IMG/VR virus record: IMGVR_UViG_3300042433_000068 | Span: 1 to 34,105 of that record | DNA from: a virus | Length of the DNA: 34,105 nt | Direction: 5' to 3' (one strand) | Shown here: positions 1 to 34,105 of the stretch, piece after piece | Layout: each line of letters starts with the position of its first letter | Position numbering within the stretch: position 1 is the first letter of the stretch | Notes under the pieces: model-generated | What the model was told of the DNA's origin: nothing | The model's database searches: none | Seen by the model: the letters and a program-made list of their open reading frames with translations, nothing else | Translations under genes and position numbers: made by a program

Positions 1-74
1 AGGCTGAAGCCGAAGACGTCACCCGCCGGGCCGATGAGGCTAAGGCCTATCTTGCCAAGCTGGCTGGTGGCTAA
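1..74 (+). CDS. C-terminal fragment of a small coiled-coil protein (5'-truncated by window start)
   Basis: An open frame runs from base 3 to the TAA at 72-74 and reads AEAEDVTRRADEAKAYLAKL then AGG: a charged, alanine-rich amphipathic helix typical of the tail of a small coiled-coil protein. The stop overlaps the ATG of the next gene (TAATG), the tight coupling seen across this window. If the window ends are joined, this frame continues upstream to an ATG at 34075-34077 preceded by an AAGGA-like ribosome site. With a one-base difference it would instead continue the basic helical tail of the membrane protein at 33873. It may therefore be the missing end of that lysis-region gene. Nothing about its function can be read from the fragment. 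Confidence 0.5.
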   Translation, partial: AEAEDVTRRADEAKAYLAKLAGG

Positions 75-481
75 TGGCAATCCAGCTATCGGCCGCTGTC
101 CGTAACGCCAGAATTACCGCGATCGAGACAACGACCGGCGTATCGGCGATACTGAAGATCCGAACCGGCACCCCGCCGGCCAACGTCGCCGCGGCTGATA
201 CCGGCACCGTCCTTGCGACGGTGCCGTGTCCATCGGATTGGCTGGCAGATCCATCGGGTGGCGTTGCAGCTCTCGCCGGCACCTGGCAGGACACAAGCGC
301 AGATGGCAGCGGCACCGCCGCGCATTTCCGCCTCTACGCCTCCGACGGCACCACCTGCCATATGCAGGGCACAGTCACAGTCACTGGCGGCGGCGGCGAC
401 ATGCAGCTCGATAGCGTGGCATTCACTGCCGGGCAGGCCTTCACGATCACTGCCTTCACCCTGACGGATGGCAACGCATGA
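74..481 (+). CDS. phage virion/tail-associated protein, small beta-rich
   Basis: A 135-residue protein whose start overlaps the preceding stop (TAATG) and whose stop overlaps the next start (ATGA at 478-481). It has an N-terminal helix (residues 1-18) and then Gly/Thr/Ala-rich beta sequence with segments such as GTWQDTSADGSGTAAHF and VTVTGGGGDMQ. I recognise this type from memory as a recurrent conserved hypothetical in the tail and structural clusters of alphaproteobacterial phages. It probably acts as a virion decoration or tail accessory protein, but no enzymatic motif is present and its exact place in the virion is unknown. It forms a unit with the two downstream genes. Confidence 0.75.
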   Translation: MAIQLSAAVRNARITAIETTTGVSAILKIRTGTPPANVAAADTGTVLATVPCPSDWLADPSGGVAALAGTWQDTSADGSGTAAHFRLYASDGTTCHMQGTVTVTGGGGDMQLDSVAFTAGQAFTITAFTLTDGNA

Positions 482-1293
482 CGATCTCGACCCGCGACCA
501 ACTGATCGACGCTCTGGGCAACAATACGAGCCGATTGGTCATCGATAAGGCGTCGCTGGCAAATGCTGTTGCGGGGCAAATCTTCAGCTTGTGGCAGGCG
601 ACCGGCGTGCCCGGCGCCGGCGCGACGCCTGGCGCCGCCGCGGTGCCAACCAGCGCCACAACCGGCGCCTTTGGTTTCACCAATCAGACCGGGCCGGCCA
701 CCAGCTACCTCGCCTGGCTAGCTGCAACGTGCAGCAACAGCGCCAGCAACATCGAGTTTCACGATCGCCTCGCCCATATGGGTGGCCTTTCCGGCATCGT
801 GACGACGGCGCAAGGCGCCCTAAGCCTCCTGACTTCAGATCCTGGCGCTGCTCGGCGCGGCGATTCGAACTACAGCGATGTGCAGTGGTGGCTTGAGATT
901 TACACGGCGCTTGGCGCAACCGGCGTCAACGCCACGGTGAACGTGACTTACGACGACGCCTCGTCGGGCAATCTCGCCGCCATCGCCCTGGGCGCCACGC
1001 CACGCGCTGGCCGGCTTTATCCGCTGGTCCCCGCTGTTGCTGGTCGCTTCATCCGGGCAGTGAACAGCGTGACGCTTTCCGCAACCACCGGCACTGCCGG
1101 CAACTTCGGGATCACCGCAACCCGCCCCCGCACCAGTGTCAGCTTCCCCTTGCTCAACAAGACGGAAACATTCGACTGGGCGCAGCTCGGACTTCCTGAG
1201 ATCCCGAACGACTCGTGCCTTCAGATGCTCATGGTCTGCGCCACAACGACGACGGGCACGGTGCGCGGCCAAGGCAAGATCATTCACGGTTGA
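478..1293 (+). CDS. phage virion/tail-associated protein
   Basis: A 271-residue protein translationally coupled to the gene before it (ATGA overlap). The N-terminal helix (MTISTRDQLIDALGNN, then a segment ending AGQIFSLWQATG) is followed by a Gly/Ala/Thr-rich region and a beta-rich body (about residues 60-271) with no signal peptide or transmembrane segment. The pairing with the small beta-rich gene upstream is a recurring arrangement in phage structural clusters, so a capsid-surface or tail role is likely. No catalytic motif is visible. The family assignment rests on recall and context, not on a search. Confidence 0.75.
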   Translation: MTISTRDQLIDALGNNTSRLVIDKASLANAVAGQIFSLWQATGVPGAGATPGAAAVPTSATTGAFGFTNQTGPATSYLAWLAATCSNSASNIEFHDRLAHMGGLSGIVTTAQGALSLLTSDPGAARRGDSNYSDVQWWLEIYTALGATGVNATVNVTYDDASSGNLAAIALGATPRAGRLYPLVPAVAGRFIRAVNSVTLSATTGTAGNFGITATRPRTSVSFPLLNKTETFDWAQLGLPEIPNDSCLQMLMVCATTTTGTVRGQGKIIHG

Positions 1294-1299
1294 TCGGCC

Positions 1300-1674
1300 A
1301 TGCCGGTCAAATTCCCACAAGCCGACCTCCCGCGCGGCATCCGCGGCGGATCTGATCAATGGGATCAGCCGCAAGCTAGCCCCATCCTGCTCGACGACTA
1401 TTTCCCGGCCCCGATACTCGGCGGCACCGGCACGCTTTCGGCAACCCTCGGCGCCCTGACTGCCGTTGCGACCGGCACCCTTGCTATCCGCGCAACCCTC
1501 AACGTCTCGCTCGGCGCCCTGGTGGCTGCATCAACGGGCCGGCTGGCTATTAACGGGACGCTCGGCGCCACCCTCGGCGCGCTGCTTCTCAGTGCCGAAG
1601 GCACCGTCGGATCAGAAGAGCCGGCCGCAGTTGTCGACTGGCTCATTACCGCTCGACGCCGCGGATCCCGATAG
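1300..1674 (+). CDS. repeat-containing phage structural protein
   Basis: A 124-residue protein starting 6 nt after the previous stop. Residues 1-50 are Pro/Asp-rich (for example LPRGIRGGSDQWDQPQASP). Residues 51-103 are an imperfect tandem repeat with a 21-residue period (GAL.A..TG.LAI..TL...L), and the tail ends in basic residues (ITARRRGSR). Such Leu/Ala/Thr/Gly repeats are common in short phage surface proteins and suggest a beta-solenoid or stacked-strand fold. It is the last of the three coupled virion-like genes before the terminase region. Function is unknown, and an adhesive or decoration role is only inferred. Confidence 0.65.
   Translation: MPVKFPQADLPRGIRGGSDQWDQPQASPILLDDYFPAPILGGTGTLSATLGALTAVATGTLAIRATLNVSLGALVAASTGRLAINGTLGATLGALLLSAEGTVGSEEPAAVVDWLITARRRGSR
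1450..1608 (+). repeat. coding tandem repeat, 63-nt (21-residue) period
   Basis: Two full copies and one partial copy of a 21-residue unit beginning GAL (residues 51-71, 72-92 and 93-103 of the host gene). The DNA copies have diverged, so this is a protein-level repeat rather than a recent duplication. Confidence 0.6.
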
Positions 1675-1705
1675 ATTATTCTCGACGCACACTAGAGGCA
1701 AAATC

Positions 1706-1921
1706 ATGTTCGAAAGAGAAGCCGGGGCGGCGTCCATCCGCCATCTGGAATGGCGCCGCGACGCGATTCGTCGCGCTCAACAGCGTCATGGGCATATCAA
1801 GAACGCCGACCTGCTGAGCAACTTCGAGATCGCGAAGCTCGCCGGCGACCTGGACCGCATGCAATCCTTCGCACACGAAGCCCGCACGCCCATCGTCGAA
1901 ACCTCGCAACCCAATGACTGA
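1706..1921 (+). CDS. hypothetical phage protein, 71 aa, helical
   Basis: A 71-residue Arg/Ala-rich helical protein starting at ATG 1706 (MFEREAGAASIRHLEWRRDA...), with the purine-rich AGAGGCAAAA just upstream as ribosome site. Its stop lies 8 nt inside the small-terminase gene, so the two are translationally coupled. No known domain is recognised. The position immediately before the terminase small subunit suggests a role in packaging or its regulation, but that is inference from location only. The same frame is open further upstream, inside the repeat gene, but that part reads as a shadow. Confidence 0.6.
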   Translation: MFEREAGAASIRHLEWRRDAIRRAQQRHGHIKNADLLSNFEIAKLAGDLDRMQSFAHEARTPIVETSQPND

Positions 1922-2441
1922 CAAGGCAAAATCCCCCCGCCGCGGCAAGCCTGAGCCCGATCGCCTCACCCCCCAACAGGAAGCCTTCGCTCAAGCCTAC
2001 GATCGCTTGGGCAACGGATCCCGCGCATACCGCGCCGCATACAACGTCGGCGCCAAAACAACGCCGCAAACCATCTGGAATGAAGCCTCTCGGCTAATGC
2101 AGCACCCGTTGGTGTCCCGTAGGATAGCCGAACTTCGAGCGCAAGCCGCTGAAAAGGCTGTCAAATCTATGGTTGAGATCGTGTCGGATCTCGACCAATC
2201 GCGCTCGCTGGCGATGGATCTGGAACGTCCGAGTGCTGCAGTCTCGGCCTCGTCGGCACAAGCTCGGATCCTGGGATATGCCGGCGGCAAACGCCCGGCT
2301 CCTGGGGAGAAGACCGACGCGAAGACTGCGGTCGACGAGCAAGTCGCGCCCGAACAGCGCAGCCGGTTCGACTTCGCCCGGCGCGTGGCGCTCATGCTGG
2401 CAAAGGGAAAGCGCGCCGCCGGCAAGGTCGCGGCGGAATAG
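1914..2441 (+). CDS. terminase small subunit
   Basis: A 175-residue protein. The small subunit recognises the packaging site on concatemeric DNA and recruits the large subunit. The N-terminus (RLTPQQEAFAQAYDRLGNGS, then a YRAAYNVGAKTT-type segment) matches the Terminase_2-type helix-turn-helix region, where 'L.P.Q..F...Y...GN.s.AYR.AY' is characteristic and is followed by a TIWNEASRLMQHPLVSRRIAEL helix. The C-terminal half is charged and likely oligomerises or contacts the large subunit. It overlaps the 71-residue gene by 8 nt. Unusually, the large subunit lies about 3.7 kb downstream with a methyltransferase and other genes in between. Confidence 0.88.
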   Translation: MTDKAKSPRRGKPEPDRLTPQQEAFAQAYDRLGNGSRAYRAAYNVGAKTTPQTIWNEASRLMQHPLVSRRIAELRAQAAEKAVKSMVEIVSDLDQSRSLAMDLERPSAAVSASSAQARILGYAGGKRPAPGEKTDAKTAVDEQVAPEQRSRFDFARRVALMLAKGKRAAGKVAAE

Positions 2442-2490
2442 CCTTGCAATTTTGTCCACGCGGAATATTGTCCACGCTCATTGAAGCGTG
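2433..2490 (+). promoter_or_regulatory. candidate promoter with repeated operator-like elements
   Basis: This short AT-richer gap holds GCGGAATA twice (2433-2440 and 2460-2467), TTGTCCACGC twice (2452-2461 and 2468-2477) and a perfect 6-bp inverted repeat CACGCT/AGCGTG (2473-2478 and 2485-2490). TTGCAA (2444-2449) followed 16 nt later by TATTGT (2466-2471) resembles a sigma-70 promoter. The repeats overlap the -10 region, as an operator would. This is pattern reading only. Confidence 0.4.
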
Positions 2491-2499
2491 AGGCAAAAA

Positions 2500-2835
2500 A
2501 TGGACGCTCCGAAATGCAAGATCTGTGGCGCTGTCCACTGGTCGAACGAACCGCACCAGTTCGCCGGCAAGGCCTGGAAGCCTGAGCCGCCCGTTATCGA
2601 GGCGAAGGCGAAGCCGGCGAAGAAGCCCGCCAAGGCGAAGCGCGTCGAGCCCGGCGTCGTCACTATCGCGCACCACAAGGTCAAGGATCTCTCGCCCGAA
2701 GGCGTGAAGGCGATCGCCGAAGGGCTGGCGAAGAAGCGCGGCCGGCCGAAGCTCCATCCCGATCGCAAGGCATACAAGGCCGAAAAGGAACGAGCTCGAC
2801 GAGCTGCAGCGAAGAAGGCGCCGCGCGATGCGTGA
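2500..2835 (+). CDS. small Cys/His (zinc-binding-like) protein with AT-hook-like core
   Basis: A 111-residue protein. ATG 2500 is chosen over the in-frame GTG at 2488 because GAGG (2490-2493) sits at proper spacing before it. Residues 6-19 hold C-x2-C-x3-H-x5-H (CKICGAVHWSNEPH), a likely zinc site. The middle is Lys/Pro/Ala-rich. The C-terminal half carries KKRGRPKLH, whose RGRP core is the canonical AT-hook motif, followed by a highly basic helix. The layout suggests a small nucleic-acid-binding protein, perhaps regulatory or packaging-related given its place after the small terminase and a candidate operator. No family was identified with certainty. Confidence 0.7.
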   Translation: MDAPKCKICGAVHWSNEPHQFAGKAWKPEPPVIEAKAKPAKKPAKAKRVEPGVVTIAHHKVKDLSPEGVKAIAEGLAKKRGRPKLHPDRKAYKAEKERARRAAAKKAPRDA

Positions 2836-2926
2836 TTACCTCTTGATCGGCAAGAAGGGTTTTCGCTGGGCGTCTCGGTCCCCGGCCCGCGGTCGGCCGG
2901 CTACTGGCTTCAAGGAACCACCGTGA
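2828..2926 (+). CDS. possible 32-aa linker peptide gene
   Basis: A short frame (MRDYLLIGKKGFRWASRSPA, then a GRPATGFKEPP-type tail) fills the gap between the Cys/His gene and the methyltransferase. Its ATG overlaps the upstream gene by 8 nt and its TGA overlaps the methyltransferase GTG (GTGA). The tight fit at both ends argues for translation, possibly as a coupling peptide. It is too short for a domain call and could be chance. Confidence 0.35.
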   Translation: MRDYLLIGKKGFRWASRSPARGRPATGFKEPP

Positions 2927-4107
2927 AATACCTCTCCGTCTGTTCGGGAATCGAAGCGGCCACCGTGGCGTGGCATCCGCTCGGCTGGTCCGCAATCGCC
3001 TTCAGTGAGATTGAGAAGTTCCCCTGCGCCGTGCTGGCGCACCATTACCCCGACGTGCCGAACCTCGGTGACATGACCGAGATGGATGTCGAGCCGCTCG
3101 GGCAGATCGACATCCTTGTTGGCGGCACGCCCTGCCAGGCGTTCTCCGTCGCCGGGTTGCGCCAGTCGCTCGACGATGCGCGCGGTAACCTGACCCTTTC
3201 ATATGTGAGGCTGATCCATGAACTCGTCGCCGACCACGGACTCCGCAACGCCGTCTGGGAGAACGTCCCCGGCGTCCTCTCGACCAAGGACAACGCCTTT
3301 GGATGTTTCTTGGGCGCAATTGTCGGAAGCGATGACCCCCTCCTACCGCCTGGAGGCAAGCGCTGGCCCAACGCAGGTATGGTCTCTGGACCAAAAGGCC
3401 GTGCAGCGTGGGCCATTAAAGACGCTCAATACTTCGGACTGGCCCAGCGACGCCGCCGTGTGTTCGTTGTCTCAGATTTTGGAAGAGGGGCCGATCCCGC
3501 AGCGGTTCTTTTTGAGCTCGAAGGCGTGCGCGGGAATCCTGCGCCGAGCCGAGAAGCGCGGGAAGACGTTACCCATCCAATTGCTCCGAGCCTTACAAGC
3601 AGTGGCCGGGGTGTCGAGCAAGGCGGAGACACCCGAGGACAGGACCCCGTAGTTGCCATGCATGTACCCAGTATCTCAGCCGCGCTTGAGACAACTAGCC
3701 ACGACTATTCGCTGCGCGCGGGCGGGCATGATGGTTCGCACGCCAACGCCGGGGTGCCGCCTGCTATCGCGTTCAATCACAACGCCCAAGCTGCGCAATT
3801 GCCGAGTGCTAGTAGGGACACGAGTGTGAACGATGGGCTGACTCGGTCCCAGCAAGCAGCAGCAGCAATAGGATCCGCTGTTCGCCGCCTGACCCCCGTC
3901 GAGTGCGAGCGCCTGCAGGGCTTCCCCGACAGCTACACCAAGATCAGCGACAAGACCGCCGACGGACCGCGCTACAAGGCGCTCGGCAATTCCATGGCCG
4001 TGCCGGTGATGCGCTGGATCGGCGAGCGCATCGACCGCTTCATGCCGCGCGACGAAGTGCCCGCCCCGAAGCCGCGCGCCCGGTTCAACTTCGGAAAGAT
4101 CGTCTGA
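2923..4107 (+). CDS. C5 cytosine-specific DNA methyltransferase (Dcm-type)
   Basis: A 394-residue enzyme that methylates cytosine at C5 using S-adenosylmethionine, probably protecting phage DNA from host restriction. All core motifs are visible in order: motif I (SVCSGIEAATVAW, residues 5-17), motif IV (GGTPCQAFSVAG, catalytic Cys71), motif VI (ENVPG, 113-117), motif VIII (QRRRRVF, 175-181), then a target-recognition region of about 140 residues, motif IX (RRLTPVECERLQGFPD) and motif X (YKALGNSMAVPVM). Start is GTG 2923 with AAGGA six bases upstream; the stop overlaps the next ATG. It is intact and likely active. There is no partner endonuclease gene, so it is an orphan methyltransferase. Target sequence cannot be read from the protein. 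Confidence 0.93.
   Translation: MKYLSVCSGIEAATVAWHPLGWSAIAFSEIEKFPCAVLAHHYPDVPNLGDMTEMDVEPLGQIDILVGGTPCQAFSVAGLRQSLDDARGNLTLSYVRLIHELVADHGLRNAVWENVPGVLSTKDNAFGCFLGAIVGSDDPLLPPGGKRWPNAGMVSGPKGRAAWAIKDAQYFGLAQRRRRVFVVSDFGRGADPAAVLFELEGVRGNPAPSREAREDVTHPIAPSLTSSGRGVEQGGDTRGQDPVVAMHVPSISAALETTSHDYSLRAGGHDGSHANAGVPPAIAFNHNAQAAQLPSASRDTSVNDGLTRSQQAAAAIGSAVRRLTPVECERLQGFPDSYTKISDKTADGPRYKALGNSMAVPVMRWIGERIDRFMPRDEVPAPKPRARFNFGKIV
3218..3652 (+). CDS. possible overprinted gene inside the methyltransferase gene
   Basis: In the frame shifted from the methyltransferase, an uninterrupted 144-codon frame starts with ATG at 3218 and ends with TAG at 3650-3652. Its C-terminal half reads VCSLSQILEEGPIPQRFF, then LSSKACAGILRRAEKRGK. 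I recall this signature, with 'FFLS.KAC.GILRRAEKRGK', as recurring in small phage proteins. It lies exactly over the stretch where the methyltransferase frame reads LFELEGVRGNPAPSREARE, which is itself conserved in phage Dcm proteins. Both frames therefore look under protein-level selection. No ribosome site clearly decides a start, and the N-terminal half (Ser/Thr/Pro-rich) looks like shadow sequence, so the translated part may be shorter. Confidence 0.35.
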   Translation: MNSSPTTDSATPSGRTSPASSRPRTTPLDVSWAQLSEAMTPSYRLEASAGPTQVWSLDQKAVQRGPLKTLNTSDWPSDAAVCSLSQILEEGPIPQRFFLSSKACAGILRRAEKRGKTLPIQLLRALQAVAGVSSKAETPEDRTP

Positions 4108-4622
4108 TGCCCTTCGTCTTTCAGGACTTTGAAACCCAGTCCGACGCCGACCTAACCATCACCGGCAGTCTCAAGTACGTGCTCGACGCCAGCACGCGGG
4201 CGCTGCTGTGGTCGTGGGGCATCGACAACGACCCGATCAAGCTGTGGTGCCCGGACCTGAGCGACGAACTGGTGCCGGAAGTCTGGGCCGCAGTTAGCGC
4301 CAGGATGCACACCATCGAGGTCTGCCCGGACGAAGTGGTCGAGGCGCTGAAACACCCCGACACTTACGTTAACGGCTGGAACGAAGGCTTCGACTATAAA
4401 GTCTGGCGGCAGGTGGTCGTGCCCGATCACGGCTGGCCCGACATAGAGCTGGAGCAGACCGTCGACTGCATGGCGCAAGCGCTTGCGTCGAATCTTCCTG
4501 GCAGTCTGGATTTCGCCGGACGGGCTCTCGGACTAGGTACTAAGACGACGGGGGGCAAGGCTATCATGAAGCGCTCCTCGCTTATTTCGCCCGGCTGGAA
4601 TACGCCTATGCCGACGCCATGA
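4107..4622 (+). CDS. truncated phage DNA-polymerase-type 3'-5' exonuclease
   Basis: A 171-residue protein coupled to the methyltransferase stop (TGATG). It resembles the N-terminal DnaQ-like proofreading domain of phage family-A DNA polymerases: Exo I QDFET (Asp7, Glu9), an Exo II-like region VNGWNEGFDYKVW (Asn89 to Asp96), then TVDCMAQALASNLPGSLDFA, matching the usual 'CTM..A....LPgsL' segment, and KTTGGKAIMKR. It stops there: Exo III (Y-x3-D) and the whole polymerase domain are missing, and the last 15 or so residues look out of frame. A helical frame reading YHEALLAYFARLEYAYADAM ends at TAG 4640-4642 in another phase, suggesting a deletion or frameshift scar near 4555-4570. Probably a non-functional remnant, though an exonuclease-only product cannot be excluded. 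Confidence 0.68.
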   Translation: MPFVFQDFETQSDADLTITGSLKYVLDASTRALLWSWGIDNDPIKLWCPDLSDELVPEVWAAVSARMHTIEVCPDEVVEALKHPDTYVNGWNEGFDYKVWRQVVVPDHGWPDIELEQTVDCMAQALASNLPGSLDFAGRALGLGTKTTGGKAIMKRSSLISPGWNTPMPTP

Positions 4623-4646
4623 TCGCAGCTCGAAAGGAATAGCCTC

Positions 4647-5345
4647 GTGTCAACGCCAGCTCTTGCCATTGAAGTTCTGATGATGGTGCACCGCTTGGGG
4701 AAGGCGGGCCTTTACGCTGCGCCCGATGCCGTCGAGCAAGCTGCCGTCGAATGGCTGCAGCAAAACGATCTGCTCAACGCCTCAGTGCCTCTTAAGTGGT
4801 TCGTCACCGACCGCGGCCGGGTGTGGCTCGACATGATCGAGCAAACGCCGCTGCCGATCCGCGCCGGCTGGGCCGATCCGCGCTTTATCGAGGGATCCGC
4901 CGCGTCGCGAACTGTTCGCCTCGTCGACGAAGAACAGTCGAGGTATGACGCAAGCCCGACGGCTGTCCGCACCTATGTCGCCGAAGTCGTCGAGTCGATG
5001 CAGGTGCCGGTCGGCTTCACGCTGAACCCCGGCGTCGAGCATACCGTCATTGAGCGGGCCGAAGATGGCACCGAGATCTCGCGCAAGATCTCGCTGCCGC
5101 CTGGCGTTGACCAGCGCGACGCCGTCGTCGTCAAGCATCGGAACGGCAAGATCCGCGGCGAAGATGGGAAGTTGCTCGCTGGTTCGGTGCGCTGGCCGCA
5201 TACCGGCGAAATGAAGCGCGACGCCAAGCTCTCGGACGCTGAGAACAGGAAGCGGCACGAGCGGGTGAAGGGCGACGACGTCATCGCCTATTACGTCATC
5301 GCGAACCCTGACGATAAGATCCGCGGAACGGGGTTGGTGACATAG
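4647..5345 (+). CDS. hypothetical phage protein, 232 aa
   Basis: A 232-residue protein with GTG start at 4647, preceded by AAGGA at about 8 nt. Residues 1-60 look like a small winged-helix-type helical domain (two helices, then a segment reading FVTDRGRVWLDMI). The middle (about 85-150) is beta-rich. The C-terminus is strongly charged, with a lysine/arginine helix (AENRKRHERVKGDD). There is no signal peptide or membrane segment. It lies between the polymerase remnant and the small genes before the large terminase. I do not recognise the family; a DNA-related function is a guess from the N-terminal fold impression and location. Confidence 0.7.
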   Translation: MSTPALAIEVLMMVHRLGKAGLYAAPDAVEQAAVEWLQQNDLLNASVPLKWFVTDRGRVWLDMIEQTPLPIRAGWADPRFIEGSAASRTVRLVDEEQSRYDASPTAVRTYVAEVVESMQVPVGFTLNPGVEHTVIERAEDGTEISRKISLPPGVDQRDAVVVKHRNGKIRGEDGKLLAGSVRWPHTGEMKRDAKLSDAENRKRHERVKGDDVIAYYVIANPDDKIRGTGLVT

Positions 5346-5370
5346 TCGGCACCGTGGTATTCCTGCCGAC
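5345..5370 (+). other. 7-bp hairpin directly after a stop codon
   Basis: GTCGGCA (5345-5351) and TGCCGAC (5364-5370) form a perfect 7-bp stem with a 12-nt loop immediately after the preceding gene. No T tract follows, so it is not a classical terminator. It could protect mRNA ends or guide processing. Confidence 0.4.
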
Positions 5371-5394
5371 CTTCCACAACCGAAGAGGCGAATT

Positions 5395-5583
5395 ATGGAT
5401 ATCCCGCGTCAAGTCGTCCTGAGCGAAGTTCTCGAACCAGAAGCCGTCGCGAAGATGATGGGCAACCCTGCAGACTCGGTGCAGCTCTCGCAGGCGGTGA
5501 GCCTGAAGCGCATTGCCAATGCGCTCGAAGAGCTGGTCGAGGTTGCCAAGACGCCGCTCGTCGAGGTCGGCGACGCCGGCTGA
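5395..5583 (+). CDS. hypothetical phage protein, 62 aa
   Basis: A 62-residue acidic, mostly helical protein starting at ATG 5395 with AGAGGCG just upstream as ribosome site. Residues 30-55 (QAVSLKRIANALEELVEVAK) form a heptad-like helix, so it may oligomerise. A similar 'SLKRIAdAlE.' helix is common in small phage proteins. No function can be assigned. It begins the set of three short genes that leads, with overlaps or tiny gaps, into the large terminase. Confidence 0.65.
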   Translation: MDIPRQVVLSEVLEPEAVAKMMGNPADSVQLSQAVSLKRIANALEELVEVAKTPLVEVGDAG

Positions 5584-5588
5584 TCGTC

Positions 5589-5846
5589 ATGGCGATCTCT
5601 GATCTTGATCCGACCGCCGGATATCTCGTCGCGCCGATCGGTGCGTCGAGCTTCCTTCGCGGCTTCACCGTGGTCGAGTCGGGGTTTCTCAAGGCCGGGG
5701 AAGTCTACTTCATCAAGAAGCCGCGGCTCGATGTGCTGAGGCCTCGCCCGCGCTTCGACTTCTCCCGCCGGCTGAGCCGCGGCCCGCAAACCGATGACAT
5801 GCGCCAGATGCTCGACGATCTGGCGGCGAAGGGTTGGCAGCGGTGA
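5589..5846 (+). CDS. hypothetical phage protein, 85 aa
   Basis: An 85-residue protein starting 5 nt after the previous stop. The N-terminal half is beta-like (GYLVAPIGASSFLRGF...), the middle basic and proline-rich (KKPRLDVLRPRPRFDFSRRL), and the end a short helix (DDMRQMLDDLAAKGW). Its stop overlaps the GTG of the following Cys-rich gene (GTGA). No family is recognised. The gene looks real from its tight spacing and codon usage. Confidence 0.6.
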   Translation: MAISDLDPTAGYLVAPIGASSFLRGFTVVESGFLKAGEVYFIKKPRLDVLRPRPRFDFSRRLSRGPQTDDMRQMLDDLAAKGWQR

Positions 5847-6118
5847 CGTCTCAGCCTCACCGCTGGCCGTGCTCGGTGCCTGGTTGCCGGTGCACCGTCG
5901 CAATGTCTCAGCCGCTCATATGGGGCGGCTCGTGGGCGCTATGTCGGAAGCACTGGCCTACCGTGCCGAAGGAATGGCGCCGGGCATTGAAGCGGGCCGA
6001 TCGGCGCCGGCTTGAAACTGAGCTCGGTTCTGAAGCCGAAGCCCGCGCCAAACGGTCATATGATCGCCTGGTGAAGCGGGTGCTGCGACACGCAACTGAC
6101 TTCTCGATGGGGATCTGA
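5843..6118 (+). CDS. small Cys/His protein, probable zinc binder
   Basis: A 91-residue protein. GTG 5843 is preferred to the TTG at 5834 because it overlaps the upstream stop (GTGA). Residues 10-17 contain C-x4-C-x-C (CSVPGCRC) and about 20 residues later CRKHW supplies a further Cys and His, together a plausible zinc knuckle. The C-terminal half is a long basic helix rich in Arg and Lys. The stop overlaps the large-terminase ATG (TGATG). Small Cys-rich basic proteins next to terminases may bind DNA, but no specific family is recognised. Confidence 0.65.
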   Translation: MTSQPHRWPCSVPGCRCTVAMSQPLIWGGSWALCRKHWPTVPKEWRRALKRADRRRLETELGSEAEARAKRSYDRLVKRVLRHATDFSMGI

Positions 6119-7707
6119 TGACGTCTCTCCTGCAAGAGATCTTGGCGTCATATGACGCGCTGGATCCCGAAGAGAAAGCCGAGCTCGAAGCTCTGGTCGA
6201 GGCGGAAACCGGCGGTATCGTTTGGGTGCCCAACCCCGGGCCCCAAACGATGGCCGTCGAATCGCTGGCCGACGAGCTCTTCTATGGCGGGCAAGCCGGC
6301 GGCGGAAAGTCGACCCTGCTCTGCGGCCTCTCGATCAGCAACCACGAGCGCACGCTGATCCTTCGGCGCCAGACCGCCGACACAAACGCCCTCGTCGACG
6401 AGCTCGCCGGGATCCTCGGTCACCGCGACGGGCTCAACAATTCCAATCCGAAGACCTGGCGCCTGCCCGATCGGCTGATCGAGATCGGCGGCTGCCAGTT
6501 CGAAAAGGACAAACAGAAGTACAAGGGTCGGCCGCACGATCTGATCGGCTTCGACGAGATCGCCGACTTCACTGAAAGCCAGTATCGCTTCATCATCGCT
6601 TGGAACCGCTCGGCGACGCCCGGGCAGCGATCGAGGGTGGTGTGCACCGGCAACCCGCCGACGACGCCTGAAGGTCTATGGGTACTGCAGTACTGGGCCG
6701 CCTGGCTGGATCCGACGCACCCGAACCCGGCCAAAGAGGGTGAGCTTCGGTATTACACCACGATCGGCGGGAAAGACGTCGAGTGCGCCGGCCCGGATCC
6801 CGTCGAGGTCGACGGCGAAATGATCCGCCCTCGAAGCCGCACCTTCATCCGCTCGAAGCTCTCGGACAACCCGGATCTCGCCGCGACCGATTACGACTCG
6901 ACCCTCGCCGCTCTGCCGGCTGAGCTGCGCGACGCCTATCGCGGCGGCAAGTTCGACGCGGTGCAGCAAGATAAGCCCTTCCAAGCTATCCCGACGGACT
7001 GGATTAAGAAGGCTCAGGATCGGTGGACTGAGCAAGCGCCCGACCATATCCCGATGAGCTGCCTATCGCACGACGTCGCGCTCGGCGGCGGCGACTTCAA
7101 TGCCTACGCCCGGCGTCATGGCCTCTGGTACGATACGATCCTCAAAGAGAAGGCGCCGCCGGCGGTGGATCCGATCGAGCTGGCGGCTCGTGTCGTCACC
7201 CTCATGCGCGACGGCTGCACCGTCGTCGTCGACATGGGCGGCGGCTATGGATCGGGCGTCTACTCGCACCTAAAGCAGAACGTGCGTGGCATTACCCTGG
7301 TCGGGCACAACGGCGCCAATGCCTCGACGAAGCGCAGCCGCGACGGCCGGCTGAAGTTCGCGAACAAGCGAGCGGAAGTCTACTGGCTCTTCCGCGAAGC
7401 TCTTGAGCCGGGGCTTGGGCAACCTATCCAGTTGCCGCCAGATCCTGAATTGCTGGCGGATCTCGCCGCGGTCACCTGGAAGCTGACGGCCCGCGGGATC
7501 CTGATGGAAGACAAGGTCGAGCTCCGCAAGCGCCTCGGCCGATCGCCAGACAAGGGCGACGCCGTCGTCAATGCCTGGTCGGCCGGTGAGAACGCGCAAG
7601 CCACCATGTGGCGCGTCGCTCAAGCCACCGGGCCCGGTGGATCTGTCGGGCCCCGCGTGAACCTGGGACATGCTGCGATGAAGGCTAGACGGCGCGGCCG
7701 GGGATGA
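6118..7707 (+). CDS. terminase large subunit
   Basis: A 529-residue packaging motor: an N-terminal ATPase drives DNA into the procapsid and a C-terminal RNase-H-fold nuclease cuts concatemers. Walker A is GGQAGGGKST (residues 57-66), Walker B is LIGFDEIADF (Asp146, Glu147), and the coupling motif is CTGNPP (176-181). In the nuclease domain, DVALGGGD (Asp319, Asp326), VVDMGGG (Asp372) and KGDAVVNAW (Asp481) supply the expected acidic residues, so both activities appear intact. Length is usual for the family. The gene is coupled to the Cys-rich gene upstream and followed by an intrinsic terminator about 70 nt downstream, closing this transcription unit. Confidence 0.95.
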   Translation: MTSLLQEILASYDALDPEEKAELEALVEAETGGIVWVPNPGPQTMAVESLADELFYGGQAGGGKSTLLCGLSISNHERTLILRRQTADTNALVDELAGILGHRDGLNNSNPKTWRLPDRLIEIGGCQFEKDKQKYKGRPHDLIGFDEIADFTESQYRFIIAWNRSATPGQRSRVVCTGNPPTTPEGLWVLQYWAAWLDPTHPNPAKEGELRYYTTIGGKDVECAGPDPVEVDGEMIRPRSRTFIRSKLSDNPDLAATDYDSTLAALPAELRDAYRGGKFDAVQQDKPFQAIPTDWIKKAQDRWTEQAPDHIPMSCLSHDVALGGGDFNAYARRHGLWYDTILKEKAPPAVDPIELAARVVTLMRDGCTVVVDMGGGYGSGVYSHLKQNVRGITLVGHNGANASTKRSRDGRLKFANKRAEVYWLFREALEPGLGQPIQLPPDPELLADLAAVTWKLTARGILMEDKVELRKRLGRSPDKGDAVVNAWSAGENAQATMWRVAQATGPGGSVGPRVNLGHAAMKARRRGRG

Positions 7708-7779
7708 TGTAGAAAATACGGGCTGGCAACAGCGCGTCTTGGTCTCTCCCGACCGCGTCTCTCAAAACCTCCTCGCCCG

Positions 7780-7820
7780 ACCGCCTCGCGATCTCAACCC
7801 TCGCGGGGCGGTTTCCTTTT
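7780..7820 (+). terminator. intrinsic terminator after the large terminase
   Basis: ACCGCCTCGCG (7780-7790) pairs with CGCGGGGCGGT (7802-7812) as an 11-bp stem with one G-U pair and an 11-nt loop, followed by TTCCTTTT. It separates the packaging genes from the head operon. The remaining gap to 7910 holds a candidate promoter and otherwise nothing I can identify. Confidence 0.8.
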
Positions 7821-7840
7821 GGGCTGCTTCCCTTCCCCAT

Positions 7841-7875
7841 CGGTTTTCGGTAATGCTGATGCTGCTAGCAGAGGC
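7841..7875 (+). promoter_or_regulatory. candidate promoter for the head operon
   Basis: Just after the terminator, TTTTCGGTAATGCTGATGCT leads into GCTGCTAGCAGAGGC (7861-7875). The TGCTAG core resembles an extended -10 (TGnTAnnnT-like) and recurs in three other gaps of this window (9822, 10222, 13074). A promoter is expected here because transcription should stop just upstream. No clear -35 box is seen. Confidence 0.35.
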
Positions 7876-7910
7876 ACCCCGCTAACATTTTCTCAGATGG
7901 AGTTGAGCTC

Positions 7911-8159
7911 ATGGGCTTTGGTGGTGGTGGCGGGCAGCAGCAAGCGGCGCCGGCGGCGCAGCAGACGGCGATCGGCCCATATCCCGACGATAACGTTTCG
8001 CGCATGCCGACGGCCAACTCGGCGAACGCCCTGGCTGCAGCTCGCCGCAAGCGGGCTGAAGTCATCGCCCGGTCTGGTCGATCGTCAACCAAGCTCGCTG
8101 CCGCTTCGAACGCGGGAACCACGAGCTACACGAACAACTTCCTTGGCGGTACCAACTGA
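7911..8159 (+). CDS. small pre-portal phage protein
   Basis: An 82-residue low-complexity protein beginning MGFGGGGGQQQAAPAAQQ, rich in Gly, Ala, Gln and Ser, with a basic helix in the middle (AAARRKRAEVIARSG). It ends NNFLGGTN and its stop overlaps the portal ATG (TGATG). Short Gly/Gln/Pro-rich proteins directly before the portal are recurrent in podoviruses with this head module. The role is unknown, perhaps assembly of the portal or a minor virion component. Confidence 0.7.
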   Translation: MGFGGGGGQQQAAPAAQQTAIGPYPDDNVSRMPTANSANALAAARRKRAEVIARSGRSSTKLAAASNAGTTSYTNNFLGGTN

Positions 8160-9814
8160 TGGCGGATTCGCGCTGCGAACAGCTCATCAAGATTTCCGAC
8201 CGGCTCTTCTCGAAGAAGTCGGTTTGGGATCAGATGTGTCAGGACATTTGCGAACAGTTCTACCCGCTGCGCGCCGACTTCACTTCGCCCTCGCCGATCG
8301 GCTTCGACTTCGCAAATGGGCTGATGGATGGTTCACCTGTCCTCATGCGCGAAACCCTCGGCAACATGCCTGAAGCCATGCTGCGGCAAGGCAAGTGGTT
8401 CACTCAGGGAACGGGGGATCCTGAAAAGGATCGCCGTATCGATCGGGCCCGGGCGCTCGACATGTCGACCACAAAGCTGCGCACCCTGATTGGCGATCGC
8501 CGCTCGAATTGGTCGATCTGCATGAAGGAGGTCGATCACGACTGGGTCACGATCGGCAACCCCGTCATGTCCGTCGACCTGGGCGACACCCGCGATCACC
8601 TGCTCTATCGCGCCTGGCACCCGGGCAAGTGCGCCTGGATCCTCGACGATGCCGGCCGCGTGGTCGCCATGTTCCGCAAGGTGCGGATTACTGCCCGCAA
8701 CATGATCAACAAGGTCGACGCCGGCGTGTGGTCTGGCAATCTCAACCAGTCGGTGAAGACTGCCGGCAAAGAGGATCCGACGCAGGAATTCAACTGCCTG
8801 CATATCCTCATGGGCGTCGACGAGATCTATGGCAGCGACCCGGTCAACAAGCGCCGGATCCGCCAACCGTATATCTCGATCTACATCGACGTCGAGCACC
8901 GGACCTATCTCAACGACGCCGGCGCGCCGGTGTTCAACTACATCGCGCCGCGCAACCGCCAGCTCAGCAATCATCCGTGGGGCTTCTCGCCGTACACGCT
9001 GAACGCCATGCAAGATGCGCGCATGCTGCAGTCGCTGGCGCTGATCCTCCTGGAACAAGGCGAGAAGGCGGTCGACCCGCCGATCGTGGCGGCCGGCGAT
9101 ATCTTCACCCGCGACGTCAACCTCTTCGCCGGCGGCACGACGTTCGTTGATCTGCCTGAAGGCGCCAAGGTCGGCGACGTCATGACGACGCTGCAGACCG
9201 GCGACCGAATGAACGTCGGCCTCGAAATGAAGCAGGACGTTCGCCAGCTCATCGCCGAGTCGATGCTGACCAACAAACTGATGCTTCCCAGTCTGCGCGA
9301 AATGCGTGAGCTCGAAGTCGCCACGCGCAACGAAGAGTTCCGCCGCACGGCCCTGCCGTTCTTCTCGCCGATCGAGAGTGAAATGCACACGCCGATCCTC
9401 TCGGTGTCCTTCGACCTGGCCGCCTTCCACGGCCTGATCGACATGGCGACCTTCCCCAAGGATATCGACGGCGCCGAAGTCAAGTGGACCTTCGAGTCGC
9501 CGCTGAACGAAGTCGAGGGTCGCAAGATCGTCGAGGCCTATTTCGCCGACGTCCAGATCCTTGCCGCTGCCAAGGAAGTCACCGATACCGTCGACGATCT
9601 GATCGACTTCCGCATTGCAGCCACCGACGCCATGCGCGGCGGCAACACCCCGCTCTCGTGGTTCGGTACCGAAGACGAACAGAAGGCGCGCAAGGCAAAG
9701 GCCGAACAGAAGGGCGCGCTGCGCGAAGCTGCCAGCGTGGCGCAAGGCGGCGCCGGCGCGATCGCGGATCTGGCAAACGCCAACCTTGCCGCTCAACAGG
9801 CTGGCATGATGTAG
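8159..9814 (+). CDS. portal (head-tail connector) protein
   Basis: A 551-residue protein forming the dodecameric portal at one capsid vertex, through which DNA enters and leaves and onto which the terminase and tail dock. It matches the podovirus head-tail connector family (T7 gp8-like; T7 has 536 residues). The N-terminal helical region has FYPLRADFT and DSPVLMRETLGNMPE-like segments, the beta-rich wing follows at about 150-290, and the C-terminal crown helices lie around 370-540, with an Ala-rich tail. The segment ALILLEQGEKAVDPPIVA is typical of the long central helix region. It is coupled to the small gene upstream. No defects seen. Confidence 0.92.
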   Translation: MADSRCEQLIKISDRLFSKKSVWDQMCQDICEQFYPLRADFTSPSPIGFDFANGLMDGSPVLMRETLGNMPEAMLRQGKWFTQGTGDPEKDRRIDRARALDMSTTKLRTLIGDRRSNWSICMKEVDHDWVTIGNPVMSVDLGDTRDHLLYRAWHPGKCAWILDDAGRVVAMFRKVRITARNMINKVDAGVWSGNLNQSVKTAGKEDPTQEFNCLHILMGVDEIYGSDPVNKRRIRQPYISIYIDVEHRTYLNDAGAPVFNYIAPRNRQLSNHPWGFSPYTLNAMQDARMLQSLALILLEQGEKAVDPPIVAAGDIFTRDVNLFAGGTTFVDLPEGAKVGDVMTTLQTGDRMNVGLEMKQDVRQLIAESMLTNKLMLPSLREMRELEVATRNEEFRRTALPFFSPIESEMHTPILSVSFDLAAFHGLIDMATFPKDIDGAEVKWTFESPLNEVEGRKIVEAYFADVQILAAAKEVTDTVDDLIDFRIAATDAMRGGNTPLSWFGTEDEQKARKAKAEQKGALREAASVAQGGAGAIADLANANLAAQQAGMM

Positions 9815-9830
9815 CGACCGGGTGCATAGT

Positions 9831-9858
9831 CGTGGCGTTCCAACAGAGGAGTGCCACG
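9831..9858 (+). promoter_or_regulatory. hairpin enclosing the ribosome-binding site of the next gene
   Basis: CGTGGCGT (9831-9838) can pair with GTGCCACG (9851-9858; six Watson-Crick pairs plus two G-U). The 12-nt loop carries the Shine-Dalgarno sequence AGAGGA (9845-9850), and the ATG at 9860 lies just past the stem. Presenting the SD in a loop could tune translation. Confidence 0.4.
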
Positions 9859-9859
9859 A

Positions 9860-10141
9860 ATGGCCCGTATCATCCGCTTCATTGTCGCCTGTGCCTCGAC
9901 TGTCTTCTCGGCCGTTGCCCTGATCTCGTCTCTGGTCGCCAGTTCGGTCGACTTCCTGATCCTCCGTTCGTTCGCCTGGATCGACTTCACGCCGGATCCG
10001 CGAACCTCGATCGACTTGGATCGCGCTGCCTTCGACATGTCCACCGTCGAGCTGCCGGCGCCGGCTGCGCGCTTCAAGAGTTGGATCACCCGCGCCCTCA
10101 CCCATCGCCGCTATGGCGGTGAGTGCTTCGATCTGGCATAA
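9860..10141 (+). CDS. small membrane protein, unknown function
   Basis: A 93-residue protein; ATG 9860 is preferred over the GTG at 9851, which lies inside the hairpin stem. Residues 5-38 form a long hydrophobic stretch (IRFIVACASTVFSAVALISS and onward), most likely one transmembrane segment. The remaining 55 residues are polar, ending in a basic helix (RFKSWITRALTHRRYGG). It sits between portal and pre-scaffold genes, where T7-like phages often carry small accessory genes. It could act in lysis timing, membrane docking or superinfection exclusion, but nothing in the sequence decides between these. Confidence 0.6.
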   Translation: MARIIRFIVACASTVFSAVALISSLVASSVDFLILRSFAWIDFTPDPRTSIDLDRAAFDMSTVELPAPAARFKSWITRALTHRRYGGECFDLA

Positions 10142-10178
10142 AGGCTGGGCTCTGGGGAGAGCTTCAGTCGTGCGTCGA

Positions 10179-10209
10179 GGGGTCGAGCCTAGCTCGGCCC
10201 CTTTCGTTT
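10179..10209 (+). terminator. intrinsic terminator within the head module
   Basis: GGGGTCGAGC (10179-10188) pairs with GCTCGGCCCC (10192-10201) as a 10-bp stem with one G-U pair and a 3-nt loop, followed by TTTCGTTT. It lies between the small membrane-protein gene and the pre-scaffold gene and could lower expression downstream unless another promoter (candidate extended -10 at 10222-10235) restarts transcription. Confidence 0.75.
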
Positions 10210-10325
10210 GCCGGCCGCCTCGTGCATATTCGCCGCCTGCGCTGGTGGGGTGCGGTTGGTTTTGGTTGAGGGTTATCCCTCTGGCCGAAGGGCTCCCCTG
10301 CCAGCGCACCCACTGAGGCAAACCG

Positions 10326-10673
10326 TTGGCGATAATTCTCCCGATCACGACTGAGGCCGATGTGCACGCCGTTCGTGCATGCATGGCCGGCACCGCGGAC
10401 TCTGACCAGCAACAGCGGTGCATGCGCTGGATCGTCAATCAGGTGTGCCGCCGGCTCGATAGTCCGTGGCGGCCTGGTGAAGCCGGCGCCGCCCGCGAAA
10501 CTGACTTCGAGGCTGGGCGGCACTGGGCCGGCGTGACGATCGCCGACATGACGACGCCGAAGGCTCTTGAAGACGCCAGACGAACCGACAATGACATTGC
10601 AAAGATCGCCGCCGCGGCTATGTCTGCGCCGGCACCCCGCGCCCGGCGCAACACGAAGAGAGGCAAACCATGA
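10326..10673 (+). CDS. pre-scaffold phage protein (Bbp19-like, tentative)
   Basis: A 115-residue protein with TTG start at 10326, preceded by TGAGGC at 7-8 nt; no better start is present. The core DQQQRCMRWIVNQVCRRLDS, followed by PW.PG...ET.FEAGRHWAGVTI, resembles small proteins near the scaffold of BPP-1-like podoviruses (pattern 'G......fl......a....F..d....aFfeGrR.vG'). The C-terminus is Ala/Arg/Lys-rich and probably disordered. Its TGA overlaps the scaffold ATG (ATGA). A head-assembly role is inferred from context. Confidence 0.65.
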   Translation: MAIILPITTEADVHAVRACMAGTADSDQQQRCMRWIVNQVCRRLDSPWRPGEAGAARETDFEAGRHWAGVTIADMTTPKALEDARRTDNDIAKIAAAAMSAPAPRARRNTKRGKP

Positions 10674-11698
10674 AGTTCCCGCTCAATCTCCCGCTGCCAG
10701 TGTTCTCGGCGGATCCTGGCAGCCCGACGCCGGCGCCCGCCCCGGCTGCAACGCCTGCCGCGGATCCTGCAACGCCGGCTGCAGATCCTGCAGCGACGCC
10801 GGCGCCAGCCGCAACGCCGGCGGCAACACCTGCACCGGCCGCGGATCCTGCTAAGGCTGGTGCGACGCCTGCCGCAGATCCTGCCGGCGACGACGAGGTC
10901 AAGCCCGACTGGCCTGACAACTGGCGTGAGCTTGCCGCCAAGGGTGACCCCAAGAAGCTTGAAATTCTGAAGCGCACCGCGGATCCCGCCGCGCTGCTCG
11001 ATCGCTTCATCAACACCGAAGCCGCGCTGCGCAAGAAGACGGCCGGGCCCGACGCGAACGAACCGCCGCCGGAAGACCCGGCTCAGCTCAAGAGCTGGCG
11101 TGAGGCGCGCGGCATTCCTGATTCGGCGGAAGGCTACACCGTCCCAGAAGCGGTGCTGGCGATGGTGACCGACGCCGACAAGCCGGTGATTGCCGACTTC
11201 ACCGATCGCATGCACAAGGCGAACATTCCCGCCAAGGCAGCTCAAGAGGCGATGCAGTTCTACTTCGAGGCGCGCGACGCTGAGCTGACGGTGCAGGCCG
11301 AAGAAGACGCCAAGGGGAAAGCCGGGGTCGACACTGAGCTCAAGAAGCTGTGGGGCCCGGAATTCAACCTCAACCAAAGCTTTGCCCGCGATATGGCGAA
11401 GATCCTGGTCGGCGGCGAAGATGGATCCGACTGGTTCCTCGCCCGCCTGCCCGATGGGCGCCAGCTCGGCAACGTGCCTTCGGTGGTGCGCGCCCTGGCG
11501 GATCTCGGCCGCCGTGAGCTGGGCGATGAGCGGTCTCTTGGCGACACGAATACCTCCATCACTTCCGGCCGGAAGGAGGAGTTGAAGAATATCATGAACA
11601 CTGATATCAAACGCTGGTACGCAAGCCCTGCGCTGCGCGCTGAGTATCAAGGAATTCTTGATGCGGAAGAGCGTCGCAAGGGGCCTCCCAGCGAGTAA
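10670..11698 (+). CDS. capsid scaffolding protein
   Basis: A 342-residue protein that guides assembly of the major capsid protein into a procapsid and then leaves. The N-terminal 75 residues are an Ala/Pro/Asp/Thr low-complexity arm. Residues 76-210 hold WPDNWRELAAKGDPKKLEIL and PPEDPAQLKSWREARGIPDS-type segments, typical of phage scaffold-like proteins (DP..L..WR...GIP....Y). The C-terminal half is helical and charged, ending with a basic helix suited to capsid contact. It is positioned immediately before the capsid gene, as expected. The Ala/Pro arm is unusually long and is encoded by a GC-rich repeat. Confidence 0.85.
   Translation: MKFPLNLPLPVFSADPGSPTPAPAPAATPAADPATPAADPAATPAPAATPAATPAPAADPAKAGATPAADPAGDDEVKPDWPDNWRELAAKGDPKKLEILKRTADPAALLDRFINTEAALRKKTAGPDANEPPPEDPAQLKSWREARGIPDSAEGYTVPEAVLAMVTDADKPVIADFTDRMHKANIPAKAAQEAMQFYFEARDAELTVQAEEDAKGKAGVDTELKKLWGPEFNLNQSFARDMAKILVGGEDGSDWFLARLPDGRQLGNVPSVVRALADLGRRELGDERSLGDTNTSITSGRKEELKNIMNTDIKRWYASPALRAEYQGILDAEERRKGPPSE
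10719..10888 (+). repeat. low-complexity Ala/Pro/Asp repeat in the scaffold gene
   Basis: Irregular tandem units encoding PAATPAADPA-like peptides, with GCGGATCCTGC- and GCAACGCCGGC-type words recurring. Such DNA is prone to slippage, so length may vary between relatives or be misassembled. Confidence 0.65.
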
Positions 11699-11721
11699 GC
11701 CGGCCTCCCCGCTTCAAGAGC

Positions 11722-11744
11722 GGCCCCGGCAAAAAGCTGGGGCC
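11722..11744 (+). other. strong hairpin upstream of the capsid gene, no T tract
   Basis: GGCCCCGGC (11722-11730) pairs with GCTGGGGCC (11736-11744; one G-U) around an AAAAA loop. The next bases are CATACTGCC, so it is not a standard terminator. It lies in the 177-nt gap before the major capsid gene and may act in mRNA stability or processing. Confidence 0.5.
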
Positions 11745-11861
11745 CATACTGCCAACTGCTTGTAGCCCCCGCGGCTAGATCGCCTCCCCGCTCAGCGGCC
11801 CGATCAAACCAACGGCCTCCCTCACAAAGCACGGCGTGAAACTCTCTCACCCCCTGTTTTC

Positions 11862-11869
11862 AAAGGAGG
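11862..11869 (+). promoter_or_regulatory. consensus Shine-Dalgarno of the major capsid gene
   Basis: AAAGGAGG is a perfect anti-16S match six bases before ATG 11876. It is the strongest ribosome site noticed in the window, consistent with the capsid protein being the most abundant product. Confidence 0.75.
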
Positions 11870-11875
11870 CCAATC

Positions 11876-12718
11876 ATGGCCGTTGCAGCCGCCGTTACCC
11901 GTTTCCGCGAAGAAACCGTCGCTCAGTTCGAACAGACCATGTCGCAGCTCAAGATGGCTACGACCAAGGAAAACATGCAGTCGGGCCTTTCCGCTGTGTT
12001 CCTCGTGTCTGGCGCCAACGGCGACACCGCCACCACGCGCGGGCAGAATGGTTTGATTTCCTACTCGGGTCGCCAGAACACTCAGGTCACGATCACCCTC
12101 AAGGAACGTCACGCCGCCAAGTCGATGACTGGCTTCGACGTCTTCGCCTCGCAGGGCAATCAGGCCGATGGGCTCAAGGGCGACGTTATCGGTATCATCA
12201 ACCGCGATATCGATCTGACCGTGCTCGCTGCCCTGGCGAACGCGACGCAGGACTATGGCACCGGCACGATGGATCTTGTTACGATCCTGGGCGCCAAGGC
12301 CATTCTCGGCAACAATCAGGTGCCGACCAACGAGGTCGACAACATGTTCGGCCTGATCTCGCCGGCCGCCGAAGCCTACATGCTGCAGATCCCCGAATTC
12401 ACCAATGCGCAGTATGTGGATATCAAGCCGTATGCGGACATGAACGCGACTGCGTCCTACCGCCGCTGGGCCGGTATCAACTGGATTGTGTCGCCGCTGG
12501 TGTCCGGTCTCGGTACCGCCTCCGAACTGCTCTACATCTGGCACCGCCGCGCCCTCGGCCACGCCATGAGCTTCGGCGCCGAGAAGGTCTTCGCGGATTA
12601 CAACAAGGAACACGCCTACAACTGGGCGCGTGCCGAGCTGTACCACGAGGCCGCGGTGCTGCAGAACGCGGGTATCATCAAGATCACCCATGACGGTTCG
12701 GGCTTCGTCGCCACCTAA
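11876..12718 (+). CDS. major capsid protein
   Basis: A 280-residue shell protein. Position after the scaffold, the strong ribosome site and the overall sequence (MAVAAAVTRFREETVAQFEQ at the N-terminal arm, a central region with ISYSGRQNTQVTITLKERHA and IINRDIDLTVLAALANAT, a C-terminal domain with YRRWAGINWIVSPLVSG and HAYNWARAELYHEAAVLQ) fit the HK97-fold capsid proteins of BPP-1-like and related podoviruses. It lacks an N-terminal protease-cleaved delta domain, matching the use of a separate scaffold. At 280 residues it is on the short side. The following small genes probably encode capsid-associated or connector proteins. Confidence 0.88.
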   Translation: MAVAAAVTRFREETVAQFEQTMSQLKMATTKENMQSGLSAVFLVSGANGDTATTRGQNGLISYSGRQNTQVTITLKERHAAKSMTGFDVFASQGNQADGLKGDVIGIINRDIDLTVLAALANATQDYGTGTMDLVTILGAKAILGNNQVPTNEVDNMFGLISPAAEAYMLQIPEFTNAQYVDIKPYADMNATASYRRWAGINWIVSPLVSGLGTASELLYIWHRRALGHAMSFGAEKVFADYNKEHAYNWARAELYHEAAVLQNAGIIKITHDGSGFVAT

Positions 12719-12753
12719 TAGCGGCGTCGTCCATCACCTGGATTGAAACCCAA

Positions 12754-12779
12754 GGGCCGGCGGCCTGAAGTCCCGGCCC
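12754..12779 (+). other. hairpin downstream of the capsid gene, no T tract
   Basis: GGGCCGG (12754-12760) and CCGGCCC (12773-12779) form a 7-bp GC stem with a 12-nt loop, followed by AAACACAAGG. Together with the hairpin at 11722-11744 it flanks the capsid gene. It may stabilise a processed capsid mRNA. Confidence 0.45.
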
Positions 12780-12798
12780 AAACACAAGGAAAACCGAA

Positions 12799-13041
12799 AT
12801 GGCTTATGTTCCCGACAATCTCTCGCTGAAGGTTCCCGCCCCGGGCGCTGGCGTGCAGTTCTGGCACCTGTCCGGTGTCGATGCTATCGCCACCGTGCGC
12901 GCCGCGAACTTCATTTCGAATGCCCGCGCTGCAGGCATGCGGGTGGGCGATATCCTGTTCTACAGCGACACGGCCACGCCGCTGCAGTCCATGTCGCGCG
13001 TGACTGCGGTGACCGCCACCGGCGCAACGCTCTCCGCGTAA
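12799..13041 (+). CDS. small capsid-associated (decoration/cement-like) protein
   Basis: An 80-residue protein with AAGGA at a good distance before ATG 12799. The sequence is beta-rich with WHLSGVDAIATVRAANFI followed by MRVGDILFYSDT. That pattern, 'F.Y...D....v..a.yf......l..GD.i.', is frequent in small phage head proteins encoded directly after the capsid gene. In BPP-1 the gene at this place encodes the cement protein, so a decoration role is a reasonable inference, though the present protein is shorter and homology was not tested. Confidence 0.6.
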   Translation: MAYVPDNLSLKVPAPGAGVQFWHLSGVDAIATVRAANFISNARAAGMRVGDILFYSDTATPLQSMSRVTAVTATGATLSA

Positions 13042-13073
13042 GGCGGAAACGGGTTCGCAAGATAGCACCGCCT

Positions 13074-13087
13074 CTGCTAGCTTGTGG
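13074..13087 (+). promoter_or_regulatory. candidate extended -10 element
   Basis: CTGCTAGCTTGTGG contains TGCTAGCTT, fitting the extended -10 pattern TGnTAnnnT, with TTCGCA about 17 nt upstream. Related words occur at 7862, 9822 and 10222. Oddly, a terminator follows within a few bases, so any transcript would be very short or require read-through. Confidence 0.3.
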
Positions 13088-13090
13088 AAT

Positions 13091-13123
13091 GGGGCGCCGG
13101 TCTTTGCGGGCCGGCGCCTTTCT
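13091..13123 (+). terminator. intrinsic terminator after the capsid-associated gene
   Basis: GGCGCCGG (13093-13100) and CCGGCGCC (13111-13118) form a perfect 8-bp stem, extendable by two G-U pairs, with a 10-nt loop and TTTCTC after it. It lies 50 nt before the next gene and would reduce transcription from the high-level capsid unit into the tail genes. Confidence 0.7.
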
Positions 13124-13141
13124 CAATCCAGAGGTGAAACC

Positions 13142-13639
13142 ATGTCGTCGAATACCAAGGCCTTCCCGCCAAACTTCGTGAAAATGTCGGACTATTTTCG
13201 TGCCGACGTCTCCGTCGTCGTGCCAAACGACGTCACGCTCGAAGCGATCATGACGCCCGGCAAGTGGGCGAACAATTGGAAGGAAATGCCAGTGCGCGCC
13301 CGGGTGGAGATCACCCGCGAAGATCTGACGCTCGACGGTACCTTCCGCGTCATCCTGTCTCAGCCCGGCATCGTCAAGCTCCGCGCTATGGGGCACGTCC
13401 ACAACGACGAATCCAATATCCGCAAGGCGACGAATGCCTCGATCCCTGAAGATGGCCGGGATCCGCCGGAAGGCTACCTGGTCAAGCACACGCCGGCGCT
13501 GCAGGGCTATTATGTCAAGCTCAAGGACAACGGCGAAATGATCACCGCCGCCGGGCAGAAGGGGCTTACCAAGGGGCAAGCCACCTCGATCGCCTGGAAC
13601 CACTACGAAATGGCGTCTACGCCGCTGCAGACCGCCTAG
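13142..13639 (+). CDS. hypothetical phage head-region protein, 165 aa
   Basis: A 165-residue protein starting at ATG 13142, nine bases after AGAGG; the open frame further upstream runs through the terminator and is not used. Residues 1-75 include FVKMSDYFRADVSVVVPNDV and a WANNWKEMPVRARVEIT segment with mixed alpha/beta character. The rest is charged and ends with a helix (QATSIAWNHYEMASTPLQTA). It sits between the capsid cluster and tail tubular protein A, so a minor head or head-completion role is plausible. I do not recognise the family. Confidence 0.65.
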   Translation: MSSNTKAFPPNFVKMSDYFRADVSVVVPNDVTLEAIMTPGKWANNWKEMPVRARVEITREDLTLDGTFRVILSQPGIVKLRAMGHVHNDESNIRKATNASIPEDGRDPPEGYLVKHTPALQGYYVKLKDNGEMITAAGQKGLTKGQATSIAWNHYEMASTPLQTA

Positions 13640-13655
13640 CACAAGGAGAAGGCGC

Positions 13656-14285
13656 ATGGTTGACAAGCTTGGGATCTACAATGCCGCCATGCGCTTTCTC
13701 TCGGCGACGCGCCTGTCGTCGCTGACCGAAGACCGAAAGGATCGGCGTGAGCTGGACGCGGTCTATGATCATGCGATCGACTCGATGCTCGAAAAAGGCA
13801 TCTGGAAGTTTGCGCTGCGCACGGTGCTGATGACGCCAGACACCGACATCGAGTCGGCTTTCGGCCCGGCCCATGCTTACCCAAAGCCCGACGACTTCAA
13901 GCGACTGCGCGGCTTCAGCTCCGACGAGTTTTTTGTCCACGAGATCGAAGACTACCGAGAAGAAAACGGGATCTGGTACACGGATCATCACGAGGTCTAT
14001 CTGTCATACGTGTCGAACGGCAACGACTATGGTCGCAACCTGGGTCTCTGGCCGAACCTGTTCGTCGAGGCGGTCGGCGGCTTCATGGCTGAGCTCACCT
14101 GCATCTCGATCAACAAGGATCGAGGCGATCGCAAGGATATCATCAACCTTTCGGCGCGGGCCCTTCGCGACGCCAAGGTGAAAGAGGCGCTCGACGAGCG
14201 CGTGAAACCCAAACCTCCTGGCCGCCTGGTTACTTCCCGCCTGGGCATTGGTCGGGGCATGCGCGCCCGCGGGATCCCGGGATAA
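13656..14285 (+). CDS. tail tubular protein A (adaptor/gatekeeper, T7 gp11-like)
   Basis: A 209-residue protein that forms the ring joining the portal to the tail nozzle. The start (LGIYNAAMRFLSATRLSSLT), then WKFALRTVLMTPD and Y.YPKPDDFKRLRGF-like segments match the tail tubular protein A family ('iN.AL.liGe..l.sl.......a......r..vL....W.FA...'). Length is near T7 gp11 (196 residues). The C-terminus is basic. Followed after 6 nt by tail tubular protein B, the standard order in T7-like tails. Confidence 0.88.
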   Translation: MVDKLGIYNAAMRFLSATRLSSLTEDRKDRRELDAVYDHAIDSMLEKGIWKFALRTVLMTPDTDIESAFGPAHAYPKPDDFKRLRGFSSDEFFVHEIEDYREENGIWYTDHHEVYLSYVSNGNDYGRNLGLWPNLFVEAVGGFMAELTCISINKDRGDRKDIINLSARALRDAKVKEALDERVKPKPPGRLVTSRLGIGRGMRARGIPG

Positions 14286-14291
14286 TCAGCT

Positions 14292-17060
14292 ATGGCTGTA
14301 AAGGTCTATCAGCACGCCCTCAATGTCGGCGTCGCCGATGCTGACAAGCTGCACCGCGTCGACATTGCCCGCATGCGTCTCGCGGCTCAGAAGCAAACAA
14401 ACTGGATGGCGCACGCAACGGGCAAGGGGTTCTTGCGCCCTGGCTTCGAGGATATCGTCGCGTGCAAGGCCGACGGATCGAACGGCGCCGCCGGCATGGC
14501 GCTGCCGTTCTCTGCCGGCGTCGATGACAGTTTCATTCTCGACCTTTCCCCGAACGTGTTGCGCGTCCTCGATTGCGATACCGACACGCTGGTCACCCGG
14601 GCCGCGGTGACGTCGACCGTTGCGAGCGGCGACTTCTCTGCGGCGACCGGGTGGACGCTGGCGTCAACGTCGGGGCAAAGCTCGACCGTCTCAGGCGGCG
14701 AGCTGATCTTGCGAGCTCGCGCCCGGGGTGCAACCGCCTTGGCAAAGCAGCAGGTGACGACGTCGAGCACTGGTGTCGAGCATGCGCTTCGGATCGAGGT
14801 CTCGCGCGGCCCTGTCACCTTCCGCCTTGGCTCGACCGATGGCGGCGCCGAATACCTGCCCAACGGCGTCGAGACTGAGCTTAAGACCGGCTATCACTCG
14901 ATCGCGTTCACTCCGACCGGCTCTTACTGGGTGCAATTCTCCTCGAAGTCCCCGGTCGAGCGCCGCGTCAATAGCTGCACCGTCGAGGCCGCCGGCATTA
15001 TGGAGCTGCCGACGCCCTGGGATCTGGCGGCAATCAAGCGGATCAAGGTAGCTCAGTCGATCGACGTCATGTTCATGAGCTGCCTGGGCGTCAAGCCGCA
15101 GCGGATCGAGCGGCGCGGCGATACCTCTTGGAGCCTCGTCGACTATGCCCCCGACAACGGCCCGTTCCTCGTCGGCAAAACCTCGCTCGCCAAGCTGACG
15201 CCGTCCGTCGTCGAGGGAAATGGCACCCTGACGTCGGATATCCCGTTCTTCACGGCCGGCCATGTCGGGGCTCTGTTCAAGCTCTACCACGACGGGCAAG
15301 TCGTCGAGACGTACCTTGCTGGCGCAAACGAATTCACGCCGGCGATCGACGTCTCTGGTGTCAACGAGTCGAATTACAACGAGCGCGATTTTACCGTTGT
15401 CATTGCCGGCACCTGGGCGGGCACGCTGCGCACCCAGCGCACATTCGAAACCGAAGAGACTGGATATCATGACTTCCGCCGCGAAACCGCGACGGCGACG
15501 ATCGATATCACGGCCAACGCCACCTTCATCAACGATGACAACGAAGACAATTCGGTCGCGAAATATCGCGTTGGGTTTCGCAGCGGCGGATATACCTCGG
15601 GCGAAGCGCAGATCACCATCACCCATGATGGCGGCGGTGGTGAGGGGATTTGCCGCGTCGTCGGCTTCACTTCTGCGACACAAGTCAGCATCGAAGTTCT
15701 CACCCCGTTCAAGGGCAAGTTCGCCACAACCGAATGGCAGGAAGGCGCCTGGTCGAGCGTGCGCGGCTATCCTGCGGCGACGGCGCTCTTCGATGGCCGG
15801 CTGTGGTGGGAAGGGTCTGATGATATCTGGGCGTCCGTCTCTGACGGGTATGACGATATGGATCTGAACTATGACGCCGGCGGCGACGCAGCGGCGCTGG
15901 CCCGCTCGATCGCAGTGGGCGGCCGGAATGATGGCCGCTGGCTTCTGCCGCTTTCGTCGCTGATGCTCGGCACCGACGCCCGCGTCGCAAATGCTCGTGC
16001 ATCTTCCCTCGACGAGATCCTGACGCCTGACAATTTCGGCATCAAGTCGGCCGGCCGGATCGGCGCCGCGACCGTCACCCCCGTCGAGTTGGCCGACGAT
16101 CGCGCAATCTTTGTCGAGCGCGCTGGGACGGATCTCTTTGAAATCACCTGGTCGAGCGAGAAGGGGCGCTATGTCGTCAATCCCTTCTCGAAGCTCAATA
16201 CCGACCTTTTCATCAACGGCGTGCTGCAGCTCGACGTTCAGATCCTGCCGGATCAGCGGATATGGGCGGCGGTCGATGAGGCTGATGCCGTCATGGTGCT
16301 GATCGAGCCGACGCAGGAGGTCATTGCCTTCATTCCGATGGCGCTGAGCGATGGCGACTATATCGAATCGCTCGCCGTGGTTCCTGGCTTTGGGCAAGAT
16401 CGGCTGTACGTTCGCACCGCCCGGCAAGTCGGCGGGTTCACCGCGCGCCGGATCGAGAAGATGGCGCTCGATCGAGAGGCGAAGCCGGGCCCGATCTGCA
16501 AGGTCTGCGATAGCTTCGTCGAGTTCGGCGCCGGCGATGACACGATCAGCGTGCCGCACCTGATCGGCCGCACCGTGTATGGCTGGATGGACGGCGCCCC
16601 GATCACCGACCCGGCGATCACTGATCATGGCGCCGACAATGCGAAGGCGTTCGTCGTGCCGGGCTCTGGCATCGTCACGCTTCCCAGTGTGCCGACCGTG
16701 GGCGGGATCCTCGGGCTGCGCTACGTCGCCGATTTCCAGACGGCTCGCCTGTCCTACGGCGCGCCCGACGCCACGCCCATGCTGACAAACAAAGCCGTTG
16801 CCGGCGTGGGCGTGCTGCTCGCCGACTATTGCCGCTCGGGGGTCAAGTATGGCCCTGACTTCGACAATCTGCAGTCGCTGCCAATCTTGGGTGAGAACGG
16901 CGCCACGGCCGACGAGATTGTTATCGGGCCCGGCGTCGACGAAAGCATGATGAGCGGCGGCTTCCCTATCGGGCTCGACACTCGGCTATGCTTCCGCGCC
17001 ATGTCGCCAAAACCGTGCTCGATCCTCTCGATCGTGCTCGCCATCGAAACCTATGGCTGA
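14292..17060 (+). CDS. tail tubular protein B (nozzle, T7 gp12-like)
   Basis: A 922-residue protein forming the hexameric short-tail nozzle through which DNA is ejected. It begins with the characteristic segment in which the phage 'samples' are described (YQHALNVGVADADKLHRVDI, then LAAQKQTNWMAHATGKGFLRPG). It contains repeated beta-propeller-like blades and signatures such as GYPAATALFDGRLWWEGS (in related proteins 'gyP..v.ff..RL.faGt...p..v..S..gd..df'), followed by DGYDDMDLNYDAGGDAAA. It is longer than T7 gp12 (794). It is tightly linked to TTP-A, and its stop lies 8 nt inside the next gene. Confidence 0.9.
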   Translation: MAVKVYQHALNVGVADADKLHRVDIARMRLAAQKQTNWMAHATGKGFLRPGFEDIVACKADGSNGAAGMALPFSAGVDDSFILDLSPNVLRVLDCDTDTLVTRAAVTSTVASGDFSAATGWTLASTSGQSSTVSGGELILRARARGATALAKQQVTTSSTGVEHALRIEVSRGPVTFRLGSTDGGAEYLPNGVETELKTGYHSIAFTPTGSYWVQFSSKSPVERRVNSCTVEAAGIMELPTPWDLAAIKRIKVAQSIDVMFMSCLGVKPQRIERRGDTSWSLVDYAPDNGPFLVGKTSLAKLTPSVVEGNGTLTSDIPFFTAGHVGALFKLYHDGQVVETYLAGANEFTPAIDVSGVNESNYNERDFTVVIAGTWAGTLRTQRTFETEETGYHDFRRETATATIDITANATFINDDNEDNSVAKYRVGFRSGGYTSGEAQITITHDGGGGEGICRVVGFTSATQVSIEVLTPFKGKFATTEWQEGAWSSVRGYPAATALFDGRLWWEGSDDIWASVSDGYDDMDLNYDAGGDAAALARSIAVGGRNDGRWLLPLSSLMLGTDARVANARASSLDEILTPDNFGIKSAGRIGAATVTPVELADDRAIFVERAGTDLFEITWSSEKGRYVVNPFSKLNTDLFINGVLQLDVQILPDQRIWAAVDEADAVMVLIEPTQEVIAFIPMALSDGDYIESLAVVPGFGQDRLYVRTARQVGGFTARRIEKMALDREAKPGPICKVCDSFVEFGAGDDTISVPHLIGRTVYGWMDGAPITDPAITDHGADNAKAFVVPGSGIVTLPSVPTVGGILGLRYVADFQTARLSYGAPDATPMLTNKAVAGVGVLLADYCRSGVKYGPDFDNLQSLPILGENGATADEIVIGPGVDESMMSGGFPIGLDTRLCFRAMSPKPCSILSIVLAIETYG

Positions 17061-17481
17061 GCTGACGTTTCAGCCTATCGACTGCCGGGCGCTCTCCAAG
17101 CTTCTTGGGGGGCGCCTTGATTTTCCCGTCGTCGGGTATGCCGGCTATGAAGGCGGCGAACTTCGGGGGGTTGGCGGCCTCGCCTGGCACTTCGGCCGGT
17201 GCTGGCTCTTCTTGGGTGCCGTCGATATGGCCCACACTCACCCAGTGGTTGTGGTGCGGTGGGCTCGGCGCATGCTAAGAAAAGCGCAGCAGCTTGGTGA
17301 AGCGCAGGTTTATTGCTGGCGGGACGATCATCCGCGCTCAAGAAAGTTGCTCGAAACTGTCGGTTTTCAACTGATGGGCCTGGAAGATGTCACTCTCTTC
17401 GATGGCTCGATCGCGCAAAAGGAAGTGTGGCTGTGGCAGATCCCATCACCCTCGGAACCGTCGCCGTCGTCGGCGCCATAG
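17053..17481 (+). CDS. GNAT-like acetyltransferase-fold virion-region protein
   Basis: A 142-residue protein overlapping the nozzle gene by 8 nt. Residues 24-60 form a beta-hairpin (VVGYAGYEGGELRGVGGLAW, then RCWLFLGAVD), followed by a helix (MLRKAQQLGE) and RSRKLLETVGFQLMGLE at 95-111, the classical 'S..ll.k.GF' end of a GNAT fold. T7-like phages often carry a GNAT-type or gp13-like protein at this position among internal virion proteins. The acetyl-CoA loop (Q/RxxGxG/A) is not clearly present, so catalysis is uncertain and a structural role is possible. Its end overlaps the next gene by 49 nt. Confidence 0.65.
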   Translation: MAELTFQPIDCRALSKLLGGRLDFPVVGYAGYEGGELRGVGGLAWHFGRCWLFLGAVDMAHTHPVVVVRWARRMLRKAQQLGEAQVYCWRDDHPRSRKLLETVGFQLMGLEDVTLFDGSIAQKEVWLWQIPSPSEPSPSSAP

Positions 17482-17909
17482 CAGCGGCCGGCATCAGCGC
17501 GGCCGGCTCGATCTACGCCGGGCAGAAAAGCAGGGAATCGTCGCAGATCCTGGCGCTTCAAGAAGAGGCTCAGGGGCGCGAAGAATTTGCCGCGGCTCAG
17601 CGCGAAGCTTCAGAGCGGTCTCTTGAGGCAAAGCTGATCCAGTCCCGGCAGCAAGCGATCGCGGCGGCGTCTGGCGGCGGTGGCGGTGCCGACGCGCCAA
17701 CCATCGTCAACATCATGGGCAAGACGGCTCAGCGCGGGGCCTACGGCGTCGAGACTGCAATCTTCGGGGGCGAGTCTCGCCGGCGTGCCGCCTATATCTC
17801 GGCCGACGCCCGGCGCCGCACTGGCGAGAACAATTTCGTCGGCTCTCTCTTCACCGCCGGCGGCACGCTCGCCGGTGGCATCGGCGACTTCGCCCGCATG
17901 TCTGCTTAA
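17433..17909 (+). CDS. internal virion protein (T7 gp14-like)
   Basis: A 158-residue protein. GTG 17433 is chosen because AAGGA lies nine bases upstream; it overlaps the GNAT-like gene by 49 nt in another frame. The N-terminus is hydrophobic and Gly/Ala-rich (ITLGTVAVVGAIAAAGISAA), followed by a coiled coil (about residues 30-85, with QILALQEEAQGREEFAAAQR), a glycine run and a polar tail containing RGAYGVETAIFGGESRRRAA. Size and layout match the smallest T7 ejection protein, which inserts into the outer membrane when DNA enters. Assignment is from layout and gene order rather than motif. Confidence 0.72.
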   Translation: MADPITLGTVAVVGAIAAAGISAAGSIYAGQKSRESSQILALQEEAQGREEFAAAQREASERSLEAKLIQSRQQAIAAASGGGGGADAPTIVNIMGKTAQRGAYGVETAIFGGESRRRAAYISADARRRTGENNFVGSLFTAGGTLAGGIGDFARMSA

Positions 17910-17921
17910 GGGGATCTCAAC

Positions 17922-20900
17922 ATGGCATCGCGTTTCAAAATCCCGGGCGCCGAAAGCGTTTCAGGCCCGGGCAATATGCGGCCCGTCAACGCCCTGGCCG
18001 TCGAAGACACGAGCGGCCTTGAGCGTGGTGTGCAGAACCTGGCGGCCGGCGTCGGTCGAGCGGCCGACTCCATGTTCGCAGTCAGCCAGAAGACGATCGA
18101 GCGGCAGAAGCTGGTCGACGCCACGGCGGCCGAAGCGCGATGGACGAAGGGCTCGATCGATATCGTCAACGAGTTCTCGAATGATGGCGATTACGCCACC
18201 ATGCCAGACCGGGTGAAGGCGAAGTCGAAGGCGCTATACGATGAAGTCGTCGGGATGATCCGCGACCCCGACGCCAAAGAGATCTTTGCGCTGCAGCTCG
18301 ACGCCAAGCGCGCCGGCCTCGATGACAATATCGGCGACTATGCGAACGGGCTTTCTCAGCAGGCCGACCGCGCGTCGTTTGTTACCTCCCTCGACGTCAA
18401 TGCCAGCCTGGCTTCAGATCCGTCGCTCGATGACGCCAGTCGCGCCAAGGTGCTCAATGACACGCTGCAGTCGATCGAGATCGCGCAAGAGACTGGCCTG
18501 ATCACCCCGCTCGAAGCGCAGGAATACAAGCGGCTGAAGATCGACGGCGCCCGCGAACAGCTCGCGATCAACCGGGTGAATCTCGATATTCAGATCGACC
18601 CGCTGCGCGTGCGTCGAGATCTCGGCATTGCCTCGGGCATGGGCGGCGGTGACATTGCCTCGTCGGCGATCGCGGTGAGTGGCGGCGTGCTCGATATCCC
18701 GCTCGACGTCGCCCGGGAAGCTGCGGCTGCACTTGGTGACGGCGCCCTGCCGTCGGATCCGGCGCTCGCCAAGGCCTATCTCAAAGACCCAGAAGTCAAC
18801 GCTCGATACGCCGCCATCGTCATGACTGAGCTGGCCGATCGGTACAATGGGGATCTGACCGCTGCGGTCATCGCCGCGGCGCCGGGTGGTGGACTTGCCA
18901 TTGCCGACGCCTGGGTTAAGAGCGGGCACAACGAGGCTATGTTGCCCGACAAGGTGCGCCAGCATTATCGCAAGGTAATGGAGCGCATGACGCCGGAAAG
19001 CGACCGGCCGGATCTGCCTGTTATCGCCGCTCCCGACGTCAACCTCGCCGATATCGAGGTCGCGGTGCTCGACCGCTTCGAGAAGCTGCAGACCGCATTC
19101 GGCGAACAGGTGCCGGTGATTTCTGGCTTCCGGGATCCCGATCGCAACGCTCAAGCCGGCGGGGCTCAGCGAAGCCAGCATATCGATCGCCGGGCGCTGG
19201 ATCTCGACGTCTCGAAGCTGTCGAAGGAAGAGCGGGTGCGCTTCATCGAAATGGCCTCGGCAATGGGCTTCACCGGGATTGGCGTGTACAAAAATACCGT
19301 GCACCTCGATACCGGCCCGCGTCGCTCGTGGGGGCCTGATCATTCCTCTGGATCCGTGCCGGCGTGGGCGGCCGACGCGATCGAGCGACACAACGCCGGG
19401 GCGATCATCGAGGTCCCGCCGACGCCGACCGGGCTCAACGAGCGATATGCCGGCCTGTCGTTCGATCAGCGGATCAAGCTCGACGCGGCTGCGCGTGCGG
19501 CCGGCGATCAGCAGAGGATGGATCTGAAAGCTGGCATTCAGGTCGCGGTCGACAATGCGCCGGCGGCGATCATGAACGGCGGGGCGTATTCCTCGGATCT
19601 CCCGACGGCCGACGACTTCGTTCAAGCCTACGGCGCCGCCGATGGTATCGAGCGTTACAAGTCGTTCTCGGCTGCCGTCGAGGTCGCCGAAACCGCCTAT
19701 GGCATGCGGACCATGAACGCGAACGATATCGCCGACGTCGTCGAGGCGGCCATGCCTACCTCAACCGGCGACATGGCGGCGATCGAGCAAAAGAAGTTTG
19801 ACGCTATCCAAGCGGCTGCGGCTGCCACGCTCGAAGCCCGCAACAAGGATCCGGTGAGCTACACCCAACAGGTCTTCCCGAACGTCAAGGCGGCCTGGGC
19901 CGACGTCTCGTCGCCTGAACTACTGGCGAATGCGATCACCGTCACGGCCGAAGCTCAGCGTGGCCTGGGCATTGAAACCCCGAAGCTCCTGCCGGCGGCT
20001 GTGGCAGATAGCGCGGCGAAGTCCTTCAACAATGCCGAGTTGCCAGAAGACGAACGGCTCGGCGCCATTATCAGCCTGGTCAGCGCCACAACCGACGATG
20101 CAAACCAGAAGCTGATTTTCGACCAGCTCGTCGCCGCCGGCGTGCCTTCCTTTGCGCAGGGAGCCTTTGCCGCCTATGAGCGGAACGATGGCACGAGCGC
20201 GGGGCTCAACCTCTTCCGTGCTGTGATGGTGGATCCCAGCAAGGTCGCGACTGCCCTGCCCAATGATGTCACGCCGAAGCAAATCGATCAGACCATTCTC
20301 GACGCGGTCTTTGCCGACAACGAGGTCGGAAACGTCATTCATCAGGTCGAGGGTGGAACGGCCGACAATGCGGCCCGGGCAGGGCTCGACGCCACGCTGC
20401 TCAGTCGCGCGGCTCAATGGCGCCTCCTCGACGGATCTGCGACCAATGCCGAAGACGCGGTCAAGAAGGCAACGCGGGATCTCTATGGTGATGTTCGCGT
20501 CGTGACGGGCAAGGGTTTCGGTGGCGGCGCCGGCGTCAAGATCGTGCTGCCGTCCGATGCCGACTCCGCGCCGCTGATGGATGGCTTCAACTCGCTCTTG
20601 CCAGAGGTCTCGGCGGCGGTGACCGCCAACCTCAACGCCGCCGCTGATCCTGGAATGGAACCCTGGCGCGCCAAGATCTACGCGCAAGGCCGGGACAACC
20701 GGGTGAGCACGATCCTGGATGAAGGCTACTTCACCGGCGACGCGCGCAACGGCTTTGTGTTCATCGATCCGAAGACCGGACAGGCAATCCCCGATCAGAA
20801 CGGCGACCCGCTGGTCTTCACTCAAGAGCGCGTTATGCAGGCGGCGGCCTCGACGGCTGCCGATCGAGCTGCAGCGCAGGCGCTTTCCACCGAAGCCGAT

Positions 20901-20951
20901 CCTCTGGCATCGGTCTCGATGGGCGTCCCGATAATGGAGAGTATGCAGTGA
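17922..20951 (+). CDS. large internal virion protein with M15-type peptidase domain and degenerate transglycosylase segment
   Basis: A 1009-residue protein in the ejection-protein slot. Residues about 283-352 (YLKDPEVNARYAAIV, RYNGDLTAAVIAAAPGGG, DAWVKSGHNE..LPDKVRQHYRKVM) follow the C-terminal half of soluble lytic transglycosylases, but AAYNAG has become AAAPGG and the catalytic-Glu half (ES...GLMQ) is absent. Residues about 370-485 form an M15A-like zinc peptidase: VISGFRDPDRNAQAGG, then SQHIDRRALD (His420, Asp427) and VHLD (His461) with SWGP after it. The rest is long helical sequence. It may open peptidoglycan during DNA entry. Its ATG lies 12 nt after the gp14-like stop, and its end overlaps the next ATG (ATG..TGA). 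Confidence 0.82.
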   Translation: MASRFKIPGAESVSGPGNMRPVNALAVEDTSGLERGVQNLAAGVGRAADSMFAVSQKTIERQKLVDATAAEARWTKGSIDIVNEFSNDGDYATMPDRVKAKSKALYDEVVGMIRDPDAKEIFALQLDAKRAGLDDNIGDYANGLSQQADRASFVTSLDVNASLASDPSLDDASRAKVLNDTLQSIEIAQETGLITPLEAQEYKRLKIDGAREQLAINRVNLDIQIDPLRVRRDLGIASGMGGGDIASSAIAVSGGVLDIPLDVAREAAAALGDGALPSDPALAKAYLKDPEVNARYAAIVMTELADRYNGDLTAAVIAAAPGGGLAIADAWVKSGHNEAMLPDKVRQHYRKVMERMTPESDRPDLPVIAAPDVNLADIEVAVLDRFEKLQTAFGEQVPVISGFRDPDRNAQAGGAQRSQHIDRRALDLDVSKLSKEERVRFIEMASAMGFTGIGVYKNTVHLDTGPRRSWGPDHSSGSVPAWAADAIERHNAGAIIEVPPTPTGLNERYAGLSFDQRIKLDAAARAAGDQQRMDLKAGIQVAVDNAPAAIMNGGAYSSDLPTADDFVQAYGAADGIERYKSFSAAVEVAETAYGMRTMNANDIADVVEAAMPTSTGDMAAIEQKKFDAIQAAAAATLEARNKDPVSYTQQVFPNVKAAWADVSSPELLANAITVTAEAQRGLGIETPKLLPAAVADSAAKSFNNAELPEDERLGAIISLVSATTDDANQKLIFDQLVAAGVPSFAQGAFAAYERNDGTSAGLNLFRAVMVDPSKVATALPNDVTPKQIDQTILDAVFADNEVGNVIHQVEGGTADNAARAGLDATLLSRAAQWRLLDGSATNAEDAVKKATRDLYGDVRVVTGKGFGGGAGVKIVLPSDADSAPLMDGFNSLLPEVSAAVTANLNAAADPGMEPWRAKIYAQGRDNRVSTILDEGYFTGDARNGFVFIDPKTGQAIPDQNGDPLVFTQERVMQAAASTAADRAAAQALSTEADPLASVSMGVPIMESMQ

Positions 20952-23900
20952 CCTTCGCGCCGAAACCCACTTACCGCACCTGGAATCGCGCCGAACAGGT
21001 AGGGCTCGCACTCGACGAGCCCTTCACTTTTTCGCAGGCGCTGGGCGAGAACTTCGCGCAAGGCATGATGGATAGCTTCGGGCTCGGCACCTTCCTCCGC
21101 GAAGTCACCACGCCCCCACTGCTCGACGAGGTCGCCCGGCGCGGTGAGCGGCCGGAAGACTATGCGGCCCGCCGCGAACGATTTGCCGCAAATGCCATCT
21201 CGAAAGAGACCTATGAGGCCTCCCCCAGCTTCCGCAAGGAAGTCCCCTGGGAACGCGGCATGACAGAGGAGCGCGCGGCGGCGCTGGCGGCCTTCGTCGA
21301 TCGCCGCAAGGTGCGTGAGCACTTCTCCCAGAAGCAGCCGATCGCCGCCTTCCTTGGGCAGATGGGCGGGCAGGCGCTGGATCCGGTGAACTATATCCCG
21401 GTGTTCGGGCAGGCATCGCATACCGCCGCGGTTGCAAAGTTCGGCTCGATCGGCGGCCGGCTGATGATTGGCGCCAGCGAAGCGGCGGTCAACACTGCGG
21501 CCTTCGGCGTCTTCACTGCCGGCCTGCGCGGCAAGATGGGCGATGATGTGAGCTTCGCCGCGATCACAAACGAGATTGCCATGTCGGCGCTGATCGGCGG
21601 CGTCTTCGGTACTGGCATCGGCCTGCTTGCTCGGGGCGGTGATGTGCGCAAGCGGATGGCTGAAGCCAAGCTGCGCGACGGGCTCGAAAGGATCGACACC
21701 CTGCAGCGGGCTCAGATCCCGCTCGGTGAGGCAGCGACGCGCCTGGCGCAAGATGGCGAAGTCAGGTTGAGCGCCAACAGTCAGACGATCATCGAGCGCA
21801 TGCGGGCCGAAGTTTCGCAGCGCGACGTCACCGGCCGGGCGCTCGAAACCGAAACCGCCGGCGTGACGAAGAGCAAGCCGGGCGAAGTCGTCATCAGCCC
21901 GTCGGGCTTCAAGGTCGAGGTTCGCCCCGAAGTCGTCGAACTCGATAGCCTGATCCCCGCCGCCGGCGCTCTGCAGGTGCGCAACCGCAACAGCAAGGCG
22001 AGCGCAATTCAGGTCGAGGAAATTGCGACGAAGCTGGATCCGGCGCGTCTCATGCCGAACGTCTCGGCGGATCAGGGCGCCCCGCTCGTCGGTGGCGACA
22101 ATATCGTCGACTCGGGCAACGGCCGGGTGATGGCAATCCGGCGCGCCTATGAGGCCTATCCCGACAAGGCCGAAGCCTACCGGCAAGCTCTCGTCGACGC
22201 CGGTTATCAGGTCGAGGGCATGCGCAACCCGGTCCTGGTGCAGCGCCGCGTTACCCCGCTCTCGGCCGACGCGCGGGCGCAATTCAATGCCGACGCCAAT
22301 ACGCCAAGCACGGCGCGCATGTCCGCGGTCGAGCTCGCCGATATGGATCGCGCTGCGCTGACCGATAGCGTGCTCGGGGAGCTGGATGATGCTCCGATCG
22401 CGGCGGCGTCCAATCGGCCGGCTGTGGCCCGCTTCCTTGCGAATTTGCCGCCAAACGAACGCGGTGCACTGGTCGACGAGGCGGGCAACCTGAGCGCCGA
22501 CGGTGTGCGGCGCCTCGAAAACGCTCTGGTGGCCTCCGCATATGGCGATGTCGACGCCGGCGTGCTGCGCCGTTTCGCCGAAGCGGTGGACGATAATACC
22601 CGGGCGATCGTCGGCGCCATGTCTGACGTTGCCGGCCGCTGGGCGAAGATGCGCCGGGCGGTGCGGTCGGGCGAGCTGGATCCTGAATTCGACATGACCG
22701 TCGAGCTCACCGATGCGCTGCGCATGCTCGGTGACTGGCGCGATCAGGCGGCGCGGGAGAAGCGCCCTGTCGGCGTCGTCATCAAAGAGGGCATGGCCCA
22801 AATGGATCTGCTCGGCGGGGAGCTCTCGCCGGAAGGGCAAATCTTCGTCCGCATGTTCTATAAGACCGATACTTTCACGGCTGCGACCGGGCGCGAAGCC
22901 CTGGCCGCGCGCCTTAATCGCGTGATGGATGCGACCTTCGACCTGGGCAAGCCCCAGCTCTTCGGCGCCGACGCCAACCCCTCAAAGACCGGAGTGCTCA
23001 AAAATGCGCTTGCCGACGATATCGAAGCCGACTTCTTCGCGCCTGATGGTGTTGAGCGAGGGGTTGAAACGTTCGGCCAAGGAGGAGAACGACCCCCGGC
23101 TCAAGCGGATAGCGCGGGAAATCGATCAGCGGCTGAAGCAGGACGTCCCGACACAGTAGCCGAACGGGTGAAGACGGCGGCCGACATGGTCGCCAGCCAG
23201 CCGGCACGCACCCTCGACGAGCTCTATGAGGTTGCGCCTGGTCATCAGAAGACGCTCGGCGAAGTCGGCTCTGAGCTCGGCGCCAAGTATGGCGCGGAGT
23301 GGAAAGATCCGGGGATCAAGAAAAAGGAAACCAGCGCGGAGAAGATGGCGCGCAAGCGGTACGATTCGACGCGCCGGCTTACCGACGTCGTGCGCGGCGG
23401 CTATGTGGTCAAGGATCCCGGGCAAGTCGATAGCATCATCGCGGATCTGGCGAAGCGGTTCAAAGTCGTCGACGAGGGCTGGCGCATTACCGCGGCCGGG
23501 TACTTCGATCGCAAGGCGATGGTGCAGTTTGACGACGGTACCATCGGCGAAGTGCAGTTCTGGCACCCTGACATGCTCTCGACCAAAGAGGGCAAGGGGC
23601 ATGATCTTTATGAGGAAATGCGCAAGCTGCCCGACGGGGATCCGAAATACCTGGATCTGCTCGATCAGCAGCGGGAGATCTATCTAGCCACACTCGACAA
23701 AGTCGGCGACGAATGGCTGCCGATCGTGTCTCAGTTGGCCGACGAGCTGGCCGCCATGTCGGGGCGCGCGACGCCCGGGAAGGCTGCGTCGAACTCGGCT
23801 TCGGTGAGCGGCGTGCCAGAGTCGATGACTTCTTCGAACCGAACGGCTTCCCAGCCGCCGCCTTCTGAGACGATCGCCCAAGCTGAGCTGCCCGATATGA

Positions 23901-24670
23901 TGGCCGGTCGGCCTTCCCAGTCGAAGAATGTTTCCATGCCCGCCAATGTAGGGCTTGGCGAAGCGGGGCGCAACACTGGGCCGACGCGCACGATCGAGGG
24001 GAAGCAAGTCACCTTCGACGATGAAATTCAGGCGGATCTCGACCAGCTTGGCCGGGACCTTCTGGCTGAAAACGGGGTGACTGCAGACGATGCGCTCGCC
24101 GGGATCTTCCCGCGCGGCATTCGCCTGGGGCGCTTCGAGGGAGAGGCGCGCCGGCTCCTGGAATCGATCGGCGAATATCTTGACCCGCCGGCGCGCAACC
24201 CCGGCGACTTGGCTCGGGCAGCGATGCAGCTTGGCGCCGGCACGCTCGACGAGATCAAGGGCCCGATGAGCGCCAAGCGCGTCGCCAGCTTCATCGACCC
24301 TGGCCGCCAATACGAATGGCTTACCGCCCGCCTCGATGATGCGCGCCGGTCTTCGCCGCCCTTCATCGAGCCCGAACAGCTCCCGCTCGACATGATGGAC
24401 CCGCCGCCGGATCCGCCGCCGGCGGGGCTGGTCGAGGCTGAAGCCCGAGTTGGCAAGGGCGAAGACCTCCGCGCCCTGGCCGAACAGTTCGGCGTCGACG
24501 AGGCTGGCAACTTCGTCGAGCAAGGCGATATCGACCGGCTCCGCGCTCAAGGCCGGCTGACGCCAGAAGATGAAGCGGCGATCAAGGCGGCCGACGATGA
24601 CTTCGAGCTGGCGTCGAGCTACGCCGACACCCTCAACGAGATTGCCGCCACCTGCGGCGTAAGGGGCTGA
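20948..24670 (+). CDS. giant internal/polyvalent protein: DdrB-like ParB domain plus RelA/SpoT-like nucleotidyltransferase domain
   Basis: A 1240-residue protein overlapping the previous gene by 4 nt. Residues 1-150 resemble ejection-protein N-termini; 160-230 contain two hydrophobic helices. Residues about 325-475 match the DdrB-like ParB domain of phage polyvalent proteins: ALQVRNRNSKASAIQVEEIA, GAPLVGGDNIVDSGNGRVMA, a PVLVQRRV strand and FNADANTPSTARMSAVELAD. After a low-complexity hinge (700-755), residues about 757-930 look like a RelA/SpoT-type nucleotidyltransferase: ARKRYDSTRRLTDVVRGGYV (Asp813), GYFDRKAMVQF, GEVQFWHPDM (Glu868) and KGHDLYEEMR (His885). The C-terminus is disordered, then helical. 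Probably packaged and injected, with domains acting in the new host; that is inference. Confidence 0.8.
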   Translation: MTFAPKPTYRTWNRAEQVGLALDEPFTFSQALGENFAQGMMDSFGLGTFLREVTTPPLLDEVARRGERPEDYAARRERFAANAISKETYEASPSFRKEVPWERGMTEERAAALAAFVDRRKVREHFSQKQPIAAFLGQMGGQALDPVNYIPVFGQASHTAAVAKFGSIGGRLMIGASEAAVNTAAFGVFTAGLRGKMGDDVSFAAITNEIAMSALIGGVFGTGIGLLARGGDVRKRMAEAKLRDGLERIDTLQRAQIPLGEAATRLAQDGEVRLSANSQTIIERMRAEVSQRDVTGRALETETAGVTKSKPGEVVISPSGFKVEVRPEVVELDSLIPAAGALQVRNRNSKASAIQVEEIATKLDPARLMPNVSADQGAPLVGGDNIVDSGNGRVMAIRRAYEAYPDKAEAYRQALVDAGYQVEGMRNPVLVQRRVTPLSADARAQFNADANTPSTARMSAVELADMDRAALTDSVLGELDDAPIAAASNRPAVARFLANLPPNERGALVDEAGNLSADGVRRLENALVASAYGDVDAGVLRRFAEAVDDNTRAIVGAMSDVAGRWAKMRRAVRSGELDPEFDMTVELTDALRMLGDWRDQAAREKRPVGVVIKEGMAQMDLLGGELSPEGQIFVRMFYKTDTFTAATGREALAARLNRVMDATFDLGKPQLFGADANPSKTGVLKNALADDIEADFFAPDGVERGVETFGQGGERPPAQADSAGNRSAAEAGRPDTVAERVKTAADMVASQPARTLDELYEVAPGHQKTLGEVGSELGAKYGAEWKDPGIKKKETSAEKMARKRYDSTRRLTDVVRGGYVVKDPGQVDSIIADLAKRFKVVDEGWRITAAGYFDRKAMVQFDDGTIGEVQFWHPDMLSTKEGKGHDLYEEMRKLPDGDPKYLDLLDQQREIYLATLDKVGDEWLPIVSQLADELAAMSGRATPGKAASNSASVSGVPESMTSSNRTASQPPPSETIAQAELPDMMAGRPSQSKNVSMPANVGLGEAGRNTGPTRTIEGKQVTFDDEIQADLDQLGRDLLAENGVTADDALAGIFPRGIRLGRFEGEARRLLESIGEYLDPPARNPGDLARAAMQLGAGTLDEIKGPMSAKRVASFIDPGRQYEWLTARLDDARRSSPPFIEPEQLPLDMMDPPPDPPPAGLVEAEARVGKGEDLRALAEQFGVDEAGNFVEQGDIDRLRAQGRLTPEDEAAIKAADDDFELASSYADTLNEIAATCGVRG
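23046..23159 (+). CDS. alternate-frame segment in the hinge of the polyvalent gene (small gene or ancestral C-terminus)
   Basis: In a different frame from the 1240-residue protein, ATG 23046 to TAG 23157-23159 encodes MVLSEGLKRSAKEENDPRLK then RIAREIDQRLKQDVPTQ, a well-formed charged helix. The main frame over the same bases is poor, low-complexity sequence (GVERGVETFGQGGERPPAQA). This suggests that the alternate frame was, or is, the coding one: either a tiny overlapping gene or the former C-terminus of the ParB-domain protein before fusion to the nucleotidyltransferase part. No dedicated ribosome site stands out. Confidence 0.28.
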   Translation: MVLSEGLKRSAKEENDPRLKRIAREIDQRLKQDVPTQ

Positions 24671-24672
24671 CC

Positions 24673-27267
24673 ATGTCCTATGTGATGGATGCGAACTGCA
24701 TGGCCGCGGCGACCGCTGCAGCCAAGGGGAAACTCTCGGGGCAAGACGTCGTCGACGCCTTCAACCGGATTGCGGCCGAAAAGGAACGGCTCGAAAAGTC
24801 GGGCTCGATGACTGGGTCGGCGGAACGCATGCGGCGCTTCGCAGCCGAAGAGGGGCAGCGCACAAAGATCGCGGCGGCAATGGCTCGCCGGCATGCGGCG
24901 CTCAATGCGATGGTGCGCGATAAGCTCGACACCACGATCGACGGCATGCTCGCCGCCGGCATGCGGCCTAGCCGGGCGCTGCTCGCTATCCTGGAAGGGA
25001 CGCAGCGCAACGTCGCCAATGGGCGCAAGTCGATCTCTGCCATGCGGCAAGCCTATGAGAAGCGATATCTCGGCTCGATGCTGGCTGAGATCCAGCGCGA
25101 TAAGCCGCACCTGGTCGCGGTGCTGCGGGATCCTCAACTCGACGCCGATATCATGATCGAAATGCACGAGCTGCGGAAAGGCGGAAGCCCGGGCTCGACC
25201 GGCAATAGCGACGCCAAATATCTCGCCGGCGTCTTCGCGAAACATGCTGAGCTCGCGCGCACCGACCTCAACAAGTTGGGCGCCTCGATCGGCAAGCTTG
25301 ACGGCTGGGCCGGCGTCCAGATGCACGACGATGTGAGAATGATCGCCGCCGGCAAAGATGCATGGGTCGGCACGGTGGCCGCTTATCTCGATACCGAACG
25401 GACCTTCCCCGAAGGCCTGACGCCTGGCGAAGCGGCCCGGGCGCTCGGCGATATCTATGACACCATCATCACTGGGTTTTCCAACAAGCCGACGCCGGCA
25501 AGCCAAGGCATGCGGGTGAACCCGGCGAACATGGCGAAGGCGCTGGGCAAGAGCCGGGTGCTGCACTTCAAAGACGCGAAGTCGGCGCTCGCCTATCGCG
25601 ACGCCTTCGGGTACGGCAACACCGTTTCGGGCATGTTCGAACACCTGCGCAACTCGGCGCGCGTCGCTTCGAATATGGAAGTGTTGGGACCGAACCCGGA
25701 AATCATGTTCGCCGCGATCGCCGACTCGCTGCAGCGCCGCGTCAAAGCCTCGTCGATGGCCGACGCGCAAAAGCAGAAAGAGATTCGCGCGCTCAACGTG
25801 CAAGCCGGCGTGCTGCGCCAAGGCCTCGACATTGCGATCGGCACCGCGGCCCGGCCGGTGAGCGTGACGGCGGCGAAGATCGGATCGAACATTCGGGCGG
25901 TCCAGTCTATGGCAAAGCTCGGCGGCGCCGTTATCTCGTCGCTCTCCGATACCATCACCACGGCGGCGGCGGCTCAGTTTCGCGGCGGCAATTTCTTCGT
26001 GAGCTTTGCGCAGCAGATCGGCGGGATCCTGCAGGGGCGGCCGAAGGGCGAAGCGGCAGAAATCGCAGCCATGATCTTCGAGGGCTTCGACGGGATCATC
26101 GGGCAGATCGTCAACCCGCAAGCTGCAAACGATGGCGTCGTCGGCGCGCTCGGCCGCACGCAAGAGCACTTCTTTCGCTTCACCGGCCTCACTTGGTGGA
26201 CGGACGTAAACCGCGGCATGGCCGGCCGAATGATCGCTGCCGAAATGGGCATGCGTTCGCACAGTGCTTACGCGGACCTCCCGCCGGCATATCGTCATGT
26301 CCTGGGCATGCATGGGATCGATGCGGCTCGCTGGGATATCGTTCGCCAGTCGCGGCTTCGGAACGTCAACGGCAAGGACTATGTAACGCCCGATCGGCTG
26401 GCCGAATTGCCCGACAATGCCTTCGCCCCACTGGTCGCTGATCGAATCGCTGCAGCCAAGGGAGATCCAGCGCGCATTGCCTCGGCGATCGCCGACGCCC
26501 GACGCGACGTCGAACTCTCGGTGCTCCGCTTCGTGGCCGATGAAACGAATTATGCCGTCATCAAAACCGACGCGAAAACCTCCCGATGGATGACGCAAGG
26601 CACGCGGCCGGGAACGACTATGGGCGAAGCCGCTCGCTTCATCATGCAGTTCAAAGGCTTCCCCCTGGCCTTCACCGATCGCGTGGTCGGGCGCGCCTTC
26701 CTCGGGCAGCGCGCCGACGCCTCTCTCGGCGAACGCGCCGCCCATATCGGCGCAATCCTCGCCGGCCTCACCCTCTCGGGGTATGCGTCGATGACGCTGA
26801 AAGACGTCATCAAGGGTTACTGGCCGCCGCGGGATCCCGGCGACCCGCGCACCTGGATCGCTGCAGCTCAGCAAGGCGGCGCCTGGGGTATCTACGGCGA
26901 CTTCCTCTTTTCGCAGACAAACCGCTTCGGCGGCGGCGTGCTGGAAACCCTCGCCGGCCCGACACTGGGATCTGTCTCGGATATCACTCAGACCGCGCTC
27001 GGCGCCCGCGACTTTGCGATCGATGTGGCGACCGGCGAAGAAGGGAAATTCTCTGGCGGCAAGGCGCTCTCGACGGTGCTGAGCAACACGCCATATGCCA
27101 ACGTCTTCTTCATCAAGCCGGCGCTCGATTATCTCTTCCTGAACTCATTGCGGGAAACCCTCTCCCCCGGGTATCTTCGTCGCCAGTCGCGCACGAGGCA
27201 GCGTGAATATGGGCAGGAAAGCTTCATGCCCACCGGCCCGACACTGCAGGGGGATCTTGCGCGATGA
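24673..27267 (+). CDS. large internal virion (DNA ejection) protein
   Basis: An 864-residue protein starting 2 nt after the polyvalent gene. It is mostly helical, with N-terminal MSYVMDANCMAAATAAAKGK, a long coiled region (about 30-200), and C-terminal hydrophobic stretches (AAHIGAILAGLTLSGYASMT at about 700, and around 820-845 before the basic end SPGYLRRQSRTRQREYGQES). The ending 'sLretLSPGYlrR...r.~~~~gQ.f' and the internal YWPPRDPGDPRTWIAAAQQG segment are familiar from memory as the terminal part of large podovirus internal proteins. It probably forms part of the ejection conduit across the envelope. No hydrolase motif is seen. Its end overlaps the tail-fibre start (ATGA). Confidence 0.78.
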   Translation: MSYVMDANCMAAATAAAKGKLSGQDVVDAFNRIAAEKERLEKSGSMTGSAERMRRFAAEEGQRTKIAAAMARRHAALNAMVRDKLDTTIDGMLAAGMRPSRALLAILEGTQRNVANGRKSISAMRQAYEKRYLGSMLAEIQRDKPHLVAVLRDPQLDADIMIEMHELRKGGSPGSTGNSDAKYLAGVFAKHAELARTDLNKLGASIGKLDGWAGVQMHDDVRMIAAGKDAWVGTVAAYLDTERTFPEGLTPGEAARALGDIYDTIITGFSNKPTPASQGMRVNPANMAKALGKSRVLHFKDAKSALAYRDAFGYGNTVSGMFEHLRNSARVASNMEVLGPNPEIMFAAIADSLQRRVKASSMADAQKQKEIRALNVQAGVLRQGLDIAIGTAARPVSVTAAKIGSNIRAVQSMAKLGGAVISSLSDTITTAAAAQFRGGNFFVSFAQQIGGILQGRPKGEAAEIAAMIFEGFDGIIGQIVNPQAANDGVVGALGRTQEHFFRFTGLTWWTDVNRGMAGRMIAAEMGMRSHSAYADLPPAYRHVLGMHGIDAARWDIVRQSRLRNVNGKDYVTPDRLAELPDNAFAPLVADRIAAAKGDPARIASAIADARRDVELSVLRFVADETNYAVIKTDAKTSRWMTQGTRPGTTMGEAARFIMQFKGFPLAFTDRVVGRAFLGQRADASLGERAAHIGAILAGLTLSGYASMTLKDVIKGYWPPRDPGDPRTWIAAAQQGGAWGIYGDFLFSQTNRFGGGVLETLAGPTLGSVSDITQTALGARDFAIDVATGEEGKFSGGKALSTVLSNTPYANVFFIKPALDYLFLNSLRETLSPGYLRRQSRTRQREYGQESFMPTGPTLQGDLAR

Positions 27268-28739
27268 CTTCCACGATCACCGATCGCCGCTCTGGTACGT
27301 CCTCGGCCGGGCCCGAAGTCGACCGGATCACCGCCGCTCAATCGAAAGCGGCGCTCAAGGCGCCTGTGCGCCTGGCGACGACGGCGCCGATCACTCTCTC
27401 GGGCCTGCAGACGATCGACGGCACCATGACGGCCGAAGGCGATCGCGTGCTCGTCAAGGACATGGCCGATACCACGTTGAACGGCATTCGGATCGCCAGC
27501 ACCGGCGATTGGCTGCGCGCTCCCGACTGGGATGATAATTCCGACGTCGTGCGCGGCACTCAGGTCTATGTCACCGACGGCACTGTGAATGGCAGTTATT
27601 GGTTTAAAGCTGTAGCCACCAACCCGGTTTCAGTCGGGACGTCGGCCGTCACCTTTTCGGCGAGCAGCAATCACGGCGTCGATGGCGTGGATGGCGTGGC
27701 TGGCACCGATGGCACAGATGGCACCTCAGTCACTTGGCGCGGCGCGTACAATGGCGCGACGGCTTACGTGGCGAATGACGGCGTGTCCTATGATGGCTCG
27801 TCCTATGTGAACATCTTGGCCTCGACTGGCATTCTCCCCACCAACGCAACCTATTGGCAGCTTGCGGCGGCCAAGGGCGACGCTGGCGCAACTGGCGCAA
27901 CCGGCGCAACCGGCGCGGCGGGTTCGGATGGTGCTTTCGTTGGAACCGAGTCCATCAAGACCAATGACTACACCGTTCTAAGCTCAGATCGGGGCGGGAT
28001 ACTCATTGCCAACAAGGCAACCTCGATCACGTTCAATCTGACTGCCGTAGCGTCTATCGGCAGCAACTTTATGTGCATGATCAAGAACATCGGCGTGGGC
28101 AGTCTTACCATCGACCCCAATGGAGCTGAGACTATTGACGGCAATTCGACCTTGGTCTTGACCACTGGGCAGGCTGCATTCATTACCGGCAACGGCACGG
28201 TGTTCCGCAGCTACTTCGTTTTGCAGTCGTCCATCGGCCGCCAGTCGATGTGGTTGCCTGCTGGCGCCTTCATCCCGCAGATCACCAACGGGCCATCCGC
28301 TGGTATCGTCGAACTGACAACGACGCTCCAGCCGATGATGTCCCTCGACTTCGACACGACGACGCAGGAATTTGCGGTGATGTCTTGGGCGCCACCGAAA
28401 AAGTGGGACCGCAGCACCGTCACCTACCAAGTCTATTGGACCGCAGCGAGCGGAAGCGGCACAGCTGGTTTTCTCCTTGAGGGGGTAGCGATCTCAAATG
28501 ACGATCCACTCAACACGGCATACGGCACGGCGGTCGCGGTCATCGACACGCTGCTCGCCGCCAACGATCTGCACATCTCGCCGGAGAGTGCCGCCATTAC
28601 GATTGCCGGGTCGCCAGCAGAGGCTGATTTGGTCTGGCTGCGGATCAAGCGCGACGTCGCTACCGACACCCTTGCCGTCGATGCCAAGTTCCTCGGCATC
28701 ATGCTCTTCTTCGCAGTCAACGCGGGGACCGACGCATGA
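27264..28739 (+). CDS. tail fibre protein with collagen-like repeats
   Basis: A 491-residue protein. The N-terminal 130 residues match the phage tail-fibre adaptor type: RLATTAPITLSGLQTIDGTM, EGDRVLVKDMADTTLNGIRI, then STGDWLRAPDWDDNSDVVRG and VYVTDGTVNGSYWFK ('tIDGv.l..GdRVLVk.q....nGiy....g.W.Ra.d.d'). Two collagen-like Gly-X-Y stretches (about 138-154 and 207-226) flank a small carbohydrate-binding-like module (WRGAYNGATAYVANDGVSYD). The C-terminal part is beta-rich and variable. It trimerises and carries or forms the receptor-binding tip. It is coupled to the ejection gene upstream and the next gene downstream. Confidence 0.87.
   Translation: MTSTITDRRSGTSSAGPEVDRITAAQSKAALKAPVRLATTAPITLSGLQTIDGTMTAEGDRVLVKDMADTTLNGIRIASTGDWLRAPDWDDNSDVVRGTQVYVTDGTVNGSYWFKAVATNPVSVGTSAVTFSASSNHGVDGVDGVAGTDGTDGTSVTWRGAYNGATAYVANDGVSYDGSSYVNILASTGILPTNATYWQLAAAKGDAGATGATGATGAAGSDGAFVGTESIKTNDYTVLSSDRGGILIANKATSITFNLTAVASIGSNFMCMIKNIGVGSLTIDPNGAETIDGNSTLVLTTGQAAFITGNGTVFRSYFVLQSSIGRQSMWLPAGAFIPQITNGPSAGIVELTTTLQPMMSLDFDTTTQEFAVMSWAPPKKWDRSTVTYQVYWTAASGSGTAGFLLEGVAISNDDPLNTAYGTAVAVIDTLLAANDLHISPESAAITIAGSPAEADLVWLRIKRDVATDTLAVDAKFLGIMLFFAVNAGTDA
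27676..27930 (+). repeat. two short 9-nt-type repeat tracts encoding collagen-like Gly-X-Y
   Basis: 27676-27724 holds GATGGCGTG/GATGGCACC-type units; 27880-27920 holds near-identical GGCGCAACC units. Both keep the frame in steps of nine, so slippage changes fibre length without frameshift. The bases between them are ordinary coding sequence. Confidence 0.65.
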
Positions 28740-29569
28740 TCTACACTAACCCCGCCATGTTCGACATCGGCCCGGCGAGCAGCAACGCGCGACTGGGCCT
28801 GATGACGGCTATCCAGAAGGCGGGCCTCACGGGGAGCCTCAAGCTGGCGCTGGACGCGGGAGACGATGCCTCATACCCAAGCGGCGGGGCTAAGTGGCTA
28901 GACCGATCAGGCGGAGGTTTTGATTTTTTCCGTGGCACAACCGCCTCCTCGGAAGCTACAGACCCCACGTTTAATGGGGTCGCCGGAAGGTTCTCGGCCA
29001 ACGAGTATTTCTCATTCGATGGCGGTGATTATTTCGTTTACGACACTGCTATGGAGCAGTGGATGAAAGACCTGCACAAAACCAACCGCGCTCTTACTCT
29101 TATCTCTGTTGCATATATTCCAACTGATGCGACCACCCCTATCTATTCGACAAGATTGACCATTGGCATGGACCACGCTTATTCAGCCACTGGAAATCGT
29201 TTTCAGTATCAATTTACCTTGGCAAGTGGGGGCTTTATTGGCGTTGGCGGCGGCGCCCCGACCAATGTTGACACGCTGCTTCCGGGGCCGTTTATCGCAG
29301 GCTACGCTGGACCAAACTTGGATGGTGGTTTTCATAACTCAATGCTTGACGGCATTGCAAATAACCCAATCACAATTGGGGCTACGGGTCCGTTCAGTTC
29401 TACTGATCCCGATGGAACCAACTTCCACATAGGCGCTTTCGGTGACGGAAGATTGCCAGCACAAGCGGGCACCCGCATTTACGGCTTTGCCATCTGGCAG
29501 GATCGTCAGTTTGTCGCGTCCGAGTTCCGCGCTTTCTTCAATATCGTTCGCGGAAAATTCAGCAAGTAA
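28736..29569 (+). CDS. putative receptor-binding/tail-tip protein
   Basis: A 277-residue protein coupled to the fibre gene (ATGA). Sequence such as LKLALDAGDDASYPSGGAKW, LDRSGGGFDFF, FSANEYFSFDGGDYF and a final IYGFAIWQDRQFVASEFRAF gives a lectin-like (LamG/concanavalin) beta-sandwich impression: in such proteins a 'W.D.S....dg....' start and a 'g.i....iydRaLt..E' end are common. Base composition is visibly more AT-rich from about 28900 to 29500 than in neighbours, a sign of horizontal exchange, which is usual for host-range genes. Binding target unknown. Confidence 0.65.
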   Translation: MIYTNPAMFDIGPASSNARLGLMTAIQKAGLTGSLKLALDAGDDASYPSGGAKWLDRSGGGFDFFRGTTASSEATDPTFNGVAGRFSANEYFSFDGGDYFVYDTAMEQWMKDLHKTNRALTLISVAYIPTDATTPIYSTRLTIGMDHAYSATGNRFQYQFTLASGGFIGVGGGAPTNVDTLLPGPFIAGYAGPNLDGGFHNSMLDGIANNPITIGATGPFSSTDPDGTNFHIGAFGDGRLPAQAGTRIYGFAIWQDRQFVASEFRAFFNIVRGKFSK

Positions 29570-29600
29570 GCCCCGCCTACTGAACTAAGGATGCACTGCC

Positions 29601-30470
29601 ATGGCTGTAACGTTCGTTGAGGTCTATGACGCTGCTATCGCGGCGGGGCTAACGCCAGCGGCAGCTCAGGTGACCGCGGCTCAAGCCATGCTGGAAACAG
29701 GGTGGGGGAAGTCGGTCAAGGGCAACAACATCTTCGGCGTTAAGGCCGGAAGTTCGTGGACCGGCGAGCTGAGCGCCGTGCCGCCGGCGGTGATCGCAGC
29801 GCCTGGTCGGTCAAGGATCTATCGTTATCCACGGCGGCGCCCTAACGTCAATATCAACGTTGGCGCTGGCACCTGGGGCGCCGCCACTCTCGATATTCTT
29901 AACACGCCGGTCGGGGCGCCTAGCGGTTATCGTATTATTGGCGACACGACCACGCCGGCCAACGTCCTATTCAGTAAGGCGAACGGCTCCTTTTTCAATG
30001 TGGGTCCATGGGGTTCGCTCTATCTGAGCGGCATTCGGATGACGCTGACGGCCCCAAATTATTCGGCCTTTGCTACTGTCAGCGGCGAGCTAATCTTTGA
30101 CCGCTGTGACTTTGGACCATGCACTACTAATGGGTGGCATGTGCTCATGAATGTCGGCGGCCGGGTGAACTTCCAGACGGCCATTACAATTTCGGGTGGC
30201 GCTCTGGCGCATGTGCTTGGCCCTGGAAGCGTTCAGTGGGCTTACGGCATGACAGTGACCGTCACAGGAACGCCGGCCTTTGGTGACGCCCTAATCCAAG
30301 CGGAAGGCGCTGGCATTCGCCAACTTGCAGGCATTGTGTGGTCTGGGGCGGCGACTGGGAAGCGGTACTCAGCAATCCTCAACGGTGTCATTAATACGTC
30401 GGGCGGCGGCGCGTCGTTCATACCCGGTAGCGTTGCCGGAACAACCGCCACCGGCGGGCAGTACGGCTAA
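29601..30470 (+). CDS. chimeric gene: truncated FlgJ-type GH73 domain fused to a beta-helix tailspike end
   Basis: A 289-residue product; AAGGA precedes ATG 29601 at proper distance. Residues 5-55 are the start of a FlgJ-type N-acetylglucosaminidase (AAIAAGLTPAAAQVTAAQAM, LETGWGKS with the catalytic-type Glu32, GNNIFGVKAGSSWTG), but the rest of the enzyme is absent. Residues 56-68 come from a 39-nt inverted copy of the endolysin gene. From about residue 80 the protein is a tailspike beta-helix (NVNINVGAGTWGAATLDILN) ending in the familiar GTTATGGQYG. The tailspike part also lacks its usual head. It looks like a recombination product in which three pieces stay in frame. Glycosidase activity is unlikely; the spike part may still fold. 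Confidence 0.75.
   Translation: MAVTFVEVYDAAIAAGLTPAAAQVTAAQAMLETGWGKSVKGNNIFGVKAGSSWTGELSAVPPAVIAAPGRSRIYRYPRRRPNVNINVGAGTWGAATLDILNTPVGAPSGYRIIGDTTTPANVLFSKANGSFFNVGPWGSLYLSGIRMTLTAPNYSAFATVSGELIFDRCDFGPCTTNGWHVLMNVGGRVNFQTAITISGGALAHVLGPGSVQWAYGMTVTVTGTPAFGDALIQAEGAGIRQLAGIVWSGAATGKRYSAILNGVINTSGGGASFIPGSVAGTTATGGQYG
29765..29803 (+). repeat. 39-bp inverted repeat, copy 1 (in the chimeric spike gene)
   Basis: The 39 bases starting CGAGCTGAGCGCCGTG and ending GATCGCAGCGCC are the exact reverse complement of 33739-33777 in the endolysin gene. Identity stops abruptly on both sides. This copy marks the joint between the GH73 fragment and the tailspike sequence. Confidence 0.9.
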
Positions 30471-30486
30471 AAGAAAGTTGTAAAAT

Positions 30487-32550
30487 ATGGATGACGCCGA
30501 CCTTCAGATCCTGACTTACACCCTCCTTGGCGAAGCGCGGGGGGAGGGTGCCGAAGGCATGCTGGCGGTCGCGAACGTCATCGCCAACCGCGTCGACTCG
30601 CCGATCTACCCAGACGATCCGGTCGACGTCGTGCTGCAGGATCGGCAGTTCTCGACGAACAACGCCGGTGAGGGCGGCAATCAGGCGGCGACGCGCCGCG
30701 AAGTTCGCCCTGGCGACGCGCTATATGTCACGGCCGAACAGATTGTGCGGGCGGCGATCATTGACCGCACCGTGCCCGATATCACCGGCGGCGCGATCAA
30801 CTATCACGCAACCAATATCTCGCCGTACTGGGCGGCCAATGCCACAACGCGGTGGGGCACGGTCACCTATGGCAATCATATCTATTACGCTCGGCGCCCG
30901 GTGCCGCCGGCCGATATCCCGACGGTGCTCAGCTCACTCGACGTCAAGCGCGTGGCGCCAGTACCGCTCGACAAGAGCACGGCGCTGATCGCTCGCCGTG
31001 CCACCGCCACGGCTTCGCAGCGCGTCAAGGAAGCGACCGACCTGGTCGCGGCAAATGCCCGCTGGGCGGCGCTGGGCTTTGTCCCTGCCGGCAATCAGGG
31101 CGCCGGCGGCATGTCGATGACAAGCCGGCTCGGATCCCGCGAAGATTTCTCCGACTCGATCGCTGCGCCGCGCCTGGTTGACTACAAGGCGGCGCGCGAT
31201 GAGCTCTCCCTGACCGGACTGCTCGATAAGCGGATCTCACTCACTGCACCCAACCCGGCGCCGTCGGCGGCCGACGTCTCTCGGCAAGTCCTGGGCAATG
31301 GCGTGGCGACCGCCGACGTCGCACCGAAGGGGCCACAAGGTCGAGGCGGCAAGCGCGGAACTGCGCCGGCGCCCGTCGAGGTCACCGTCGCCAAGCCGAA
31401 GACTCGTGTCGGCGATAGCGGGCTGATCACCTATATCCGGCCGACGGTAAAGATCGGGCCCGATGGGCAGCCGATCATCGAGCCGACGCCGCCGCCGAAG
31501 CCGGCGATCACCGCAACCGCCACGGCAACCGGCTCGGCCAACAGCGTAAAGCTCAGCGCAACGACGCGCGTCATGCTGGCGAAGGCAACAGCCAGCTCGA
31601 AGGCAGGCGCCTCGGCCAATGTGCAGACTTCCGCAAATGTGGAGCGGACGTCGGTGCCGGCACTGCAGAAAACCGTCGAACAAATCAGCCGCGAAGCCGA
31701 CACGGCACGCCTCAACGGTTATCGCGAAATTCAGTCGATGGGCCCGAAGTCGCCGCCGGCAAAGCCTGTGGTTGTCTCTGGCGGTGCAACGGCAAGGGCT
31801 GGCGCTCAGATGGACGGCAAGGGCGCTGCCGTCATGCTCAATCAGGCGGCCGGAACGGTGGTTGCCGGCAAGGATCCGTCACGCTTGGCCGCACAGCCTG
31901 CCGGGCTTCCGCTGGCTGCCCCCGCACCTATCCCGCTGAAGGCGCCGGCGCCGCTGAAGTTCGCGCCGATCGTGCGCGCGGATCCGATCGGCAAGTTCCC
32001 CGACTTCTCGGAACTGTCGACGATGAAAACGACGTCGAGCAAGCCGATCGGCCCGATCGAGGGATTGCGCCTTGGGCTCGAAGCTGAGAAGCGGCGCCTG
32101 TCTGGGTTGCCGCCCCTTGAGCCGGATCTTCCTCGTCGGGATCCGCGCACTGCTGCCGCGCCGGCGCCGGCGAAAACCAAGCTCACCGCCGCGCCCGACG
32201 CGCCGGTGCCGCTGCCGCGCCCGGGCAAGGTCTCGACCGCAACCGTCGCGCCGCAACCCGTCGCCGGAAGCCCTGGCTCGATCGGCGCCAAGTCGCCGAC
32301 AACCAAGAAGCTCGCCGACGCACCGAAGAGCCAACCGATCGATATCACCGTGCGCGGTGGTGCGGTGGCGCCGCGCTATGTGCCGCCTCGTCGCCCTGAC
32401 ACGACTGGCCCGCAAGTCTTCGACGCCTCGAAGAACTCACTGGCGCCAGTGACGTCGACGGCTGCGCAGGAGTCGGCATTCCAGTGGACAACGAACACCG
32501 GCCTACCGTCGGCGGTTGGGAACTCGACGCGCTGGCAAACTGGGTACTAG
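30487..32550 (+). CDS. SleB-type cell wall hydrolase with long disordered tail
   Basis: A 687-residue protein. Residues 8-137 match the SleB/Hydrolase_2 family, which cleaves the peptidoglycan glycan strand: LTYTLLGEARGEGAEGMLAV (Glu16 the expected catalytic residue), AVANVIANRVDSPIYPDDPV, VVLQDRQFS, DITGGAINYHATN and GNHIYYARR. From about 280 the protein is Pro/Ala/Lys-rich and probably disordered or rod-like (for example PTPPPKPAITATATATGSAN), ending in a short ordered segment. There is no signal peptide. Placed with the tail genes and far longer than free endolysins, it is more likely a virion-associated wall hydrolase, although a lysis role is possible. The ribosome site is weak. Its stop overlaps the antisense HNH gene end by 4 nt. 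Confidence 0.82.
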   Translation: MDDADLQILTYTLLGEARGEGAEGMLAVANVIANRVDSPIYPDDPVDVVLQDRQFSTNNAGEGGNQAATRREVRPGDALYVTAEQIVRAAIIDRTVPDITGGAINYHATNISPYWAANATTRWGTVTYGNHIYYARRPVPPADIPTVLSSLDVKRVAPVPLDKSTALIARRATATASQRVKEATDLVAANARWAALGFVPAGNQGAGGMSMTSRLGSREDFSDSIAAPRLVDYKAARDELSLTGLLDKRISLTAPNPAPSAADVSRQVLGNGVATADVAPKGPQGRGGKRGTAPAPVEVTVAKPKTRVGDSGLITYIRPTVKIGPDGQPIIEPTPPPKPAITATATATGSANSVKLSATTRVMLAKATASSKAGASANVQTSANVERTSVPALQKTVEQISREADTARLNGYREIQSMGPKSPPAKPVVVSGGATARAGAQMDGKGAAVMLNQAAGTVVAGKDPSRLAAQPAGLPLAAPAPIPLKAPAPLKFAPIVRADPIGKFPDFSELSTMKTTSSKPIGPIEGLRLGLEAEKRRLSGLPPLEPDLPRRDPRTAAAPAPAKTKLTAAPDAPVPLPRPGKVSTATVAPQPVAGSPGSIGAKSPTTKKLADAPKSQPIDITVRGGAVAPRYVPPRRPDTTGPQVFDASKNSLAPVTSTAAQESAFQWTTNTGLPSAVGNSTRWQTGY

Positions 32551-32999
32551 GCGACGCTCTTCCATGAGCGACCGGCAATCAAGCGTTGGATGCATGCCTC
32601 CTTTACGTCGAGGCGTTTGGCGATATCTGACTGCTTGATGCCGCCGGCGGCATACTCTTCGCGGATCTTGCGCACCAGCTCTGGCGTGAGCTTTGACCTG
32701 CCCCTGCCCTTGCTATGCATGTCGATCGTGTTCGCCTGAGCTGAACCCAAAAACAGATGGTCCAAGTTTACGCATGGCGGATTATCGCAGCGATGAAGTA
32801 GGTTCATGCCTGGCGGGATAGGGCCCTTTTCCGCCTCCCATATCACTCGGGTTGCTGCCGCTAATTTCGAGTTGTCATCGCGGATCCGTCCGTACTGCTT
32901 GCGATCCCTCGCCCCCATCCAAGGCCAGCATTCCCCTTGTGCCGTTTTTTGGTAATATGCCTTCGCGCGTTCTGCCGCTGGTATCCGTTTCCGTCCCAT
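32547..32999 (-). CDS. HNH endonuclease with C-terminal helix-turn-helix, mobile
   Basis: A 150-residue protein and the only convincing minus-strand gene. The HNH core is NLLHRCDNPPCVNLDHLFLG (His69, Cys71, Cys76, His81), followed by SAQANTIDMHSKGR, the common 'g....N..D...kgR' motif of free-standing phage homing-type HNH nucleases. Residues 103-148 (SKLTPELVRKIREEYAAGGI, KQSDIAKRLDV...IQRLIAGRSWK) form a DNA-binding helix-turn-helix. GGAGG lies about 8 nt upstream of its ATG on the minus strand. It probably invaded the gap between the SleB and endolysin genes. It faces the SleB gene and their ends overlap by 4 nt. Confidence 0.9.
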   Translation of the reverse strand: MGRKRIPAAERAKAYYQKTAQGECWPWMGARDRKQYGRIRDDNSKLAAATRVIWEAEKGPIPPGMNLLHRCDNPPCVNLDHLFLGSAQANTIDMHSKGRGRSKLTPELVRKIREEYAAGGIKQSDIAKRLDVKEACIQRLIAGRSWKSVA

Positions 33000-33051
33000 T
33001 TAACCGCCTCCGCTTGGTGGCTTTTACATACACTTGAAAGGGCCTAAAAGC

Positions 33052-33876
33052 ATGAGGGAAAATCTCGACGATAGCCTTGAGCTTATTTGGGGGCATGAAG
33101 GCGGCTATGTGAACCGCAAGACGGATCGCGGCGGGCCGACGAAGTTCGGGGTCACGGCGAAGACCCTGGCCGCTGCGCGCGGTGTTCCCAAGGTCACCGC
33201 CGAACAGGTGCGCAACCTGACGATCGACGAGGCTGAAGCGATCTACCGCAAGAGCTATTGGGGCCCGGCCGGCGGCGACCAGCTCCCGGCCGGCCTCGAC
33301 TATCAGGCCTTCGACACCGGCGTCATGTCGGGCCCGAAGCGCGCCGTCATGCTGCTGCAGCGCACGCTTGGCCTCAAGGAAGACGGCTGGATTGGGCCGG
33401 CGACGCTGAAGGCGGTCGAGCAATACCCCGGCGGCCTGCTGGCGCTGATCCGTGCCTATAGCGAAGTGCGCATGGATTTCCTGCGCGGGATCCGTGGCCC
33501 GCAGGGCTTCCCGTCGAATGGTCGCGGGTGGACGATCCGCGTCACCGGGAAGGATCCGCTCGGCGAATGGAAGGATCAGCCCGGCGTGCTCGGCAATGCG
33601 ATCGCTATGGCTCAGCGCCAGCGGCCCAAGCCCATCCCGCGCGTGGCCGACGCCAAGGTCGACGATGCAATGAGCGCCAAGGCCGAACCTGGCGCGCTCG
33701 GCGCCTACCTGAAGCCTGACGTCGCGCTGCCGCTCGGTGGCGCTGCGATCACCGCCGGCGGCACGGCGCTCAGCTCGGGGCTCGATCCGCTGCGCTTGGC
33801 GCTGGCAATCGGCGTCATCGTCATTGTGGGGCTGGGTGCGTACTTCGCATTCCAGCGGATCCGGCGAACGTCATGA
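33052..33876 (+). CDS. endolysin, GH108 family with PG-binding domain and C-terminal membrane anchor
   Basis: A 274-residue lysis enzyme cutting peptidoglycan. ATG 33052 is used, with AAAGGG upstream; an in-frame TTG at 33034 is less likely. Residues 5-75 are the glycosyl hydrolase 108 domain, with WGHEGGYVNRKTDRGGPTKF and catalytic Glu16. Residues 80-125 form the PG_binding_3 domain (GLDYQAFDTGVMSGPKRAVM, LGLKEDGWIGPATL). A linker leads to a single C-terminal transmembrane segment (about 248-266, LALAIGVIVIVGLGAYFAF) with a basic end, so the enzyme is tail-anchored rather than secreted. Residues 230-242 are encoded by the 39-bp repeat. The stop overlaps the next gene's ATG (ATGA). Confidence 0.92.
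   Translation: MRENLDDSLELIWGHEGGYVNRKTDRGGPTKFGVTAKTLAAARGVPKVTAEQVRNLTIDEAEAIYRKSYWGPAGGDQLPAGLDYQAFDTGVMSGPKRAVMLLQRTLGLKEDGWIGPATLKAVEQYPGGLLALIRAYSEVRMDFLRGIRGPQGFPSNGRGWTIRVTGKDPLGEWKDQPGVLGNAIAMAQRQRPKPIPRVADAKVDDAMSAKAEPGALGAYLKPDVALPLGGAAITAGGTALSSGLDPLRLALAIGVIVIVGLGAYFAFQRIRRTS
33739..33777 (-). repeat. 39-bp inverted repeat, copy 2 (in the endolysin gene)
   Basis: Exact reverse complement of 29765-29803. Here the sequence encodes the Gly/Ala-rich linker GGAAITAGGTALSS in front of the membrane anchor. Because this copy sits in a normal, complete endolysin, it is the likely source and the spike-gene copy the derived one. Confidence 0.9.
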
Positions 33877-34105
33877 GCTTCCTGCTCTGGCTGATCGGCG
33901 GCGACTGGATCGAATTCAAGCTTGTCGCCGGCGTCGCCCTGGTGGTGGCCGTGCTCTGGTTCTTCCGGGGCACGAGCTGGGGTCTGGGCATTGCCGCCAC
34001 TATCGCCGCCCTGGTGGGCGCCAACCTGCTTGCCCGGCAAGGCTGGGAGCAAAAAGCCAAGAAGGATAATCGCGATGCAGAACGCGCCATCGATCGAGCG
34101 GTCAA
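33873..34105 (+). CDS. small membrane protein of the lysis region (3'-truncated by window end)
   Basis: At least 77 residues, starting at an ATG that overlaps the endolysin stop. Two hydrophobic segments (about 16-32, FKLVAGVALVVAVLWFF, and 37-54, GLGIAATIAALVGANLLA) are followed by a charged helical tail (QGWEQKAKKDNRDAERAIDR). Position and layout suit a holin or an inner-membrane spanin-like protein; the coiled-coil tail favours the latter. The gene runs off the window. If the ends are joined exactly it would stop at bases 5-7. With a one-base shift it would continue into the coiled-coil fragment at 3-74. Confidence 0.65.
   Translation, partial: MSFLLWLIGGDWIEFKLVAGVALVVAVLWFFRGTSWGLGIAATIAALVGANLLARQGWEQKAKKDNRDAERAIDRAV

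Follow-up and report, generated by a model that had tools for sequence, protein, structure and literature searches.

The window, that is, the whole stretch of DNA analysed here, is a virus record of 34,105 bases. An ORF encoding a protein of 1240 residues was found at positions 20948..24670 on the plus strand. It begins with a GTG codon, which shares four bases with the stop codon of the upstream gene (GTGA), so the two genes are coupled. The upstream gene (17922..20951, +) lies in the gp15 position, and its product has an M15 peptidase domain. The downstream gene (24673..27267, +) encodes a virion structural protein of phrog_684, whose homologues in Pelagibacter phages are annotated as putative internal virion proteins; a profile of this protein had no match in the PDB. 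Further upstream on the same strand are genes for an internal virion protein (phrog_418, 17313..17909) and a tail protein (phrog_376, 14292..17060). The annotations of Uetakevirus phiV10 and Pseudomonas phage Tr60_Ab31 give the ejection-module genes in the same order. Elsewhere in the window, a C-5 cytosine DNA methylase domain (PF00145, E 7e-39) is encoded at 2923-4107 beside the terminase genes, and three separate cell-wall enzymes (glucosaminidase-like, Hydrolase_2 and a GH108 endolysin) are encoded downstream of a tail-fibre-like gene, at 29601-33876.

In the initial annotation, the 1240-residue protein was described as a polyvalent protein in an ejection slot, with a ParB pattern at about residues 325-475 and a RelA/SpoT-like part. 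When the ORF was translated, every quoted motif was present where it had been placed: VDSGNGRVMA at residue 387, ANTPSTARMSAVELAD at residue 450, LTDVVRGGYV at residue 811 (with Asp813), GYFDRK at residue 851, GEVQF at residue 867 (with Glu868), and GHDLYEEMR at residue 884. The ParB pattern was recovered as a ddrB-ParB domain (PF18763, E 2.9e-32) at residues 320-434 (21905..22249, +), with the VDSGNGR motif at residues 387-393; this was the sole match of the protein in a Pfam scan. Similarity to relatives continues past this domain to about residue 730. The RSH (RelA/SpoT-type synthetase) domain, assigned by sequence and fold matches, occupies residues 746-929 (23183..23734, +). It is followed by an AGRPSQ motif at residues 986-991 (23903..23920, +) and by a C-terminal tail at residues 1145-1238 (24380..24661, +), which is common to relatives with other cargo. 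As in other polyvalent proteins, several domains including the typical ddrB-ParB domain are combined in one chain whose gene lies beside late structural genes.

The N-terminal scaffold (residues 7-290; 20966..21817, +) matches the T7 gp16 family. The first 300 residues match positions 216-416 of the phrog_342 profile (internal virion protein with endolysin domain; E 3e-13), and this match was obtained for all 10 sequences tested, namely the window protein and nine relatives. T7 gp16 itself aligns nearly end to end with the profile. Thus, the match of the window protein covers approximately the first putative membrane segment of gp16, TMH I, at residues 243-410 (PMC8954989). According to the model in the same study, gp16 spans the periplasm, the membrane and the cytoplasm, and the part C-terminal to TMH I reaches the cytoplasm. 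A profile of the N-terminal scaffold had no match among the PDB sequences, and a structural model of the scaffold together with the ParB domain (pTM 0.43, which is low) gave no significant PDB fold, the top match being a ParB-N domain (E 0.13). Seven RSH-bearing ejection loci are covered on their downstream side (the window, L137, L139, L163, L170, L171 and L173), and in each of them a phrog_684 homologue follows the gene. The protein thus combines a gp16-family sequence match with synteny with ejection and tail genes. The proposed ejection slot, between the gene in the gp15 position and the phrog_684 gene, is supported by the N-terminus, the synteny and the swapping of cargo described below.

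The RSH domain escaped the curated RelA/SpoT models, neither Pfam (to E=10) nor NCBIfam (to E=1) giving a match with the whole protein or its sub-segments. It is therefore a divergent domain, placed by its fold and its homology to Tas1. A phmmer search of the PDB sequences found Tas1, the T6SS (p)ppApp synthetase, over residues 751-883 (E about 1e-6), and with a profile of four family members, Tas1 (1.3e-9) and SaEAS, an exported synthetase (0.0018), were the only RSH chains found. An AlphaFold2 model of residues 741-939, built with 29 sequences in the alignment, had a pLDDT of 96.3 and a pTM of 0.90. In a Foldseek search of the PDB with this model, Tas1 (6ox6) and SaEAS (8vx3) ranked first, followed by SAS1/RelQ, RelP, Rel, SpoT and RelA, and all 48 matches at E<=1e-3 are RSH enzymes. 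The similarity is well beyond chance, and the model supports a SYNTH-domain fold of the RSH synthetase superfamily for residues 741-939. The initial annotation had predicted a RelA/SpoT fold for residues 757-930 or so and had named an unrelated fold as its refutation; the prediction holds in the model.

The catalytic residues are also in place. Residues K791, D813, R816, G851, Y852, D854, E868, K880, Y888 and Y912 are invariant in the 29-sequence alignment, and Q870, K856, K799 and H885 are nearly so. In the HMMER alignment with Tas1, Lys791 (23318..23320, +) corresponds to Lys305, the invariant pair Asp813 and Arg816 (D..R, 23384..23395, +) to D327 and R330, and Glu868 and Gln870 of the Glu-Val-Gln triplet (23549..23557, +) to E382 and Q384; Gly851 and Tyr852 correspond to G365 and Y366. 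Asp813 and Glu868, whose lack of conservation the initial annotation had named as its other refutation, are thus conserved throughout and aligned with active-site residues of Tas1. R330, E382 and N370 are named ATP-site residues of Tas1, and the D121A mutant of SaEAS was reported to be inactive (PMC12691689); D121 is the counterpart of Tas1 D327, as judged from its spacing to the Arg. No equivalent of the lysine that contacts ATP in Tas1 and SaEAS (K353/K154) is conserved among the phage sequences in this alignment. The Asp, Arg, Glu and Gln positions of the RSH superfamily are all present (D813, R816, E868 and Q870). Thus, the catalytic set is present, and the informative change lies in the syn3 motif.

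The syn3 motif of the window protein is GYFDRK (residues 851-856; 23498..23515, +), a DxK type with Lys856 in the place of Tas1 Asn370. GxN has been associated with (p)ppApp synthetases and SxH with (p)ppGpp synthetases (PMC12226406). The window protein has neither the GxN of Apk1 and Apk2 nor the SxH of the canonical RSH and SAS enzymes, and a plain (p)ppGpp or (p)ppApp label was rejected for this reason. The Vibrionaceae homologues carry GYRDLK, and VpEAS, which was described from that group, makes pppGpp (PMC12691689). As a matter of judgement, a guanine nucleotide has close to an even chance of being the acceptor, and an adenine nucleotide may also be considered, with roughly a one-in-three expectation; tRNA comes a distant third. 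Between the window and locus L162, the dN/dS of the RSH domain is about 0.35, which is consistent with purifying selection. In the RSH domain fused to a portal protein in L174 (5995-6543), GYFDRA and GEVL replace GYFDRK and GEVQ, so the domain may be inactive there.

How widespread is this RSH family? Scans of viral contigs with a single sequence, either the RSH domain or the whole protein, gave no match, and no convincing RSH relative came up among named phages in tblastn; the family emerged only when alignments were used as queries. The starting point was a set of Photobacterium RSH proteins detected by tblastn (E 8e-10), whose N-termini are signal-like. From an alignment built on them, the search reached loci of Rhodoblastus acidophilus, a Rhodoplanes MAG and Salipiger marinus (41-43% identity over the RSH domain, 43-47% in the best segments), and an alignment of these alphaproteobacterial loci led to 14 viral contigs. 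The phage copies share 34-56% identity with the window, while the nearest non-phage homologues found, from Photobacterium and Vibrio, share 22-26% over the domain. In the tree, the Vibrionaceae proteins and the phage copies are split with full support; the grouping follows the carrier class, with weak inner branches. The family is rare, since only 3 of the 385 genomes from the class of Salipiger marinus (L139) had a match at E<=1e-10, the Salipiger genome itself included. More viral proteins of over 1000 residues with an RSH fold were found in BFVD, and one of them is named DdrB-like domain-containing protein. Thus, the DdrB/RSH combination already exists in public data.

The carriers are diverse. 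Ejection proteins combine the RSH domain with ddrB-ParB in the window, L162, L163, L139/L167 and L175, and with another ParB-like region (assigned from phrog_10691 and by reading, not by Pfam) in L170, L171 and L173, while the ejection-slot protein of L137/L164 has no ParB. In L175, a ParB-like segment of the LLDGNSTFGVA type (by reading) is apparently inserted in the N-terminal part of the RSH domain (6001-6660). Portal proteins carry the RSH domain in L138 and L174 (PF04860) and in L168 (Portal_Mu), and a MuF-like protein, recognised by reading only, carries it in L166. It stands alone in L165 and L169 and lies inside a polyvalent protein of 2481 residues in L172. The portal and MuF-like fusions suggest that attachment to virion proteins is the common denominator of the family. 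In every RSH-bearing ejection protein whose 3′ part is covered (the window, L162, L163, L137/L164, L139/L167, L170, L171 and L173), a Ser/Thr-rich linker leads to an AGRxSQ motif, mostly AGRPSQS, located 111-127 residues past the catalytic Glu. The 34 scaffold relatives lacking RSH do not have it, and neither do the carriers of the portal, MuF-like and solo types. The motif could be a processing or binding site.

The slot exchanges its cargo. The N-terminal scaffold and the last 95 residues or so are kept in 34 related loci; none of them has an RSH domain, and nearly all lack the ParB part. Their cargo is of other or unrecognised kinds, including ADP-ribosyltransferases; ART-PolyVal domains were recognised in L005 (slightly below the curated cut-off), L006, L020 and L026. 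The nearest relative without RSH, L022, matches the window protein at about 50% identity over the whole N-terminal part, ParB region included, as far as about residue 740. Beyond this point, the place of RSH is taken by a pair of ART-PolyVal domains along with an apparent HExxH motif, and the same tail follows. Scaffold, ParB and RSH are retained together in L162 and L175. The slot is thus fixed, and the RSH domain is one among several cartridges that it takes.

Some of these features have precedents. Iyer et al. (2017, PMC5512222) found RelA/SpoT domains in long multidomain proteins encoded by late genes of phages, together with DdrB-ParB in Helicobacter prophages, reported independent acquisitions in (pro)phages of Spirochaetes and epsilonproteobacteria, and proposed packaging into the virion and alarmone action; phage P1 DdrB goes into the head (PMC5512222). 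The window protein resembles these proteins in its late-gene, multidomain setting and in having RelA/SpoT beside DdrB-ParB, but differs in the gp16-like podophage ejection scaffold, the exchangeable cargo and an RSH family shared with portal and MuF-like fusions. Assays have been reported for (p)ppApp synthetases that temperate phages carry as MuF fusions (PMC12226406). Apk2 and the MuF-RelA_SpoT toxins (PMC12226406, PMC5576092) likewise bear an RSH domain on a phage head protein thought to be injected, and L166 is a MuF-like relative; in contrast, the window protein has an ejection-protein carrier, a gp16-type scaffold instead of MuF, and DxK instead of GxN. No iapK/aph1 immunity gene was recognised and no hydrolase domain was found in the ORFs scanned, the next gene being that of phrog_684.

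Tas1/Apk1 (PDB 6ox6) is the best match in both structure and sequence, and the positions of its Lys305, Asp327, Arg330, Glu382 and Gln384 are kept. However, the identity in the structural alignment is 22%, Asn370 is replaced by Lys856, and the carrier is a virion scaffold and not PAAR/T6SS. The Photobacterium/Vibrio proteins have signal peptides and share G-Y-x-D-x-K; they were assigned to the exported synthetases of the RelV/VpEAS type (PMC12691689) from genus, signal-like N-terminus and layout, and not via the VP1295 or VC1224 sequences. Members of this type are small, Sec-exported, single-domain proteins without a virion link, whereas the RSH domain of the window protein is internal (residues 746-929 of 1240). 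T7 gp16 (PMC8954989) shares the scaffold family and the gene order of the ejection module. It has a lytic transglycosylase and a DNA-binding C-terminal part, whereas the window protein has ParB and RSH after the first membrane segment and its next structural part is a separate gene.

The RSH fold, the catalytic residues, the ejection-gene context and the exchange of cargo in the slot are shown by this analysis. The window protein is probably a virion-delivered nucleotide 3′-pyrophosphokinase that uses a podophage ejection protein as its delivery chassis. For its packaging, injection, catalysis, acceptor and purpose, I infer the following course. The N-terminal scaffold would be packed in the capsid core and enter the host envelope, a few copies being injected along with the genome. 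Next, the RSH part and the ddrB-ParB part, a DNA binder or nuclease, would face or enter the cytoplasm. There, ParB may act on the DNA, a role suggested for DdrB (PMC5512222). The RSH part would transfer pyrophosphate from ATP to the 3′-OH of its acceptor, for which a guanine or adenine nucleotide is the likeliest candidate. Either an alarmone product or a drain on ATP and GTP could slow the host as infection starts; alternatively, a nucleotide-dependent defence might be starved. Points against this explanation are the Lys at the syn3 position, where proven ppApp and canonical ppGpp enzymes have Asn or His, the absence of a conserved ATP-contact lysine, and the low pTM of the scaffold and ParB model with its lack of a significant PDB match. 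Another is the copy number: about three copies are annotated for T7 gp16, and if the same applies here, a slow enzyme would achieve little. In addition, no virion-borne RSH with a demonstrated infection phenotype was found in the literature searched.

Might the enzyme act on another substrate or in another cell? As a toxSAS, it would pyrophosphorylate the 3′-CCA end of tRNA and halt translation instead of making free alarmones. RSH-fold enzymes with this activity exist, such as FaRel2 (PMC11559606), and the phage syn3 is neither of the ppApp nor of the canonical ppGpp type. However, enzymes with nucleotide acceptors (Tas1, SaEAS, SAS1 and RelP) lead both the profile and the fold searches, and no tRNA-acceptor toxSAS is among the matches listed, which makes this reading improbable. 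A role without injection is also unlikely; the RSH domain would then work inside the cell that makes the phage or harbours it as a lysogen, for instance to counter rival phages or to switch growth. The L137 and L139 relatives in bacterial genomes do adjoin virion genes and are probably prophages, and RSH toxins such as CapRel serve in anti-phage systems too (PMC12691689). Yet the domain is fused within a scaffold shared with an internal-virion-protein family and encoded among late structural genes, it is swapped with ADP-ribosyltransferases, portal and MuF-like proteins bear its relatives, and no adjoining immunity gene was recognised.

A catalytically dead fold serving as a structural or nucleotide-binding module would suit a carrier that is itself a structural protein, and the divergent L174 copy has lost the Gln of GEVQ and the Lys of GYFDRK. 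This is very unlikely, since no copy departs from the catalytic Lys, Asp, Arg and Glu, while the phage copies are 34-56% identical to the window overall, and the comparison with L162 indicates purifying selection. An enzyme delivered by the virion is still the preferred reading.

More tentatively, and with somewhat less than even confidence, the podophage ejection apparatus could be regarded as a general effector-delivery device. As the genome enters the cell, a gp16-derived membrane scaffold would bring exchangeable enzyme cartridges to the cytoplasm, be it an alarmone synthetase, ADP-ribosyltransferases, ParB or domains not yet described, and the DxK-type virion-borne RSH family common to podophage ejection, portal and MuF-like carriers would have an acceptor specificity of its own. 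With regard to the literature searched, three things are new: a gp16-like chassis for ejection whose cargo can be shown to change, a DxK family uniting the three carriers, and the AGRPSQ motif that follows the RSH domain. Toxic or exported alarmone synthetases on the one hand and podophage ejection proteins on the other have been studied separately, and the two fields are joined here. The results suggest that ejection proteins, usually seen as DNA conduits, also deliver enzymes, which the residues and relatives named here make testable. If this is true, a starvation-like signal or a drain on nucleotides would reach the host of some phages ahead of any phage gene expression.

Other cargo was noticed in the slot. 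The slot proteins of L004/L052, L011/L023 and L012/L050 have in common a segment around SLMQFLA...GLSRKF(I/V)PG without a Pfam match, which may be an undescribed injected domain. In L011, an HNH/AP2-like ORF (7432-7998, by reading) lies between the slot gene and the phrog_684-like gene.
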